Assembly: GCA_028710885.1 (NCBI GenBank)
Contig: JAQTTG010000001.1
Location: forward strand, 186,001 to 250,000
Direction of reading: 5' to 3'
DNA: 64,000 nucleotides
DNA from: Sulfuricurvum sp.
Lineage (GTDB): Bacteria > Campylobacterota > Campylobacteria > Campylobacterales > Sulfurimonadaceae
This document shows positions 1-64,000 of the stretch, one piece after another (position 1 is the first letter of the stretch; the number at the start of each line of letters is the position of its first letter). The notes under the pieces were generated by a model. The model worked only from the letters and a program-made list of their open reading frames with translations, made no database searches and had not been told where the DNA came from. Position numbers and translations under genes: made by a program.

Positions 1-163
1 CGGTAATGTCTTCAAATCTCTCACATATACGTACCAAACACTGATGCACAAAATTCTCCCTGCAAACAACTCTGGGATACGATATACATAAAGTATTCTC
101 ATAAAAACAGACGTTCATGCATGATTTATGCATTTTCTGAAACATCATAATCAGGAGGATACT

Positions 164-490
164 ATGGTATGCAAACTAAACCAGATAATCGATTTTGTAC
201 GTACCTACAAACTGCTTGACGATATGGATGATGAATCGATCTCAGAGACGTTTCACTCTTTCCCGCATTGTTGCTCATGGGATAAAGGATTAGGGTTTGC
301 TGAACTCGATGATTCCCGCCTTGATCTTGCTGTAGACAAAATTATGGAAGTGCTCGATGAAAATTACGAGCATGAATACACCGCGCCACAGATAAAAGCG
401 ATTGCGACTTCATTTTTTGGTATTTTCGATGCTGCCGGTGCACCTAAAAGCCCAGTTCCTTTTGTGATTGTCGTATTGGCGAGAGTTTAG
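164..490 (+). CDS. Small conserved-looking protein of unknown function (108 aa)
   Basis: I do not recognise this family. The ATG at 164 is chosen over an upstream in-frame ATG at 128 because a strong AGGAGG-type ribosome site (153-158) sits 5 bases before it. The protein is acidic and mostly helical in its first two thirds, with an adjacent Cys-Cys pair after a His (residues 34-36 region) and a more hydrophobic C-terminal tail. It is the first gene of a close run with a thioredoxin-like gene (26 bases downstream) and another small unknown, all on the same strand, so the three probably form one operon. The context suggests a redox-linked or metal-centre role, but that is inference. No signal peptide or membrane segment is evident. 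Confidence 0.7.
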   Translation: MVCKLNQIIDFVRTYKLLDDMDDESISETFHSFPHCCSWDKGLGFAELDDSRLDLAVDKIMEVLDENYEHEYTAPQIKAIATSFFGIFDAAGAPKSPVPFVIVVLARV

Positions 491-515
491 AAAAGACAAC
501 AGGAGTCTACGAAAT

Positions 516-884
516 ATGCTCATATTGACAAAAGAGAATTATGATAAAACCGTTCAAGAGAACGAGATAGTGGTGATCGATTTTTGGTCGCAGTGGTGTA
601 CTCCGTGCAAACAGTATGGACCGATATTTGAAAAAGTATCTGAAATATATCCCGACATAACATTTGCAAAACTGCTTACGGACGAAGAAACCGCTCTTTC
701 AGACTATTTCTTTGTCCAGAATCTTCCGACGACTGTGTTTATGAAAGAGAAGACGGTTATTTTCAAAATACCGGGATTACTATCTGAAGAGGAACTCGTT
801 GATCTCATCGAGCAGACAAAAGCGACCGATATGGATAGATTTCGTGCGGAAAAAGCGGCGAAAAAAGCGGCTCGCAAACGATAG
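516..884 (+). CDS. Thioredoxin-family protein
   Basis: A thioredoxin-fold dithiol/disulfide reductase of 122 residues. The active site is Trp-Cys-Thr-Pro-Cys-Lys at about residues 27-32, after the usual hydrophobic beta strand ending in Asp-Phe-Trp. The cis-proline region (Leu-Pro-Thr-Thr) follows about 45 residues later. The ATG at 516 is preferred because an AGGAG site lies at 501-505; a longer reading from 468 would overlap the upstream gene. The extreme C-terminus is unusual, a run rich in Lys, Ala and Arg that could bind nucleic acid or a partner. There is no signal peptide, so it is probably cytoplasmic. CTPC instead of the classic CGPC suggests a specialised partner, perhaps one of the two unknown proteins encoded on either side. 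Confidence 0.9.
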   Translation: MLILTKENYDKTVQENEIVVIDFWSQWCTPCKQYGPIFEKVSEIYPDITFAKLLTDEETALSDYFFVQNLPTTVFMKEKTVIFKIPGLLSEEELVDLIEQTKATDMDRFRAEKAAKKAARKR

Positions 885-902
885 CCATAAGAAGGAAAGC
901 AG

Positions 903-1223
903 ATGCCATTAAATCGACTGGAACGATATTTCGAGGACTACACCTACATACGAAAAGGCCATTATCCCGTCACGGATTTGATTGTCTATGCGTACATGGG
1001 CGATGCGTGGACTGAAGCCAACAAATCACACCAGATTGCCATCAGCGAGGGACTCATCAGGTCAATCGAAGCAAAACATTTCGAACTCGGGCGAGACGAT
1101 GTCGAACGTCTTTTTGAACTCTATGATCTCAAGGGTAAAGCGGAACGCGGAGAACTGGCAGATGTTGTGATGCTGCAAACGGCATTTATGAATATCATCG
1201 AAATGCATCACTTATCGCATTAA
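903..1223 (+). CDS. Small protein of unknown function (106 aa)
   Basis: I do not recognise this family. The gene begins 18 bases after the thioredoxin-like gene with an AAGGAAAG ribosome site and is probably the third gene of that operon. The protein is predicted helical, soluble and rich in Tyr, Glu and His, with a His-rich end (His-His-Leu-Ser-His). It has no cysteine, no signal peptide and no membrane segment. A regulatory or assembly role alongside the thioredoxin is possible but unsupported by any motif. Codon use looks like that of its neighbours, so I take it as a real gene. Confidence 0.65.
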   Translation: MPLNRLERYFEDYTYIRKGHYPVTDLIVYAYMGDAWTEANKSHQIAISEGLIRSIEAKHFELGRDDVERLFELYDLKGKAERGELADVVMLQTAFMNIIEMHHLSH

Positions 1224-1235
1224 TCACCGTCTTAA

Positions 1236-1262
1236 AAAGTGTCTACTTTGGGGGTCATTCCA
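1236..1262. mobile_element. Possible insertion-sequence end remnant
   Basis: Read on the minus strand, this stretch contains TGACCCCCAAAGTAGACAC, which resembles the terminal repeats of some IS3-like elements as I remember them. No transposase coding fragment and no matching opposite end were found nearby. A short word (CATTCCA) recurs at about 1257 and 1287. It lies exactly where the first operon ends and the minus-strand amidoligase module begins. This rests on pattern memory only. Confidence 0.25.
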
Positions 1263-1314
1263 TCATACTCATTTTGTAATGTAGCCATTCCACATCCCCA
1301 CAATTTAGATCATT

Positions 1315-2154
1315 TTAATAGTTGCGATCTATCAAACCAGCTTCACTAACAGCAATTGCAAATTCTGCTTGTATTATACTGTCAAGTGATGCCACCAATT
1401 TTTTATGCTCGGCAACAAGTTTTTCTCTGTATTCTGGATTGGTATCTTTAAATACACTATCAAAACATTCCGCATACATATCGAATTCACAAAGTATTTT
1501 GTCTATTTCTCGGTGATAATCGATCCCTCCAATAGACTTGATCTCAATATGATTAGCTTCAAGCTTTTCAAGATTCCAGATCGTCCCTTTTTTCGTTTTA
1601 ATTTCTCTTGCTTTAGATTTTGTCCTATTTTGCAAAATGTCCATTACATTGTGACTATAGCCTATACGAGGCTGCCATGATGATAGCAATTGTTTATCGT
1701 GACACATGAGCATGTAAATATAAAATGCAATATTTCTACCATCCTTTTGGATGGTAGAAATATGAAAATGTAATCCTGTATCCTGATTTGTGTAACCGAA
1801 CTCTTCAATAATTGGCAAGATATGGCTGATATAGTGTTTGACACCCGCTCGCGATGTAATCGGGATAGATATTTCTATTCCGTGACTTTCAAGCGATTGA
1901 TCAGGTTTGATTTGAACACAATAGTTTTTATCTTCATCGGTCGGTAGAGTTGTCAAATCTACTAGAATATCGACATTTGTAAAGAAAAGTATTTTATTTT
2001 TGATCTTCTCCACCGCATCGAAAAAATCGTATTTTTCAATATCGATATAAAATTCAAATTCACACCCGTATTGATAGACATCATTCTCTGTAATGTTATG
2101 AATATCCAAGGCGTTATTAGCTTCGGGATGGTATCTTTTCGTTGTAGAGGACAT
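1315..2154 (-). CDS. Putative amidoligase (glutamine-synthetase-like COOH-NH2 ligase)
   Basis: The protein (279 aa) shows the signature blocks of the Amidoligase_2 family, ATP-dependent enzymes with a glutamine-synthetase-like fold that join a carboxylate to an amine. Visible blocks are Gly-Cys-Glu-Phe-Glu-Phe near residue 30 (metal-binding Glu pair), an Asp-x-Ser-Leu ... Gly-Ile-Glu-Ile-Ser block near residues 85-96, Asp-Thr-Gly-Leu-His-Phe-His near 126-132, and a late His-Ile-Glu-Ile ... Gly-Gly block. The gene lies 6 bases downstream of a gamma-glutamylcyclotransferase-like gene and is likely translated with it. From published comparative work, amidoligases of this kind can be paired with cyclotransferase-like proteins and are thought to make gamma-glutamyl-type peptides or modify proteins. 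The substrate is unknown. No signal peptide is seen. Confidence 0.75.
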   Translation of the reverse strand: MSSTTKRYHPEANNALDIHNITENDVYQYGCEFEFYIDIEKYDFFDAVEKIKNKILFFTNVDILVDLTTLPTDEDKNYCVQIKPDQSLESHGIEISIPITSRAGVKHYISHILPIIEEFGYTNQDTGLHFHISTIQKDGRNIAFYIYMLMCHDKQLLSSWQPRIGYSHNVMDILQNRTKSKAREIKTKKGTIWNLEKLEANHIEIKSIGGIDYHREIDKILCEFDMYAECFDSVFKDTNPEYREKLVAEHKKLVASLDSIIQAEFAIAVSEAGLIDRNY

Positions 2155-2160
2155 AATCTA

Positions 2161-2760
2161 CTACAACTTTTCTAAAAAGCTTTTCAATTGTCCGACTTTA
2201 TATTCTGTATTGTTTTCCCAAACTTTTAACGGCTTTTGATCATTGGGAATCTCTGCATCTTCTCTAATATAAGCGTAGGCGAAATTAACACCTTCATGTG
2301 TTTTGACTTTGATTCTTTTTCGTTTATAGTAATCAGGTGCACCTTCAAACTCATCGATCCTGTCTAAAAGTTCTTTACGCTGAATTTCATAAAGTTCTCC
2401 TGATATTCTGTTGATCGGCTTGTTGACTAAATACGGATAGTTGCCAAAACTATCTTCGAACATTCCAAATTTACCAACGGTAGACGCTTTACCTAATCTT
2501 CTCGTCGATTTTTCTAAAAGTATGTTGTTATCAAACCCTTTTTTTAGCGATCCGTAGACGAATAAAAGTTCATGGAAAGGCTTAATACGCTTGAAATACC
2601 CTCTTTGAACAATAGAAATCATTCCGCGCTCATGCAATCGATGCAAATATTTTCTAATTGTATCTTTGGAAACACCTTGTATATTCAGATCTGAAAAAGG
2701 AATTATCACATCTATAGGCAAAGCATTTATTTTACGCTCAAGCTTATCAATTGTTTGCAT
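2161..2760 (-). CDS. HTH domain fused to gamma-glutamylcyclotransferase (AIG2/GGCT) domain
   Basis: Residues about 1-60 look like a winged helix-turn-helix (ordered Ser-Asp-Leu, Val-Ser-Lys-Asp-Thr-Ile-Arg-Lys, then a basic wing). Residues about 65-195 match the AIG2/GGCT fold: the Phe-Val-Tyr-Gly-Ser-Leu-Lys-Lys-Gly phosphate-binding-like loop at about 67-75, and Leu-Asp-Arg-Ile-Asp-Glu-Phe-Glu-Gly followed by Tyr-Tyr-Lys-Arg, carrying the acidic residues typical of the active site. Enzymes of this class release pyroglutamate from gamma-glutamyl amines. A DNA-binding domain on such an enzyme is odd and suggests a metabolite-sensing regulator, perhaps of its own operon with the amidoligase. 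The start is supported by AAGGAGG six bases upstream. Confidence 0.75.
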   Translation of the reverse strand: MQTIDKLERKINALPIDVIIPFSDLNIQGVSKDTIRKYLHRLHERGMISIVQRGYFKRIKPFHELLFVYGSLKKGFDNNILLEKSTRRLGKASTVGKFGMFEDSFGNYPYLVNKPINRISGELYEIQRKELLDRIDEFEGAPDYYKRKRIKVKTHEGVNFAYAYIREDAEIPNDQKPLKVWENNTEYKVGQLKSFLEKL

Positions 2761-2766
2761 TGCATT

Positions 2767-2822
2767 CCTCCTTATTTATCGTGACTTAATTATAGCACTT
2801 ATTCTATAAAAGTGTCACGTAT
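2767..2822 (-). promoter_or_regulatory. Promoter and candidate operator of the HTH-GGCT/amidoligase pair
   Basis: On the minus strand there is a -35-like GTGACA (2813-2818), an 18-base spacer, a perfect TATAAT (2789-2794) and a strong AAGGAGG site (2767-2773) before the ATG at 2760. The words TATCGTGAC (2777-2785) and GTCACGTATA (2814-2823) form an imperfect inverted repeat that brackets the -10 and -35, a good position for an operator bound by the HTH domain. The promoter reading is direct; autoregulation is inference. Confidence 0.6.
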
Positions 2823-3273
2823 ATATTTTATTAAAAATCACAATAAATACGTGCTTTATGAATTTATTCACTCTACATAAATTGCTTTTTTAAAACTTAT
2901 CTAACTCATTTAAAAAATCTTCCAGTGATTCGGCGGCTACTTCTTGACGTACTTTAGAATATCGTATGAGCGACATTTGTTAATAAAAGCATCAAAAACT
3001 GAAATGACTAGCTAGTTCTCTATGAAATAATAAATAAAAATGTCATATCAATTAAAAAAATGAGAGTAAAAATGAGAAGAATAGATTAAATACGATGAAA
3101 GCATACGCATTCTTTTTTCAAACTAAATACAAATGCAGATAAGTCAATATATCTATTGATAGTAAAGTGATACCCGTTTTTGGCACCCGTTGTGTTTTTC
3201 ATAAAAAAAATATATAAACTTTTATGATTTTACAACCTAACAAAAGTACTTATTCATGGGGATTTTAAGGGGG
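2823..3273. other. AT-rich intergenic stretch between the amidoligase module and tRNA-Leu
   Basis: About 450 bases with no gene of normal size. It is strongly AT-rich with many stop codons in all frames. It holds one short minus-strand reading frame (listed separately) and the arms CACGTAT (2816-2822) and ATACGTG (2847-2853), an inverted repeat that may belong to the upstream regulatory zone. Otherwise it looks like degraded sequence such as often accumulates beside tRNA genes. Confidence 0.6.
2890..2976 (-). pseudogene. Short reading frame or gene remnant (28 aa)
   Basis: A minus-strand frame from ATG (2974-2976) to TAA (2890-2892) encodes 28 residues with a balanced, protein-like composition (Met-Ser-Leu-Ile-Arg-Tyr ... 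Glu-Asp-Phe-Leu-Asn-Glu-Leu). It stands out against the AT-rich surroundings by its higher GC and coding-like codons. No Shine-Dalgarno site precedes it. It may be a tiny protein, for instance an antitoxin-like peptide, or the surviving piece of a decayed gene. Confidence 0.25.
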
Positions 3274-3357
3274 TGGTACCAGTGGGCGGACTCGAACCGC
3301 CACGACTCGCGCCACCGGATTTTGAATCCGGCGTGTCTACCATTTCACCACACTGGC
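3274..3357 (-). tRNA. tRNA-Leu (anticodon CAA)
   Basis: On the minus strand the sequence folds as a class II tRNA of 84 bases including an encoded CCA. The acceptor arm GCCAGTG pairs with CACTGGT, discriminator A then CCA. The anticodon stem CCGGA/TCCGG closes the loop TTCAAAA, giving anticodon CAA, which reads UUG. A long variable arm and the T-loop GGTTCGAGTCC are present. The translated signature of this tRNA appears as a false reading frame over 3254-3457. Its 3' end points towards the amidoligase module, the orientation used by tRNA-targeting integrases, but I found no duplicated 3' end on the far side. Confidence 0.96.
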
Positions 3358-3456
3358 ATGTCTTGTGAAGAGGTGGAATTATAGGGACTCTTTGCTTAAA
3401 AATATGTAAAAGTGATTTTACTAATAGAAATTTCACTTTTGCCGATATTGCAGACA

Positions 3457-3473
3457 TGGAACTTTTATTGCTT
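3457..3473 (+). promoter_or_regulatory. Sigma-54 promoter of flgL
   Basis: TGGAACTTTTATTGCTT matches the -24/-12 consensus TGGCAC-N5-TTGCT with the required 10 bases between the GG and GC pairs. It lies about 35 bases upstream of the GTG start, leaving a short leader with an AAAGGA ribosome site (3495-3500). Sigma-54 control is known for part of the flagellar regulon in Campylobacterota. Confidence 0.8.
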
Positions 3474-3506
3474 AACGATGATTAAGCTTACACAAAAGGA
3501 TTTGAC

Positions 3507-5609
3507 GTGAGAATTACATCTGGTTCATATTACAATGATATTTATGGTGAAAACAATAAAATAAATCAACAATTATTTGATGTAAACAAGCAAATATCAT
3601 CTGGTCTTCAGATTCAATATGCGAGTGATAATCCAGAAATATTTGCTAAAACTTTACAACTAGATAATGAGATAACAACACTTAACCAAGTAAAAAGCAG
3701 CTCACAAAGTGCCTATAAGGTATCGACACAGACTGATACAACTATTGGTGAAATCGTAAAAACAATCGAATCAATGCAAGTGAAACTCATCAGTGCCGCA
3801 AATGGAGCTAATTCATATACAAGTACACAAGCTATTGCTAAAGAATTACGTGGACTTCAAAACAATCTTTTGACCCTAGCAAATACCTCTATTGGAGGAC
3901 AATATCTTTTTTCCGGAACAGCAACATCAGTCCCACCGATCGGTGCGAATGGTGCATATCAAGGAAATAATAAAAATTTAGAAGCTTTTTTAGGATCGGG
4001 TGTTAAGCAAAAATACAATATAAGCGGTTCGCAACTTTTTTTAGGGGATAAAAATCAAGTAAATCGAACAATAACAACAAATGTTCCACAAATGAGTCTA
4101 ACAGACCTGTATCCGGATATTATGCAAGATGGAAATTTAGTTCGTTCAACATCATCTAAAGAAACATACATATCTGGAACAAGTACCATCCGTGATCTTA
4201 TGGGTGATACCGATAGCAATACAACTAATGATGCTACTCACTCACCTTATTTTTACTTTCAAGGGACACGTACAGACGGCACTACTTTTAAGTCAAAAAT
4301 ACAAATGAATATGACCGATACGATGGATTCTCTAACGCATCAAATTGCTTTAGCATTTGATCCAAATCAAACAACTCCTTCTGCGAATCAAGTCAATGTT
4401 ACCATTAATCCAAATGGTCAAATTGAGATTAATGATAAAATAGCCGGTTCAAGTAAACTGGATTTTCACATGGTTGCTGCTGTCGATTTTTCAGGTGGTG
4501 CGGCTGCAAATGTTACTAATATTGATAATCTTCAAAGTGGGACTACAAATTTTGAAACAGCAGCAATAACAGCACCTGGTTTGTATGTAAAAGAATTTAC
4601 TAAAAGCTCTTTTTCTACCCCTGCATCTGTTTCTAATACTATCGAAGGTATCAATTATGATCGAACCAATTTTGCTGCTAATGGAGCAAGTCTCATCTCA
4701 GACATTCCACAGATTGATAAAACGACCAACGCTTATGCAACTCCATCTTCAAAATTGATTGATATATCAGGAGCTTCTACTTTAAATGGAAGTCAAATGG
4801 TCATTAATGGCAAAGATATTACCGGTACAGTATTTACAGCTCAAATCAATTTATCAGCTACGGGCTCTACCTTTTCACTGGATGGAGGGGCAACCAACTA
4901 TAATATTTTCACTGCAACTACGCCTCGTTCAGCTGTAAACGGTGATCAAATGACGTATCAACAACTTCTGGATGTTGTCAATATGGCTACGTCAGGATCA
5001 TTACCAGCGGCCAATACAACAGCTGGATATGATAATGCTATTTATGCATCAAATAAACTCTCCTCAACAACCCTTAATAGTAGTGGTGAAGTTGTTTTTG
5101 AAGACAAAACAAATCCTACGACAAAAGCATCTCTATCAATTTACGATGCGACTTCCAGTACCTATCCAATCACAGGGACGTTAAGTACTGGTTCATCTTT
5201 AGCATTCAATGCTAACAGCGCACTTACAATACGGGACCCTAAAACCGATTTATTTGCACAAATCGACCAAATGATCAAATCTGTTGAAGAGGGAAAAACA
5301 CGTTCAGATGGTTCTAGTTTAACTGATCCAAGAAATGTTGGCATTCAAAATTCGATCCAAATGATGAGTGATCTGGCTGATCATATAACTCGCCTTCAAA
5401 CTGAAGCTGGTTCATATTCACAAGTACTCCAATCATCATCAGACCGTACCGATATGCTCATTGTTAGTGCACAAACGTTACAATCAGATGTTATAGGTAC
5501 CGATGTTGCGACAGCAACAATCAATATGAATCAATTAAGTTTAAATTACCAAGCAATGTTATCTGGAATATCAAAAGTATCCAAACTCTCTCTTGTCAAT
5601 TATCTATAG
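3507..5609 (+). CDS. flgL: Flagellar hook-associated protein FlgL
   Basis: FlgL (HAP3) forms the junction between hook and filament. The N-terminus shows the conserved D0/D1 helices of the flagellin/FlgL family (residues about 1-150, including Ile-Ser-Ser-Gly-Leu-Gln and an Ala-Ser-Asp-Asn-Pro loop), and the C-terminus the matching helix pair (about 600-700, with Leu-Gln-Ser-Asp-Val-Ile-Gly-Thr-Asp-Val-Ala). The middle is a large Ser/Thr/Asn-rich variable domain. At 700 residues it is much longer than the roughly 320 of E. coli, as is usual in Campylobacterota. The start is GTG with AAAGGA 6 bases before it. It is a single-gene unit with a sigma-54 promoter and its own terminator. Confidence 0.93.
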   Translation: MRITSGSYYNDIYGENNKINQQLFDVNKQISSGLQIQYASDNPEIFAKTLQLDNEITTLNQVKSSSQSAYKVSTQTDTTIGEIVKTIESMQVKLISAANGANSYTSTQAIAKELRGLQNNLLTLANTSIGGQYLFSGTATSVPPIGANGAYQGNNKNLEAFLGSGVKQKYNISGSQLFLGDKNQVNRTITTNVPQMSLTDLYPDIMQDGNLVRSTSSKETYISGTSTIRDLMGDTDSNTTNDATHSPYFYFQGTRTDGTTFKSKIQMNMTDTMDSLTHQIALAFDPNQTTPSANQVNVTINPNGQIEINDKIAGSSKLDFHMVAAVDFSGGAAANVTNIDNLQSGTTNFETAAITAPGLYVKEFTKSSFSTPASVSNTIEGINYDRTNFAANGASLISDIPQIDKTTNAYATPSSKLIDISGASTLNGSQMVINGKDITGTVFTAQINLSATGSTFSLDGGATNYNIFTATTPRSAVNGDQMTYQQLLDVVNMATSGSLPAANTTAGYDNAIYASNKLSSTTLNSSGEVVFEDKTNPTTKASLSIYDATSSTYPITGTLSTGSSLAFNANSALTIRDPKTDLFAQIDQMIKSVEEGKTRSDGSSLTDPRNVGIQNSIQMMSDLADHITRLQTEAGSYSQVLQSSSDRTDMLIVSAQTLQSDVIGTDVATATINMNQLSLNYQAMLSGISKVSKLSLVNYL

Positions 5610-5620
5610 CAATCTGCAAT

Positions 5621-5646
5621 AAAAGGGCTTTATTTCCCCTTTTTTG
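5621..5646 (+). terminator. Intrinsic terminator of flgL
   Basis: AAAAGGG (5621-5627) pairs with CCCTTTT (5637-5643) across a 9-base loop, and the right arm runs into a T tract. It lies 12 bases after the flgL stop codon. Confidence 0.8.
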
Positions 5647-5647
5647 C

Positions 5648-5653
5648 TATAAT
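5648..5653 (+). promoter_or_regulatory. -10 element of the ftsK promoter
   Basis: A perfect TATAAT starts two bases after the T tract of the flgL terminator and about 35 bases before the proposed ftsK start at 5688, so ftsK is transcribed on its own. No strong -35 is visible, which is common in Campylobacterota, where the upstream signal is a periodic AT-rich pattern. Confidence 0.6.
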
Positions 5654-5687
5654 CTAACTACTTTTCATACTGATTCAAGGATCTCCT

Positions 5688-7922
5688 ATTTTACGCGATA
5701 CACTTTTTATAGCTGGTTTTGGCATTTTATTTTATTTAGGTCTTGCAACAATTATTGGAGACGCTTCAATAATTGGTACGTATGGAGCATCTTTTGCAGT
5801 AGCTAATATATACACATTTGGTTATGTCGCCTACACCTATCTTCTTTTATTAATGGTTCCTCTTTTTTATTGGTATCGATTTCGTAGTGAATTACATCGA
5901 CGGCTTGAGATGGGAGGGATTTTTGCTCTCCTTTTATTTGCATTAATCATATTTCAAGCTATGGTTGTTACAGGCTCATATCGCGGTGCATTTGGTGGAA
6001 AGATTGTTGACTTTTTATCTGTATATATTGGCACATTTGGATTATGGACATTATGGATCATGATGGTTACCGTATCAATTATTGTTGTTCTAGAACAAAG
6101 TCTTGCAGAGCTTGCACAGCCATTTAAAGAATACATGGATAAACCACTCACAACACCAAAGGCGACCAAAAATGTACCGTCTTATAAAGAAAACAAAGAA
6201 GAAAATTTTCTAGAAACATCTCATTATCCAGTTGAAAGCAATTATGAGACACCCCCTTTAACGAATGATGAGATTAATACATTTGTACCGATAAAAGCAC
6301 CTATAATTGAAGAAAAAATCTTTGTACCTCAAGATGAATTAATTCCAGAAATTCTACCTATCACTGAAAACGTCCCTAAAGAATCAACAATTCTCAGTAT
6401 GGCAAAAAAAGTCAAAGAATCGAAACAACATGCTCTTGTTGTAGACGAGCTTGAAGAAAACAAACTGCTTTTAGAACAAATCGACAAAGGTGTAAGTGAA
6501 AAACCAAAAAATTTCAAACTTCCATCCGTTGAATTTTTTCAAAATCCACCTAAAAAGCAAACACTTGTCGATGAAGCAGAGTTGGATGATAAAATTCGTG
6601 ATCTTATTGATAAACTGGGACATTTTAATATCGATGGCGATGTTGTACGTACCTATGCCGGTCCTGTCGTCTCAACCTTTGAATTTAAACCCGCAGCAAA
6701 TATCAAAGTTTCGAAAATTTTAGGGTTGCAAGATGATTTGGCAATGGCACTTAGAGCGCAGACGATCCGTATTCAAGCTCCCATTCCTGGCAAAGATGTC
6801 GTAGGGATAGAGATACCAAATAAAGCGGTAGAGACTATCTACCTACGTGAAATGTTGGAAAGTAAACTTTTTCAAGAAGCAGCTTCGCCACTGACATTGA
6901 TTTTAGGAAAAGATATTGTCGGCAAACCATTTATCACTGATTTGAAAAAACTTCCGCATCTTCTCATTGCAGGGACAACAGGAAGTGGTAAAAGTGTCGG
7001 TATTAATTCGATGATTCTAAGTCTTTTATATAAAAATTCTCCGGATCAACTAAAACTGCTGATGATCGATCCAAAAATGCTAGAGTTCTCTATCTACAAT
7101 GACATTCCTCATTTACTCACACCGGTTATTACCAAACCTAAAGAGGCAATTTCTGCACTGAATAACATGGTTTATGAAATGGAACGCCGTTATCAGCTAA
7201 TGAGTGAAACACGTACTAAAAATATTGAAAATTACAACGATAAAGCGAAAAGTGAAAAACATGACCAACTTCCATACATCGTAGTAATCATCGATGAACT
7301 TGCCGATTTAATGATGACAAGCGGTAAAGACGTTGAATATTCTATTGCACGCCTTGCACAAATGGCACGGGCTAGCGGTATTCATCTCATCGTGGCAACA
7401 CAACGCCCGAGTGTTGATGTTGTCACCGGTCTAATTAAAGCTAATCTACCTTCTCGCATCAGTTATAAAGTGGGACAAAAAATTGACAGTAAAATCATTC
7501 TCGACGGTATGGGAGCAGAATCGCTTCTAGGACGAGGAGATATGCTCTTTACCCCTCCAGGGATGAGTGGTCTTGTACGTCTTCACGCACCGTGGAGTAC
7601 CGAAGTCGAAATTGAAAAAGTAGTTGATTTCCTCAAAGCTCAACGTGAACCTGAATATGATCGTCGATTCTTGAGAGAAAAAGATGATATACAAAAATCA
7701 GAAACTGGAAATGGAAGCGATGAAGAAGTTGATGAGCTTTATGCAGAAGCTAAAAACATTATTCTTAGTGAACAAAAAACTTCTATTAGTTATTTGCAAC
7801 GACGTCTCCAAATTGGATACAACCGCTCTGCACGTCTCATAGAACAACTTGAAAATAATGGTATTCTCTCAGCACCAAATTCTAAAGGTAATCGTGAAAT
7901 AATTTCTAGCGATCCTTTTTAA
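5688..7922 (+). CDS. ftsK: DNA translocase FtsK (proposed ATT start)
   Basis: FtsK anchors at the septum and pumps DNA to clear and align the chromosome termini. From 5688 the product is 744 residues: several N-terminal membrane helices (about 1-150), a charged linker, and the RecA-like motor with Walker A Gly-Thr-Thr-Gly-Ser-Gly-Lys-Ser near residue 430 and Walker B Val-Val-Ile-Ile-Asp-Glu near 530. A winged-helix gamma domain (about 685-744) should read KOPS-like sites. The first ATG in frame is at 5853, inside the membrane region. Upstream the frame stays open to a stop at 5655 and reads as good membrane protein, but holds no ATG, GTG or TTG. An AAGGA site (5677-5681) sits 6 bases before ATT at 5688, so I place the start there. 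Confidence 0.88.
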   Translation: MLRDTLFIAGFGILFYLGLATIIGDASIIGTYGASFAVANIYTFGYVAYTYLLLLMVPLFYWYRFRSELHRRLEMGGIFALLLFALIIFQAMVVTGSYRGAFGGKIVDFLSVYIGTFGLWTLWIMMVTVSIIVVLEQSLAELAQPFKEYMDKPLTTPKATKNVPSYKENKEENFLETSHYPVESNYETPPLTNDEINTFVPIKAPIIEEKIFVPQDELIPEILPITENVPKESTILSMAKKVKESKQHALVVDELEENKLLLEQIDKGVSEKPKNFKLPSVEFFQNPPKKQTLVDEAELDDKIRDLIDKLGHFNIDGDVVRTYAGPVVSTFEFKPAANIKVSKILGLQDDLAMALRAQTIRIQAPIPGKDVVGIEIPNKAVETIYLREMLESKLFQEAASPLTLILGKDIVGKPFITDLKKLPHLLIAGTTGSGKSVGINSMILSLLYKNSPDQLKLLMIDPKMLEFSIYNDIPHLLTPVITKPKEAISALNNMVYEMERRYQLMSETRTKNIENYNDKAKSEKHDQLPYIVVIIDELADLMMTSGKDVEYSIARLAQMARASGIHLIVATQRPSVDVVTGLIKANLPSRISYKVGQKIDSKIILDGMGAESLLGRGDMLFTPPGMSGLVRLHAPWSTEVEIEKVVDFLKAQREPEYDRRFLREKDDIQKSETGNGSDEEVDELYAEAKNIILSEQKTSISYLQRRLQIGYNRSARLIEQLENNGILSAPNSKGNREIISSDPF

Positions 7923-7950
7923 TTCTCATTTGCAGAGAATCCCCTTTTTT
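7922..7950 (+). terminator. Intrinsic terminator of ftsK
   Basis: ATTCTC (7922-7927) pairs with GAGAAT (7935-7940) over a 7-base loop, followed by CCCC and six T. It overlaps the last base of the ftsK stop codon. Confidence 0.7.
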
Positions 7951-8110
7951 ATTTAATATGTAACTTTTTTTCCGATCATATTAATATTGTTATATTTTTG
8001 ATTATCATTGTGTTCTATTTGTTGTTACTATATTACACACATTTTTGCCTTTTAAATAAAACAAATGGGTAGAATAGTAACATTACAACAAAACTGCTTT
8101 TTACTTCTGA

Positions 8111-8116
8111 TATAAT
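8111..8116 (+). promoter_or_regulatory. -10 element of the acnB promoter
   Basis: A perfect TATAAT lies 30 bases before the acnB ATG, with an AGGAG ribosome site at 8137-8141. The preceding 150 bases are AT-rich and hold no gene. No clear operator is seen. Confidence 0.6.
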
Positions 8117-8146
8117 CATTCAAAATTAACTGGCACAGGAGTCACT

Positions 8147-10756
8147 ATGGCTTTTATGGACGAATATAAAGCACACGTAGCGGAACGCGCAGCACAGGGA
8201 ATCCCTCCATTCCCACTTACTAAAGAGCAAGTTACCTCTCTTGTTGAACTCATTACAGCGACAACTTCTAAAAATGATGAGTTGGTCACTATGTTGGCAG
8301 AACGTGTCAATCCGGGTGTTGATGACGGTGCACACGTGAAAGCGGCATTCTTGCATCAAGTAGTCCAAGGTGTAGTAAAAGCTTTCTTGGCAGATAATAG
8401 CGATATAAACAGCGACGATCACAAAATAGCGGCGATCAAAATCCTCGGTAAAATGGTTGGTGGATACAATGTTAAACCTCTCATCGATGCCCTTAGCAAT
8501 GAGGCAATCGCTAATGAAGCGGCACATGAGCTCAAACATACTCTTTTAGTATACGATGCATTCAACGATATCGTCGATCTTTCAAAAACCAATAGCTATG
8601 CTGCGGATGTTCTCCAATCATGGGCAGATGCAGAGTGGTTTACCAGTAAAAAAACATTAGCTGAAAAATTCAGCGTGGTTGTTTTCAAATTTCCGGGTGA
8701 AACCAATACTGATGATCTCTCTCCTGCAAGCGCGGCATTTACCCGTTCAGACATCCCTCTTCATGCTACAACGATGTTGAGTGCAAAAATGCCAGAAGGT
8801 ATCGCAAAAATTGCAGAACTCAAAGAAAAAGGGATGCAAATCGCCTACGTCGGTGACGTTGTAGGGACAGGTTCAAGCCGTAAATCAGCAGCAAATTCCG
8901 TTCAATGGCACATGGGTGATGATATCCCTGGTATCCCGAACAAACGTACGGGCGGGGTAGTTATCGGTAGCATCATCGCTCCGATCTTCTTCGCAACGTG
9001 TGAAGATTCCGGTGCATTGCCGATCGAAGCCGATGTATCTCAAATGGAAACAGGCGATGTACTCGATATCGATACCAAAGCGGGAACCATCACTAAAAAT
9101 GGTTCCGTTATCGCTAACTTTTCACTTCGTCCAAATACGATCGAAGACGAAGTGCGTGCAGGCGGACGTATCCCTCTCATCATCGGTCGCGGTTTGACAG
9201 CAAAAGCGCGTACAGCACTTGGACTAGAACCTGCAACCATTTTCGCTACGCCAATCCAACCTGCTGATACCGGCAAAGGGTACACCCTTGCACAAAAAAT
9301 GGTGGGTAAAGCATGTGGAATGGAAGGTGTTCGCCCAGGTATGTACTGTGAGCCGATTACCAGTACCGTAGGAAGCCAAGACACTACAGGACCAATGACT
9401 CGTGATGAGATCAAAGAGCTCTCCGCTCTCGGGTTCTCTGCGGATTTCGTTCTCCAATCATTTTGTCATACAGCGGCATACCCAAAACCCTCTGACGTAA
9501 AATTGCACGCAACGCTTCCTGCATTCATCAGCTCACGCAGCGGTGTCGCTCTTCGTCCTGCGGATGGTGTTATCCACTCATGGTTGAATCGTATGGTTCT
9601 TCCAGATACTGTCGGAACGGGTGGTGATAGCCATACACGTTTCCCTATCGGTGTGAGTTTCCCTGCGGGTTCAGGTCTCGTAGCATTCGCGGGTGTTACG
9701 GGTGCAATGCCTCTTGAAATGCCGGAATCAGTATTGGTACGTTTCAAAGGTGAAATGCAACCGGGTATCACGTTACGCGACCTCGTCAATGCGATCCCGT
9801 ATTATGCAATCAAAGCGGGTCTTTTGACGGTAGAGAAAAAAGGTAAGAAAAACATCTTCAACGGACGTGTTTTAGAGATCGAAGGTCTTCCGAACATGAA
9901 AGTGGAACAAGCGTTCGAGCTTTCCGATGCATCGGCTGAGCGTTCAGCGGCGGCATGTACGGTTCGTCTTAACAAAGAACCGGTCATCGAATACCTAAAA
10001 TCAAACGTAACGTTGATCGAAGCGATGGTAGCAGACGGTTACGAAGATGCTCGCACATTGCAACGTCGTGCCGATAAAATGAAAGAGTGGTTGGCTGCTC
10101 CAACATTGATGGAACCGGATGCAGATGCAGAGTATGCGGCGATCATCGAAATCGACCTTAACGAAGTAAAAGAGCCGATCTTGGCATGTCCAAACGATCC
10201 GGATAACGTTAAATTGCTCAGCGACGTTGCGGGAACTGAAATCAATGAAGTATTCTTAGGCAGCTGTATGACCAATATCGGTCACTACCGCGCGGCAGGT
10301 GAAGTGATGCGCGGTGAAGGTAAAATCGCCGTTGAGAAATTCTGGATCGTTCCACCAACCCGTATGGATGAGCAACAACTCATCAACGAAGGGTACTACG
10401 ACGTCTATAAAGCAATCGAAGCACAAACGGAAGTTCCTGGATGTTCTCTTTGTATGGGTAACCAAGCAAGCTCACGTGAGGGTTCAACGGTATTCTCGAC
10501 CTCTACCCGTAACTTCGACAACCGTTTGGGTAAAGGGACCCAAGTCTATCTCGGTTCTGCGGAACTCGCGTCTGTATGTGCTAAACTCGGACGTATCCCA
10601 ACCGTTTCAGAATACATGAGTATTGTTCCTGAGAAATTAGCAGGTAAAGCGGATCAAGTCTATAAATATCTTAACTTTAACGAGATCACTTCGTATTCTC
10701 TCCAAGCGCGTAATGTAGCTGAAGAAAAATACGGCGTCACCATTAAAGCGGTATAA
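8147..10756 (+). CDS. acnB: Aconitate hydratase B
   Basis: AcnB interconverts citrate and isocitrate through a 4Fe-4S cluster; many relatives also act as 2-methylisocitrate dehydratase. The 869-residue length is normal for AcnB. It has the B-type domain order: an N-terminal HEAT-like domain (about 1-160), then the swivel domain, then the catalytic core. Cluster cysteines are visible in Gly-Ser-Cys-Met-Thr-Asn near residue 706 and in Cys-Ser-Leu-Cys-Met-Gly-Asn near 766-769, equivalent to the three ligands of the E. coli enzyme. In Campylobacterota it serves the TCA cycle, often run in reverse for carbon fixation. Codon use is strongly biased, suggesting high expression. It is monocistronic, with its own promoter and terminator. 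Confidence 0.97.
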
Positions 10757-10769
10757 TTCACCCTTATCA

Positions 10770-10790
10770 AAACCCCTATTTTAGGGGTTT
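10770..10790 (+). terminator. Intrinsic terminator of acnB
   Basis: AAACCCCTA and TAGGGGTTT form a perfect 9-base-pair hairpin with a three-base loop, 14 bases after the acnB stop codon. The following T tract is short. Confidence 0.75.
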
Positions 10791-10803
10791 CTCCCATCTG
10801 TGC

Positions 10804-10809
10804 TATAAT
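10804..10809 (+). promoter_or_regulatory. -10 element of the dbpA promoter
   Basis: A perfect TATAAT between the acnB terminator and the dbpA ATG at 10836 gives dbpA its own promoter. Confidence 0.55.
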
Positions 10810-10835
10810 CCCTTATCTAACCACAAAGCGACACA

Positions 10836-12188
10836 ATGTCCACTTTCGATTCCATAACATTACGCAAACCTTTAAAAGAGGCATTAAAACGTCTAGAGTT
10901 TACCAAAATGACCTCTATTCAATCCTCTGCTCTCCCTGTTATTTTACAAAAAAAAGATTGTATCGCCCAAGCTGCCACCGGAAGCGGAAAAACATTGGCA
11001 TTCGGTCTGGGTGTATTGGAGCGAATCAATCCAAAAATGTTTGGTATCCAATCTCTCATCCTCTGCCCTACTCGCGAGCTCGCTGAACAAGTCGCCAAAG
11101 TAATCCGCTCATTAGCCTCTGAGATCGGTAATATCAAAGTTCTTACCCTCTGTGGCGGTGTTCCGATGAAGGGTCAAATACACTCTCTCAAACACGGTGC
11201 CCATATCATCGTCGGCACACCGGGGCGTGTCTTAAAACTACTCCAAATGGAAACGTTTGATCCTTCCACTATCGAATCCGTCGTTTTGGATGAAGCCGAT
11301 CAAATGATCGATATGGGATTTATCGAAGATATTACCGCGATTTTAAACTTTACACCGCCATCACGCCAAAGTCTCCTTTTCTCGGCAACTTTTCCAGAAT
11401 CAATCCAAGCTATAACCTCTGAATTTATGAAAAATCCGGTAATGATTCAAGCCGAACATGCGATCAGTAAACCGCGCATTGAAGAGATCGCCTATATCTG
11501 TAATGATAAACTCCCCGCTATTGCCAAAGTTCTTCACCTTCATGATATTACCAATACGATCATTTTTTGCAATACCAAAGTAGACGCAAACGCATTGTGT
11601 GACGATCTCAACCGACTCGGTATCCACGCGTTGACCCTTCACGGAGATATGGAACAATTTGATCGTAACGAAGCGATCATCCAATTTCGCAATCTCAGTG
11701 CCCCTATCCTTGTTGCGACCGATGTCGCAGGTCGCGGAATCGATATAGAGGGACTGGATGCCATTATCAACTACGAAGTACCGATCCAAAATGAGCGATA
11801 TACTCACCGTATCGGACGAACAGGGCGTGCAGGAAAAAACGGACTTGCCATCACATTGGTCAACCATTATCAGTATGAGCGATTTATCGAGTTACAGCGA
11901 TCAATCACCCCGATTGAACTTCCTGATATTACGGAAAAGTTCTCCCTTAAAACCCTCATGCGCACTATCTGTATCGATGCCGGTAAAAAAGAGAAACTAC
12001 GAGCAGGTGACATAGTCGGGGCACTAATTAATGAATGTGGACTAACACAAGATGAAATAGGGAAAATTGATCAACAAGACCATTTAAGTTATGTAGCAAT
12101 AATCCGTAATAAATCTGAAAATACATACAAAAAGTTTGTTAATCGCCCAATCAAAGGGAAAACATTCAGGAAATGGCTGTTAGACTAA
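10836..12188 (+). CDS. dbpA: DEAD-box RNA helicase DbpA
   Basis: An ATP-dependent RNA helicase of 450 residues. Helicase motifs in order are Gln motif (Thr-Ser-Ile-Gln), Ala-Thr-Gly-Ser-Gly-Lys-Thr (about 48-54), Pro-Thr-Arg-Glu-Leu-Ala, Asp-Glu-Ala-Asp (about 154-157), Ser-Ala-Thr, and His-Arg-Ile-Gly-Arg-Thr-Gly-Arg. The last 75 residues form the DbpA RNA-binding domain, ending in a Gly-Lys-Thr-Phe-Arg-Lys-Trp-like segment. DbpA proteins recognise hairpin 92 of 23S rRNA and act in large-subunit assembly, so that role is inferred here. The family length is close to 457, and no part is missing. It has its own promoter, and the next gene begins 40 bases after it. Confidence 0.9.
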   Translation: MSTFDSITLRKPLKEALKRLEFTKMTSIQSSALPVILQKKDCIAQAATGSGKTLAFGLGVLERINPKMFGIQSLILCPTRELAEQVAKVIRSLASEIGNIKVLTLCGGVPMKGQIHSLKHGAHIIVGTPGRVLKLLQMETFDPSTIESVVLDEADQMIDMGFIEDITAILNFTPPSRQSLLFSATFPESIQAITSEFMKNPVMIQAEHAISKPRIEEIAYICNDKLPAIAKVLHLHDITNTIIFCNTKVDANALCDDLNRLGIHALTLHGDMEQFDRNEAIIQFRNLSAPILVATDVAGRGIDIEGLDAIINYEVPIQNERYTHRIGRTGRAGKNGLAITLVNHYQYERFIELQRSITPIELPDITEKFSLKTLMRTICIDAGKKEKLRAGDIVGALINECGLTQDEIGKIDQQDHLSYVAIIRNKSENTYKKFVNRPIKGKTFRKWLLD

Positions 12189-12227
12189 TCTAAACTGTTT
12201 TACATTTTTGAAAATAGAAGGATCATG

Positions 12228-12716
12228 ATGGCTAATCAAGAATTAACATTTGGTGAAGAAGAGTTTATTGTTTCAAAAACTGACCTAAGTGGTAAAATAA
12301 CTTACGGTAATGAATTATTTATCAAAATATCAGGCTATACTGAACTTGAGTTGATAGATAAACCGCATAATATTCTGCGTCATGAGGATATGCCCGCTGT
12401 CGTTTTCAAACTCTTGTGGTCTAGGATTAAAGCAGGAAAAGAAATTTTTGCCTACGTAAAAAATAAATCAAAGAATGGAGATTTCTATTGGGTATATGCA
12501 CATGTAACCCCGTCATTTAATTCTAATAGAGAAATCACAAACTACCATTCCGTACGCCGTAAACCCTCCCAAAAAGCTATATCAACCATTGCCCCTATAT
12601 ATGCATCTTTACTTCAAAAAGAACGTAATGGTGGAATCCCAGCTTCTGAAGCAGCTTTGAATCAATTCTTAAATGACAAAGGGGTATCTTATGACGAATT
12701 TATCTTCTCTCTCTAA
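12228..12716 (+). CDS. CetB-like PAS-domain energy-taxis sensor
   Basis: A 162-residue protein made of one PAS domain (about 15-115) and a helical tail. The PAS core has the Aer/CetB pattern: [11 protein letters not shown], then [10 protein letters not shown], then Asn-Gly-Asp-Phe-Tyr-Trp. In Campylobacter, CetB carries FAD and signals through a separate MCP-like partner, CetA. That partner here is the overlapping next gene. FAD binding is known for the family, not seen directly. ATG at 12228 is preferred to 12225 because of spacing from GAAGG (12217-12221). A second gene of this subfamily lies at the right edge of the window. Confidence 0.82.
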
Positions 12717-14148
12717 AATTCAATATGCAAATGTTTTTTCTATCACAATATTTTTTATAACGATCATTATCAGCATTGTTTCTGATGGATGGAGTTGGAT
12801 ACATCTATTTAATATCTTCAATCTAGCGCTTGCATGGTTTATCTATATCAATATACGATTAGCGCAACGCACTATTGGAGAAGTTACTATGGTCATCGAT
12901 AGAGTAGAAAAAGGTCAATTGGAAAACCGTATTACACATATTAAAGACCATGGTGAGCTCAATGATCTATGCTGGCATACCAATAATATGCTTGATCAAA
13001 TGGAAGTATTTATTCGTGAAATACGTGCAAGTATTGAAGCTGCAAGCCATGATGATTACCATCGAAGAATAATAATACAAGGGTTAAAAGGAGAATATAA
13101 AGAAGCGGCTAAATTCATTAATCATGGTATTGACTCAATGCATTCAACTTACCTCCATATTCAAAAGTCTGTTTTAAACGGTGAAGTAGGCAAAATAGGC
13201 ACGGGTGTCGGAGGTGGCCTCGAAGTGATCCAAAAAGATCTACTCAATACTATTCAAAAGCTTGGAAACATTACCAATATTAGCCAAACAACCTCTCAAA
13301 ATTCTGCTGAAACCGTAAATGAATTAGAAATAATTATTTCAAAATTAAGTCGACTTATTGAGTTAGTACAAATATCTGCTGATGCGATTCAGTCTTTAAA
13401 TGACAAAACAAGTGAAATCACATCTGTTGTCAATTTAATAAAAGATATTGCGGATCAGACTAATCTTTTAGCCCTCAATGCCGCGATTGAAGCAGCTCGT
13501 GCAGGTGAACATGGAAGAGGTTTTGCGGTTGTAGCCGACGAAGTTCGAAAACTTGCCGAACGTACGCAAAAAGCAACTGGAGAAATTGCTATAGCTGTTC
13601 AAACATTGCAACAAGAGACAACTGAGATACACTCAAATTCTGAAGATATGAGTGAGATAGCCAGTGAATCCAATAAAGCAATTGAATCCTTCCGTCAAAC
13701 ACTGCATATTTTCAATAAAGATGCTAAAAGTACTGCGATTCAAGCCACTTCTATTGAAAATACTACTTTTGTTACATTAGCAAAAATCGACCATGTTATG
13801 TTTAAATCCAATGCGTATAAAAGTATTGTTAATGCCCGATTGGAAACTACTTTTGGCGATCATCACAATTGCCGCTTAGGTAAATGGTATGATAGTGGAT
13901 TAGGGAAAGATCGTTTTGGTCATCTCGCAACATTCAAACAAATAGAAGAACCGCATCGTTTAGTTCATAATGAAGTGCATAAAAACATGAATTTTATTAA
14001 AGATGGAGATCATACTGTTGAACATCAAGAAGAGATCATCAAAAACTTTGAATCAATGGAAAAAGCTAGTAGTGTCTTATTTACCCTCATGGATAGTCTT
14101 ATCCATGAATCGGAAAATGAATTAACGAAAAAAGCACTCTCTCAATAA
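12691..14148 (+). CDS. CetA-like methyl-accepting chemoreceptor with CZB domain
   Basis: A chemotaxis transducer of 485 residues. Two hydrophobic segments lie near the N-terminus (about 10-60) with almost no periplasmic domain, then a HAMP region, then the MCP signalling domain. Its hairpin tip is clear near residues 255-290 ([19 protein letters not shown]). The C-terminal 120 residues form a chemoreceptor zinc-binding (CZB) domain: His after Ile-Asp, then [10 protein letters not shown], then His and Val-His. The ATG at 12691 has AAAGGGG six bases upstream and lies 26 bases inside the CetB-like gene, so the two are translationally coupled. The CZB domain may add zinc or oxidant (hypochlorite) sensing to energy taxis. 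Confidence 0.85.
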
Positions 14149-14170
14149 CAGAAAGGTATTAACCTTTCTG
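14149..14170. terminator. Bidirectional terminator between the CetA-like gene and pgi
   Basis: CAGAAAGGT and ACCTTTCTG form a perfect 9-base-pair hairpin with a four-base loop. It begins right after the CetA-like stop and includes the last codons and stop of pgi, serving two convergent genes. Confidence 0.75.
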
Positions 14171-15400
14171 AAAATAACTTAATAATATTTCTTTTCCAAG
14201 TTCAACCCCCGGTTGGTCATACGTATTTATCTCTAAAAGTGCGCCACTGGTTGATGTCAATAATTCATAATACAAAATCATTTCTCCAACCGATATTTCA
14301 TTAATCTCTTTCCATGCTATTTCATCTACACTCACACCGCTTTGAAGAACACTCTCCATCGTTGCCTGACATTGGGCACTGATTAAATCACTAAAACTTT
14401 TACCGTTAATGAAATCGCTTTTCTCAAGATATTTTAACGAAAGTTCTGGAACCATCAAATGCTTCTCAGACGATTCAATATGCATAAATGTTACCGTTTT
14501 GTTAAGCGGTCCTTCTATAATAAGCTGTAAAAATGAGTGCTGATCTACTGATCCGATTAAAGAAATAGGAGTTAACCCTACTCGTTCACCACGTCTATTT
14601 CGCTTACCGAGTGATTCACCCCATAACTGAACTACCCATTTACCAAACTCTTCAAAAGTATCAGAATAAGCAAACAGCACATTCATCGGATATTGATCAC
14701 GATGCGTTACATAAAAAGCTGCTTTTTGTAATAGATGTTCTTCTTTACGATTCCAAAACCGTTCTAAAAAATCTGCTCCACCTTGAAGAATTGTTTTTGT
14801 ATCAAAACCAGCCAAAGTAAGTGGAACCATCCCAACAGCACTTAAAACCGAAAAACGTCCACCAACGTTAGAAGGAATTACAAAACGACGGAGATTATTT
14901 TCGTCTGCAAAACGGCTAAGAATCGACTCTTCATCACTAACGATATAAATCTGCTCGGAATTTTTTACGGTTAACTCAAAACTTACAATTAGCCGCTTAA
15001 AAATTGAAAGTGTCTCGACTGTACCACCGGACTTAGAAATAACAATAAATAAAGTTCGAAATTTATCAATCTCTTTCATCTCATGCATAATACTGATTGG
15101 ATCAGAATTTTCAAGATAAATAATTTTTTTAGCATTTGGGGTATTAGAACGCAATAATCGTTCAATCGCTTTTATCCCCAATGATGAACCGCCGATACCG
15201 ACTACTGCAATCGTATTAAAACGACGGTCAATTGTGTGGTAAACATCTTCTAACTCTTCTACAAGTTTTTGAGAAGAGTGCGGAAGATCATAATATCCAA
15301 CTGATCCACCTTTCGCCTCATAGCAAAGAGCTTCATACCCCTTTTCAAGAGTAAAAGGATCAAGAGTTTTAGTACTAAAATGATTCGTAAACCGAACCAT
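14159..15400 (-). CDS. pgi: Glucose-6-phosphate isomerase
   Basis: Interconverts glucose 6-phosphate and fructose 6-phosphate. The SIS-domain features are clear: Val-Gly-Ile-Gly-Gly-Ser-Ser-Leu-Gly near residues 68-76, Ser-Lys-Ser-Gly-Gly-Thr-Val-Glu-Thr near 123-131, and Asn-Val-Gly-Gly-Arg-Phe-Ser-Val-Leu-Ser near 178-187. At 413 residues it is the short form, compared with about 550 in E. coli. The start codon overlaps the gap stop codon by one base (TAATG), so the two are translated as an operon. In an autotrophic relative these enzymes would mainly run in the gluconeogenic direction. Confidence 0.94.
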   Translation of the reverse strand: MVRFTNHFSTKTLDPFTLEKGYEALCYEAKGGSVGYYDLPHSSQKLVEELEDVYHTIDRRFNTIAVVGIGGSSLGIKAIERLLRSNTPNAKKIIYLENSDPISIMHEMKEIDKFRTLFIVISKSGGTVETLSIFKRLIVSFELTVKNSEQIYIVSDEESILSRFADENNLRRFVIPSNVGGRFSVLSAVGMVPLTLAGFDTKTILQGGADFLERFWNRKEEHLLQKAAFYVTHRDQYPMNVLFAYSDTFEEFGKWVVQLWGESLGKRNRRGERVGLTPISLIGSVDQHSFLQLIIEGPLNKTVTFMHIESSEKHLMVPELSLKYLEKSDFINGKSFSDLISAQCQATMESVLQSGVSVDEIAWKEINEISVGEMILYYELLTSTSGALLEINTYDQPGVELGKEILLSYFQKG

Positions 15401-16395
15401 TAATGATTTCCAATAAGAACAGTCATATCAACCAAACGGCTGCTATATCCCCATTCATTGTCATACCATGCCAAAATTTTGACAGTGTTGCCATCAACAA
15501 CGCTCGTCATATCGGGTACATAGGTAGAGCTATATGTAGAACCAATGAAATCACATGATACACGTTTTTCATTATCGACTTCTATAAGACCTTTAAACGA
15601 TCCCGCCGCGGCTGCATTAAATGCCGCATGAATATCATCTTTTGAAACTGATTGACGTAAATTTACAGTCAAATCTACAACAGAAACATCCGGAGTTGGT
15701 ACTCTCATCGCATATCCATTGAGTTTACCGAGCAATTGTGGCATAACTTTACCAATTGCTTTTGCCGCACCGGTAGATGTAGGAATCATATTTAATGCTG
15801 CTGCGCGTGCACGACGAGGATCTTTTGCATGCTTTACATCTAAAATATTTTGGTCATTGGTATACGAGTGAATCGTTGTCATTAATCCATTTTCAATACC
15901 AAATGCATGATCTAAAACTTTGCAGATTGGCCCCAAACAGTTTGTTGTACAACTAGCGTTGGAAATAATCGCTTCACCTTTATAATTGTCTGAATTTACA
16001 CCATATACGTATGTTGGTGAATCATCTTTTGCAGGAGCAGACATGATAACTTTTTTTATACCATTTTTAAGATGTTTTTGACAGCTCTCCTGATCCAAAA
16101 AGACACCCGTACATTCAATGACAACTTCTGCACCGCAACTTCCAAAATCGACTTTATCAATATCACGTTCACGAAACATCCGAACATTTTTTCCATCAAT
16201 AGCAATTGTGTTATCATCGATTACTTTAGCATTAATACCACGATGAACACTATCGAATTTCAATAAATACTCCAGCATTTCAGGTTTTGCAGTTGTATTT
16301 AATGCCACTAGTTCAATGTCACTACGTTCAGCAATAATTTTTGCTACGATGATTCCGATTCTACCAGTTCCGTTAATTGCTACTTTTAGTGCCAT
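15400..16395 (-). CDS. gap: Glyceraldehyde-3-phosphate dehydrogenase, type I
   Basis: Catalyses the NAD(P)-linked step between glyceraldehyde 3-phosphate and 1,3-bisphosphoglycerate. The N-terminus has the Rossmann motif Asn-Gly-Thr-Gly-Arg-Ile-Gly (about 8-14). The catalytic Cys is in Ser-Asn-Ala-Ser-Cys-Thr-Thr-Asn near residue 150, and the family C-terminus Trp-Tyr-Asp-Asn-Glu-Trp-Gly-Tyr-Ser is present. The length of 331 is typical. It is the first gene of a gap-pgi operon on the minus strand, with about 100 bases before the next gene upstream. Confidence 0.96.
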   Translation of the reverse strand: MALKVAINGTGRIGIIVAKIIAERSDIELVALNTTAKPEMLEYLLKFDSVHRGINAKVIDDNTIAIDGKNVRMFRERDIDKVDFGSCGAEVVIECTGVFLDQESCQKHLKNGIKKVIMSAPAKDDSPTYVYGVNSDNYKGEAIISNASCTTNCLGPICKVLDHAFGIENGLMTTIHSYTNDQNILDVKHAKDPRRARAAALNMIPTSTGAAKAIGKVMPQLLGKLNGYAMRVPTPDVSVVDLTVNLRQSVSKDDIHAAFNAAAAGSFKGLIEVDNEKRVSCDFIGSTYSSTYVPDMTSVVDGNTVKILAWYDNEWGYSSRLVDMTVLIGNH

Positions 16396-16503
16396 AAAGT
16401 CTCCTAGGTCATTCTTTTAAATAAATAGTGTATATTTTAACAAAAAAAGGCTAAAAGAGGTATAAGAAGCGAGCTGGAGAGTGCTCGCTGAAGAGTTTAT
16501 TGA

Positions 16504-17028
16504 TTAATAGCTATAAGTAACTGTTACAGGAATTTGTTTCATAGGTTGATCACTTTCAACACTGATCTCTTTTCCTTTATATTTAGCAAAATTATTATAG
16601 CCACTAAGAACTTCACGAGTTCGAACGGTATTAACATTTTCGCATCTACGCACAGTCCGATAAGTTGGCGCACTACTTGTACTATTTGAAGTGGCAACAC
16701 TTTGACCTGCTAGTGTACCCAAAATTGCGCCACCGACCGTCGCAACCGTTTTCCCAGTTCCGCCACCAATCTGATGCCCTAAAACACCCCCTAATGCACC
16801 ACCTGCAAGTGCACCGACAACACCATTATTACCACCATTGTCATAACCACCGACTTGCTCTTGCGCATCATAACATCTCTGAGTTGGGACTTGTTCTTGA
16901 ATCGTTGAAAGTATCGGTGTCGATCTTGAGACACTAACGTATTCAACATTTGAAAAGCTATCTGCCATGACGACAGAACCTGTTAGCAATATAAAGATAG
17001 TAAAACGTGATAATTGTGCATTTAACAT
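16504..17028 (-). CDS. Glycine-zipper outer-membrane-type protein
   Basis: A 174-residue exported protein of the 17-kDa antigen / glycine-zipper group. An N-terminal hydrophobic signal (about 8-22) ends near Val-Met-Ala-Asp. The middle (about 85-110) alternates Gly and Ala in a zipper (Gly-Ala-Leu-Ala-Gly-Gly-Ala-Leu-Gly-Gly-Val-Leu-Gly), which in the family inserts in or lies against the outer membrane. One Cys lies on each side of the zipper. The function is unknown; relatives affect envelope integrity. ATG at 17028 is chosen over 17034 because AAAGG is properly spaced. It is a single gene between hisG and gap. Confidence 0.8.
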   Translation of the reverse strand: MLNAQLSRFTIFILLTGSVVMADSFSNVEYVSVSRSTPILSTIQEQVPTQRCYDAQEQVGGYDNGGNNGVVGALAGGALGGVLGHQIGGGTGKTVATVGGAILGTLAGQSVATSNSTSSAPTYRTVRRCENVNTVRTREVLSGYNNFAKYKGKEISVESDQPMKQIPVTVTYSY

Positions 17029-17095
17029 GATCATCCTTTATTTATTTGATTATTAATAAGATTGTAAAGCATATTTGTTAACCGATAGTGAATTT

Positions 17096-17716
17096 TCACT
17101 TTTCGCCATAAAGTAAAGCATTTATTTTTTCATAAATGTCCAATATTTCGCTTTTTTTCTCAAAAAAGCTATTTTTGTTGGCGATCAGATGGGTTGTCGA
17201 TTCCATAATCGTCTCGACCACTTCCAACCCGTTTTGTTTCATCGTACTTCCCGTTTCTACGACATCTACGATCATATCGGCTAAGCCGACAAGGGGAGCG
17301 AGTTCAATCGAACCGTAAAGTTTGATAATGTCCGCCGCTACCGCGCGCTCGGCGAAATAGCGCTTGGTGATATTCACCATCTTGGTCGCGACTTTGATCT
17401 CGCTTTTCGTGAAATCAGGTTTTTCCCCTGCACGCATCCCGATGGCGACACGGCATTTTCCCTTTTGCAGGTCAAGCAAACGGATCACGTCCAACCCCTG
17501 CTCTTCGAGCGTATCGAGACCGACTACACCGATATCAGCGGCTTGGTGGTACACATACGTCGCAACGTCTTGGTTACGCACCAATAAAAATTTAAAATTT
17601 TCCGTTTGCAAGATCAATTTACGATCATCAAATTTAAAACTGCTTCCGAAAATCGTCTCAAAAATTTCCAACGTATCTTCGGCAATCCGCCCTTTTGGGA
17701 GTGCGACACTTAGCAT
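17096..17716 (-). CDS. hisG: ATP phosphoribosyltransferase, short form
   Basis: First enzyme of histidine synthesis, joining ATP and PRPP. The 206-residue length and the absence of the C-terminal ACT-like regulatory domain mark it as the short form, which in other bacteria needs the HisZ subunit. Motifs include the N-terminal Ala-Leu-Pro-Lys-Gly-Arg and the PRPP-binding segment Asp-Met-Ile-Val-Asp-Val-Val-Glu-Thr-Gly-Ser-Thr near residues 145-157. No hisZ is seen in this window. The start overlaps the end of coaX by 7 bases, so they share an operon. Confidence 0.95.
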   Translation of the reverse strand: MLSVALPKGRIAEDTLEIFETIFGSSFKFDDRKLILQTENFKFLLVRNQDVATYVYHQAADIGVVGLDTLEEQGLDVIRLLDLQKGKCRVAIGMRAGEKPDFTKSEIKVATKMVNITKRYFAERAVAADIIKLYGSIELAPLVGLADMIVDVVETGSTMKQNGLEVVETIMESTTHLIANKNSFFEKKSEILDIYEKINALLYGEK

Positions 17717-18327
17717 TTAACACCTTTTTCAATCAACTTTTTCATCCCTTTGAAGATCAGCTCTTCATCCACGATTGCCCCTTGTAAAAAACGGGACAAT
17801 CGTGACGCATCTCCTCCACAGAGGTAAAGCGGTTTTCCCAGACTCTCGATTTTAGAAACCAAAGGAGCCAAAAAACCGACACTCAGCGCATCGGGAGTAT
17901 TTTTCGCCATTTTAGCCAAATCTACCTCAAAGTTAAATGACACGTCCAGTGCGGGGGAGAGTCGTCCATACGCTTCCTCTGCCGCGCGAAGCCCTAAGGA
18001 GATAAATCCCCCTTGATAGACTCCGTTTTGCATGACATCAACCGTGATGGCGCTCCCCGCATCAACAACCACTCCATTGTCTATTGCTTCGCACACCATT
18101 ATCCGATCAATCCCCATCGTCGGATAGTATTTATCCCCATCGATAAATTCTCGAAGATCGTGCCAATTCGAGCAACCTCGTATTCGCTCGCTGAATGCAG
18201 CATTGACACTGACGAAATAGACATCATCTGGCAGTGTCGCGGGATCAAAATCCTCGGCACGGAACTTGGTTCGTTTTCCATCCCTGAACAAATCAACCGA
18301 GGTATTGCCTATGTCGCATAATATCAT
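17710..18327 (-). CDS. coaX: Type III pantothenate kinase
   Basis: Phosphorylates pantothenate, the first step to coenzyme A. As a type III enzyme of the ASKHA fold it starts with the phosphate loop Asp-Ile-Gly-Asn-Thr-Ser (about 5-10), followed by Gly-Ile-Asp-Arg-Ile and Val-Asp-Ala-Gly-Ser-Ala-Ile-Thr-Val-Asp. It is 205 residues from the ATG at 18327, slightly short for the family. A longer reading from 18354 would overlap the upstream cupin gene and lacks similarity to the usual N-terminus. It lies between the cupin and hisG in a tight minus-strand run. Confidence 0.9.
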   Translation of the reverse strand: MILCDIGNTSVDLFRDGKRTKFRAEDFDPATLPDDVYFVSVNAAFSERIRGCSNWHDLREFIDGDKYYPTMGIDRIMVCEAIDNGVVVDAGSAITVDVMQNGVYQGGFISLGLRAAEEAYGRLSPALDVSFNFEVDLAKMAKNTPDALSVGFLAPLVSKIESLGKPLYLCGGDASRLSRFLQGAIVDEELIFKGMKKLIEKGVKC

Positions 18328-18334
18328 GGTGATA

Positions 18335-18676
18335 TTATAGCTTAAGTACCCCACTCACCCGTGCAACGCTGTCACTTTTATGCAGACTCAATCGTACAAC
18401 CGAATCTTTCAAAGCGTTCAAATCATGTAATACATTCGGTTCCAAGGCTATTACATCTCCCGAACCGAAAATAATCCGCTCATCCCCTACTCCGAAATCA
18501 ATCTCTCCGCGAATGATCATCACCGTAATCGGGAATGATGTTTTATGGGCCTTCATCGATTGACCTTCACGGAAAACGATCCGTATCTCTTTGGTAAACT
18601 CGTTGACCAATATAGGGGTAATAACAGGCAGTGTATCGCCGTAAGTAATGTCGGCTAAAAATGAGCAGTGTTGCAT
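18335..18676 (-). CDS. Small cupin-domain protein
   Basis: A 113-residue single-domain cupin. The beta-barrel pattern is visible: Met-Lys-Ala-His-Lys-Thr-Ser-Phe-Pro, a Gly-Glu-Ile-Asp-Phe-Gly-Val-Gly turn, then Gly-Ser-Gly-Asp-Val-Ile-Ala-Leu-Glu-Pro-Asn-Val-Leu-His. The two His and a Glu could bind a metal. The substrate is unknown; small cupins of this kind often sense or isomerise small molecules. ATG at 18676 is preferred to 18682 for its spacing from AAAGG. It stands 7 bases before coaX and probably heads the cupin-coaX-hisG operon. Confidence 0.75.
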   Translation of the reverse strand: MQHCSFLADITYGDTLPVITPILVNEFTKEIRIVFREGQSMKAHKTSFPITVMIIRGEIDFGVGDERIIFGSGDVIALEPNVLHDLNALKDSVVRLSLHKSDSVARVSGVLKL

Positions 18677-18830
18677 AATCATCCTTTTTTATTTAGGATA
18701 ATAGCTTTAAGATGAGAATATACTCTTGATGGATATCAATTATTCACATGAAAATAAGATTTTTTTATGATTTTTCTTTTATATACTAAACTTTAAAATA
18801 ATCCATCTTAAAGAATTGAGCATACTATCA

Positions 18831-20357
18831 ATGAGCGTTGAAAAACACAATGAAAAATTAAAAGAGCTTAAAAATTTAGCCGAAGACATCTGTGTACTTT
18901 ATGTCGAAGACAATTCAGGATTGCGTCAAAATATTCAACAGTTACTGCACAAATTATTCACCAATGTCTTTGTCGCGGAAGACGGTCTTGAGGGATATCA
19001 AGTATTTAGTCAGTATAAACCAAAATTGATCATTACCGATATCAATATGCCTAAAATGAACGGACTCGATATGGCAAAAAAAATCAAAGTAGAAGAGCCA
19101 AATACTAAAATTATTTATATCACCGCCTATAGTGAAAAAGAGTATCTTTTTCAGGCAATAGAAGCCGGTGTTTATCGTTATCTTCCCAAACCTGCAAAAG
19201 TAAACCAGCTGATCGATGCTCTTTACGAGGCTGTAAAATCAGTTCATTATGAAGAGAGTAAACATCTTTTTGATAATCAGCTCAAGGATATTTTTAATTA
19301 TCAGAATAATCTTTTACTCATGTTTAAAAATGGCAAACCTGTCATTGTAAATCAGCGTTTTTTAGATTTTTTCAGCGTTGAGAATATAGAAGAGTTTTTC
19401 CATCATAATCCGTCATTGGAATCTATGCTTAAAGAACATCAAGGATTTTTGTATACAACTGAGACTGGAACATGGTTTGAAACTGCTGTTCAGAATCCGG
19501 GGAAACTTTATCATACAAAAATTATTGATCATAATAATGAAAACCGTCATCTTATCATGAAACTTCGTGAAATTCCAGAAAAACAAGGCTCAGTAATTGT
19601 TTCATTTGACGATGTTACGGAACTCAATTTACTTGGCTTATACGATAAAGATTCAGCGGCAAACGATAAAGCACAACAAGACAAAAAAACTGTATTAAAA
19701 TTTATGAAAATTGTTAATGAAAACCATGCAGAGGTAAAACTGCATAATTTTTATCGTGGGCTGACGATTACCAATCCTGCAGTCATTGTTCTTCTTGATG
19801 ATGAGCGAGTGATTCTTAAAACCTCTTATTCTCAATTAAAAATTGTGAAACTTGTTAAAAACATGACTATCAGCTCCGAAATATTCCCTTCTGCTGTATT
19901 ATGTAAATTAGTACAAGAAGTTGATTTTGACAAACAAACTATTCATCTTACAAATATGCAATTTATTCAGCGAAGTGGAAATGACCGTCAGAATACTCGT
20001 CTTGAACCAGAAGAAAATCATAAAATATCTCTTTTTTTGGAGGAAAAAAAGTTTTTCGGCGAAATCAAGATTATTGATATATCTATTGTTTCAGTCAAAC
20101 TCGAACTTAATGCATTACCACCAGCGATTGCCGTTGATCAAGAAGTAAACATTTCAATGGTACTCCCCACTCCAGGTGCACCATTAAATATTAATACACC
20201 AGCAAAGATCTATCGTATCGATGAATACAAACGCCATTTTCACATCGTATTAATTTATAACCTTAGTGAACTGGCACATAAAAATCTTATGGAATATCTT
20301 GCACAACGTCAAATGGCATTGATACGTGAGTTTAAAGCACTTGAGATTAACTTATGA
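18831..20357 (+). CDS. Response regulator with REC and C-terminal PilZ-like domain
   Basis: About 508 residues. The receiver domain (about 15-135) has the acidic pocket in Tyr-Val-Glu-Asp-Asn and the phospho-acceptor Asp in Ile-Thr-Asp-Ile-Asn-Met-Pro-Lys-Met-Asn-Gly near residue 69, plus the Lys-Pro loop. A middle region (about 150-260) looks like a degenerate PAS-type domain. The C-terminal 110 residues resemble PilZ: Arg-Gln-Asn-Thr-Arg fits the RxxxR motif that binds c-di-GMP, and Asp-Ile-Ser-Ile-Val-Ser fits (D/N)xSxxG except that Ser replaces Gly. It could link phosphorelay to c-di-GMP. An alternative TTG start lies at 18816. It overlaps the next kinase gene by 4 bases. Confidence 0.82.
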   Translation: MSVEKHNEKLKELKNLAEDICVLYVEDNSGLRQNIQQLLHKLFTNVFVAEDGLEGYQVFSQYKPKLIITDINMPKMNGLDMAKKIKVEEPNTKIIYITAYSEKEYLFQAIEAGVYRYLPKPAKVNQLIDALYEAVKSVHYEESKHLFDNQLKDIFNYQNNLLLMFKNGKPVIVNQRFLDFFSVENIEEFFHHNPSLESMLKEHQGFLYTTETGTWFETAVQNPGKLYHTKIIDHNNENRHLIMKLREIPEKQGSVIVSFDDVTELNLLGLYDKDSAANDKAQQDKKTVLKFMKIVNENHAEVKLHNFYRGLTITNPAVIVLLDDERVILKTSYSQLKIVKLVKNMTISSEIFPSAVLCKLVQEVDFDKQTIHLTNMQFIQRSGNDRQNTRLEPEENHKISLFLEEKKFFGEIKIIDISIVSVKLELNALPPAIAVDQEVNISMVLPTPGAPLNINTPAKIYRIDEYKRHFHIVLIYNLSELAHKNLMEYLAQRQMALIREFKALEINL

Positions 20358-21946
20358 TTCCTCATACTCTTAATGAACAACTATTTGAAGTGGGTGAAAT
20401 TATTGATCACAGTATGAATGAAATCTATACTTTTGATCCAGAAAGCCTACATTTTACCTATGGTAATCGAAGTGCCATTGATAATTTAGGATATTCATTT
20501 GATGAACTAACACAGATGACTTTATTAGATATTAATGCTGAATATAGCTATAGAAGATTTTTGAAACGCATACAACCATTAAAAGAAGAAAGAACTCAAC
20601 AACTTGTTTTTGAAGCGCTCCATCGACACAAAAGTGGAAAGACTTATAATGTAGAAGTTCACATGCAACTCATAACTTTACATGGCAAAAAATCTATACT
20701 TGCTATTGCATTGGATACATCAGATCGAAAAAAATTACAAGAGCAGCTAGAACAAAAAAATGAATTGTACAAAAAAATAGTAAGTGAACTGGCTGAACAA
20801 GCAAATATTTTAGTACGCTATAAAGATAAAATAGACAAAAACATCATAGTATCTATGACAGATAAAAATGGCTTTATTACCCATATCAGCGAAGAATTTG
20901 AAAAGGCAACAGGATATACAAAGCAAGAAGTAATAGGAAATACTCATGCATTATTTCGACATCCAGATATGTCAAAAATATTTTATCGTGAGATGTGGAA
21001 TATTTTATTAAAAGATAAAGAGTGGAAAGGAGAAATAAAAAATCGCCATAAAAATGGCAGTGAATACTGGCTATTTTCACATATTGTTTCAGATCACGAT
21101 ACAGAAGGAAATTTGATCGGATACAGTGCGATTGCACATGACATAACAAATAAAAAGAAACTCGAATCTCTGAGTAATGAGCTCGAAGAACGTATAAAAA
21201 ATGAAGTAGAAAAAAATCGCGTTCAAACTGCCCAGATGGTTGAACAATCACGCTTAGCACAAATGGGAGAGATGATTAGCATGATCGCGCATCAGTGGCG
21301 ACAACCGCTTGCATCTATTTCAGCAATCTCATCAACACTGAGTATAGATGTCATGATGGATGATTATAAAAAAGATTTTTTTGAAGAGAGACTGGAGTCT
21401 ATTGCTGAAATTGCTCAGCATCTTTCATCCACAATCGATGATTTCAGAGGTTTTTTCAAAAAAGAAAAGAAAAAAGAGTCCATTTATCCTCGTGAAATTA
21501 TTCAAGGATGTCTAAATATTATAGGACCTACACTCGAAAATACTGGAATAAAGGTCACAACAATATTTGAAGAAACGACCCCTCTTTACAGCTATACAAA
21601 CGAGCTCAAACAAGTAATCTTAAATATCTTGAAAAATGCTGAAGATGCTTTGCTCGATTCCAATAGTCTAGAAAAAAAAATTGAAATTCATTGTTATGAA
21701 AAAGACAGTTATAGCTATATTTCTATTGAAGATAATGCAGGAGGCGTTCCAAACAACATTATCAATAAAATATTTGATCCCTATTTCAGTACTAAAAAAC
21801 AAAAAGATGGTACTGGATTGGGGCTTTATATGTCAAAAACCATCATCGAAGAGCACTGTAGAGGGAATTTATCGTCACAAAATACTAAAGATGGCGCATG
21901 CTTTCTTTTACGCTTCAATTTAAACAATAAAGAAAAAAACCTATGA
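20354..21946 (+). CDS. PAS-PAS sensor histidine kinase (soluble)
   Basis: A 530-residue kinase without membrane segments. PAS domain 1 is at about 20-125. PAS domain 2 (about 165-270) contains Phe-Arg-His-Pro-Asp-Met, the same signature as the CetB-like proteins, and so may bind flavin. The dimerisation helix has the phospho-acceptor in Ile-Ala-His-Gln-Trp-Arg-Gln-Pro-Leu near residue 312, and the ATPase domain shows Asn-Ala-Glu-Asp-Ala, Asp-Asn-Ala-Gly-Gly-Val and Gly-Thr-Gly-Leu-Gly-Leu. The start (ATGA) overlaps the stop of the REC-PilZ gene and its end overlaps the next REC gene, so partners are encoded side by side. A cytoplasmic redox or oxygen input is a reasonable guess. Confidence 0.88.
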   Translation: MIPHTLNEQLFEVGEIIDHSMNEIYTFDPESLHFTYGNRSAIDNLGYSFDELTQMTLLDINAEYSYRRFLKRIQPLKEERTQQLVFEALHRHKSGKTYNVEVHMQLITLHGKKSILAIALDTSDRKKLQEQLEQKNELYKKIVSELAEQANILVRYKDKIDKNIIVSMTDKNGFITHISEEFEKATGYTKQEVIGNTHALFRHPDMSKIFYREMWNILLKDKEWKGEIKNRHKNGSEYWLFSHIVSDHDTEGNLIGYSAIAHDITNKKKLESLSNELEERIKNEVEKNRVQTAQMVEQSRLAQMGEMISMIAHQWRQPLASISAISSTLSIDVMMDDYKKDFFEERLESIAEIAQHLSSTIDDFRGFFKKEKKKESIYPREIIQGCLNIIGPTLENTGIKVTTIFEETTPLYSYTNELKQVILNILKNAEDALLDSNSLEKKIEIHCYEKDSYSYISIEDNAGGVPNNIINKIFDPYFSTKKQKDGTGLGLYMSKTIIEEHCRGNLSSQNTKDGACFLLRFNLNNKEKNL

Positions 21947-22362
21947 ATACCGATACAAAAAATTTAAAAGAATTTTGCAAGAAGAAACACCTACTCTATG
22001 TAGAAGACAATGATGAAACACGGTTTTATACGTTGGAATTTTTAAGCCGTTTTTTTGATCAAATAAGCATTGCAAAAGATGGAATTGAGGGTATTGAAAA
22101 TTTTATACAATATCCTTCCGATTTTATTCTTGCTGATATCAATATGCCTAAAATGGGGGGAATTGAAATGGCCAAATATATTCGGAATCTTAACAATATT
22201 ATCCCAATTATATTGCTTTCAGCCCATAATGAAGAAGATATTTATGAGACAGCTTTAAATAACGGGATTAAGTATTATCTTACTAAACCTCTTGACGTAT
22301 TTCAATTTCTCACAACGATGAAAGATATCATGAATGAAAGTGAAAATCGATATGCACTCTAA
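21943..22362 (+). CDS. Single-domain response regulator (REC only)
   Basis: A 139-residue stand-alone receiver. Motifs are Tyr-Val-Glu-Asp-Asn-Asp near residue 20, the phospho-acceptor Asp in Ala-Asp-Ile-Asn-Met-Pro-Lys-Met-Gly-Gly near 66, a Ser-Ala switch, and Thr-Lys-Pro. It has no output domain, so it probably acts as a phosphate relay or binds another protein, like CheY. It overlaps the kinase genes on both sides (4 bases upstream, up to 29 downstream), implying coupled translation. Confidence 0.88.
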   Translation: MNTDTKNLKEFCKKKHLLYVEDNDETRFYTLEFLSRFFDQISIAKDGIEGIENFIQYPSDFILADINMPKMGGIEMAKYIRNLNNIIPIILLSAHNEEDIYETALNNGIKYYLTKPLDVFQFLTTMKDIMNESENRYAL

Positions 22363-24772
22363 TCATTTAAAGCGTAATACTTTTTTAGCACTATTTAGCA
22401 TTATAACACTCTCATTTGGAACCATTTTTTACATCTTTTATATGTTTCAATCCAATAGATTAGAGGAAACCAAAGCCCAATACTACCAAAAGATCAAAAG
22501 CTCTTTTGAAAAAAATGTCGAATTACATTTAAAAGAGCACTATACGGCAACTGCTGAAGCTTTCTTAACAGATGAGATAATAAAAGCAGTTGCACAAAAA
22601 GATAGAAAAAAGCTTATAACCTTGACACAAAATAAATACAACCAACTCAAAGCAGAAGATGAGTATTTAGAAATCATGCACTTTCATCAAAGTGATGGTA
22701 TTTCGCTCCTACGACTTCATGATTTAACTAGATACGGCGATAATATAGCCGAAAAAAGGGCTATTATCTCAACAGTTCATAAACAACATGTACTGCTATG
22801 TGGTTTTGATCTTGGATTCAAAGGATTCGCTTACCGAGTAGTTATCCCGCTATTTTACAAAAAAAAATATGTCGGAGCTCTTGAAATAGGAGCAAATCCT
22901 AAAAAAATTCTCGATCTGGTAACCCACTTCAATAACATACAAGGAATATTAAATTTTGATGATAATCATCAAAATTTTCAATACAAAGAAATAAAAAATA
23001 AAAATATCATAGATATCCTTCCAAAAAATAAAGTATTACCTCCATATTTTGAGATAAACGATCATGATCATTATTTTGCTGTATATTCATTCAAAATAAC
23101 TTCTTATGATTTAAAACCCCGAGGAGAATTTATCTTTTTTGATGATTTAACAAAGGAAAATAAACAATACACAGATGCAATTAAAAATATGGTAATTACC
23201 TTTATTGTTCTTATTGTAGTACTCTATTTTTTCCTAAATCTTGTATTTAATCACTATACAAATGCATTATCGCGTGTTACAAAGAGAACAAAAGCGATTT
23301 TAGATACCCAAAATAACATTGTATTAGTCAGTAACGGCGAAAAGATCATCGAAGCAAATAAGACTTTTTTTGATTTTATAGGTTTTTTCGATTTAAAAAG
23401 TTTTTTAAAACAATACAATTGCATATGTGATTTATTCGTACGTGAAGAGTGTTACTTAGAACCAAAAATGGGTGAAATAACATGGACTGAGTATATCCTT
23501 ATTCATCCAGATTTGACCCATTTAGCAAAAATAATCAAAAATGATCAAGTATACACCTTTAAAGTATTTGCGAATAAACTTGATAATGATATTGTTGTTA
23601 GCATGCAAGATATCACTCAAGAACTTCAAAGAGAACAAAAGCTCAAAGAGAGTGAAAAAAGTCTTAATAAGGCGCAAAGAATCGCACATTTAGGAAATTG
23701 GGAACTGAATTTAAATACAAATGAGCTTTGCTGGTCAGACGAAATATTTTCCATTTTTGAAATAGATAAAAATCAATTTTCTGCATCATATACAGCATTT
23801 TTACAATTGGTACATCCTGATGACAGATCGGCAGTAAACACAGCTTATAATAATTCCTTGATAAAAAAAGAGAAGTATGAAATTACACATAGACTTCAGA
23901 TGCCAGATGGAAGAATCAAATACGTTCATGAGCAATGCGATACTACATTCGATGAAGATGGGAAGCCATTGGTCTCATTTGGTATTGTGCATGATATTAC
24001 TATAAGTGTGATATCCGAAAAAAAATTACGAGAAAAAGACACCCTACTTCAACAACAATCTCGTCTAGCAGCACTGGGCGAAATGATAGGAAATATAGCT
24101 CATCAATGGAGACAACCGCTTGGCTCAATTTCAGCAATTGCAGGCTCTATCATCATCGAAAAAGAGCTTGACATGGAAATTAATACCGATACGCTTGTAT
24201 CACAAATGACCAATATCAATAATCAAGTACAATACCTCTCAAAAACGATAGACGATTTTAGAAACTATCTAAAAAAAGATCAAAATCTGACTCTATTTAA
24301 TATATCAAAAGTTTTATTTGATGCTATCAATATAGCAAAAGCGAGCTATGATGACAGCCATATAACAATCTATACAAATTTTGACACCGATATTACCTAT
24401 CTCGGATCTAAAAGTATCTTATCTCAGGTAATTCTTAATCTCCTCTCTAATGCGAAAGATGCTTTGATTCAAAATGAAATCGAGAATAAAATAGTAACAA
24501 TAACTCTCAATCAATCACATGATATGATCATAATTACCGTTAAAGATAACGGAGGAGGTGTCAGAGATGACATCAAAGATAAAATATTTGACCCGTATTT
24601 CACCACAAAACATCAGTCACAAGGGACAGGTTTAGGTTTGTACATGAGTAGTCAAATTATTCAAAACCATTTACAAGGTCATTTATATGTTTCAAATATA
24701 GAAGATAGCAATGGACTCGGAGCGTCTTTTGTACTGAAATTTCCAAACATGCGCCATCATGTGTCGAATTGA
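22334..24772 (+). CDS. Membrane sensor histidine kinase with Cache-like and PAS domains
   Basis: An 812-residue kinase. TM1 is at about 15-37 and TM2 at about 282-303, with a periplasmic Cache-like sensor of about 240 residues between them. Two PAS-type modules follow (about 325-430 and 450-560, the second with a PAC motif Gly-Arg-Ile-Lys-Tyr-Val-His). The dimerisation helix carries Ile-Ala-His-Gln-Trp-Arg-Gln-Pro near residue 588, and the ATPase domain shows Asn-Ala-Lys-Asp-Ala, Asp-Asn-Gly-Gly-Gly-Val and Gly-Thr-Gly-Leu-Gly-Leu. The H-box sequence is nearly the same as in the upstream kinase, so both could address the same receivers. The start could also be the ATG at 22352, which reduces overlap with the receiver gene. 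The region is notably AT-rich. Confidence 0.87.
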   Translation: MKVKIDMHSNHLKRNTFLALFSIITLSFGTIFYIFYMFQSNRLEETKAQYYQKIKSSFEKNVELHLKEHYTATAEAFLTDEIIKAVAQKDRKKLITLTQNKYNQLKAEDEYLEIMHFHQSDGISLLRLHDLTRYGDNIAEKRAIISTVHKQHVLLCGFDLGFKGFAYRVVIPLFYKKKYVGALEIGANPKKILDLVTHFNNIQGILNFDDNHQNFQYKEIKNKNIIDILPKNKVLPPYFEINDHDHYFAVYSFKITSYDLKPRGEFIFFDDLTKENKQYTDAIKNMVITFIVLIVVLYFFLNLVFNHYTNALSRVTKRTKAILDTQNNIVLVSNGEKIIEANKTFFDFIGFFDLKSFLKQYNCICDLFVREECYLEPKMGEITWTEYILIHPDLTHLAKIIKNDQVYTFKVFANKLDNDIVVSMQDITQELQREQKLKESEKSLNKAQRIAHLGNWELNLNTNELCWSDEIFSIFEIDKNQFSASYTAFLQLVHPDDRSAVNTAYNNSLIKKEKYEITHRLQMPDGRIKYVHEQCDTTFDEDGKPLVSFGIVHDITISVISEKKLREKDTLLQQQSRLAALGEMIGNIAHQWRQPLGSISAIAGSIIIEKELDMEINTDTLVSQMTNINNQVQYLSKTIDDFRNYLKKDQNLTLFNISKVLFDAINIAKASYDDSHITIYTNFDTDITYLGSKSILSQVILNLLSNAKDALIQNEIENKIVTITLNQSHDMIIITVKDNGGGVRDDIKDKIFDPYFTTKHQSQGTGLGLYMSSQIIQNHLQGHLYVSNIEDSNGLGASFVLKFPNMRHHVSN

Positions 24773-24861
24773 AATTTTTAACAATTAACTAAAAAAATTT
24801 AATATGATTATTTTATGATAATTTTTATATATACTATCCTAAATAAATTTTAGGAAAAAAT

Positions 24862-25101
24862 ATGAGCTTATATAATGAAGAAGATTTATTCAAAAAAACA
24901 GTAGATGAAATCAATAATGAACTTCTAGATATTTTATCTGAAGTTGCAAATACAGTTTCTATGGAAGAAAAATATATTAATAGCGGTTTAGAAATCAAAA
25001 AACAAGCAAAACTAGCAAAGATATTAGAACGTATTCAGTGCCTTCAAAAGGATATTGATGAGGAAAAAAACAAAATAATTTTTAATAATAATGAGGTTTA
25101 A
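24862..25101 (+). CDS. Small coiled-coil protein of unknown function (79 aa)
   Basis: I do not recognise this protein. It is almost entirely helical with heptad-like spacing of Leu and Ile, highly charged, and without Cys or signal peptide. An AGGAAAAA ribosome site lies at 24852-24859. A gap of 89 AT-rich bases with TATA-like words separates it from the kinase gene, so it may have its own promoter. Its stop lies one base away from the stop of the convergent recombinase gene. It could be an adaptor for the signalling operon or an unrelated small protein. Confidence 0.6.
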   Translation: MSLYNEEDLFKKTVDEINNELLDILSEVANTVSMEEKYINSGLEIKKQAKLAKILERIQCLQKDIDEEKNKIIFNNNEV

Positions 25102-25102
25102 G

Positions 25103-25924
25103 CTAGTGAGTTGCCATCGGATGATGACTGAAAACCGTCTCTTGAAGATTCTGTTTTTGAACATGCGTATAGATTTGCGTAGTCAGTAACGATGCATGTC
25201 CGAGTAGTTCCTGAACCACGCGAAGATCAGCACCTCCGAGGATCAGTGCCGTTGCATAGGAGTGGCGCAAAGCGTGAGGAGAAATACCCAAATATTTTTG
25301 GGTGATTTTAAAGGCCGAAATTCGGCTCAACGGCTCACCGCGATAGTTAAGCCATAATGTTCGTTTAGTATACGGACATGCCTCTTGATAAGCACGAAGC
25401 GCTTTTAACGCTTCAGGGGCAATCGGAACATACCGCTCTTTTTCTCCTTTTCCATGACGAATACGAAGCCACTCTCCCTCGATATCTCCTTCCTCTGCTG
25501 CCAAACATTCACTAACGCGTACACCCGTTGCATACATAAATAAAATCATTGCATAATCGCGTGACCCGATCCAGTCACTTCGATCAATTAACAAAAGACT
25601 AGATTGAATTGTTTCATAGGTAAGATATTTTGGAAGATTTTTTGGTATTTTGGAAAGAGAAAATTTTACAGATGATGATTCAAAATGATTGCGATGGCAA
25701 AAATCTAGAAATGAGTTAAAAGAAGAGAGTTTACGATTAAGAGTTCGTTTGTTCTGAATCATACCTAAAACCGTAAAAACGGCTTTAGAATCCAATGAAA
25801 TTATATCGCTTCCTGCAAGTTTTTCAATCTCTCCAAGATCATAAGCATAAGCCTCAATTGTTCGAGGGCTGAGTGCTTTAATCACTGTTATATATTCAAT
25901 AAAAGCTTCGAGCTCTCTCGACAT
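25103..25924 (-). CDS. Tyrosine recombinase, Xer type
   Basis: A 273-residue site-specific recombinase with a SAM-like N-terminal DNA-binding domain (about 1-85) and a catalytic domain. Catalytic residues are visible: Arg in Ala-Thr-Gly-Val-Arg-Val-Ser-Glu, Lys in His-Gly-Lys-Gly-Glu-Lys, His-x-x-Arg in Pro-His-Ala-Leu-Arg-His-Ser, His in Leu-Leu-Gly-His-Ala, and Tyr in Gln-Ile-Tyr-Thr-His. The compact size, complete motifs and stable position behind housekeeping genes suggest the chromosome-dimer-resolving Xer enzyme working with FtsK, rather than a phage integrase. It is shorter than the XerH of Campylobacter. It shares an operon with the BamB-like and YfgM-like genes through one-base overlaps. 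Confidence 0.88.
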   Translation of the reverse strand: MSRELEAFIEYITVIKALSPRTIEAYAYDLGEIEKLAGSDIISLDSKAVFTVLGMIQNKRTLNRKLSSFNSFLDFCHRNHFESSSVKFSLSKIPKNLPKYLTYETIQSSLLLIDRSDWIGSRDYAMILFMYATGVRVSECLAAEEGDIEGEWLRIRHGKGEKERYVPIAPEALKALRAYQEACPYTKRTLWLNYRGEPLSRISAFKITQKYLGISPHALRHSYATALILGGADLRVVQELLGHASLLTTQIYTHVQKQNLQETVFSHHPMATH

Positions 25925-26922
25925 TATTTAAAATTGATATAGCGATCGTCGAAGTAAAAGCTGTCATCTCCGACAAAAACTTTATTATCATCATCCATAT
26001 CAATATCATACACATCATACGATAAGAGATTTTTACTGAGTGCAATCATATATCCCTCTTTTTCCATCACAAATACACGATCATTTTGAACACTGATACC
26101 GACGAAATGTGCAAAAGGAAATTTCTTTTTTGCTTTGAATTGTAATGTTGGACTTAGTGCAATCACTTCACCTTGCTTAGTCGTTAACCATATTCCATCC
26201 GGAGTATACGCAATATTGCGGATTTCATACTTTTCGCGAGACTCTTTTTGAGAGAGTGCAAGAATGCCACTATTGGTTGAAGCTACAAGATTATTATTAA
26301 TAACATTGAGATAGGTGATATTGTTGAAATACTCTTCTGAGCTAACAACAACAGAACGTAGGACCTGTTTTGTATCCGAATTAACAATTACCAGCTTTCC
26401 ATCCAACGTTAAAAAAACAACAAGTTCTTTCAAGAAATAAGGATTTGCAATTCTGGCATCAACAGCAACTGCACTTCCTGATGACTCTTTAAAAAGAAGT
26501 TTTTTAGACTCCAATGAATAAAGAGCCATTTCATTGTTGGTAAATAAAATAGCAACAACATCACCTTGAACGGATGCCGCAGCAACACCGCGTTTTAACT
26601 CGAATGTTATATTAGCATCGGTCCCATCTTCAGGAGAAAAAAGCAGATTTCCTTCAGGGCTTTCACTAATAACATAAGAGTCACTTATATTAATTAAACG
26701 ATATTCTTTAGGTATTTTAAGTGATTTTAACCCATGTTTTGTCAAAAGATGTCCATCATCCAAAACAGCTGCTGACTGAGTAACACTTGCAATAGGCGAA
26801 TTCAAATGTCCGGCATTTCGCCATTCACCTTTGACGTGTTCAGGTTTAAAAACTTCTTTATGAGAACAGCCCGTAAAAATAATTGCAGCTACAGTGGCAG
26901 ACACCAACAGTAGATGTCTCAT
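25924..26922 (-). CDS. BamB-like outer-membrane lipoprotein
   Basis: A 332-residue lipoprotein. The signal peptide ends in a lipobox (Ile-Phe-Thr-Gly-Cys, Cys near residue 19). The rest consists of repeating beta-propeller-like blades (about 40-residue repeats with patterns such as Val-Ala-Ile-Leu-Phe and Gly-Ile-Leu-Ala-Leu). Its position directly after a YfgM-like gene mirrors the yfgM-bamB order of E. coli, where BamB helps the BAM complex insert outer-membrane barrels. Sequence similarity to BamB is weak by eye, so the name rests on fold and context. It overlaps its neighbours by one base on both sides. Confidence 0.65.
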   Translation of the reverse strand: MRHLLLVSATVAAIIFTGCSHKEVFKPEHVKGEWRNAGHLNSPIASVTQSAAVLDDGHLLTKHGLKSLKIPKEYRLINISDSYVISESPEGNLLFSPEDGTDANITFELKRGVAAASVQGDVVAILFTNNEMALYSLESKKLLFKESSGSAVAVDARIANPYFLKELVVFLTLDGKLVIVNSDTKQVLRSVVVSSEEYFNNITYLNVINNNLVASTNSGILALSQKESREKYEIRNIAYTPDGIWLTTKQGEVIALSPTLQFKAKKKFPFAHFVGISVQNDRVFVMEKEGYMIALSKNLLSYDVYDIDMDDDNKVFVGDDSFYFDDRYINFK

Positions 26923-27518
26923 TAGTTGACTCCGTAATGAGACAATGACTGCCCCACTTTATACATAGGTGATGATTCAGGAATAAGTGCGATTTTTTCG
27001 TGTGCTTGCTTAGTATCATTGTGTTCAATAGCAATGACAGCCAATTCGACTGCTGCCAAATCTTTATAAAGCGCTCCTTGCTTTTTTGTATAAACATCAA
27101 GTTCATTTGCATTTCCAGCAATAGCAGCAGATTCATATTCTGCTAAATCTGCAACACCAAATGCCTTTGAATTTTTTAACGTATCCAATACGGTTATATT
27201 TTTTTGTGCAATCCCACGTGAAAGTGTCCAAACATCAAATAAGTCAGGGTTTTCACCCTTCAAGGTTGCCAATGCTTTAGAATCAGTAGGATTTTTTAAT
27301 AGTGCATTGAATGCATTATTGGAACGTTCAATCTTAGCATTGGAATATGCTTGATAGCCTACTGCACCACCTGCAGCCAATAATAAAGCAACTACACTGA
27401 CCATTAGAGGTTTTTGGTATCGTTTTACGAAACGCTCTGTTCTAACGGCACTTTCAAAAAATTTCTCTTCAGAATTCAGCTCCTCTCTGAGGGCCTCCAT
27501 ATTCTCTTTTAGACTCAA
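26922..27518 (-). CDS. YfgM-like tetratricopeptide membrane protein
   Basis: A 198-residue protein with a short cytoplasmic N-terminus rich in Glu and Arg, one membrane anchor (about 36-56, Val-Ser-Val-Val-Ala-Leu-Leu-Leu-Ala-Ala-Gly) and a periplasmic helical-repeat domain. This matches the YfgM/TPR_21 layout. YfgM in E. coli is an ancillary SecYEG subunit that links to periplasmic chaperones. It is the first gene of the yfgM-bamB-xer operon and is divergent from gatC across about 120 bases that must hold both promoters. Confidence 0.75.
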   Translation of the reverse strand: MSLKENMEALREELNSEEKFFESAVRTERFVKRYQKPLMVSVVALLLAAGGAVGYQAYSNAKIERSNNAFNALLKNPTDSKALATLKGENPDLFDVWTLSRGIAQKNITVLDTLKNSKAFGVADLAEYESAAIAGNANELDVYTKKQGALYKDLAAVELAVIAIEHNDTKQAHEKIALIPESSPMYKVGQSLSHYGVN

Positions 27519-27640
27519 AATGGCTCCTGTCTTTCACAATCATTAATTAGGCAATAATATCTTACACTTCGTTAAAGTTTTGTAAACCTATTTTTAGGGT
27601 ACAATTATTTTTCATAAATTTATCACAACTTAGGTTAACC

Positions 27641-27931
27641 ATGCAAATTGACGAAGCCCTTTTACAACGCTTAGAAAAACTATCATACCTTCAAATTCCC
27701 GAAAATCAACGCAGTGAAATGATCTCTCAACTGAGTGAAATTGTTTCATTTGTTGACAATCTCTCAGAGTTAAATACCGATGGCGTAGATGCTACTTTTG
27801 CTATGTCAGACTCATCAACATTACTTCGAGAAGATAAGGGAATAGTCAATCGCTCTATAAATGATGATATTTTAGCGCATGCTCCCCATTCTCAAGAGCA
27901 TTTTTTTATCGTTCCAAAAATCATTGAGTAA
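27641..27931 (+). CDS. gatC: Aspartyl/glutamyl-tRNA amidotransferase subunit C
   Basis: GatC stabilises the GatCAB complex that converts Glu-tRNA(Gln) and Asp-tRNA(Asn) to the correct forms. The 96-residue length and the pattern are typical: N-terminal helix with Leu-x-Lys-Leu-Ser-Tyr-Leu, then Ile-Val-Ser-Phe-Val-Asp-Asn-Leu, then a central Asp-Gly-Val-Asp and a late Leu-Arg-Glu-Asp. In Campylobacterota gatC is often separate from gatA and gatB, as here. It starts a plus-strand operon with the ArsC-like gene and pilT. Confidence 0.93.
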   Translation: MQIDEALLQRLEKLSYLQIPENQRSEMISQLSEIVSFVDNLSELNTDGVDATFAMSDSSTLLREDKGIVNRSINDDILAHAPHSQEHFFIVPKIIE

Positions 27932-27935
27932 CAGA

Positions 27936-28280
27936 ATGGTTACTCTTTACGGGATTAAAAGTTGTGGAAGTGTACAAAAAGCTATACGTTTTTTAGATAC
28001 ACACAACATTCCTTATACATTCCATGATTTTAAAACTTCTCCTGTTTCACGTGAGAAAATTGAATCATGGCTAAAAAGCACCGATTTATCAATTCTACTC
28101 AATACCAAAGGAACAACTTATAAAAACCTTGGTATTAAGGCTCTTGAATTAGATGAAAATGGAAAAATTGAGTGGATGGGAAACTATAATCTACTCTTAA
28201 AACGCCCTATAATCGAAAATGGAGACACCTTGATAATCGGTTATGATGAATCTCAATACGAAGGAAAATTTCTCTCATGA
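27936..28280 (+). CDS. ArsC/Spx-family thioredoxin-fold protein
   Basis: A 114-residue protein with the Spx/MgsR/YffB pattern. The N-terminal Leu-Tyr-Gly-Ile-Lys-Ser-Cys-Gly-Ser-Val-Gln-Lys-Ala has one catalytic Cys without the second Cys of glutaredoxin, and Lys-Thr-Ser-Pro-Val-Ser and an Asn-Thr-Lys-Gly-Thr segment follow. Relatives are arsenate reductases or redox proteins of unknown function (YffB), so arsenate as substrate is uncertain. The ATG at 27936 is preferred, as the longer reading from 27879 runs back into gatC. It overlaps pilT by 4 bases. Confidence 0.82.
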   Translation: MVTLYGIKSCGSVQKAIRFLDTHNIPYTFHDFKTSPVSREKIESWLKSTDLSILLNTKGTTYKNLGIKALELDENGKIEWMGNYNLLLKRPIIENGDTLIIGYDESQYEGKFLS

Positions 28281-29347
28281 ATGCAGCATTAGATATCCAT
28301 AAACTACTAAAAAGTGTCGTCGCTTACAAAGCTTCTGATTTACACCTCGTCAGCCGTTCTGAACCTCAAATTCGTATTGATGGGCGTTTAGTTGCCCTTA
28401 ATTTACCTGTTTTAAATGGTAAAGACATCGAAGAGATGGGCTATTCACTTCTTACAGAAAAACAAAAAAAGACATTTGAAGAGAATAATGAACTTGACTT
28501 TTCGATTGTCATTCCTGATGTTGGACGATTTCGTGCCAATTACTACAAAACCATGGATGATGTTGCTTGTGCTTTCCGTATCATTCCTGTTACCATCCCT
28601 TCATTGGATGATTTGAATGCAAAACAAGTTTTTAAAGAGATTATCAAACGTGAAAAAGGTCTGATTTTAGTTACCGGTCCTACCGGTAGTGGTAAATCAA
28701 CAACTCTTGCTGCAATGCTTAATGAAATCAACCTTCATGAAGCTCGACATGTCATTACTGTTGAAGATCCGGTAGAGTTTGTCCATACCAATAAAAAAGC
28801 CCTCTTTTCGCATCGTAATATTGGTACGGATACCAAAAGTTTCTCAGCTGCACTCAAATATGCTCTGCGAGAAGACCCTGATGTTATCCTTATTGGGGAG
28901 ATGCGTGACCGTGAAACAATCTCTGCAGCATTAACTGCAGCAGAGACCGGTCACTTGGTTTTCGGGACACTGCATACCAATTCTGCACCGCAAACCATCA
29001 ACCGTATCATTGACGTTTTTTCCGGTGATGAACAGCCACAAGTTCGTGCGCAACTTTCTACCTCTCTAATTGCTGTTATTTCACAAGCACTTTTACCAAA
29101 AATTGGCGGTGGACGTATCGCTGCACAAGAAATTATGATCACAAATCCGGCAATTGCCAATTTAATACGTGAAGATAAAGTACATCAACTCTACTCACAA
29201 ATGCAATTAAATCAAATTGGTACAAATATGACAACCCAAACGCAAGAAATAGTTGAATTCTTACGTAAAAAACTCATTAGTAAAGATGTTGCACTTCAAT
29301 ATTCCAATAAACCAGATGAACTCCTAAGAATCATCGGGTCAATGTAA
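28277..29347 (+). CDS. pilT: Type IV pilus retraction ATPase PilT
   Basis: A 356-residue hexameric secretion-type ATPase. The N-terminal PAS-like domain begins Ala-Ser-Asp-Leu-His-Leu. Walker A Gly-Pro-Thr-Gly-Ser-Gly-Lys-Ser-Thr is near residues 133-141, followed by the Asp box (Val-Glu-Asp-Pro-Val-Glu), Walker B (Val-Ile-Leu-Ile-Gly-Glu-Met-Arg-Asp) and the His box (Gly-His-Leu-Val-Phe-Gly-Thr-Leu-His-Thr). The retraction-type Ala-Ile-Ala-Asn-Leu-Ile-Arg-like motif is present near the C-terminus. PilT depolymerises type IV pili for twitching or DNA uptake. No other pil genes are in the window, so partners lie elsewhere. Confidence 0.93.
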   Translation: MNAALDIHKLLKSVVAYKASDLHLVSRSEPQIRIDGRLVALNLPVLNGKDIEEMGYSLLTEKQKKTFEENNELDFSIVIPDVGRFRANYYKTMDDVACAFRIIPVTIPSLDDLNAKQVFKEIIKREKGLILVTGPTGSGKSTTLAAMLNEINLHEARHVITVEDPVEFVHTNKKALFSHRNIGTDTKSFSAALKYALREDPDVILIGEMRDRETISAALTAAETGHLVFGTLHTNSAPQTINRIIDVFSGDEQPQVRAQLSTSLIAVISQALLPKIGGGRIAAQEIMITNPAIANLIREDKVHQLYSQMQLNQIGTNMTTQTQEIVEFLRKKLISKDVALQYSNKPDELLRIIGSM

Positions 29348-29350
29348 ATA

Positions 29351-29366
29351 TTCCCCGTAAGGGGAA
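29351..29366 (+). terminator. Probable terminator hairpin after pilT
   Basis: TTCCCC and GGGGAA pair across a GTAA tetraloop just after the pilT stop. The T-rich stretch begins about 12 bases later, so termination may be weak. Confidence 0.5.
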
Positions 29367-29436
29367 GATATCTTAAAGTTTTTTCAAAAAATAGCACCTG
29401 CTTTCTTCTTTATAAGAATTCTCTCTTTAATTATCT

Positions 29437-29450
29437 TATAATTTCGTATT
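29437..29450 (+). promoter_or_regulatory. -10 element placed for a leaderless transcript
   Basis: TATAAT occupies 29437-29442 and the ATG of the regulator gene is at 29451, so transcription should start at or within a base or two of the start codon. No Shine-Dalgarno sequence precedes the ATG. Fur-family N-terminal sequence begins immediately, which argues against a later start. Confidence 0.6.
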
Positions 29451-29852
29451 ATGAAACATGAACACATACTCAAGCATCATCAACTTAAAGTAACGCCGCA
29501 AAGAATTGCAATAATAGAGTTAATGCATCACAGGGGTCATATAAGCATAGATGATCTCTATACTGCAATAAAATATAAATTTGCTTCTATATCATTAGCT
29601 ACTCTCTACAAAAACGTTCACACTATGATGGGAGTCAGTCTCATACGAGAGGTTAAAATACCCGGTCATAAATCAAAATATGAGATTGAAAAAGAGACAC
29701 ATGCACATGTAATGTGTAAAGAGTGTGGGGAGCTAAAAGATATCCCGTTTAATGCAGAAACATTGTTAAAAGATACAATGAATATCAGTAAATATGTGGC
29801 AAACGATATCTCGGTTGTTATCTCTGGAATTTGTCCAAATTGTCAACAATAA
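29451..29852 (+). CDS. Fur-family regulator, PerR-like
   Basis: A 133-residue metal-dependent regulator. The winged helix occupies about 1-80 (Leu-Lys-Val-Thr-Pro-Gln-Arg, then Ser-Leu-Ala-Thr-Leu-Tyr-Lys-Asn-Val as recognition helix). The dimerisation domain contains His-Ala-His-Val-Met-Cys-Lys-Glu-Cys-Gly and a C-terminal Cys-Pro-Asn-Cys, the two CxxC pairs of a structural zinc site. It lacks the His-His-Asp-His of Fur and is closer to PerR, which senses peroxide through a metal-bound His. A second family member, the likely true Fur, lies 3 kb downstream. It appears to be monocistronic and leaderless. Confidence 0.82.
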   Translation: MKHEHILKHHQLKVTPQRIAIIELMHHRGHISIDDLYTAIKYKFASISLATLYKNVHTMMGVSLIREVKIPGHKSKYEIEKETHAHVMCKECGELKDIPFNAETLLKDTMNISKYVANDISVVISGICPNCQQ

Positions 29853-29871
29853 ATCCCGCCTAGACGGGATT
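29852..29871. terminator. Bidirectional terminator between the PerR-like gene and DAHP synthase
   Basis: AATCCCG and CGGGATT form a perfect 7-base-pair hairpin with a six-base loop in the short gap between two convergent genes. Confidence 0.65.
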
Positions 29872-29874
29872 AAC

Positions 29875-31221
29875 TCAACGATGAGCTTCTTTAAGAGTAT
29901 CTGCAATCAAAAATGCCAATTCTAGTGACTGATCAGCATTAAGACGTGGATCACAATGGGTGTGATAGCGACTTTTTAAATTTTCTGAAGTGATCTCAAA
30001 TGATCCACCTAAGCATTCCGTGACATTTTTTCCTGTCATTTCCAAATGAACACCACCTGCGTAAGTTCCTTCTGATTTATGGACTTGGAAAAATTGTTTC
30101 ATCTCTTTCAATACAGAATCCAATGGACGGGTTTTATAACCATTGCTGGTGATTGTATTCCCATGCATCGGATCGCAACTCCAAACTACCTTTTTACCCT
30201 CACGTTCAATTGCTCGAATCAATGCAGGCATCCCATCAGCAACTTTATCAGCCCCCATACGAACAATCACATTAAGGCGACCAGCTTCATTATTTGGATT
30301 CAATATATCACATAAGCGAATTAAATCTTCAGGATCCATAGACGGTCCTGCTTTAACACCGATTGGATTATTTATTCCACGCATAAACTCAACATGTGCA
30401 CCATCGAGTTGTCGCGTACGATCCCCAATCCATAACATATGAGAAGAGACATCATACCACTCCCCGGTTAATGAATCTTGTCGAGTAAAAGCCTCTTCAT
30501 AATTTAGCAATAATGCTTCATGTGAGGTATAAAAATCGGTTTCTCTCAAGGTACGATATGTATCAGATGTAATACCGCAAGCTGCCATAAAGCGGAGTGA
30601 ATCATCAATTTGTCGAGAAAGATCATCATATTTTTTGGTCATTTCATTTTGCCCGACAAAACCTAAATTCCATGCATGAACCTGATGTAAATCAGCGAGC
30701 CCGCCTGAAGCAAAAGCACGAAGTAAATTTAACGTTGCCGCCGATTGATTATAGGCCTGAATCATTCGGTTAGGATCAGGTATACGTGCTGTTTCATTGA
30801 ACTCGACACCATTAATAATATCACCGCGATAACTCGGCAAACTAATACCGTCAATCGTCTCCATATCGGATGAACGAGGTTTTGCGAATTGTCCACCGAG
30901 GCGGCCTACTTTCACCACTGGAACACCACCGGCAAAGGTCATCACTACCGCCATCTGCATTATTACTTTAAAAGTATCACGAATATTGTGCGCATGAAAT
31001 TCCGAAAAACTCTCAGCACAATCACCCCCTTGAAGTAAAAATGCCTTTCCTTCACACACATCAGCCAAATTTTTCTTGAGCGTTCGTGCTTCTCCGGCAA
31101 AAACAAGAGGGGGATAATTACGAAGTTGTGATTCGATTTGTTCCAAAGCTACCGCATCAGGATAGGTAGGCTGTTGTTTAATTGGTTTTTCTCTCCAGCT
31201 GGATCGGTTCCACGTACTCAT
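29875..31221 (-). CDS. Class II 3-deoxy-7-phosphoheptulonate synthase
   Basis: Makes DAHP from phosphoenolpyruvate and erythrose 4-phosphate, the entry to the shikimate pathway. The 448-residue length and motifs such as [12 protein letters not shown] (metal-binding Cys), Arg-Gly-Gln/[12 protein letters not shown] and Ser-Cys-Asp-Pro-Met-His-Gly-Asn mark the plant-like class II enzyme, which is unrelated in length to the AroFGH type. The ATG at 31221 has an AGGAG site correctly placed, unlike the ATG at 31239. It is monocistronic. aroE and trpE of the same pathway lie 7-9 kb away. Confidence 0.94.
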
Positions 31222-31419
31222 ATCATCTCCTGTGTGCACAGCACCTTGATTATTAGAGCTAGAATTCTATCCTTTTATCCTAAAAAGCGACTGATTGAAA
31301 GAATCAAAAGTTATCTTTATGTTTGAAAAAGTATAATAGCATTACATTTAGAGAGTTTACTTTTCCTTTTTTTTCCAGTAGAAAAGGTTGTTCTAAACAT
31401 TCGAAACACATAAGGTTAC

Positions 31420-32349
31420 ATGGTGGAAACCAACCAAGACAATCCTTTATTGCTCCATTTTTGCAAAGAGCTCTCTGTCCACATAGAGTCACTTAGCAAG
31501 TCACAAACAACCATAAATCCTGCCGAATTTGCTGAACTTATTGCAACAACAACCCATGAAGTTTTGGAAGCTTTTGCATCAGGAGAGTTTGATTTATTGG
31601 CTTATCGAAACACTATGATTGATGAGTACAAAGAGCTTGCACAAAAAAGTATTGACTCTTATAGTGCCAGTAATAGTACAATTGAAAAAATAACTGAAAA
31701 ACATGCTGAAATACTCGGAGAGTCAACCTCTTTGGCCATGATTGATTTTGGGAAAATAACCGAAAAGTTCAGCGATATTCAAAATCACCTCAGTGATGAA
31801 GTGTCACGCGCTAATGAAATCATTTATAATCTATTAGAACAGGTCAAAGGGTTGGAAATAAAAACCTCTTTAGACCCTCTTACTAAAACATACAACCGCT
31901 ATGCACTTCAAGAGCATTTAAAATCAATTATAGAAAAAGAAACTCTTGATTTTGAAATTTTTGCACTTATGATTGATGTAGATGATTTTAAAATTATTAA
32001 TGATAAATTTGGACATATTGCCGGAGACAAAGTTCTAATCTTTATAGCAAAACTTCTCAAAAAAGCACTACGGGATGGTGATAGGGTTTATCGCTTTGGA
32101 GGGGAAGAGTTTATAATTATCATAAATCGAACGGACTTTGAGGGGGCACGACTCGTAGCAGAACGTCTACTAAATCTTTGCCGTAATAATAAACCGTTAT
32201 TTCAAAATCAACAAATACCTGTTACCCTCAGCATCGGGCTAACAAAAATTACTGAAGGTGATACAGTTGATACCATTATCGATCGATCCGATAAAGCTTT
32301 ATATCGAGCCAAAAAAAATGGTAAAAACCGTCTAGAAATGGAGCTTTAA
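31420..32349 (+). CDS. Diguanylate cyclase (GGDEF domain)
   Basis: A 309-residue cytoplasmic enzyme that should make c-di-GMP. The N-terminal 140 residues are helical and unrecognised, probably a sensing or dimer domain. The GGDEF domain (about 150-309) has the Asp-Val-Asp-Asp-Phe-Lys metal site and an intact active motif Gly-Gly-Glu-Glu-Phe near residue 227. No RxxD inhibitory site is obvious upstream of it. The TAATG overlap with the CvpA gene places it at the head of a run leading to cvpA, fur, lysS and glyA. The product could address the PilZ-like regulator encoded at 18.8 kb. Confidence 0.9.
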   Translation: MVETNQDNPLLLHFCKELSVHIESLSKSQTTINPAEFAELIATTTHEVLEAFASGEFDLLAYRNTMIDEYKELAQKSIDSYSASNSTIEKITEKHAEILGESTSLAMIDFGKITEKFSDIQNHLSDEVSRANEIIYNLLEQVKGLEIKTSLDPLTKTYNRYALQEHLKSIIEKETLDFEIFALMIDVDDFKIINDKFGHIAGDKVLIFIAKLLKKALRDGDRVYRFGGEEFIIIINRTDFEGARLVAERLLNLCRNNKPLFQNQQIPVTLSIGLTKITEGDTVDTIIDRSDKALYRAKKNGKNRLEMEL

Positions 32350-32942
32350 TGGATATGAATTATTTTGACGTCGCCGTAGGATCAATCATTTTGCTGCTAG
32401 GGCTAAAAGGGTTGTTAAACGGTTTTTCAAAAGAAGTTTTTGGTATGGTCGGAATTGTAGGAGGAGTCTATGTAGCTTCTCATATTGGAGGATATATCGG
32501 TAAGTTTTTAAGTGAAAATCTCTTTCATTTCGAAACACCGACAGCCATCAATTTGGTTGGATTTGTTTTCGCTCTCGGAATTTTTTGGTTGTTAATGGTA
32601 AGTCTTGGTGCCGGGTTTAAAAAGTTAAGTTCGCTCAGTGGTTTAGGACCTGTAGATAGAGTATTAGGGTTCATTGTCGGAAGCAGTAAGTTTTTCTTTA
32701 TCCTTTCCATAATTGTTTATGCACTCTTTAGCGTCACAGCAATACGTGAAAATTTTGGAGACAAAGTTGAAAGCAGTATTTTTTTCAAACCGATGTTGGC
32801 AACCGGAGATTTTATTCTACATATCGAAACGGATGATATGAAAGCATTTATTAGCGATAAAAATGAAACACAAGATGACAGTACAGTTCAAATAAATCAA
32901 GATAAAAACAACAACAGCTCTCACTTGAAAAAGGAGAAATAA
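32349..32942 (+). CDS. cvpA: CvpA-family membrane protein
   Basis: A 197-residue protein with four hydrophobic segments in the first 130 residues and the CvpA pattern (Phe-Asp-Val ... Leu-Leu-Gly-Leu-Lys-Gly-Leu-Leu-Asn-Gly-Phe, then Gly-Pro-Val-Asp-Arg-Val-Leu-Gly). The family is named for colicin V production and is linked to envelope integrity; the molecular role is unsettled. The tail is hydrophilic, rich in Asp, Gln and Asn. The start overlaps the stop of the cyclase gene by one base, and a second ATG is at 32355. It is followed four bases later by fur. Confidence 0.86.
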   Translation: MDMNYFDVAVGSIILLLGLKGLLNGFSKEVFGMVGIVGGVYVASHIGGYIGKFLSENLFHFETPTAINLVGFVFALGIFWLLMVSLGAGFKKLSSLSGLGPVDRVLGFIVGSSKFFFILSIIVYALFSVTAIRENFGDKVESSIFFKPMLATGDFILHIETDDMKAFISDKNETQDDSTVQINQDKNNNSSHLKKEK

Positions 32943-32945
32943 TTT

Positions 32946-33428
32946 ATGAATACTTATACTGATTTTACCGAGAGAACAGTAGAATACAATAAATTATTAA
33001 GCGATTTTAAACAGCTTTTAAAAATCAATGGTTTGAAATTCACCATTCAGCGCGAAGTCATATTAGAAATGCTTTACAATTCAGATGAGCATCTTACTCC
33101 TGAAGCACTTCACCATTTAATTCAAGAAAAACATCCTGAACTAGGGACAGGTATTGCAACAGTCTATCGAACATTATCTCTTTTAGAAGACTCAGAGATG
33201 GTTACTTCACTCTCTTTTGGTGCTCAAGGTAAAAAATATGAACTTGGTGCGAAAGATCATCATGACCATATTATCTGCACTACATGCGGTAGCATTACCG
33301 AATTTGTTGATGAAGCGCTTGAACAACGGCAAAAAATGATTACTCAAGAACTTGGATTTGTAATGCAAGACCATTCAATGCAGATTTATGGTGTTTGTAA
33401 AAATTGCCAAGATCAAACTAAAAAATAA
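32946..33428 (+). CDS. fur: Ferric uptake regulator Fur
   Basis: A 160-residue iron-responsive repressor. The winged helix includes Phe-Thr-Ile-Gln-Arg-Glu-Val-Ile-Leu and the recognition segment Gly-Ile-Ala-Thr-Val-Tyr-Arg-Thr-Leu. The metal sites show [11 protein letters not shown] and a C-terminal Cys-Lys-Asn-Cys. An N-terminal extension of about 25 residues before the winged helix is typical of Campylobacterota Fur, which can also bind DNA in the apo form. A GGAG site precedes the ATG. The position before lysS matches the order known in Campylobacter. Confidence 0.93.
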
Positions 33429-33450
33429 ATATTTCAAGAAAGGAAAAACA

Positions 33451-34968
33451 TTGGCATTCGAAAACCAATATGTACAACAACGAATCGAAAAAGCTGAGGC
33501 ACTTAGAGCACTCGGTATTGATCCGTATGCAAATAATTCATACCGAAATACAACCATAGAAAAATTTCATAATGTAAATTCTGATTTATTCAAAACCGAA
33601 GAAAAACGAGATGAACATCGTCATTACACCGTAGCCGGAAGAATCAAACTTTACCGATTAATGGGAAAAGCAAGCTTTTTAAAAATTGAAGATGAGAGCG
33701 GAATGCTTCAAATTTACGTTGCGCGTGATAATTTACCTGAGAACTTTTACAATGACGTCTTTAAAAAGTTAATAGAAGTAGGTGATATCATCGAAGTGAG
33801 CGGTTATCCATTCATCACCCAACACGGTGAGCTCTCACTTCATGCAGATAAACTAACCTTGCTTACCAAAGCAATCTCTCCACTTCCTGAAAAATTTCAT
33901 GGTATACAAGACAAAGAGATGCGTTACCGCCAACGCTATCTCGATTTAATCATGAATTCCGAAGTGCGTAAAACGTTTCATATCCGTTCGCGAGTAATCA
34001 GCCTTACCCGCCGATTTTTCGAGGATAAAGGGTTTCTTGAAGTCGAAACACCAATGATGCATCCAATTGCCGGAGGTGCCAACGCCAAGCCGTTCGTCAC
34101 CCATCACAATGCGCTGGGTATCGACCGCTATTTGCGAATTGCACCGGAACTGTATCTCAAACGGCTCATCGTCGGTGGATTCGAAGCAGTATTTGAGATC
34201 AACCGTAACTTCCGTAATGAGGGGATGGACGCAACGCATAATCCTGAGTTTACCTCAATCGAGTTTTACTGGGCATTCAAAACCTATAAAGATCTCATTA
34301 CCCTTACCAAAGAATATTTTGAATATTTATTTGATCATCTTAATCTTCCTAAACGTTTACCCTATGGAGAGTTTGAAGTTGATTTTGACCAATTCACCGA
34401 AATTGAACTGATTAAAAGTCTCAGTGAAATCGGCGGAGTGCCTGAGGAGATTGTTAACGACAAAGAAGCCATCTTGGCATTTTTGAAATCGAAAAATCTT
34501 GAAGCCAATGCAGCAATGAATCTTGGTCAGCTTCAAGGTGAACTTTTTGATGAATTTGTCGAAGCTAAACTGATTAACCCGACCTTTATCACCCATTATC
34601 CGGTTGAGATTTCTCCTCTTGCTCGTAGAAGTGATGATCGTCCAGAACTTACCGACCGATTTGAACTTTTCATTGCCGGACGAGAAATCGCCAATGCATT
34701 CAGTGAACTTAATGACCCGGTTGATCAGCTAGGACGATTTGAAGGTCAAATGGCAGCAAAAGACTCAGGAGATGATGAAGCCCATGAGATGGACGAAGAT
34801 TTTGTAACGGCTCTCTCGTATGGGATGGCACCAACAGCAGGTCAAGGGATCGGAATTGATCGTCTCGTCATGATGTTAACCAATCAACATTCGATTCGGG
34901 ATGTATTGCTATTTCCTGCAATGAAACCGATTCAAAACAACCAAATCAACCACGGAGAAGAAGAATGA
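33451..34968 (+). CDS. lysS: Lysyl-tRNA synthetase, class II
   Basis: Charges tRNA-Lys. The N-terminal OB-fold anticodon-binding domain (about 55-140) has Val-Ala-Gly-Arg-Ile and Gly-Lys-Ala-Ser-Phe. The catalytic core shows class II motif 1 (Phe-Leu-Glu-Val-Glu-Thr-Pro-Met-Met), motif 2 ([14 protein letters not shown]) and motif 3 (Gly-Ile-Gly-Ile-Asp-Arg-Leu). The start is taken as TTG at 33451, since AAGAAAGG (33437-33444) lies before it and Lys-RS similarity begins there; the upstream ATG at 33388 is inside fur. The product is 505 residues, and it overlaps glyA by 4 bases. Confidence 0.95.
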
Positions 34969-36212
34969 GTTTCCTCAAAGAATTCGATAACGAAATTTAC
35001 ACCCTATGTGAGCAAGAGCTCGAACGACAAACTGACCATTTAGAGATGATCGCATCTGAAAATTTTACGTTGCCTGCAGTTATGGAAGCAATGGGTTCTG
35101 TTTTTACCAACAAATACGCGGAAGGATACCCTGCGAAACGTTACTACGGCGGATGCGAATTTGCAGATGGCGTTGAGCAACTAGCGATTGACCGTGCATG
35201 TGAATTATTCGGATGTAACTATGCCAACGTACAACCCCATTCAGGTTCTTCGGCAAACGGCGCAGTTTATGCTGCATTGCTTCAAGCAGGAGATAAACTA
35301 CTCGGTATGGATCTCAGCCACGGCGGTCACTTGACACACGGATCAAAAGTGAGCTTTTCGGGTAAAAATTACCACAGCTTTTCGTACGGTGTCGAACTTG
35401 ATGGTCGTATCAACTATGAACGTGTCATGGACATCGCTAAAATCGTACAACCGAAAATAATCGTCTGCGGCGCTTCAGCTTATGCGCGTGAAATCGATTT
35501 CAAAAAATTCCGTGAGATAGCTGATGCGGTTGGAGCAATCTTGTTTGCTGACATTGCACACATAGCAGGACTTGTCTGTGCCGGCGAGCACCCAAGCCCG
35601 TTCCCGTACGCGGACGTTGTAACTACAACTACCCATAAAACCCTTGCAGGACCTCGCGGTGGTATGATCATGACAAATGATGAAGAGATCGCTAAAAAAA
35701 TCAATTCCGCAATCTTCCCTGCATTGCAAGGGGGACCATTGGTACACGTCATCGCAGCCAAAGCGGTCGGTTTCAAATACAACCTCTCTGCGGAGTGGAA
35801 AGTCTATGCAAAGCAAGTCAAAGCAAATGCTGCCGTACTCGCTGATGTATTGATGAAACGTGGCTACGATATCGTCAGTGGCGGAACTGACAATCACCTT
35901 ATTTTAGTCTCATTTTTGAATAAACCATTTAGTGGAAAAGAAGCCGATGCTGCACTAGGCCGTGCCGGGATCACTGTTAATAAAAATACCGTTCCTGGTG
36001 AGACACGTTCACCATTCGTAACATCAGGTGTCCGTATTGGAAGCCCTGCTTTGACATCACGCGGAATGAAAGAAAAAGAATTCGACATCATCGCAAATAA
36101 AATTGCAGATGTACTTGACGACATTGAGAATATTGAAAAACAAGCTGTCATCAAAGAAGAGCTACAAGCATTGGCTCGCGGATTTATCATCTACAAACAA
36201 TCAACTTATTAA
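34965..36212 (+). CDS. glyA: Serine hydroxymethyltransferase
   Basis: A PLP enzyme interconverting serine and glycine with tetrahydrofolate. Its length of 415 is normal. The PLP lysine lies in [14 protein letters not shown] near residue 226. Other clear motifs are Ser-Glu-Asn-Phe-Thr-Leu-Pro and [13 protein letters not shown]. The ATGA overlap with lysS shows the operon continues, and a DUF1882 gene follows after 20 bases. Confidence 0.97.
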
Positions 36213-36232
36213 TTAAAAAAGGAATTTGCCCT

Positions 36233-36775
36233 ATGACTTCGATGGATATGAAACTGATTAAAATGATTTCAGATCACTATTGGCTCAAACATGATAGTGT
36301 CGTCAATAAAATCGACTACAAAGGGCGTACATTTTTTAATAAATATGAAAAAATTGATAAAACATTGACTCAAGCGATTATTGATCAACATCTAAAAAAA
36401 CAGATCACGGTTGCCCATTCATTAATTAACCAATTTAATAAAGTAGAAAATATCGTAATCGACTATAATGGTACTGATCCTCAACGCTTTTATCATAAAA
36501 CACAACTCCTTCTTCGAGAAGAGGGATTTATTAATTTTACCGCTTTTGAAACCAAAACACCTGGTCATTTGCACGTTTATATCCATAAAGGGCATACAAC
36601 TTTACAAGAGGCTGATCAACTGGGTAAAATGATTTCCATGAAACTGGCTGCAAAACAACCAAAGCAGTGGCGTATGTTCCCTGCATTGGATCTGCCGTTG
36701 GAATATAACATTCTCAATCTTCCCTACGAAGTTTACGCAAAAGAGCGTGGTGCTTCGTGGTCGAAACATATGTAA
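36233..36775 (+). CDS. DUF1882-type conserved Campylobacterota protein
   Basis: A 180-residue soluble protein. Its place between glyA and a SPOR-domain gene is the same as in Campylobacter, where the gene belongs to the uncharacterised DUF1882 family. The N-terminal half is helical and basic. The centre has Phe-Glu-Thr-Lys-Thr-Pro-Gly-His-Leu-His-Val-Tyr-Ile, a conserved-looking beta segment that could be an active or binding site. No function is known. The start could also be ATG at 36242. Strong synteny with translation and envelope genes hints at a housekeeping role. Confidence 0.78.
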   Translation: MTSMDMKLIKMISDHYWLKHDSVVNKIDYKGRTFFNKYEKIDKTLTQAIIDQHLKKQITVAHSLINQFNKVENIVIDYNGTDPQRFYHKTQLLLREEGFINFTAFETKTPGHLHVYIHKGHTTLQEADQLGKMISMKLAAKQPKQWRMFPALDLPLEYNILNLPYEVYAKERGASWSKHM

Positions 36776-36815
36776 TACGACGCGCTTGATAACTTATACC
36801 TAAGGAACAGGAAAA

Positions 36816-37715
36816 ATGGAAGAAAAAAACGAACTTAATGACATCATACTTAATAAAGGCGGGTCAGGGTCAAACGGGAAAAAAATGCTCCTGGCAATCG
36901 CAACTCTAACACTTATTCTTATTATCGTATTGGTAATAATGAATTCGCTTAAAAGCCAAAGTGATGAAAAAGCACCGCATGCTGTCGTCCCTCCTACACC
37001 AAGTGCACCGACAGAAGTAATTGATGATCCATTATTTGAACCGGTTGAAGTGATTCAAGAAGGCGGCAACCAAACTAAAACTGAAGATTTAGGAAAGATT
37101 GCAGAAAAAATAAAACAAGAATCATTCCAAAATACTCCTGTCCAAGAGAATACAGTTCAACCTGCTCCAGTTCCTGTTCAACCAGTTGTTCCTGCTGCTC
37201 AGCCAAAACCGGTTGTTAAAACTGCTCCAGCAGTAGTTACTGTTCCAAAAGTTGAACCTAAACCTGTTCCTGTTCCAGCAGCCGTCAAAACTCAAGCTCC
37301 TTCAAAAATCACCCAAACAGTAATAACTCCTACAATTAAAACTGTCAAAAGTGAGCCGAAAAAAATAGTTGCAGCCGCGACAGCAACTGAAAAACAAGCT
37401 GTCACAACTCCTAAAAAAACAGTTGAAAAACCGGTAGAAAAAGCACCTATAAAAGCAACTGAAACACCAAAAGTGGTTGCAAAAGCATCTGATGGATCAG
37501 GAACATATTTTATTCAGGTCGGTTCATTTGCAAAACAACCAAATCAATCCCTGATAGATCGTTTAAATGCCAGTGGATTAAAATATAGCACCGTTCCAAG
37601 TGGAAACGTAACAAAAGTCCTTGTCGGGCCGTTCCAAGGTGAAAAAGCTGCACACGAACAACTTGGTAACGTTCGTAAGAATATTCAGGCTGATGCATTT
37701 CCGGTAAAGGGATAA
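36816..37715 (+). CDS. SPOR-domain cell-envelope protein
   Basis: A 299-residue protein with a short cytoplasmic tail, one membrane helix (about 26-43), a long Pro/Val/Lys/Ala-rich linker (about 50-225) and a C-terminal SPOR domain (about 228-299) beginning Gly-Thr-Tyr-Phe-Ile-Gln-Val-Gly-Ser-Phe. SPOR domains bind peptidoglycan stripped of stem peptides at division sites. The linker would span the periplasm. An AAGGAACAGG ribosome site precedes the ATG. The gene is part of the glyA-DUF1882-SPOR-trpE-aroE run. Confidence 0.88.
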   Translation: MEEKNELNDIILNKGGSGSNGKKMLLAIATLTLILIIVLVIMNSLKSQSDEKAPHAVVPPTPSAPTEVIDDPLFEPVEVIQEGGNQTKTEDLGKIAEKIKQESFQNTPVQENTVQPAPVPVQPVVPAAQPKPVVKTAPAVVTVPKVEPKPVPVPAAVKTQAPSKITQTVITPTIKTVKSEPKKIVAAATATEKQAVTTPKKTVEKPVEKAPIKATETPKVVAKASDGSGTYFIQVGSFAKQPNQSLIDRLNASGLKYSTVPSGNVTKVLVGPFQGEKAAHEQLGNVRKNIQADAFPVKG

Positions 37716-37716
37716 T

Positions 37717-39129
37717 GTGATCTCTTCACGCCGTTTTTCACTCGATCAATTCGCCCCAATCGCAGTTTATGAAAAGGCTAAAAGCCTTTTCCCCTCTGAA
37801 ATCACTTTTCTCCTAGAAAGTGCTGGAAACAGCGATGGAAACTACACCATTATTATTATTGGTGCACGTGAACGCCTTACCTATGCTAATAAAGTAACAA
37901 CCTACATCGATTCTGCAAATACAACTCATTCTCTTGATATTTCACCTTTTGATTTTTTAAAAGAGTACTATCGTAAAATCGATCAAATGAGTTACCGTGA
38001 AGAAGCTCGTAAATTAGGAGTAGGATATATCGATGGGTTTATCGGATATATAGGATATGATATGGTTCAAGTTTTTGAACCTGTACTCGAAGAGTACATG
38101 AATCATCTCATTGATCAGACACAAACTCCAGATATGGATTTAATCCTCCCAAAACTCACTTTAGTCGTTTCTCATAAAAATTCTACTATTACCTTATTGA
38201 GTTGTGAAGATTCTATGATAGAGCGCTTTGAACATATCGAAACAACTCTCAAATCTCCTTATCTCTATACTCCTCTAAAAGAAATAGAAAATGATAAAGG
38301 AGGCGATTTCATCCATACTAAAGAGAAATTTTTCTCGATGGTTGATGAATCAAAAAACATGATTCGAAGCGGTGATGTATTCCAAATCCTCATGACCAAT
38401 CGCTATATTCGTCATGCTGAGGTCGATCCATTTAGCTTTTATCGCGTTTTGAGGCTCAAAAATCCTTCTCCATATATGTATCTGATGGAGTATGAAGATT
38501 TTAGTATCGTCGGAAGTTCTCCTGAAGTGATGGTACGTCTGAGTGAAGGGGATATTTTACTTCGCCCAATCGCTGGGACTCGTAAACGAGGTGGCACCAA
38601 ACAACGCGATATGGAGCTTGAAGAAGAGCTTCTCTCTGATCCGAAAGAACTTTCTGAGCATCTGATGCTCATCGATTTGGGTCGTAATGATGTTGGTCGT
38701 GTTGCCAAAACGGGAACGGTAAGAGTAGAAGAGATGATGCATGTTGAGCGTTATTCTCATGTCATGCATATTGTCTCTGATGTTCATGCCCAAATTGCCG
38801 AAGATAAAGATATGTTTGATCTTCTCGCCGCAACGTTTACCGCAGGAACGATGACAGGTGCACCAAAAATTCGTGCAATGGAACTAATAGCCCAATATGA
38901 AGGGGTTAAACGAGGATTTTACAGTGGAACCATCGGCTACTTTGGATTTGATGGAAATATGGACAGTGCAATTACAATCCGTACTGCGCTAATCAAACCT
39001 GATTTTGTTGTATTGCAAGCAGGTGCAGGTGTCGTTGCAGACTCCGTGCATGAACTCGAATACCTTGAAGTAGCGAATAAGCTGGGTGCCCTTACCAGCA
39101 CGTTGGATGATTTGGTTAATCCTCTATGA
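37717..39129 (+). CDS. trpE: Anthranilate synthase component I
   Basis: Converts chorismate to anthranilate with a glutaminase partner. The 470-residue length and motifs fit TrpE: the N-terminal Leu-Leu-Glu-Ser segment linked to tryptophan feedback, Ser-Pro-Ser/Pro-Ser-Pro-Tyr-Met-Tyr, Pro-Ile-Ala-Gly-Thr-Arg-Lys-Arg-Gly, and Thr-Met-Thr-Gly-Ala-Pro-Lys-Ile-Arg-Ala-Met-Glu near the end. PabB is the alternative, but the feedback motif favours TrpE. The start is GTG, two bases after the SPOR stop, with AAAGG upstream. No trpG is adjacent, and it overlaps aroE by 4 bases. Confidence 0.9.
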   Translation: MISSRRFSLDQFAPIAVYEKAKSLFPSEITFLLESAGNSDGNYTIIIIGARERLTYANKVTTYIDSANTTHSLDISPFDFLKEYYRKIDQMSYREEARKLGVGYIDGFIGYIGYDMVQVFEPVLEEYMNHLIDQTQTPDMDLILPKLTLVVSHKNSTITLLSCEDSMIERFEHIETTLKSPYLYTPLKEIENDKGGDFIHTKEKFFSMVDESKNMIRSGDVFQILMTNRYIRHAEVDPFSFYRVLRLKNPSPYMYLMEYEDFSIVGSSPEVMVRLSEGDILLRPIAGTRKRGGTKQRDMELEEELLSDPKELSEHLMLIDLGRNDVGRVAKTGTVRVEEMMHVERYSHVMHIVSDVHAQIAEDKDMFDLLAATFTAGTMTGAPKIRAMELIAQYEGVKRGFYSGTIGYFGFDGNMDSAITIRTALIKPDFVVLQAGAGVVADSVHELEYLEVANKLGALTSTLDDLVNPL

Positions 39130-39917
39130 ATCTTTTTACCATTTTCGGTGATCCCGTGAGCCATTCGCGCTCCCCACTCATGCACAATAGTGTTTTCAAA
39201 TCTCTCGAAATCAAAGCTTGCTATAGTCGTACTCACCTTAGTGATGGTTCACAGCTTCGCAACATTTTTTTTGCAAAAGGGCTTAGCGGTGCAAATGTTA
39301 CCGTCCCCCATAAAGAAGCTGCTTATGCGCAATGTGATGAAATACGCGGTATTGCCCAAGAGATAAAAGCGGTTAATACACTTGTCTTGGAAAAAGGGAG
39401 ATTAATCGGTTATAACACCGATGCAGACGGGTTTATGTCTGCTATTCAGTCGTTTGGCGAAATCAAAACTGCACTTATTCTGGGTGCGGGTGGAACAGCA
39501 CGTGCCCTCTCCATAGCATTGCGCCACGGCGAAATCACCCCAACAATCTTAAACCGCTCAAAAGGTCGGTTGGATTACTTCTTGCGCGAAGGATTCGAGT
39601 GTTTTGAGTGGGATGATTTTACCGTTAAACCTTATGATCTCATTATCAACACAACCTCTGCAGGTCTCAGTGATAATGAGCTTCCTATTCCACGCTCTTT
39701 ATTGACGGAACTACTAGAACAGGCAAAAGGGGCTATCGATGTTATCTATGGCAAAGAGACTCCTTACCTACGCGAAGTAAAAATTAGTGGTCTCCCTTAT
39801 AAAGATGGTTCAGATATGCTGTTGGCACAAGGTGTATTGGCCTCATATTTATTTTTAGAAGGGAAGTTTCCTCTCACTACGATTGAAGTACCGATGAAAC
39901 ACAGTTTTATACTCTAA
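39126..39917 (+). CDS. aroE: Shikimate dehydrogenase
   Basis: Reduces 3-dehydroshikimate with NADPH. The 263 residues show the substrate motif Gly-Asp-Pro-Val-Ser-His-Ser-Arg-Ser-Pro near the start, Asn-Val-Thr-Val-Pro-His-Lys with the catalytic Lys near residue 62, and the nucleotide loop Gly-Ala-Gly-Gly-Thr-Ala-Arg-Ala. The last residues (Met-Lys-His-Ser-Phe-Ile-Leu) are usual for the group. It overlaps trpE by 4 bases and modE by one base (TAATG), so modE may be co-transcribed with aromatic amino acid genes. Confidence 0.94.
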   Translation: MNLFTIFGDPVSHSRSPLMHNSVFKSLEIKACYSRTHLSDGSQLRNIFFAKGLSGANVTVPHKEAAYAQCDEIRGIAQEIKAVNTLVLEKGRLIGYNTDADGFMSAIQSFGEIKTALILGAGGTARALSIALRHGEITPTILNRSKGRLDYFLREGFECFEWDDFTVKPYDLIINTTSAGLSDNELPIPRSLLTELLEQAKGAIDVIYGKETPYLREVKISGLPYKDGSDMLLAQGVLASYLFLEGKFPLTTIEVPMKHSFIL

Positions 39918-40693
39918 TGAAAATCGATGGACGTTTCTGGCTCACGAAAGAAGGTCAAAGCTTTTTAGGTGCGGGGCGAATCGAACTTCTGGAAAGAATC
40001 GATCAAACTGGTTCTATCAACGCTGCCGCCAAAGAGATGAAAATGAGCTATAAAGCGGCATGGGAACGGATCAATGGGATGAATACCCTCGCCGATCATC
40101 CTCTCATAGATCGTACAACCGGAGGAAAAGGGGGCGGAGGGACAAAACTCACCCCGTATGCGCATGAGTTGATTGCGACATTTCATCGCTTCAACGAATT
40201 GCACCGCCAGTTTATAGACCGTTTTGCCGAAGCGGGAGACGATCCGGAACGACTTGCCCGCATCCTCAGCCGTACGTTCCTCACCACCAGTGCGCGCAAT
40301 CAGCTCCCCGCCACCCTCCTCTCTATCGAAGAGCGCGGGCTTAACGGTGTTCTCACCCTTTCATTAACAGGAAGCCATACGATCCAATCGGTCATTACAC
40401 TCAAATCGATCCGCAATATGGGTCTCACTATCGGATGTGATCTCTACGCCATCATCAAATCCAGCGACGTCACAATTGTCACCGCTCCCCCGAAAACCAA
40501 TGAGCCCATAAATTGTCTCAAAGGGTCAATCAGTCGCATCGAATCGCAGGATGAAACGGACGAGATCACCTTTGCACTCGATCTCTTTACCGAGCTTATC
40601 GCATTGATGAATCCAAAAGATACTAAAAAGCTCTCCGAGGGGATGAACGCCTATGCCCTTATCTCTCCGAGTCATATTATTATCGGGTTGTAA
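39917..40693 (+). CDS. modE: Molybdate-responsive regulator ModE
   Basis: A 258-residue transcription factor. The N-terminal winged helix is of the LysR/ModE type (Gly-Ser-Ile-Asn-Ala-Ala-Ala-Lys-Glu-Met-Lys-Met-Ser-Tyr-Lys-Ala-Ala-Trp). A Thr-Gly-Gly-Lys-Gly-Gly-Gly-Gly linker and two Mop/TOBE repeats (about 120-185 and 190-258) follow; these bind molybdate or tungstate in the dimer. Holo-ModE usually represses molybdate transport genes and can activate molybdoenzyme genes. Five motifs resembling its half-site occur in the next 10 kb. GC is visibly higher than in the flanking genes. Confidence 0.93.
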   Translation: MKIDGRFWLTKEGQSFLGAGRIELLERIDQTGSINAAAKEMKMSYKAAWERINGMNTLADHPLIDRTTGGKGGGGTKLTPYAHELIATFHRFNELHRQFIDRFAEAGDDPERLARILSRTFLTTSARNQLPATLLSIEERGLNGVLTLSLTGSHTIQSVITLKSIRNMGLTIGCDLYAIIKSSDVTIVTAPPKTNEPINCLKGSISRIESQDETDEITFALDLFTELIALMNPKDTKKLSEGMNAYALISPSHIIIGL

Positions 40694-40771
40694 GTTTTAG
40701 AGCCTCTTCTCATTTGTTTTTATTTCAAACACATTTTTATCAACTCCCTACAAACTTTAAGCCTTTTTCTC

Positions 40772-40807
40772 TATAATTTCGTTATATCTTACAAAGCATA
40801 ACGAAAT
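40772..40807. promoter_or_regulatory. Candidate ModE operator 1 overlapping a -10 element
   Basis: ATTTCGTTAT (40776-40785) and ATAACGAAAT (40798-40807) form a perfect 10-base inverted repeat with a 12-base spacer, the same CGTTAT-N12-ATAACG geometry I recall for the E. coli modA operator. A TATAAT (40772-40777) overlaps the left arm, an arrangement suited to repression of modA. Confidence 0.8.
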
Positions 40808-40850
40808 TGTCGCTCTTTTTGAGAACTCTTTTTGCATTATCGTATTTGTA

Positions 40851-40869
40851 ATTTCGTTATATCATAAAT
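40851..40869 (+). promoter_or_regulatory. Candidate ModE half-site 2 before modA
   Basis: ATTTCGTTATATCATAAAT repeats the left half of operator 1 and its flank, 18 bases before the modA start. The right arm is degenerate. Confidence 0.6.
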
Positions 40870-40886
40870 GAGATCAAGGAGTTTTC

Positions 40887-41642
40887 ATGAAACTGTTAAG
40901 ACTAATACTGGCATCCCTCGCATTTGCTTCTGCACTTGCTGCTCAAACAATCACCGTAGCTGCTGCTGCAAATATGAAATACGCGGTAAACGATATAGCC
41001 AAAGCTTTTAGTGATGAGAGCGGTATCGAAGTAAAAATCATTACCGGAGCTTCAGGTAAGTTAACTCAGCAAATTATGAGCGGTGCACCGTATGATGCAT
41101 TTTTGTCAGCTGATGTAGAGTTTCCAGCGAAACTAGTCCAAGGTGGTTTTACTACGACTCCAGCCCAAGTATATGCCTATGGAACACTTGTTCTTTGGAG
41201 TGATACAGGAGCTGACCTTTCAAAAGGTGTTGCGGTTGTAAACGATCCAAATGTCAAAAAAATCGCCGTTGCCAATCCTAAAACAGCACCTTATGGTACA
41301 GAAGCAATGAATACAATGCGCTATTACAAAGTAGCCGATGAAGCGGCTTCAAAAATTGTTACGGCTGAATCCATATCCCAAGTTGGTAGCTATGTAACTA
41401 CAAAAGTCGTTGATGTTGGATTTATGGCTAAATCAATTGTCCTCTCACCTGAAATGAAAAATGTCGGAAAATGGGTAGAAGTCGATCCTAAATCGTATAA
41501 CACGATTGATCAGGCGATGGTAGGTCTCAAAAATGGCTCACCTGAAAATCAAATTGCAGCCAAAAAATTTCTCCGATTCATGTCATCTCCAAAAACACTA
41601 GAAATTTTAAAAGCTAGTGGTTATGGCTTGCCAAAAAAATAA
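40887..41642 (+). CDS. modA: Molybdate ABC transporter substrate-binding protein ModA
   Basis: A 251-residue periplasmic protein that should bind molybdate or tungstate. The signal peptide ends at Ala-Leu-Ala-Ala (about residue 19). Family motifs are Thr-Val-Ala-Ala-Ala-Ala-Asn-Met, Gly-Ala-Ser-Gly-Lys-Leu (oxyanion-binding Ser), Ala-Phe-Leu-Ser-Ala-Asp and Ala-Pro-Tyr-Gly. Unusually the matching modB and modC are not next to it but 21 kb away at the other end of the island, with a TonB system in between. It is preceded by two ModE-type sites and a GGAG ribosome site. Confidence 0.93.
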   Translation: MKLLRLILASLAFASALAAQTITVAAAANMKYAVNDIAKAFSDESGIEVKIITGASGKLTQQIMSGAPYDAFLSADVEFPAKLVQGGFTTTPAQVYAYGTLVLWSDTGADLSKGVAVVNDPNVKKIAVANPKTAPYGTEAMNTMRYYKVADEAASKIVTAESISQVGSYVTTKVVDVGFMAKSIVLSPEMKNVGKWVEVDPKSYNTIDQAMVGLKNGSPENQIAAKKFLRFMSSPKTLEILKASGYGLPKK

Positions 41643-41679
41643 ATATGCTACTCCAGCAATGGATAGCATAGCCAAAATT

Positions 41680-41697
41680 ATCGTTATATCAAAATAT
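41680..41697 (+). promoter_or_regulatory. Candidate ModE half-site 3 before the porin gene
   Basis: ATCGTTATATCAAAATAT lies 16 bases before the porin ATG. It shares the TCGTTATATC core with the other four sites; the opposite arm is weak. Confidence 0.55.
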
Positions 41698-41712
41698 ATA
41701 CAAGGATTAATT

Positions 41713-43272
41713 ATGACAAAACTCAGCTTTGCAACAGCACTCATTTTAGGAACGGCTCTTTTCGCATCCGCTGCGGATGATTTAGCCTCAGCATTTAAAG
41801 AGGGGAAACTCGATGGGCGTTTAAGAGCAAATTTTATTTCAACCGATTGGGATACAAATGATTGGGGTACTAAACCTGATGGAGATAGCCGTGGCTTAGC
41901 AGTAGGCGGTAGTCTCATTTATAAAACTACTCCACTTTATGGATTCAGTGCAGGAGCTGGCTTTTATACCACTCAAGACAGTCATCTATGGACAGATACA
42001 ACAAGCGGAACATCAAATGGTTATCCAAAAAGTACAACGGGAACCGATCTATTTGCTCGTGGACCTGGTGCAGCAACCACTTGGGGAGACGGCTATAGTG
42101 TTTTAGCGCAATCATATCTCCAATACGATATCGCAAAATCTAAAATTAAAGGCGGTCGCTTTTTGATGACTAACCCTTGGATCACGCCGAACGATACCAA
42201 AATGATTCCGATTGCGATTGAGGGATTCGACGCCGTTTCAAATGATCTTCCTAATACAACAGTTCAACTTGATTATGCCGATAAGATCAAAGAACGCGGA
42301 ATGACCTATTTTGGAAGTATGGCCGATACAGGAGATACCCCTGATGCAATTAAAAACTATTATCGTACCCATTATACAGCTACAACCAATGCAAGTACTT
42401 CTGTTCCTGCAGCACAATTCCCACTTTATGGCTCTGGAGGAGAAGCTCCAGCAGTCAAAATCATCGGTGTAAAAAATAAATCCATCAATGCTTTGGAAGT
42501 ACAAGGATGGTTCATGAACTGGCCAAATATTGTTAATCAGGGGATGTTAGAGGCAAACTATGCGATCGAAGCAGGCGATGTAATTTTTGGGCTTGGTGCA
42601 CGCTATATGAAACAATACGATAAAGGTGCCGGTGATATCATCACTCCAGGCGATGGTAGTAGCCCGTATAGTAAACTTGGGGTAACCAATACCGCACCTA
42701 CGGGAAGTAAAGCATCGGATGTCAATCTAAAAGGGGATAATGACAACAGTGTTGATACGTATCTTTATGCAGTGCGTACAACCGCAAGCTATGGAGCAGG
42801 TAAATTGATGCTTGCTTATTCACATACCGGTAGTGGTGGAGATATGATCGCACCATGGCGCGGGTTCCCAACCGATGGCTATACTCGCAGTATGACACAA
42901 ACCGACTGGAATGCTAATACCAAAGCGTATAAAGCGCAAATCGATTACGACTTTAATGCACTGATTCAAGGTGTCAGTACAATATTGAGCTATTCATTCT
43001 ATAACCGTGATGAATCAAAAATAGGTTATCAAGGACAAACAGACCGCTACTACAACAATGGTGATACACGTCAATGGAATTTGGATGTCAAATACGATGT
43101 CCCTGCGGTGAAAGGTCTTGAGTTAAAAGTACGTGAGATGTATCAACACAATAGTGTACTTGCAGCAGCTACTACTTATGGTACAGCCGGTACAGCAGCA
43201 ACTAAATCTGAAGGTTTTGGTAACGATACTTCTAACCATGAATTGCGTCTCGAAGCGAATTATCGCTTTTAA
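41713..43272 (+). CDS. Outer-membrane porin (OprD-like, Campylobacterota type)
   Basis: A 519-residue exported barrel protein. The signal peptide (Leu-Gly-Thr-Ala-Leu-Phe-Ala-Ser-Ala) ends near residue 20. The first strand region (Gly-Lys-Leu-Asp-Gly-Arg-Leu-Arg-Ala-Asn) and the alternating aromatic strands end in a C-terminal Phe (Leu-Arg-Leu-Glu-Ala-Asn-Tyr-Arg-Phe), the BAM recognition signal. The layout fits Opr-type porins seen across Campylobacterota. ATG at 41713 has CAAGGA upstream; the earlier ATG at 41617 lies inside modA. The ModE-like site in its leader suggests a pore for molybdate or its complexes, which is inference. Confidence 0.85.
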   Translation: MTKLSFATALILGTALFASAADDLASAFKEGKLDGRLRANFISTDWDTNDWGTKPDGDSRGLAVGGSLIYKTTPLYGFSAGAGFYTTQDSHLWTDTTSGTSNGYPKSTTGTDLFARGPGAATTWGDGYSVLAQSYLQYDIAKSKIKGGRFLMTNPWITPNDTKMIPIAIEGFDAVSNDLPNTTVQLDYADKIKERGMTYFGSMADTGDTPDAIKNYYRTHYTATTNASTSVPAAQFPLYGSGGEAPAVKIIGVKNKSINALEVQGWFMNWPNIVNQGMLEANYAIEAGDVIFGLGARYMKQYDKGAGDIITPGDGSSPYSKLGVTNTAPTGSKASDVNLKGDNDNSVDTYLYAVRTTASYGAGKLMLAYSHTGSGGDMIAPWRGFPTDGYTRSMTQTDWNANTKAYKAQIDYDFNALIQGVSTILSYSFYNRDESKIGYQGQTDRYYNNGDTRQWNLDVKYDVPAVKGLELKVREMYQHNSVLAAATTYGTAGTAATKSEGFGNDTSNHELRLEANYRF

Positions 43273-43274
43273 TC

Positions 43275-43350
43275 GATCTCCCCTTTGGGGGATGAGCAGA
43301 GGCGACAGGACGTTTGTCTGCGGTTATTCAAAATACCTGTCGTCTCCCCT
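43275..43350 (+). ncRNA. Candidate structured RNA leader with alternative hairpins
   Basis: AGGCGACAGG (43300-43309) pairs with CCTGTCGTCT (43336-43345) in nine of ten positions around a 26-base loop. The GGGGGA at 43287-43292 can pair either with the TCCCC just before it (43279-43283) or with the TCCCC after the long stem (43345-43349). These two folds exclude each other, as in attenuators and riboswitches. A third hairpin (43388-43405) lies just before the ribosome site of the globin gene. I could not match it to a known riboswitch class. A terminator for the porin gene is the simple alternative. Confidence 0.45.
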
Positions 43351-43431
43351 GATCGTCCATTTCATTTGAATATTGAAACCCTGAATCTCGCCTCTATCGT
43401 GGCGAAAATAACTAAAATGTAAGGATCAAAT

Positions 43432-43995
43432 ATGACTCTCTTAACTTCCAATGGCAAACCTGTCAGCATGTTCAGCGCATGTGGAACAAAACCGTTCCAG
43501 CCTGCAAGTGCTACACCTCATACAGCCGAAGCCAAAATCGATTTTATCTATCCAGAAGTGCCGTTTCCTTCCATCATTCTCTATCAACAATGGGGAGAAG
43601 AGAATATCCGCCATATGGTGAGATATCATCATGGATTGCTACGTAAAAGTGCAATAGGTGACCTTTTTCCTGCTGATGATACAATGTTTAATTTTGCGAC
43701 AGAAAAGACTGCCGACTTTTTCGTCGAAGCACTCGGCGGCGAGAAAGCTTACACACCTGTGCACGGTCACCCTGCATTGCGGATGCGCCATTTTCATATC
43801 ACGATCGATGAAAAAGGGCGTGAGATTTGGCTTATGATGTACAAAAAAACGATCATTGATTTGAAAATGCCAACGGGATGCATCGAACAGTTTTGGAATT
43901 GGATCGAACCACTATCCATCCGTATGATTAACCGTCGTACTACTGTTGCCGAAATCGAGCGTCATCCTTATACTACCGTTTGGGGTAAACTATGA
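43432..43995 (+). CDS. Truncated haemoglobin, group 3-like
   Basis: A 187-residue protein whose core (about 40-165) follows the group 3 truncated globin pattern: a Met-Val-Arg-Tyr-His-His helix, Lys-Ser-Ala-Ile-Gly-Asp-Leu-Phe-Pro, a helix with Thr-Ala-Asp-Phe-Phe-Val-Glu-Ala-Leu-Gly-Gly, then His-Gly-His-Pro-Ala-Leu-Arg-Met-Arg-His containing the probable proximal haem His, and a late Trp. An N-terminal extension of 35 residues with one Cys is extra. Globins of this class handle oxygen or NO in Campylobacter. Its overlap (4 bases) with tonB puts it in the metal-uptake operon, where its role is unclear. Confidence 0.78.
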   Translation: MTLLTSNGKPVSMFSACGTKPFQPASATPHTAEAKIDFIYPEVPFPSIILYQQWGEENIRHMVRYHHGLLRKSAIGDLFPADDTMFNFATEKTADFFVEALGGEKAYTPVHGHPALRMRHFHITIDEKGREIWLMMYKKTIIDLKMPTGCIEQFWNWIEPLSIRMINRRTTVAEIERHPYTTVWGKL

Positions 43996-44792
43996 CTTTT
44001 TTAAATCCTATCGTTATATCAGAAAAGATACTATATAACGACTCTTTGTTAAAAACAAAAGCATTAACAGCATCCATGTTTGTACATGGAGCATTATTAG
44101 CCGCTACACTTTTTATTTATTCACAGCATCCTATCACCATACCGGAAGAAAAACCTGTACTGATCTCATTAGCCGATTATGCTCCCTCATCAAGTAATGA
44201 ATCAATTAATCTCGCAAAGCACGATCCCATCCGTAAAAGTACCCCTATTACACATAAAGATACTCCTACCCCTATCAAAACAAAAACAACACCTCAGGAG
44301 ATACCATCCCACACTCCGATGGTATCTCCTGAGGCGTTGCCTCAACCATTTCCCGTGCATCCCAGTGTTGCTCCATCTGATCAAAAACCCATAACCACTG
44401 ATTTGCTTCATTCAAATCAAAAAACTATTGCTGATGATTCTCCTCATGACGCACATCCTGCACAGCAAGCAAACGATCTACAAAAACCGAACGTTTCCTC
44501 GGATGAGGTCAATGGGGCAACACTGGGACGCATACGGATAATGATTGAAAATGCCCTAACCTATCCATCAATTGCACGTAAACTTCGACTAGAAGGGACT
44601 GTAGTTGTCACATTTATGTTAAAACCTGATGGTTTTGTAGAAAAGGTAGAAATTCTCTCAACCAGCGGAAGTTCATTACTCGATACGAAGGCACGCCAGA
44701 CCGTTATCGATCTAAGCGGTGAATTTCCAACATTGCCTAAAACGGTATTTTTAAAAATACCGATTGCATTTTCATTGAAAAATGTTTCTTAA
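43992..44792 (+). CDS. tonB: TonB energy-transducing protein
   Basis: A 266-residue protein with a cytoplasmic tail, one membrane helix (about 26-44, with the His typical of the TonB anchor), a long Pro/Thr/Ser/His linker and a C-terminal TonB domain (about 180-266; Ile-Glu-Asn-Ala-Leu-Thr-Tyr-Pro-Ser-Ile-Ala-Arg-Lys-Leu, then Gly-Thr-Val-Val-Val). It would pass proton-motive energy from ExbB/ExbD to receptors. No exbB or exbD is in the window, so it must borrow them. It sits beside three TonB-dependent receptors and is likely dedicated to them. Its first codons contain a ModE-like site and its linker contains a perfect 17-base inverted repeat. Confidence 0.88.
   Translation: MTFLNPIVISEKILYNDSLLKTKALTASMFVHGALLAATLFIYSQHPITIPEEKPVLISLADYAPSSSNESINLAKHDPIRKSTPITHKDTPTPIKTKTTPQEIPSHTPMVSPEALPQPFPVHPSVAPSDQKPITTDLLHSNQKTIADDSPHDAHPAQQANDLQKPNVSSDEVNGATLGRIRIMIENALTYPSIARKLRLEGTVVVTFMLKPDGFVEKVEILSTSGSSLLDTKARQTVIDLSGEFPTLPKTVFLKIPIAFSLKNVS
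44010..44042. promoter_or_regulatory. Candidate ModE operator 4 inside the start of tonB
   Basis: TCGTTATAT (44011-44019) and ATATAACGA (44033-44041) form a perfect 9-base inverted repeat with a 13-base spacer. The site is coding sequence, about 20 bases after the tonB ATG, so it could control an internal promoter for the receptor and transporter genes. The spacing differs from operator 1. Confidence 0.6.
44292..44334. repeat. Perfect 17-base inverted repeat inside tonB
   Basis: CCTCAGGAGATACCATC (44292-44308) and its exact reverse complement (44318-44334) flank a 9-base spacer. It encodes part of the Pro/Ser/Thr linker, so the protein still reads normally. The transcript would form a very stable hairpin in the coding region. 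Confidence 0.9.
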
Positions 44793-44820
44793 CACCTAAC
44801 CTAAGCCCTAAGGAATCACC

Positions 44821-45843
44821 ATGAATACCCTCTTACGTATGATTATAATATTAATCATTTCTTTGACGCTCCATGCTAAATCTCTCATTGATATGAATAA
44901 TCAACCCATCACGATCTCTGATCATATTGATCGTGTTTTCGGTTCCTCTCCTCCAATGAACTATCTCATTTATGCGCTCAATCCTGACAAAATGATCGGG
45001 CTCAATTTTGCAGCTAAAAACAGCAATAATCATGCAGATGAAACGCTATTAAGTAAAAAGTTCCTCTCTCTACCTGTGATCGGCTCATTTCACGGTGGTG
45101 GGCAGAGCATCAATTTAGAAACCCTCATGCTTTATGATCCACAACTCATACTCGTATGGCAAGATGATATGCTGGTACAAACCGTAAAGCACTCCATTGA
45201 AAAAACCAAAATTCCCGCAATCCAAATTCCATTTCGTGAAGTCAATGATATGCCCAAAGCATTTCGAATGGTCGGCGAAGCTATCGGTGAAACTAAACGA
45301 GCTAATATCCTCGCAAACTATTCGGAAAAAATAATTACAGAAGTACATAATAGTATTGCTAAAACAAAACCAACCCGATACTACTATGCAGAAGGAACAG
45401 ATGGTCTTTCAACCGAATGTGATACATCGTTTCATATTGAAGCACTCAATTTTGCAGGCGGTGAGAATGTCCATAAATGTCAACAAAGCGGTCTATTAGG
45501 GCTAGAAAAAATCAGTTTTGAAACCCTTCTTACCTATAACCCTGAAGTCATAATTGTTCAAAATCAGGCTGTTTATACCGACCTCATCAACGATCCACTC
45601 TGGAAAAATCTTCGTGCGCTCAAAAGCGGACGTATCTATCTCGTACCTATTCAACCATTTAACTGGATTGACCGACCTCCATCATTTATGAGAGTTATCG
45701 GGATTCAATGGCTGGCGCATCTCTTTCATCCTAAAGAGTACAAAGCCAATCTAACACAACGAACGAAAGAATTTTATGAACTTTTTTTCGGTGTCAAACT
45801 CAGTGACCAGCAAGCTGCAAATTTATTAGGAGCAAAACAATGA
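44821..45843 (+). CDS. Periplasmic binding protein, class III (BtuF/MolA-like)
   Basis: A 340-residue exported protein with a signal peptide (cleavage about residue 19) and the two-lobe, rigid-helix layout of TroA/BtuF/FepB proteins. It should feed the FecCD-type permease encoded 2.3 kb downstream. Conserved with its paralogue at 52.1 kb are Tyr-Tyr-Ala-Glu-Gly-x-Asp-Gly-Leu-Ser-Thr-Glu-Cys-Asp, a second Cys about 25 residues later after Val-His, and Pro-Phe-Asn-Trp-x-Asp-Arg-Pro-Pro-Ser-Phe-Met-Arg. The two Cys could form a disulfide. In Haemophilus, MolA of this class binds molybdate and tungstate. The ligand here is inferred from context. It overlaps the receptor gene by 4 bases. Confidence 0.85.
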   Translation: MNTLLRMIIILIISLTLHAKSLIDMNNQPITISDHIDRVFGSSPPMNYLIYALNPDKMIGLNFAAKNSNNHADETLLSKKFLSLPVIGSFHGGGQSINLETLMLYDPQLILVWQDDMLVQTVKHSIEKTKIPAIQIPFREVNDMPKAFRMVGEAIGETKRANILANYSEKIITEVHNSIAKTKPTRYYYAEGTDGLSTECDTSFHIEALNFAGGENVHKCQQSGLLGLEKISFETLLTYNPEVIIVQNQAVYTDLINDPLWKNLRALKSGRIYLVPIQPFNWIDRPPSFMRVIGIQWLAHLFHPKEYKANLTQRTKEFYELFFGVKLSDQQAANLLGAKQ

Positions 45844-48086
45844 AACTTTCCCCTCTCATGATCTCGATTACTGTATGTTCAATACTCGCTGCCAACCCGA
45901 TTAGCGTTGAGAGAATCGTCGTCACCGATACCCAAAGTGATAACGATCAGCTTATTGCCGATACGAATCTCTCAAAACCTGGAAATTTTCAGACTTTTAC
46001 CACTAAAAGTATTGCGACTTTAGGAACCCAAGCAAATATGAATCCCTACAGTGTCATCCAGTTCTCACCGTCGGTCAATTTTACCCCTGTCGATCCCGCT
46101 GGCTCAAATGAACCTTCTTATCACGATCCGATTCGCATACGTGGAAAATCGCAAACCGGACCGGGTGGAGTATATCTCATCGATGGAATGCCTCTCTCGA
46201 GTAACCCCGGTGGCGGAAAACAAATGATCGATATGGACAATATAGCCGCAATCAATCTCTTCAAAGGGTATTTACCTGTCGATAAAAATATCGGCTTTTC
46301 CAGTTTGATCGGTAAAGTAGATATGGATATTTTACGTCCAAGTAATAAAATGGGGACAAATGTATCCCAATCATTCGGAAAAGATGATTTTAGCCGTACT
46401 TTTGTCCGTTTAGATACGGGTAAACTTGGTGATGTAAGTGCATTTGGATCATTCTCACAAATGTCCGGAGATAAAACAAAAGGTGCAGGAAATCTCAAAC
46501 GTACCAATGCAATGCTTGGGCTTAAATACATACCAAATGATGCAGTCAAAGCCGAAATATTTGCCATTAAAAACTCTGATGATCACCATAACTATTATAA
46601 TCTCTCGTATGCTGAGTCAACCGATTTAGGTCAAAATTTTGGTAAAGATTATGCTGCATTACACCCTAGCAGTGCCAATGATGTCAATTTTTACGATTGG
46701 AACAAACAAAACTTCGATACGACGGCTGTTTTTGCTAATTTTGAATACAAACCCACATCCAAAGACACCCTAAGTCTTAAACCATACTACAAAAAAGACA
46801 GCGGAGATTACTGGTATTCGAGTGTCAATGCCGATCCAACCAAAAACCGTGTCATAAACTGGCATATGGACCATGATCTCTTTGGAGGAATCGCGGCATA
46901 TTCTCATGATTTTTCTGATGCGCTCAATACTAAAATCGGTTATTGGTTTCACAAACAGCTTCCTCCAGGACCTCCATCTGAACAAACAAAATACAAAGTG
47001 GATGCAAGCGGTAATTTGGTATATGACGGATATGCCATTTTGGCAGATAATGGCTACCATACTTTATCATCTCCATTTATTGAACTAAGCGGGACAATAG
47101 ATCGATTTAATTACCTCATAGGTGCACGTTATCAAACATTTAAACTCGGTTCATTGCACAGCTATACAAACGGTACAAGCAATCTAACCAGTCCAAATTA
47201 CGACACAGCAATCGCCAATGGTACTCTCGATACATGGTCGAGTGTCGATGAAAAAACCTTTCATACCTTTATCCCTTCTCTTTATCTTGGGTATACGCTC
47301 GCTTCAAATACGTCGATTTATCTGGATTATTCCAGAACATACGGTATCGATGTCAACCTCTTTCCGTCTTATGTCCAAAACCGTGCCAACTTCGTAGCTA
47401 AAGGGGTTACACTCCAACAGCTATGGGATAAGATGGGACTTGAAACCTCTGATAATATCGATCTTGGACTCAAAACGACCATCGGTTCCATAACGTTCAA
47501 TCCAAATGCCTATGTATCGTTTGTCAAAAATAAACAGGCAAACGTTTATGATTCCCAATATGCCGTTTCCTACCCAGCCAATGTCGGAGATGCACTCGGA
47601 TACGGTGCCGAAATTTCTGCTTATGGACCAATCAGTGAACAACTCGAATTCCTTTTGGGACTTTCATATAACAAGTATACTTTTACCCAAAACTTCAGCA
47701 GCAGTGCAACCGCTACAATCAATACCGATGGAAATCAACTCCCTGATGCTCCTGTTTATATGGCAAAAGGGGCATTATCTTATCATGTGGGTAACTGGAC
47801 GCTCTCACCGAGTATGCGATACACCTCTAGCCGATATGGGGATGTCCAAAATACACAAAAAGTTGATCCTTACACGATCATCGACTTTGATTTGGCTTAT
47901 CGTATAGCAAGCTTCATGGGATCGCATAATGCCCTATTCCGTCTTACCGCGACCAACTTGACCAATAAAAAATACATTGCAACGATCAATGCGGCTGATA
48001 ACTTTCTGGCCGCTTCTACAACAGCAACTACCTATCAAACTGGCGCCCCTTTCGGTCTGTTTGGTAGCATAAATCTGAAATTTTAA
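45840..48086 (+). CDS. TonB-dependent outer-membrane receptor 1
   Basis: A 748-residue receptor. A signal peptide (about 1-18) is followed by Glu-Arg-Ile-Val-Val-Thr-Asp, a TonB-box-like strand. The plug domain (to about 150) shows Ile-Arg-Ile-Arg-Gly-Lys and Tyr-Leu-Ile-Asp-Gly-Met-Pro. The barrel ends in Gly-Ser-Ile-Asn-Leu-Lys-Phe with the terminal Phe. The plug has an unusual Gly-Pro-Gly-Gly-Val insertion. It lies between a binding protein and the permease, implying that the substrate is larger or scarcer than free molybdate, for example a metal-chelator complex. Iron siderophores or cobalamin are alternative substrates. Confidence 0.88.
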   Translation: MKLSPLMISITVCSILAANPISVERIVVTDTQSDNDQLIADTNLSKPGNFQTFTTKSIATLGTQANMNPYSVIQFSPSVNFTPVDPAGSNEPSYHDPIRIRGKSQTGPGGVYLIDGMPLSSNPGGGKQMIDMDNIAAINLFKGYLPVDKNIGFSSLIGKVDMDILRPSNKMGTNVSQSFGKDDFSRTFVRLDTGKLGDVSAFGSFSQMSGDKTKGAGNLKRTNAMLGLKYIPNDAVKAEIFAIKNSDDHHNYYNLSYAESTDLGQNFGKDYAALHPSSANDVNFYDWNKQNFDTTAVFANFEYKPTSKDTLSLKPYYKKDSGDYWYSSVNADPTKNRVINWHMDHDLFGGIAAYSHDFSDALNTKIGYWFHKQLPPGPPSEQTKYKVDASGNLVYDGYAILADNGYHTLSSPFIELSGTIDRFNYLIGARYQTFKLGSLHSYTNGTSNLTSPNYDTAIANGTLDTWSSVDEKTFHTFIPSLYLGYTLASNTSIYLDYSRTYGIDVNLFPSYVQNRANFVAKGVTLQQLWDKMGLETSDNIDLGLKTTIGSITFNPNAYVSFVKNKQANVYDSQYAVSYPANVGDALGYGAEISAYGPISEQLEFLLGLSYNKYTFTQNFSSSATATINTDGNQLPDAPVYMAKGALSYHVGNWTLSPSMRYTSSRYGDVQNTQKVDPYTIIDFDLAYRIASFMGSHNALFRLTATNLTNKKYIATINAADNFLAASTTATTYQTGAPFGLFGSINLKF

Positions 48087-48094
48087 GGGCAATG

Positions 48095-49114
48095 ATGAAA
48101 AGGATAAAACCGCTAGGATGGATAATCGGTGCGACGATGCTGTTAATCGTTATCGCAACGTTATCTCTATTATGGGGGCAATATCCGATCACACTGGAAA
48201 CGCTGATCGGATATCTCCAATTTAAGGTTCTCGGAGGTGTAGGTAACGATACCTATACCCTGCTCGATAACATCATTTTACAAATTCGACTTCCACGCGT
48301 AATGCTAGCGATCTTGATCGGAGCTTCTCTCGCTACGTCAGGGGCTGCATTTCAAGCAATGTTCGTCAACCCTCTCGTCTCACCTGGGATTTTGGGAGTA
48401 CTCGCAGGTGCATCGTTCGGAGCGGCACTGGGAATGCTCATCAGCGATCATTGGTTTGTCGTGCAAGCACTCGCTTTTACATTCGGCTTTGTCGCCGTCG
48501 GTGTTGCGGTACTTATCGGAACGATGGTGACCAACTCACGCTCCACAGTGATGCTCGTCCTCGGCGGCGTTATCAGCAGTGCGCTCTTTACCTCGATCCT
48601 CTCGATCATCAAATACCTCGCCGATCCCTACAGTACACTCCCTGCCATCGTCTACTGGCTGATGGGAAGTTTGACTATGGCGGATCTATCTGGAGTTATC
48701 CTTATCTCCGTACCGATGCTTCTGAGCATAGCGGGGATGATAATGCTGGGTAAATACTTCGACATCCTCTCTCTCGGAGACGAAGAGGCAAAAGCACTCG
48801 GTGTGAATGTTCCGCTGGTACGCTTCGGAGCCATTTTACTCGCTACCCTTGCCAGTTCACTCTCCGTTGTCATGGCAGGGATCATCGGATGGATCGGGCT
48901 CATCATTCCCCATATCATCCGTATGGCAATCGGACCGTCTCATCGTCTGCTCATGCCTCTTTCGGCGATAGTGGGCGGAGCATTTTTACTCCTCGCCGAT
49001 ACGATCTCACGGCTGGCATTCAGTGTCGAAGTCCCTATCGGCATTCTCACGTCGCTCATCGGTATCCCTATCTTTATCATTGTACTTAAAAATGCGAGGG
49101 CAGCATGGAATTAA
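48095..49114 (+). CDS. FecCD/BtuC-type ABC permease (MolB-like)
   Basis: A 339-residue inner-membrane permease with about ten hydrophobic helices. FecCD family motifs include Arg-Leu-Pro-Arg-Val-Met-Leu-Ala, Gly-Ala-Ala-Phe-Gln-Ala-Met-Phe-Val-Asn-Pro-Leu and Gly-Phe-Ile/Gly-Trp-Ile-Gly-Leu-Ile-Ile-Pro-His-Ile-Ile-Arg. It would be the homodimeric channel of a type II importer. In Haemophilus the MolBC-A system of this architecture carries molybdate/tungstate. ATG at 48095 is preferred to 48092 for its spacing from AAGGG (48085-48089). It overlaps the ATPase gene by 10 bases. Confidence 0.92.
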   Translation: MKRIKPLGWIIGATMLLIVIATLSLLWGQYPITLETLIGYLQFKVLGGVGNDTYTLLDNIILQIRLPRVMLAILIGASLATSGAAFQAMFVNPLVSPGILGVLAGASFGAALGMLISDHWFVVQALAFTFGFVAVGVAVLIGTMVTNSRSTVMLVLGGVISSALFTSILSIIKYLADPYSTLPAIVYWLMGSLTMADLSGVILISVPMLLSIAGMIMLGKYFDILSLGDEEAKALGVNVPLVRFGAILLATLASSLSVVMAGIIGWIGLIIPHIIRMAIGPSHRLLMPLSAIVGGAFLLLADTISRLAFSVEVPIGILTSLIGIPIFIIVLKNARAAWN

Positions 49115-49896
49115 CTCCAATAATAACGGTCAATGACCTCCATTTTTCCTATCCAAAACGTCCTGTATTAGAGGGGATAGATTTCACCCTCCAACGCGGT
49201 GAAGTTGTCAGCCTACTAGGGCCTAACGGATGCGGAAAAAGCACCCTGATTCGTCTCATACTCAAACTCATTCATGCTGCGCGCGGCGAGATATGGCTTC
49301 ATAATAAAACTCTTCATCGCTACTCGCACCGTGAGATTGCCTCACATATTGCTTATATTCCGCAGTACCACAATGTACCATTTAACTACAGCGTATTAGA
49401 GATGGTAATTATGGGTCGGATCTCTAAACTTGGGCTGTTTGCCTCTCCCTCGGAAAACGACCGTATTATCGCTATCAAATCATTAGAAAGAGTCGGCATT
49501 TCTGATTTGGCCACGCGACCTTTCGGACAGCTCAGCGGTGGACAAAAACAAATGGTTCTTCTCGCCCGCGCCCTCACACAGGGGGTGGACACTTTTATTA
49601 TGGACGAACCGGTATCGGGTCTGGATTACGGCAATCAAATCCGTCTTTTGGAGTTAATCGTCTCTTTGAGTGCGCAAGGCTACACCTTCCTCAAAACTAC
49701 CCATTACCCGGATCATGCCCTCATGGTTTCCAGCCGTGTTGTGGTGATGAATGATGGAAAAATAATCGCAGACGGCAACCCCTCTGATGTTATTACTGCA
49801 CCTATGATTCGTGAAGTTTACGGTATCAACACTGATCTTATTACCCATAATTCCAATACATGGTGCATACCCACTTTTTCCAAAGGAGCCTTATAA
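49105..49896 (+). CDS. ABC transporter ATPase (FepC/MolC-like)
   Basis: A 263-residue ATP-binding subunit. Walker A is Gly-Pro-Asn-Gly-Cys-Gly-Lys-Ser-Thr (about 39-47), the signature Leu-Ser-Gly-Gly-Gln-Lys-Gln, and Walker B Thr-Phe-Ile-Met-Asp-Glu-Pro with a Ser-Gly-Leu-Asp D loop and the switch His in Thr-Thr-His. It pairs with the permease just upstream. The 120-base gap after it holds another ModE-like site before the second receptor gene. Confidence 0.93.
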   Translation: MELTPIITVNDLHFSYPKRPVLEGIDFTLQRGEVVSLLGPNGCGKSTLIRLILKLIHAARGEIWLHNKTLHRYSHREIASHIAYIPQYHNVPFNYSVLEMVIMGRISKLGLFASPSENDRIIAIKSLERVGISDLATRPFGQLSGGQKQMVLLARALTQGVDTFIMDEPVSGLDYGNQIRLLELIVSLSAQGYTFLKTTHYPDHALMVSSRVVVMNDGKIIADGNPSDVITAPMIREVYGINTDLITHNSNTWCIPTFSKGAL

Positions 49897-49953
49897 GAGC
49901 ATTATCAATTCATAAGCTATTTTCCCTAAATATTGAGGTTAATAGCTTTTTCG

Positions 49954-49979
49954 TGTATCGTTATATCATTTTTGATACA
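49954..49979. promoter_or_regulatory. Candidate ModE site 5 before receptor 2
   Basis: TATCGTTATATCA (49956-49968) carries the shared core, and TGTATC (49954-49959) with GATACA (49974-49979) adds a 6-base inverted repeat. Site 4 has the same TATC-N14-GATA spacing. It lies about 40 bases before the receptor ATG. Confidence 0.6.
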
Positions 49980-50018
49980 TTATTTTATGAACGACATTCA
50001 AACTTAAGGAGTAAAACT

Positions 50019-52103
50019 ATGAACGTCATACACATTTCAAAAACAAAAAAAGTTGCCATGAGCTTTTTAGCTGCTTTGGCTATTGCACCACTATCAGCAT
50101 TTGCTGCTGCTGATACTGTACTTGAACCGATCAATGTAACTGCACCTATCATAGAACACGATTATCTTGACCCGAAAAGCCCTACAAACCCATACCGTGT
50201 TGAAACAACGGCAGAAGCAGGAACTGAAATATTTACTGAAAAAGATATACAAAATCTCGCTCCGAAAGATGTATTTGATCTTTTGGATAAAGCTGTCGGA
50301 TTGGATATCACCTATCAAGGACGTAAAAGTCCATTTTTTGTCAATGAACGCGGTGGCGGAAGTTTTACCTATATTATCGATGGAGCCATACTCCCATCTA
50401 CCAGTAACCGTATCTTGCAAAAAATTCCTATGTCGGCTATCGAACAAATCGAAATCGTCCGTGGTTCAACCTCACTGCCCATAGGACCATCTATCAATAT
50501 CGGCTCATCCAATTCCGGTTCAGGACTTAATACCGGTTTTATCATTATTCGTACAAAACAGCCAACAAAAACGATGCTAACACTGAATGCCGGACTTGAA
50601 CAATCTGAAGGTCAACCTACTGCAAATAAAGAGAGTATGTACACTGGTCTCGTTTTCGGAAACAGCGATTTTAACGGCTATATCGGGGGAATGATTGCAG
50701 GGATGAATCGTCCGAGTCAAGATACATGGTTCGATGGTCAAAATGCCCAATCTAAAATGGTCAATGCTGGAATCAATGCCGGACGTTTCAGTGCCAAAAT
50801 GATGATTTATAATGATACTGGACGTTTTGAGATGCAACGCGGTGTTACACTCACGGGCACTTTAGATCCCTCAAAGTGGTATTACGATCCAATCACAACG
50901 CACCTCTTTAGCACGGATGCAACGATGCAGTGGAATGAACACCATACTACTATCGCATCGCTTTTCAAAACCAATTATTCCCAAACTGAACATGACGACA
51001 GTTTTGCTTCGCCTACTGTTACAGCAGCAAAATTATATACGGAAGATACATCAGGATACAGTCTACGCCACAATATCCACTACGGCGATACAAAAGTAAT
51101 GTTGGGACTCCAAAGAGCAACGGATAGCGGATTTGGACCAAATACCAATACTGCATACAATAAATTTGATACCAGTGTCCTAGGATACTCAGGATCTCTA
51201 GAACAAACTCTCTTTGATGGACAATTGATACTGGACGGCGGATATCGCCAAGATACTAAACACATCATGAATTCCAGTAACACTTCTAGTACAAATAATG
51301 CCAACAATGATGTGAATATGGCTCCTGCCAAAATTTACACCCTTGGAGCAAAATGGTTTGTTACACCGACCTACGACATTTCCGGCCGATACTATCACGG
51401 ATCCCAAGGAACTATGGGAGATTTTGATGTAAAACCATATCCATCAGGTACCCTCGATCCAGAAATGCAAAAACGAGTAGAAATGAGCTTTGAGGCAAAA
51501 TATTCTAAAGCTTTTACCCCTATGATAACATGGTTTGATATTAATATAGACAATTATAAATCTCAATATTCTTATGTAGATGCTTCTAAAGTTACTATCT
51601 ATCCTACCTATGTACTAAATGGACAAACATACTATTACTACACCCAATCTGATTTACACCGTCAGGGCGTAGAACTTTTACTTAAAGGGAAATTCGATTT
51701 CGGTACTACCTATAAATTCGGTTGGACACATATGATAACCAATGAAGCGATCAGCAGTACAGGAGTGATTACCGATAACAATGGAAACTCCAATGCAAAA
51801 GATCTTTATGTCGCTACACTCGGTCATGAATGGGATACATACCGTGCCAACCTATCAGTAAAACGTGAGAGCAGTTGGAGTACCTCGACCTCAGCAATGG
51901 GTACCGCTACGAATGTACCCTTGGGTGATTTCACCCGCATTGATGCCAATATCATGCGTGACCTTACTATTGGGAATGCAAAAGCCCGCCTGAGTCTCTA
52001 TGGACGCAATTTAACGGATGAGCACTATGCAACCCGCTATACCACGGGATACTACTATGATCGCGGTCGTACCATCGGTGCTGATATTACAATGGAATTT
52101 TAA
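50019..52103 (+). CDS. TonB-dependent outer-membrane receptor 2
   Basis: A 694-residue receptor. The long signal peptide ends at Ala-Phe-Ala-Ala-Ala (about residue 32). A TonB-box-like Glu-Pro-Ile-Asn-Val-Thr-Ala follows. The plug has Val-Asn-Glu-Arg-Gly-Gly-Gly and Tyr-Ile-Ile-Asp-Gly-Ala, and the barrel ends Ala-Asp-Ile-Thr-Met-Glu-Phe. The true start is the ATG at 50019 with AAGGAG upstream; an earlier ATG at 49860 lies inside the ATPase gene. It is directly preceded by a ModE-like site and followed after 12 bases by a second binding protein, so it starts a second receptor unit. Confidence 0.9.
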   Translation: MNVIHISKTKKVAMSFLAALAIAPLSAFAAADTVLEPINVTAPIIEHDYLDPKSPTNPYRVETTAEAGTEIFTEKDIQNLAPKDVFDLLDKAVGLDITYQGRKSPFFVNERGGGSFTYIIDGAILPSTSNRILQKIPMSAIEQIEIVRGSTSLPIGPSINIGSSNSGSGLNTGFIIIRTKQPTKTMLTLNAGLEQSEGQPTANKESMYTGLVFGNSDFNGYIGGMIAGMNRPSQDTWFDGQNAQSKMVNAGINAGRFSAKMMIYNDTGRFEMQRGVTLTGTLDPSKWYYDPITTHLFSTDATMQWNEHHTTIASLFKTNYSQTEHDDSFASPTVTAAKLYTEDTSGYSLRHNIHYGDTKVMLGLQRATDSGFGPNTNTAYNKFDTSVLGYSGSLEQTLFDGQLILDGGYRQDTKHIMNSSNTSSTNNANNDVNMAPAKIYTLGAKWFVTPTYDISGRYYHGSQGTMGDFDVKPYPSGTLDPEMQKRVEMSFEAKYSKAFTPMITWFDINIDNYKSQYSYVDASKVTIYPTYVLNGQTYYYYTQSDLHRQGVELLLKGKFDFGTTYKFGWTHMITNEAISSTGVITDNNGNSNAKDLYVATLGHEWDTYRANLSVKRESSWSTSTSAMGTATNVPLGDFTRIDANIMRDLTIGNAKARLSLYGRNLTDEHYATRYTTGYYYDRGRTIGADITMEF

Positions 52104-52115
52104 AAGGAGCTGATG

Positions 52116-53177
52116 ATGAAATTACTATTACCAATACTGACGATTTTAGTTATAACATTTGGAGCTAATGCTTCTGCACGTGAAGTAACCGATATGCTTG
52201 GACGCAAAGTTGACGTCCCTGATATACCTAAAAAAGTCTATGCCCCCTCTCCTTATGGCTCATATGCTTTGTATGCGATGGATCCCTCTCTGCTCGCCGG
52301 ATGGATTTTTGATATCGATGAATCTAGCTTTCCCTATCTGAGTAAAAACATGAAAACTCTTCCCGTTATCGGGAGAGTTTTTGGTGCAGGGCAAAGTGCT
52401 AATCTTGAAGTTTTACTCGCAGCACATCCTGATTTAATTCTTATGTGGCAACATACCAATGAGTTCAATCAAAAAGAAGCTGAAAAGCTGAAAATCCTTA
52501 ACGCTCCATTCGTGTATGCCGTTGATGAGAGTATTGAGGATTACACAAATATCTTCCGCTTTTTAGGAAAAGCATTAAACAAAGAGGAACGGGGAAATAA
52601 ACTCGCAGCGTACACCGAAAAAACTTTTACCGACGTTCACAACACCCTCGCTAAAATTCCGCTCGACAAACGTCCAACACTCTATTACGCGGAAGGACTA
52701 GACGGTCTCAGTACCGAATGTGACGACTCGATCCATGTGCAGTTGCTTAAGCTCGCAGGAGATGTTGATGTCCACCGATGTCATACGTCAAACCATAAAG
52801 GGTTTGAAAAAATGTCAATGGAGACGATTTTGGGATACAACCCTGATGTGATGATCGTTCAGGAAAAAATGTTCTATGATAAAGTCAATACCCTCCCTAT
52901 CTGGTCAAACATTAATGCGGTCAAAAATCACCGTGTCTACCTGATTCCAAAAGCACCGTTCAACTGGTTCGACCGCCCACCGTCATTTATGCGTATTATG
53001 GGTCTTAAATGGCTTATGAGTACCCTCTATCCAAAAGAGTACAAAATCAATATCAACAAAGAGACCAAAGATTTTTACAAACTTTTTATGAACGTCGATC
53101 TCAGCGATAAACAGCTTCAAGAAATACTTCATCCAAATGAAGATTATCGAAAAACTCCTATGGGAGTAAACCCATGA
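52116..53177 (+). CDS. Periplasmic binding protein, class III (paralogue 2)
   Basis: A 353-residue paralogue of the protein encoded at 44.8 kb, with signal peptide (about 1-20), the shared Ala-Glu-Gly-Leu-Asp-Gly-Leu-Ser-Thr-Glu-Cys-Asp block, the second Cys after Val-His-Arg, and Pro-Phe-Asn-Trp-Phe-Asp-Arg-Pro-Pro. No second permease is present, so both binding proteins may use the one FecCD transporter and differ in ligand, for example molybdate versus tungstate or two chelates. ATG at 52116 is better spaced from AAGGAG than 52113. Its end overlaps the methyltransferase start by 4 bases. Confidence 0.85.
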   Translation: MKLLLPILTILVITFGANASAREVTDMLGRKVDVPDIPKKVYAPSPYGSYALYAMDPSLLAGWIFDIDESSFPYLSKNMKTLPVIGRVFGAGQSANLEVLLAAHPDLILMWQHTNEFNQKEAEKLKILNAPFVYAVDESIEDYTNIFRFLGKALNKEERGNKLAAYTEKTFTDVHNTLAKIPLDKRPTLYYAEGLDGLSTECDDSIHVQLLKLAGDVDVHRCHTSNHKGFEKMSMETILGYNPDVMIVQEKMFYDKVNTLPIWSNINAVKNHRVYLIPKAPFNWFDRPPSFMRIMGLKWLMSTLYPKEYKININKETKDFYKLFMNVDLSDKQLQEILHPNEDYRKTPMGVNP

Positions 53178-53791
53178 AAGGTGCTACAAATCCGCAAAGC
53201 TTTGATCAAATCGTGCGTGAAATATTCTCCCCTATTTATCCGGTCATCGCAGAGCAAATTGTTTATAAAACTAGAATTACCAGCGGACGATGTCTCGATG
53301 TCGGATGCGGTACCGGAGCACTTGGAATCGCTGTTGCCAAGATTACTAATATGCATGTCACTTTTTTCGACCAGTCTGAAGAGATGTTAGGCTTTTCTGA
53401 ACGTTATGCTGCTTTAAATGATCTCGATAATCGAAGTGCATTTATACAAGGCGATGTCCATACCATCCCCATACCTGATGAAGATTTTCATCTCATAATC
53501 AGCAGAGGTTCATCTCCATTTTGGGACGACTGGCATAAAGCTTACAGTGAAATTGTGAGAGTTCTAAAACCGGGAGGCATAGCCTATATCGGAGGGGGAT
53601 TTGGTAATGCACAACTACGTGAAAACATCGTAAAAACGATGAGTGAAAACAACCCAAATTGGCGTAATTCCTTCAAAGATAAAATAAAACCCGAGCGAGA
53701 TGCACTCCCTGGAATTCTCCGATCATTGCCAATTTTACATTTTAATATTATCGACGATGAAAGCGGCTTTTGGGCCGTAATCACCAAATAA
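53174..53791 (+). CDS. Class I SAM-dependent methyltransferase
   Basis: A 205-residue enzyme with the SAM-binding loop Leu-Asp-Val-Gly-Cys-Gly-Thr-Gly-Ala-Leu-Gly near residues 38-48, an acidic Asp-Gln end of strand 2, Gln-Gly-Asp-Val-His, and Leu-Lys-Pro-Gly-Gly. It is closest in look to small-molecule methyltransferases (UbiE/Methyltransf_11). The substrate is unknown. It is translationally coupled to the second binding protein and followed by a flavin oxidoreductase, so it may act on an imported or secreted metal ligand. A second methyltransferase lies near modD. Confidence 0.85.
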   Translation: MKGATNPQSFDQIVREIFSPIYPVIAEQIVYKTRITSGRCLDVGCGTGALGIAVAKITNMHVTFFDQSEEMLGFSERYAALNDLDNRSAFIQGDVHTIPIPDEDFHLIISRGSSPFWDDWHKAYSEIVRVLKPGGIAYIGGGFGNAQLRENIVKTMSENNPNWRNSFKDKIKPERDALPGILRSLPILHFNIIDDESGFWAVITK

Positions 53792-53800
53792 GGATCATAA

Positions 53801-54811
53801 ATGAAAATAGGTCTATTTTGCCTTAGTGAACATTATGATGGAAGTGTTCAGGAGAGTATTATGGAACAGCTTCGGCTCGTAGAGCTTGCCGATCAGCTCG
53901 GATTCGATGAAGCATGGTTCGGCGAACACCATTTTAACGGCTTCAGTATTATTCCAGACCCTTGTGCAATGATTGCTTTTGCAGCAGCACGAACTGGGTG
54001 TATTCGACTAGGAACCGCAGGTTTTCTCGCCCCGTTTTACCATCCTGTTCGTCTTGCTGAAAGTATTGCCGTATTAGATAATCTCTCAAATGGACGAATA
54101 AACGCAGGATTTGCCAAGGGTGGCTTTGCCCCTGATACCAAACATTTCACCCGCGACCCTGACAATCTCCGCAATGCTATGTTTGAAACGACTGAAGCGA
54201 TAGATCAACTACTGCACACAAAAGAGACTACATATAAAGGTTCTTTCGTCTCCTTTGAGGATGTAACTCTACACCCAAAATCATTCCAAAAGCGTATCCC
54301 ATTCTTTGTCGCCACATTTTCTAATCCCGATACGATTCGTTTTGCTGCACGTCAGGGATATGGGTTACTGATGTCACAAGGCGCAAGTTTAGCTGAATGC
54401 ATAGAAGCACAAAATATTTATCGCTCAATCGCTAAAGTCGATCCTGAGATTGTCTTAATGCGTGTTTTTTGCGTCGCTGATACAAAGGAAGATGCCTACC
54501 GTATTGCCAGACCTGCAGTCGATCATTTTGTCAAATCAATGCGCGCCGCCTCTGCCCAAACTCCAGCACCAAAATGGGATCGTGATAAATACGATGCCAT
54601 TTTGCACGAACGTGAAACATTCTTTGACGGACAAAAGTTTTTTGACAATGCCATTCTCGGAACACCTGCCGAGTGTATTGATACCATTAAAACCATCCAA
54701 AAGGAGTTACCTAATATCCACCTCGTTTTAAAACCTTCATCCTCTGATTCTGGTGAAAATCGCCTCATGCTCACAGTTTTTAATTCTCAAATTAGACCCC
54801 ATTTAACTTAA
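53801..54811 (+). CDS. Luciferase-like (LLM class) flavin-dependent oxidoreductase
   Basis: A 336-residue TIM-barrel enzyme of the bacterial luciferase superfamily. Typical parts are the N-terminal Gly-Leu-Phe-Cys, Trp-Phe-Gly-Glu-His-His-Phe near residues 41-47, Gly-Thr-Ala-Gly-Phe-Leu-Ala-Pro-Phe-Tyr-His-Pro-Val-Arg-Leu-Ala-Glu, and Gly-Arg-Ile-Asn-Ala-Gly-Phe-Ala-Lys-Gly-Gly. Such enzymes use reduced FMN or F420 to oxidise small organic molecules. In this operon it could tailor or break down a metal chelate. It has an AAGGA site, 10 bases after the methyltransferase gene. Confidence 0.9.
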   Translation: MKIGLFCLSEHYDGSVQESIMEQLRLVELADQLGFDEAWFGEHHFNGFSIIPDPCAMIAFAAARTGCIRLGTAGFLAPFYHPVRLAESIAVLDNLSNGRINAGFAKGGFAPDTKHFTRDPDNLRNAMFETTEAIDQLLHTKETTYKGSFVSFEDVTLHPKSFQKRIPFFVATFSNPDTIRFAARQGYGLLMSQGASLAECIEAQNIYRSIAKVDPEIVLMRVFCVADTKEDAYRIARPAVDHFVKSMRAASAQTPAPKWDRDKYDAILHERETFFDGQKFFDNAILGTPAECIDTIKTIQKELPNIHLVLKPSSSDSGENRLMLTVFNSQIRPHLT

Positions 54812-54820
54812 GGAATAACA

Positions 54821-56881
54821 ATGCAAAAACACCTTCTCATACTCTCATTCGCTGCCGTAACAGCACTTTATAGTGCCGATGGCGTCTTTGATCTCGGTAA
54901 AGTAGATGTCACTGATAATGCTGAAAAATCTGCTTCAACAACAACCATTATAGATTTACAAGAGATACAAGACAAAGAACGCAAAACACTTGTCGATTCA
55001 CTACTCCTTTTACCTGGAATTTCACTTCAAAACGGTGCTGGACGAAATGAACAAATGGTTATGATGCGTGGATTTGACGTCAAACATGCACCGCTTTTTA
55101 TCGATGGAATTCCTATTGCCGTCCCATATGACGGATATGTTGACTTTTCCCGCTTTACCACATTTGATCTCTCCGAAATCGAAGTTTCAAAAGGATTTGC
55201 TTCTGTGTTAATGGGACCTAATACCTTTGCAGGTGCAATCAATATGGTCACTAGACGTCCATCAAAATCTTTTGAAGGAGATATGGGAGCAGGATTATTC
55301 AGTGGAAGCGGAAAAACCGGATACATGAATCTTGGAAGTAATCAAGGAAACTATTATGTTCAAGCTTCTTTATCCAAAACCATGCGTGATAGCTTTCCTC
55401 TCTCACATGATTTCCCTTCCGGTATCAAATATGAAGATGGCAGCAGCCGTGACAACGCTTATGCTTCTGATAGCAAAATCAATCTAAAAGTAGGATTTAC
55501 CCCTAACTCAACTGATGAATATGCCATCAATTATATTAAACAAACTGCCGATAAAGGTGTGCCACCGTATGCTGGAATTATTGATGGTACACTCATTAAA
55601 GATTCTAATCCTAATAACTCTGGAGGAGGTTACGTACACTTCTGGAAATGGAATTATTGGGATAAAGAGAGCCTCTATTTTCTATCCAAAACAGATTTTG
55701 GAAATTGGTATATTAAAAGCAGACTCTATTATGATAAATTTAAAAACTCTCTCTCCATGTATACCAATAACACCTATACAACATTATCTCCAGGATCAAA
55801 TGCGACCAATCCCTCCATCAATCCAAGCTGGTATGATGATGATACAAAAGGAGCATCTCTCGAAACAGGTATAAAACTTAGCAACGCCGATACGCTAAAA
55901 GGATCACTGCACTACAAAATCGATACACACCAAGAAGGTGGATATTACGGTGAAAGTGTCCCTGCAAAAAGTATAGTTGTGGGAACCCCGGCACCAACCT
56001 ATACCATGCAAAATAATACAAAATCAGCCGCTCTTGAAGAGACACATATCTTTTCCGACACATTTAAGCTGGTTACTGGAGTAAGTTACGATATTCTCTC
56101 CACCAACAGTGCTAACAATACTAATCCTACCGATCCTACCTACGGTGCTGAGTTCCCTCATACCAGTACAAATGCCCTTAACCCTCAAGCATCTTTATAT
56201 TACACACCTTCTTCTTCGACAATAGCGCATATCTCTATTGCTAAAAAAAGCCGTTTTCCTTCTATCAAAGATTTGTACTCTTACCGAATGGGGCAAGCTA
56301 TTCCAAATCCTGATCTAAATCCGGAACGGGCAATTAATTACGAAATTGGAATCAATCAATTACTATCATCGACCCTATCAGGTACTATCAATCTCTTCCA
56401 TGCATCTGTAAATGATTACATTCAACAAAACTGGATTAGTACCACTACCTATCAACTCCAAAATATTGGTAAAATCACCCAAAATGGTGCAGAATTCTCT
56501 CTCGTTTATGCACCGATTGATACATTGTCATTAGAAGGAAGCTATACTCGCCTACTTATGAAAAATGATTCCAATCCTGCCGTTCCTATCGTTCAAGTTC
56601 CTGCTAATAGAGCACTTTTAAGCGCTTCATATTCTCCGATTGCTTCGATAAAATGGATCAATACGCTTGAATACAATTCTGGTTTCACCGACAGTCTTAA
56701 CAGTGCCTATGTTCACTTGAGCGGATATGCTAAATATAATACCAAAATCATCTACGATGCGACTCATAATCTCTCATTCGATGTCGGTATGAACAATGCA
56801 TTAGATCGTAACTATTACCTCACCTACGGTTATCCCGATGCAGGTCGCGTATTTTTTGGCAATGTCCGATACAAGTTCTAA
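54821..56881 (+). CDS. TonB-dependent outer-membrane receptor 3
   Basis: A 686-residue receptor with a signal peptide ending near Tyr-Ser-Ala-Asp (about 19). The TonB-box-like Gly-Lys-Val-Asp-Val-Thr-Asp is followed by a plug with Met-Met-Arg-Gly-Phe-Asp-Val-Lys and Leu-Phe-Ile-Asp-Gly-Ile-Pro, and a barrel ending Gly-Asn-Val-Arg-Tyr-Lys-Phe. The Leu-Leu-Leu-Leu-Pro-Gly-Ile-Ser plug segment resembles siderophore receptors more than the other two do. Three different receptors around one ABC transporter suggest several related ligands. Confidence 0.9.
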   Translation: MQKHLLILSFAAVTALYSADGVFDLGKVDVTDNAEKSASTTTIIDLQEIQDKERKTLVDSLLLLPGISLQNGAGRNEQMVMMRGFDVKHAPLFIDGIPIAVPYDGYVDFSRFTTFDLSEIEVSKGFASVLMGPNTFAGAINMVTRRPSKSFEGDMGAGLFSGSGKTGYMNLGSNQGNYYVQASLSKTMRDSFPLSHDFPSGIKYEDGSSRDNAYASDSKINLKVGFTPNSTDEYAINYIKQTADKGVPPYAGIIDGTLIKDSNPNNSGGGYVHFWKWNYWDKESLYFLSKTDFGNWYIKSRLYYDKFKNSLSMYTNNTYTTLSPGSNATNPSINPSWYDDDTKGASLETGIKLSNADTLKGSLHYKIDTHQEGGYYGESVPAKSIVVGTPAPTYTMQNNTKSAALEETHIFSDTFKLVTGVSYDILSTNSANNTNPTDPTYGAEFPHTSTNALNPQASLYYTPSSSTIAHISIAKKSRFPSIKDLYSYRMGQAIPNPDLNPERAINYEIGINQLLSSTLSGTINLFHASVNDYIQQNWISTTTYQLQNIGKITQNGAEFSLVYAPIDTLSLEGSYTRLLMKNDSNPAVPIVQVPANRALLSASYSPIASIKWINTLEYNSGFTDSLNSAYVHLSGYAKYNTKIIYDATHNLSFDVGMNNALDRNYYLTYGYPDAGRVFFGNVRYKF

Positions 56882-56890
56882 GAGTTAGTT

Positions 56891-57625
56891 GTGGAGAAAT
56901 TCAAAACCTACATCTGTATCGATGATACGGATGAGATCGGATACCATACCTCTACCGGAGAAATTTGTGAAGAGATTCGTCGACATATCATGGAACGCTA
57001 TGATAGCTCAGCAACTCCGATAACACGGCATCAGCTTTTTTTACATGAGGATATACCCTACACGTCACACAACAGTTCGATGTGTTTTACTACCTCTTTG
57101 AATCCTAAAGAGCGCGATGATGTCACCCGTTTTGTTTTGGATCATGTGGCTGATGTGAGTGCCCCTACTTCCGATCCGGGGGTATGCATTGCTTTTGAAC
57201 ACGAAATTAATGATCTTGATGGATTAATCCAATACGGTTTTGATGCCAAAGTAAAAGTACTAACCAAAAAGAGCGCTTACACCATGGCTGAAAAACAGAA
57301 CCTTTTTTTACGCGAGCTCAAAAATAGCGGTCAGGGTGTGATAGGAGCCGTTGCCGGTATTGCTTTGCGTGCGCAGGGGAATGACGGTCGGATAAAAGGA
57401 AAATTTCGAATCGATACCCCATTAATCGATGCACATTCCCTCCTAAAGAACGACCTTATAGATGAAATTCGACTCAAAAATGGAGAGCTGATTAGCGAAG
57501 ATTCTCTCATCATCACCAAAGATGAGCTAAAAATTGTCTATCTGAATCACAAGTGCGTTTTACTCGTCGAGAGGAAGGGTGATTTTTACCTCCCTCTTGG
57601 CAAAGAAAATCTCACAGAGTACTAA
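56891..57625 (+). CDS. TiaS N-terminal-domain-like DDTD protein of unknown role
   Basis: A 244-residue protein whose start (Ile-Cys-Ile-Asp-Asp-Thr-Asp-Glu-Ile-Gly) and following helix resemble the N-terminal part of archaeal TiaS, which modifies tRNA-Ile2 with agmatine. The rest of TiaS, including its kinase-like and zinc-ribbon parts, is missing; TiaS has about 420 residues. A later Gly-Gln-Gly-Val-Ile-Gly-Ala-Val-Ala-Gly-Ile-Ala-Leu segment could bind a phosphate. No tRNA modification role is implied, since bacteria use TilS. Within the island it may be a metal- or nucleotide-handling enzyme. The start is GTG, ten bases after receptor 3, with no strong ribosome site. Confidence 0.6.
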   Translation: MEKFKTYICIDDTDEIGYHTSTGEICEEIRRHIMERYDSSATPITRHQLFLHEDIPYTSHNSSMCFTTSLNPKERDDVTRFVLDHVADVSAPTSDPGVCIAFEHEINDLDGLIQYGFDAKVKVLTKKSAYTMAEKQNLFLRELKNSGQGVIGAVAGIALRAQGNDGRIKGKFRIDTPLIDAHSLLKNDLIDEIRLKNGELISEDSLIITKDELKIVYLNHKCVLLVERKGDFYLPLGKENLTEY

Positions 57626-57634
57626 GGGTATAGC

Positions 57635-57835
57635 ATGTTTATAAACACCACCTTCCAATTCGGAAAAAACGCTTATGCCGAAGCGATCAATGCGGCATGT
57701 GATTTTTTTGTGCTGGACAAAGACGAAGATGAGCTGGTTACATCCACGGAACAAAATTCCTGTTACAACTGCCTATTTAGACGGTGGACACGTGAGAGTT
57801 TTACTTGCATGAAAATGAGCCGCGATGAAAAGTGA
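57635..57835 (+). CDS. Small Cys-containing protein (66 aa)
   Basis: I do not recognise this protein. It has three Cys in its second half, as Cys-Tyr-Asn-Cys then Trp-Thr-Arg-Glu-Ser-Phe-Thr-Cys, plus one Cys near residue 22, enough for a small zinc or iron-sulfur site. It lacks a signal peptide. An AAGGG site precedes the ATG. It overlaps the next membrane protein gene by 11 bases and follows the DDTD gene by 9 bases, so it is co-expressed with them. Confidence 0.6.
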   Translation: MFINTTFQFGKNAYAEAINAACDFFVLDKDEDELVTSTEQNSCYNCLFRRWTRESFTCMKMSRDEK

Positions 57836-58310
57836 AACACTGACTAAAGTGATCGTCATCTTGTTTATGCTCATCTTTGTCATTATTTTGGGAACAACAG
57901 CTTACGGGTTTACACTGGGATATTACAATCAGATTGTGACGATATTGCACGTCATCGCAGGCTCTTTATTTTTGATTATTCTGCCGATTCATATCTATTT
58001 GCGTCGAGAAAAATTAAAAAAACTACTGATTGAATTTATCTCTATACTCATGAGTAGAAAAGCACAGCCGACATGCACCAATCACGCACTTCTAAAAACG
58101 TTCAAAATGCGTTCGTTTATGGAGTTTTGTACCCTATTGGATCTGAATATAAATAGCACCCTTGAGTTTTTAGCTCAAAAGCATATATCCATTCTAAAAA
58201 ACGAAGATTCTTTGGAAAAAATCGCAAAAGAGAATGGAAACGATCCATTAAAAATTTTTGCACTGATGATTGAAAATCATATTCGTATTAAAAAGGAAAA
58301 CGATATGTAA
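57825..58310 (+). CDS. Two-helix membrane protein, possibly haem-binding (161 aa)
   Basis: The family is not recognised. Two strong membrane helices (about 8-30 and 38-59) hold His residues spaced 14 apart (Leu-His-Val-Ile-Ala-Gly ... Pro-Ile-His-Ile-Tyr-Leu), a pattern seen in small cytochrome b-like membrane domains. The C-terminal 90 residues are cytoplasmic and helical and contain a segment (Met-Glu-Phe-Cys-Thr-Leu-Leu-Asp-Leu-Asn) resembling small DUF-type helical bundles. A redox link between quinones and the island's enzymes is conceivable but unproven. The next gene lies 164 bases away behind its own possible regulatory region. Confidence 0.6.
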   Translation: MKSETLTKVIVILFMLIFVIILGTTAYGFTLGYYNQIVTILHVIAGSLFLIILPIHIYLRREKLKKLLIEFISILMSRKAQPTCTNHALLKTFKMRSFMEFCTLLDLNINSTLEFLAQKHISILKNEDSLEKIAKENGNDPLKIFALMIENHIRIKKENDM

Positions 58311-58387
58311 ACCATCTTGTTCTTAACGCATTATTCGGTGATTCGATCAAAATCAATTTCAACAGTATCAATAATTCAGAAATAAAA

Positions 58388-58439
58388 GATCAAATCTAAG
58401 TTTGATCCTATGATTAATAAAATAAGTTGGTAGACCAAC
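58388..58439. promoter_or_regulatory. Palindromic sites before the exported-protein/peroxidase genes
   Basis: GTTGGTAGACCAAC (58426-58439) is a perfect 6-base inverted repeat with a two-base centre, and GATCAAA (58388-58394) with TTTGATC (58401-58407) forms a second hairpin. They lie 36-87 bases before the next ATG. The first looks like an operator for a regulator, though not ModE. Confidence 0.45.
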
Positions 58440-58474
58440 ATCCAAAGTCGCAAAAAACAAACAAAGGAAAGCGT

Positions 58475-58954
58475 ATGAAAAGTGTAGTATTAGTATTGAT
58501 GTTCTTAACAGGACTGTTTGCCAAAGAGGCTGTTTTACCTACTGAATTGACGGCTTGGAAAAGTCTCTCATTTATAAGTGCGGCTAAAAGTGCAAATGAA
58601 CTCTCCGATGCTTCATTGTCACTCAATCATGCATCTCTTATAGGTCTCCATCCTACTCCAAAAATACAATACGTCGCAAGACCTATGAATGAAGGCGGTA
58701 CGGTGAGCTATGGCGGTATTTTCCAAATCGACATCAAAGAGAGCGGTGTATACCGAGTCGTTTTAGGAAATGCATCGTGGATTGATTTGATCAAAGATGG
58801 CAAAGCGGCACTATCAGTAGCGCATAACGGTGGCCCTGAAAACTCAGGGATTCGAAAAATGGTGGACTATGCCTTGGAAGCAGGAACCTATACGTTACAG
58901 CTCTCTGCCGGAGCCGATAGCACCAGTGCCCTTTTAGTCACGAAAATCAAGTAA
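58475..58954 (+). CDS. Exported protein of unknown function (159 aa)
   Basis: I do not recognise this family. The ATG at 58475 (AAAGGAAAG upstream) begins a signal peptide (Val-Leu-Val-Leu-Met-Phe-Leu-Thr-Gly-Leu-Phe-Ala, cleavage about residue 16). The mature part is predicted to be mostly beta (Gly-Gly-Ile-Phe-Gln-Ile-Asp-Ile-Lys-Glu-Ser-Gly-Val-Tyr-Arg, then Tyr-Thr-Leu-Gln-Leu-Ser), like a small periplasmic jelly-roll or carbohydrate-binding-like domain. It lacks Cys. It lies 4 bases before a di-haem peroxidase gene and is probably its functional partner in the periplasm. Confidence 0.65.
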   Translation: MKSVVLVLMFLTGLFAKEAVLPTELTAWKSLSFISAAKSANELSDASLSLNHASLIGLHPTPKIQYVARPMNEGGTVSYGGIFQIDIKESGVYRVVLGNASWIDLIKDGKAALSVAHNGGPENSGIRKMVDYALEAGTYTLQLSAGADSTSALLVTKIK

Positions 58955-58958
58955 TAAG

Positions 58959-59945
58959 ATGTTGAACATGAAACACACGCTTAGAGCTATTTTAGTAGCG
59001 TCGGGGTTGATTGCACCGCTGTATGCCCAAAGCATACAAAGCGATAATCAAGCGGATAAGGTAAAGATAGAACTGGGACGTAAACTCTTTTACGATGCCG
59101 ATCTCTCGATCAACGGTACGATGTCGTGTGCCACCTGTCATGAGCAAAGACGGGCATTTACCGATGGAAACAAAGTCCATCCCGGAGCGCTGGACGACCC
59201 TGGAAAACGCAATGTCCCCGCACTAGCCAATGTCGGCTCGTATAAAAATCTTACGTGGGCGCACAATCATCTCAGCGGATTGGCTGAACAGTCGCTTATG
59301 CCGATTCGAGGAACCGATCCGATCGAGATGGGAATGAGCACTCATGAGGAGGAGATAGGCAAACGGTTGAGTCAAAACGAGTGCTATCGCAAGATGTTTA
59401 CCATCGCGTTTAGCGAAGAAAAAGGCTCGATCAATCTCAGCACCGTTTCACGGGCTTTAGAGAGTTTTGAAAAAACGTTTATCTCGAACGATTCTCTATA
59501 CGATCAAAAGATCAAAAGCAATCAGCCTTTGCCGACCAAAGAGAGTGAAGCAGGGAAAAAGCTATTTTTCGGAGCGGCGAAATGCAATAGTTGTCATAGT
59601 GCACCGCTCTTTAGCGATGATGATTTTCATCAGGTTCAGCCCCAAACTCAAGCGGCTAATCCTCTGATGAAAGACAACGGGTTATCCGATGTTACCGGCA
59701 ATCTAAAAGATAAAAACGCCTTTCGGACACCGAGCTTGAGAAATGCGGCATTAACCTCTCCGTATTGGCATGATGGGAGGGCCAAAACACTGAGCGAAGC
59801 GATCCGTAAACATGATCTAAAAATGAATCAAACATTGAGTGATCGAGATATTGCCAAACTCATTGCATTCATCGATACACTGAGTGATATCTCATTCGTC
59901 AATAATCCGAAATACACCAAACCGAGTAAAGAATGTCCATACTAA
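58959..59945 (+). CDS. Di-haem cytochrome c peroxidase / MauG-family protein
   Basis: A 328-residue periplasmic enzyme with a signal peptide (about 1-24) and two c-type haem sites, Cys-Ala-Thr-Cys-His near residue 56 and Cys-Asn-Ser-Cys-His near residue 208. Other family features are Gly-Arg-Lys-Leu-Phe-Tyr-Asp, Arg-Asn-Val-Pro-Ala-Leu-Ala-Asn and Phe-Arg-Thr-Pro-Ser-Leu-Arg-Asn with Tyr-Trp-His-Asp-Gly. It could reduce hydrogen peroxide or, like MauG, oxidise a protein or metabolite. The length fits this family. An alternative ATG lies at 58968. It is out of place among molybdate genes. Confidence 0.9.
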   Translation: MLNMKHTLRAILVASGLIAPLYAQSIQSDNQADKVKIELGRKLFYDADLSINGTMSCATCHEQRRAFTDGNKVHPGALDDPGKRNVPALANVGSYKNLTWAHNHLSGLAEQSLMPIRGTDPIEMGMSTHEEEIGKRLSQNECYRKMFTIAFSEEKGSINLSTVSRALESFEKTFISNDSLYDQKIKSNQPLPTKESEAGKKLFFGAAKCNSCHSAPLFSDDDFHQVQPQTQAANPLMKDNGLSDVTGNLKDKNAFRTPSLRNAALTSPYWHDGRAKTLSEAIRKHDLKMNQTLSDRDIAKLIAFIDTLSDISFVNNPKYTKPSKECPY

Positions 59946-60009
59946 CGCTTCAATTCTTTGCTCTGGTAATGTCATTTTAGATATAATAAAACATCAAAAA
60001 GGACTATAA

Positions 60010-60804
60010 ATGTTTCTTGAATCCATCGATTTTGCATCCATGTACCGTGAGCACAAAGCCACTACCGATTTCAAAGGTAAAACCAGCAGTGACTGGGATG
60101 AAAAATCATCCGATATGGCGGCATCCGTCATTAACAGCCCGTATGTTAACGACTTCATCTCCCGTATGAATATCACGGGAGACGAAGTGGTTCTCGACAT
60201 CGGATGCGGACCCGGAACCCTCGCTATCCCATTGGCGAAAAAGGTCAAAGAGGTAATCGCAATCGATTTTTCCGAGGGGATGCTCGAAGAACTGAAAGCC
60301 TATGCCGCGCGCGAAGGGATTACTAATATTAAAACATATCATATCGGTTGGGACGATGATTGGAGCCACTTATCCGATGTTGATATCGTCGTTGCTTCCC
60401 GATCTATGGAAGTTTCCGACATCGATGCAGCTTTAGCAAAAATGTCCGCTCATGCCCGTAAGTCATGCTACCTCACCTACAAAGTAGGAGGAAGTTTCGT
60501 CGATATGAATATCCTAGACTACATCGGTAAAAAGGTAAAAACAAAACCAGACTACTGGTATATCCCAATCATCCTCTACTCTCAGGGCTTCCTCCCCCGC
60601 ATTGACTACATCGAAACAGGTCGTGGAAGTGTCCGTGCCGGAAACGAAGAGGAGTTTGTAGAATCGCTACTATGGAGCGTACATGAACTCAATGAGGAAC
60701 AAAAGACGAAAGCACGACAATACTACCGTGAAGTGATTATAGGGCAAAACCGCCCTCCCCGTGCTGTCAACTGGGCATTTATCGGATGGGAGACGACTAA
60801 ATGA
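60010..60804 (+). CDS. Class I SAM-dependent methyltransferase, ModD-linked
   Basis: A 264-residue enzyme with the SAM loop Leu-Asp-Ile-Gly-Cys-Gly-Pro-Gly-Thr-Leu near residues 62-71, then Ala-Ile-Asp-Phe-Ser-Glu-Gly-Met. It is longer than the 53.2-kb methyltransferase and has an N-terminal helical cap (about 1-50). It overlaps modD by 4 bases, and TATAAT-like sequence (59981-59988) precedes it, so it starts the final modD-mop-modB-modC operon. The substrate is unknown; methylation of a ligand made or handled by ModD is a reasonable hypothesis. Confidence 0.87.
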   Translation: MFLESIDFASMYREHKATTDFKGKTSSDWDEKSSDMAASVINSPYVNDFISRMNITGDEVVLDIGCGPGTLAIPLAKKVKEVIAIDFSEGMLEELKAYAAREGITNIKTYHIGWDDDWSHLSDVDIVVASRSMEVSDIDAALAKMSAHARKSCYLTYKVGGSFVDMNILDYIGKKVKTKPDYWYIPIILYSQGFLPRIDYIETGRGSVRAGNEEEFVESLLWSVHELNEEQKTKARQYYREVIIGQNRPPRAVNWAFIGWETTK

Positions 60805-61649
60805 TAATCTTGAACGATCATGAGCTAGAAACCCTCCTCGCCGAAGATGTCCCCTACGGGGATCTAACAACCGCCTCATTGGGAATTAATGACCAACGCG
60901 CCCGTATCACCTTTGCTACACGTGAACGTCCCATGGTTGCTTCATGCACTGAAGAGGCCGTACGTTTATGCGGGCTTTATGGATTAGAAATTGATGGATT
61001 TGTTAAATCAGGAACTTTAGTTCCTCCCAAAAGTGTCTTTCTCGAAGCACATGGAGAAGCAGGCAATATCCATCGTGTTTGGAAGAGCATTCAAAATCTC
61101 CTCGATTATGCGGGAGGAATTGCCACCTATACCCGTGAAGCAGTGCTATTAGCTCGTAGTATCAATCCCGATATCGTTGTCGCAACAACCCGAAAGACTA
61201 CACCGTTTACGAAAAAAATTGCTATAAAAGCGGTCGAATCCGGTGGAGGAGTCGCCCATCGCCTCGGACTCTCCGAAAGTATCTTGATTTTTAATTATCA
61301 TCGTATCTTTTTTCCAAATAACGAAGCGTTTAGCACTGCATTACATAAAACAAAAAAAGCCAATCCAGAAAAAAAAATCATCATTGAGGTTGAAACTCTC
61401 GAAGATGCGCTAAAATTCGCTCAAGCAGGAGCAGATATTCTCCAATTAGAAAAAATGCCACTTACCAAACTTTCCGATGCAATCAGAGAGATACGGAGTG
61501 CCTATCCACATGTCAATCTAATTGCTACGGGCGGGATCAGTACTAAGAATATCGCCGAATATGTCGCAACAGGAGTCGATATGATCGTTACCTCATCACC
61601 CTATAATGCCAATCCAGCTGATATCAAAGTCACTATTGAGCTGTTATGA
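60801..61649 (+). CDS. modD: ModD, quinolinate phosphoribosyltransferase-like protein
   Basis: A 282-residue relative of NadC found in molybdate transport operons. Visible parts are Leu-Leu-Ala-Glu-Asp-Val-Pro-Tyr-Gly-Asp-Leu-Thr-Thr at the start, Ala-Thr-Thr-Arg-Lys-Thr-Thr-Pro and a Lys-Lys segment typical of the phosphoribosyl site, and Glu-Val-Glu-Thr-Leu-Glu-Asp-Ala, Leu-Gln-Leu-Glu-Lys-Met and Ala-Thr-Gly-Gly-Ile of the barrel. Replacement of the standard NadC His-Arg-Lys-Thr-Thr-Pro-Gly-Leu-Arg motif distinguishes it from true NadC. Its reaction is unknown. Because of the fold it may attach or remove a phosphoribosyl group on a small aromatic acid. Confidence 0.87.
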   Translation: MIILNDHELETLLAEDVPYGDLTTASLGINDQRARITFATRERPMVASCTEEAVRLCGLYGLEIDGFVKSGTLVPPKSVFLEAHGEAGNIHRVWKSIQNLLDYAGGIATYTREAVLLARSINPDIVVATTRKTTPFTKKIAIKAVESGGGVAHRLGLSESILIFNYHRIFFPNNEAFSTALHKTKKANPEKKIIIEVETLEDALKFAQAGADILQLEKMPLTKLSDAIREIRSAYPHVNLIATGGISTKNIAEYVATGVDMIVTSSPYNANPADIKVTIELL

Positions 61650-62044
61650 ATATATTAAATGCCACCATCACCGCTATCGAAGCATCTGAACATCTCTCAT
61701 TAATTCAAGTTCGAGTAGAAGATAATTCATTTCACCTTCTACTCGCTGAATCATCAGACCAAAATTTGTTGTATACCGATGTAACACTGGCATTCAAAGA
61801 GACAGAAGTTATCCTATCAAAAACCTTTACTGCCACTACTGCGAACATTCAAAATGGCAAAGTAACTCATATTGAGAGGGGAATTGTACTTTCTCAGATC
61901 ACCCTCGCTTATCATGAAACTGTTATTACCTCACTCGTACCGACACTGACGTTTAATGCACTCTCCATACATGAGGGCGACACGATCTATTGGATGGTAC
62001 AGCCCAGTGAAATTTCCCTGCTTCGGAGTAACCATGGAGTCTGA
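61646..62044 (+). CDS. Di-Mop (TOBE) molybdate-binding protein
   Basis: A 132-residue protein made of two Mop/TOBE repeats (about 1-64 and 68-132), the module seen in ModE, ModC and ModG. The first repeat begins Leu-Asn-Ala-Thr-Ile-Thr-Ala-Ile-Glu; the second resembles it in hydrophobic pattern. As ModG-type proteins bind several oxyanions per hexamer or trimer, it probably stores or buffers molybdate/tungstate in the cytoplasm. It overlaps modD by 4 bases and modB by 11 bases. Similarity to canonical Mop is modest, so the repeat assignment needs a profile search. Confidence 0.65.
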   Translation: MNILNATITAIEASEHLSLIQVRVEDNSFHLLLAESSDQNLLYTDVTLAFKETEVILSKTFTATTANIQNGKVTHIERGIVLSQITLAYHETVITSLVPTLTFNALSIHEGDTIYWMVQPSEISLLRSNHGV

Positions 62045-62708
62045 ATTTTTAGCCACAATGATTTTGACTTTTAAACTCGCTGCAATTACAACGATGATAT
62101 TACTCGTCATTGCAATCCCACTTGCAGCTTTTTTGGTCTTCGGAAAAATGCGATTTAAAAGCATTCTTGAGACCATTGTCTCTATGCCTCTGGTTCTCCC
62201 ACCTTCGGTATTGGGATTTTATCTCCTCGTAGCATTTAGCCCCTCTTCATTTATCGGAAAATTCTTAACTGATCACGGCATTCGTCTAGCATTTAGTTTC
62301 GAAGGGCTTGTTGTGGGATCAGTTATATTTAGCCTCCCTTTTATGGTCCACCCAATTCAATCGGCACTTAGTCAAGTACCTAAATCAATCTTTGAGGCCG
62401 CCTATACCCTCGGTAAATCAAAACTGCAAACCATGATACATGTTATTCTCCCATCAATACGACATGGACTGATATCGGGAATTGTACTCGCCTTTGCCCA
62501 TACAGTCGGAGAGTTTGGAGTAATTCTGATGATCGGCGGAAATATCCCCGGTGAGACACGTGTTGCCTCCATCGCTATCTATGACGAAGTTGAATCACTT
62601 AACTATGCACTGGCACATCAATATGCTTTAACCTTGTTTGCCGTAACCTTTGCCATACTTCTTCTTGTTTATACCCTTAATAAGAAATCGCTGGGGGATA
62701 TTAGATGA
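62034..62708 (+). CDS. modB: Molybdate ABC permease ModB
   Basis: A 224-residue inner-membrane permease with five to six helices. The ATPase-contact loop is clear (Glu-Ala-Ala-Tyr-Thr-Leu-Gly-Lys-Ser-Lys, then Leu-Pro-Ser-Ile), as are Pro-Leu-Val-Leu-Pro-Pro-Ser-Val-Leu-Gly-Phe-Tyr-Leu and Thr-Val-Gly-Glu-Phe-Gly-Val-Ile-Leu-Met-Ile-Gly-Gly-Asn-Ile-Pro-Gly of ModB. ATG at 62034 is used; the longer reading from 61956 lies inside the Mop gene. It should work with ModA encoded 21 kb upstream and ModC just downstream (4-base overlap). Confidence 0.93.
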   Translation: MESEFLATMILTFKLAAITTMILLVIAIPLAAFLVFGKMRFKSILETIVSMPLVLPPSVLGFYLLVAFSPSSFIGKFLTDHGIRLAFSFEGLVVGSVIFSLPFMVHPIQSALSQVPKSIFEAAYTLGKSKLQTMIHVILPSIRHGLISGIVLAFAHTVGEFGVILMIGGNIPGETRVASIAIYDEVESLNYALAHQYALTLFAVTFAILLLVYTLNKKSLGDIR

Positions 62709-63580
62709 TATTGATAAATATTAAAAAACATCTCGATACCGCGGAAGGCTCATTTGAAGCCCATTTCAAGCTTGAAGTCAACACCAGTGAGTTTCTTACC
62801 CTATTTGGTCCATCTGGTGCCGGTAAGACAACCTTGATGCGTATGATTGCCGGCTTAGAAACACCCGATAGCGGTGTTATCGAAGTCGATGATGAAATAT
62901 GGTTTGACAGCGCTCGTAACATTAATCTAACGCCTCAAAAACGAAGTATTGGATTTGTATTTCAAGACTATGCACTTTTCCCCACGATGAGTGTACGTAA
63001 AAATCTCCTCTTTGCTACGGAAAACGACGAACAACGGCAGAATGTCGATGAACTAATCGAAATAATCGAGCTCACTGCACTCGCTCACCGCCTTCCATCG
63101 ACCCTCTCAGGAGGACAAAAACAGCGGGTCGCATTAGCACGTGCATTAGTGCGTCGCCCAAAAATTCTCTTACTGGATGAACCTCTCTCTGCGCTCGATC
63201 CCACTATGCGGCAAAAACTGCAAAACGAACTTCTCCTCATTCATAAGAAACTCGATGTAACAACCCTTTTGGTGAGCCATGACATTGCCGAGACTGTAAA
63301 ACTCTCCGATCGAATAGCAGCGGTAGAAAAAGGTAAAATTGTCCGTTTATGCCCACCAATGGAATTTTTCAGTTCTAAAACTCTTAGTGGAAAACTTCAG
63401 CTGATTGGAGAGGTATTAAAAATCGAAGAAGATTTCCCGGTAGCAGTGGTTACATTACTCGTCGCATCGACAATCGTACGAGCTGTTATCAGTACCGATC
63501 AGGCATCATTATTAAATATTGGTTCGCATGCCATTATTTCATCCAAAGCATTTAACCCGATCGTCATGCCGATTCAGTAA
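62705..63580 (+). CDS. modC: Molybdate ABC transporter ATPase ModC
   Basis: A 291-residue ATPase. Walker A Gly-Pro-Ser-Gly-Ala-Gly-Lys-Thr-Thr is near residues 36-44, the signature Leu-Ser-Gly-Gly-Gln-Lys-Gln, and Walker B Leu-Leu-Leu-Asp-Glu-Pro-Leu-Ser-Ala-Leu-Asp. The final 60-70 residues form a short TOBE-like domain, which in ModC gives trans-inhibition by oxyanion. The family usually has about 350 residues, so this regulatory part is reduced. It is the last gene of the modD-mop-modB-modC operon, convergent with the PAS gene at the window edge. Confidence 0.93.
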   Translation: MILINIKKHLDTAEGSFEAHFKLEVNTSEFLTLFGPSGAGKTTLMRMIAGLETPDSGVIEVDDEIWFDSARNINLTPQKRSIGFVFQDYALFPTMSVRKNLLFATENDEQRQNVDELIEIIELTALAHRLPSTLSGGQKQRVALARALVRRPKILLLDEPLSALDPTMRQKLQNELLLIHKKLDVTTLLVSHDIAETVKLSDRIAAVEKGKIVRLCPPMEFFSSKTLSGKLQLIGEVLKIEEDFPVAVVTLLVASTIVRAVISTDQASLLNIGSHAIISSKAFNPIVMPIQ

Positions 63581-63600
63581 AATCATAAAGAGAACATAGT

Positions 63601-64000
63601 TTATTTACCAATTATTTTTTTAAACATAGATTTTAAAAATCCATCTTTGATAACCATCTTGTCTATGTATTCATCATATGTCATTTTTTTATCAGAGAGA
63701 AGTTGTGTTAAATATGCCTCAGACTCTGCCAGCCCCTTATTTTTTTCTATCGATAAGAGTTCAGCATATAGCTTAGAAATTTCATTCACAAGCTGAGCAT
63801 CTGCGGCTCGTCGGTGAGCAACATATCCTACAACACGATTTTCATATGGATGTTTTCGTATTTCAAAGTGTGTTGTAACCCAATAATAATCACCATTTTT
63901 TGCCAAATTTTTGACTACTGCAAAAATATCTTGATTTTTTTTAAGCCGTTCCCACATCAATTTGAAAATTATTGCCGGCATATCGGGATGACGAATAATA
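63601..64000 (-). CDS. CetB-like PAS-domain protein (5' end outside the window)
   Basis: The C-terminal 132 residues of a minus-strand gene whose start lies beyond the right edge. The sequence enters at Ile-Ile-Arg-His-Pro-Asp-Met-Pro, the same PAS signature as the CetB-like gene at 12.2 kb, continues with Asn-Gly-Asp-Tyr-Tyr-Trp-Val and Gly-Tyr-Val-Ala-His-Arg-Arg, and ends in a helical, Lys-rich tail. It is thus a second member of the subfamily and may pair with a receptor encoded outside. The downstream neighbour modC is convergent, with only 20 bases between. Confidence 0.85.
   Translation of the reverse strand, partial: IIRHPDMPAIIFKLMWERLKKNQDIFAVVKNLAKNGDYYWVTTHFEIRKHPYENRVVGYVAHRRAADAQLVNEISKLYAELLSIEKNKGLAESEAYLTQLLSDKKMTYDEYIDKMVIKDGFLKSMFKKIIGK

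Follow-up and report, generated by a model that had tools for sequence, protein, structure and literature searches.

A predicted ModE regulon with Escherichia coli-type operators at the molybdate loci of Sulfuricurvum

In E. coli, a molybdate-bound dimer of ModE represses modABC. At a molybdate island of Sulfuricurvum, a short motif recurs five times downstream of a modE gene, which raises the question of whether these copies are operators for the adjacent regulator and, if so, how far its regulon extends. Here, we analyze the window, a 64-kb stretch of DNA corresponding to C13:186001-250000 of genome G000. We find that the five sites, along with a weaker sixth, are very probably operators for the ModE encoded at 39917-40693, because this regulator is encoded next door, the sites have the E. 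coli geometry, the dyad is specific, the sites are conserved in relatives, and they co-occur with modE. The relevant features are these:

39917-40693, + strand: modE, 258 aa, LysR-type winged HTH plus Mop/TOBE domains
40772-40777, + strand: TATAAT, predicted -10 of the modA promoter, with TTTAAG at 40756-40761 (TTAAG-N10-TATAAT)
40780-40803: predicted operator 1, CGTTATATC-ttacaa-AGCATAACG, rank 1, 29.5 bits
40855-40878: predicted operator 2, CGTTATATC-ataaat-GAGATCAAG, 19.8 bits
40887-41642, + strand: modA, molybdate-binding protein (TIGR01256, 164.9 bits, cut-off 62.5)
41682-41705: predicted operator 3, CGTTATATC-aaaata-TATACAAGG, ending 7 nt before the ATG of the OprD-type porin gene, 27.0 bits
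41713-43272, + strand: OprD-family porin (PF03573, E 3e-12)
43432-43995, + strand: truncated-globin family protein (PF01152; PDB 4nk1, E 6e-45)
43992-44792, + strand: tonB (PF03544, TIGR01352)
44012-44035: predicted operator 4, CGTTATATC-agaaaa-GATACTATA, inside tonB at codons 7-15, 20.2 bits
44821-49896, + strand: MolA-like binding protein, TonB-dependent receptor, MolB-like permease and ATPase (PDB HI_1472/HI1471, PF00593/PF07715)
49959-49982: predicted operator 5, CGTTATATC-attttt-GATACATTA, lying 36 nt upstream of the gene for the second TonB-dependent receptor, 19.8 bits
50019-54811, + strand: TonB-dependent receptor, MolA-like binding protein, methyltransferase and luciferase-like oxidoreductase
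59965-59988: predicted operator 6, a weaker site that keeps its right half, GGTAATGTC-attttA-GATATAATA, 13.2 bits, 0.07 expected per 64 kb
60010-63580, + strand: methyltransferase, modD, TOBE protein, modB and modC (TIGR01334, 281.8 bits; TIGR02141, 237.6 bits; modC-like ATPase)

The gene order on the + strand is modE, modA, OprD-type porin, globin, tonB, MolA-like protein, receptor, MolB-like permease and ATPase, followed by receptor, MolA-like protein, methyltransferase, luciferase-like oxidoreductase, another receptor and, farther along, methyltransferase, modD, TOBE protein, modB and modC. Also in the island, 56891-57625 gives a weak match to methanogenesis marker protein 11 (TIGR03280, 37.5 bits against a cut-off of 255.8).

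The regulator consists of an N-terminal winged HTH and two Mop/TOBE domains, the first of which is clear and the second seen only via the alignment to PDB 1o7l. It matches E. coli ModE (PDB 1o7l/1b9m) over its full length (E 9e-30), and the alignment takes in SYKxAW and TGGKGGGG, both in the DNA-binding domain, as well as SARNQ in the first Mop domain. The ModE profile TIGR00637 scores 95.4 bits, just under its cut-off of 98.5; TIGR00638 (Mop), PF00126 and PF03459 match as well. Its closest relatives are encoded in Sulfuricurvum MAGs (90-93%).

The initial annotation placed a core motif at five positions and noticed none elsewhere in the 64 kb. Both claims hold, the stated coordinates being within 1 of ours: an exact search of the window for TWTCGTTATATC gives five hits and no more, all of them + strand (40777, 40852, 41679, 44009 and 49956), and T(A/T)TCGTTATATC finds the same five + strand positions and no further copy. 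The shorter CGTTATATC occurs five times, against 0.78 +/- 1.02 expected in the window, with 0 of 100 shuffles reaching five, and all five copies lie at molybdate-island genes. As a genome-wide marker, the core 10-mer is rejected, its frequency being that of the control (13 copies versus 11); the core 9-mer has 35 copies, versus 28 for its reversed control. Seven of the 10-mer copies are unrelated; they sit within long open reading frames and have no right half, 6-7 of its 9 bases being wrong and 2-3 matching.

The specific element is instead a 24-bp dyad, CGTTAT(A/G)TC-N6-GA(C/T)ATAACG, of which the core is the better-kept left half. In pattern searches of the whole 2.64-Mb genome, the outer dyad CGTTAT-N12-ATAACG occurs exactly three times (site 1, C4:4759 and C13:250997), always at modE or molybdate loci. 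When up to three mismatches to the refined dyad are allowed, seven places are found, six of them at such loci (binomial 6e-11), versus two for a reversed control. Many equally good matches in unrelated places, which had been named as grounds for refutation, are thus seen for the core alone and not for the dyad. In the right halves at the five window sites, 5-6 of 9 positions match, and this agreement peaks only at the right register (28, versus at most 19 at other offsets). A matrix trained solely on relatives' sites ranks the five sites 1-5 in the window (29.5-19.8 bits), followed by the sixth at 13.2 bits and then noise. Hence the count of five copies stands for the core, while at the operator level there are at least six. 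Whereas the outer dyad is exact at site 1 and the two other genomic sites, the right half is weakened at sites 2-5. Here, the intact half is always gene-distal and in the sense orientation, a bias that is not predicted by a symmetric operator alone.

Site 1 indeed forms a perfect 10-bp inverted repeat, with arms ATTTCGTTAT (40776-40785) and ATAACGAAAT (40798-40807) 12 bases apart. It had been described as lying over a TATAAT, yet the repeat overlaps only the last two bases of that hexamer. Nearly all relatives keep this TATAAT ahead of site 1; none is evident at sites 2-5. We considered TTTAAG as a Campylobacter -35 element, TTnAAGTnTT (PMC3824568), and rejected it: the sequence fits, but the spacer is too short (about 6 versus 19 bp). 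Such -35/-10 elements number 3 in the window, versus 1.4 expected. The predicted modA promoter therefore rests on the TATAAT and its conservation. Between operators 1 and 2, at approximately 40822-40837, lies a GAAC-N5-TTGCA-like element (TTTTTGCA), 13 or 18-19 bases from operator 2, which is kept in Sulfuricurvum and also present at C4. A sigma-54 promoter at this element was judged by eye and rejected, as most relatives lack the -24 GG.

Operator 2 ends 8 nt upstream of the modA ATG, touching the Shine-Dalgarno sequence. More generally, operators 2 and 3 and their counterparts in relatives end 7-9 nt before an ATG, in contact with the Shine-Dalgarno sequence, and do so irrespective of the gene that follows. 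Operator 6 sits 21 nt upstream of the ATG at 60010, which opens the methyltransferase-modD-modBC operon, and at L040:13249 a dyad precedes a start reading MFHEPIDFAAMYRA, which resembles the start at 60010. The modD-modBC genes, too, probably belong to the predicted ModE regulon.

Operator 4 qualifies the earlier view that every copy lies before or at the start of a gene: it is inside tonB, beginning 20 nt past the ATG in nearly all orthologues. Codons at this site are fixed, namely GTT for Val7 (14/14), ATA for Ile8 (13/13) and ATA for Ile12 (14/14), even though ATA makes up just 17% of Ile codons. By contrast, the Ser9 codon varies at its wobble base, a position in the dyad spacer, and elsewhere in tonB most conserved residues switch codons. 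The fixation of synonymous codons therefore implies a constraint on the DNA, beyond that on the protein alone. Farther inside the tonB frame, at 44287-44339, is an inverted repeat with 22-nt arms (95%) and a 9-nt loop; different hairpins are seen in four of the seven other tonB regions examined.

The same arrangement is seen well beyond this genome, bearing in mind that relatives are non-independent samples in all conservation counts given here. Across 41 relatives' modE loci (656 kb, both strands), CGTTAT/ATAACG pairs separated by 12 bases number 30; no other spacing between 0 and 30 yields more than 8. In Sulfuricurvum, modE is generally separated from the following gene by tandem dyads spaced 70-77 bp. 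What that gene is differs from case to case (modA or a further modA-like gene, modB, or a gene for a Mop protein or globin), as is expected of a regulon. Relatives carry the same sites before modA, Mop, OprD, globin, MolA-like, modD and modB genes, and four of five receptor orthologues have a counterpart of the site 5 dyad immediately upstream. Within the genus, presence of the dyad depends on that of modE: 28 modE-positive genomes have it and 4 do not, compared to 1 and 8 among those without modE (p=4e-5). Beyond the genus, co-occurrence is not significant (p=0.28 for other genera of the family, 0.06 for other families).

The assignment to ModE in the initial annotation agrees with all computational tests, but its description of the regulon as local is too narrow, since dyads also lie at C13:250997 and C4. 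The exact dyad at C13:250997, 1 kb past the window end, is directly upstream of a paralogue of the window globin (C13:250.4-251.0 kb). This dyad, CGTTATGTC-acaaaa-GACATAACG, is fully symmetric and separates the globin paralogue from a two-domain Mop gene upstream of it; the two genes are on the minus strand (L030:1409-2540, i.e., C13:250408-251539). In at least four other genomes, a dyad directly precedes the counterpart of this globin gene. Relatives of the window globin (E<=1e-40) are found in 18 of 120 genomes, all of which have ModE (p=1e-4, uncorrected for phylogeny), and most lie no more than 13 kb from modE. Globin genes of this kind are preceded by ModE-type dyads in G000, G008, G011, G015, G035, G050, G066 and G095. 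The second locus, on the minus strand of C4 (L029 1-5599), contains a modE paralogue and tandem ModE dyads 71 bp apart (C4:4688/4759), as well as a short degenerate tonB-like frame (4394-4651) and genes for a TonB-dependent receptor, a MolA-like protein and a luciferase-like oxidoreductase. The contig is 12.9 kb long, and the locus resembles a cassette that has been duplicated. At both ModE loci, the luciferase-like (LLM) oxidoreductase gene adjoins those for a MolA-like protein and a TonB-dependent receptor (53801-54811; L029:1-910); this enzyme might act on a metal chelate.

The regulon we infer from these sites would thus comprise modA, the porin gene, tonB with the MolBCA-like importer genes, the TonB-dependent receptor operon, the globin gene outside the window and the second modE/receptor locus. 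Among PDB entries, the permease best matches HI1471, while the MolA-like binding protein best matches 4pag, deposited merely as a periplasmic binding protein, with HI_1472 fourth. The PDB search gave no match for the second TonB-dependent receptor and, for the first, low-scoring hits to siderophore/metallophore receptors only.

This kind of switch is already known. The E. coli K-12 modA operator, taken from the genome (CGTTATATTGTCGCCTACATAACG, 20 bp before the modA ATG), bears out the noted geometry, sharing with the Sulfuricurvum sites the CGTTAT-N12-ATAACG outer dyad, the position just before modA and a regulator homologous over its full length. The E. coli ModE consensus, with which this operator agrees, is given as ATCGNTATATA-[N6]-TATATANCGAT in PMC545781, which also quotes the motif of Studholme and Pau (BMC Microbiol 2003 3:24). 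Unlike in E. coli, inner positions in Sulfuricurvum favor C/G (TATATC-N6-GATATA) rather than A/T, tandem sites precede modA, sites lie over Shine-Dalgarno sequences or inside tonB, and predicted targets include TonB, receptors, a porin and globins. The ModE regulon of Geobacter sulfurreducens is similarly sequence-predicted, with E. coli-type sites near modE (PMC545781, PMC2700814), and one site listed in the former, ATCGTTATgTcaTgAAggtTATAGCGtT, has C at the inner position, as in Sulfuricurvum. In contrast to what we find here, that account, as excerpted from PMC545781 and PMC2700814, names no TonB system or globin. The Haemophilus influenzae molybdate importer MolBCA (HI1470-1472) resembles the one predicted here, with its permease HI1471 closest to ours and HI_1472 matching the binding protein. 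The Sulfuricurvum importer differs in being coupled to tonB and TonB-dependent receptors, and its binding protein is closer to 4pag. What is unexpected is the presence of ModE boxes on tonB/receptor operons and globin genes. In a keyword literature search of limited coverage, and hence as weak evidence, no globin or TonB system was reported in a ModE regulon.

Could these sites be something other than ModE operators? They are always in the sense orientation, keep the left half better at sites 2-5 and stand at fixed distances from start codons of several genes (7-9 nt before the ATG, or 20 nt after it), as might an RNA element acting at translation starts, whether a hairpin (UAUC-N6-GAUA) or a small-RNA target. 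We consider this very unlikely. A hairpin is unsupported because 19 aligned sites contain no covariation, the left arm being nearly constant and the right arm varying uncompensated, and no intergenic copy of the 10-mer exists outside molybdate loci to serve as a complementary small-RNA seed. Moreover, full DNA dyads of E. coli operator geometry are found at site 1 and the globin site, and at site 6 it is the right half that is kept. It is less probable still that the motif is simply part of a -10 region and no regulator's operator. At site 1 the AT-rich motif does lie just downstream of TATAAT, and TATCGT at sites 3-5 is like a poor -10; but the symmetry spans 24 bp, past any -10, the conserved TATAAT is a distinct element farther upstream, dyads are very few genome-wide, and site 4 is within a gene. 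That the sites serve some other regulator that happens to share the locus seems about as improbable. Dyads are present in G026, a fragmented assembly in which modE was not found, whereas identity to the E. coli ModE operator, the presence of modE next door in most relatives, and the absence of the sites together with modE all point to ModE itself.

Under the ModE reading, a ModE-molybdate dimer would bind the 24-bp dyad, positioned as it is at the promoter or start of molybdate genes, and repress molybdenum acquisition when molybdate is plentiful; scarcity would lift repression. Site 1, over the start region of the TATAAT promoter, may act by classical promoter occlusion of modA. Because sites 2 and 3 abut Shine-Dalgarno sequences and site 4 is in tonB, the three probably work as roadblocks or second operators beyond the point where transcription starts, or else on internal promoters. 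Right halves may be weakened where they double as Shine-Dalgarno sequences (sites 2-3) or codons (site 4), which would account for the sense-orientation bias at these sites; site 5 is not covered by this explanation. More tentatively, it is possible, if somewhat doubtful, that in Sulfuricurvum and its relatives ModE rules an energized outer-membrane molybdenum route and a dedicated truncated-globin clade, in part via RBS and intra-tonB operators that block elongation. Such a route would consist of porin, TonB and TonB-dependent receptors feeding the MolBCA-like importer, perhaps for a molybdenum chelate.

Within its limited coverage, our literature search found no description of a ModE regulon for Campylobacterota. 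The sequence comparisons indicate that one is very probably conserved across Sulfuricurvum, with an E. coli-type operator and a larger extent than first noted. This gives a testable ModE regulon and a refined operator for Campylobacterota, and the intragenic site in tonB offers a clean case for roadblock repression. TonB-dependent receptors and this globin clade are usually annotated as iron/heme proteins. Their predicted control by ModE would link them to molybdenum, which may guide functional assignment.
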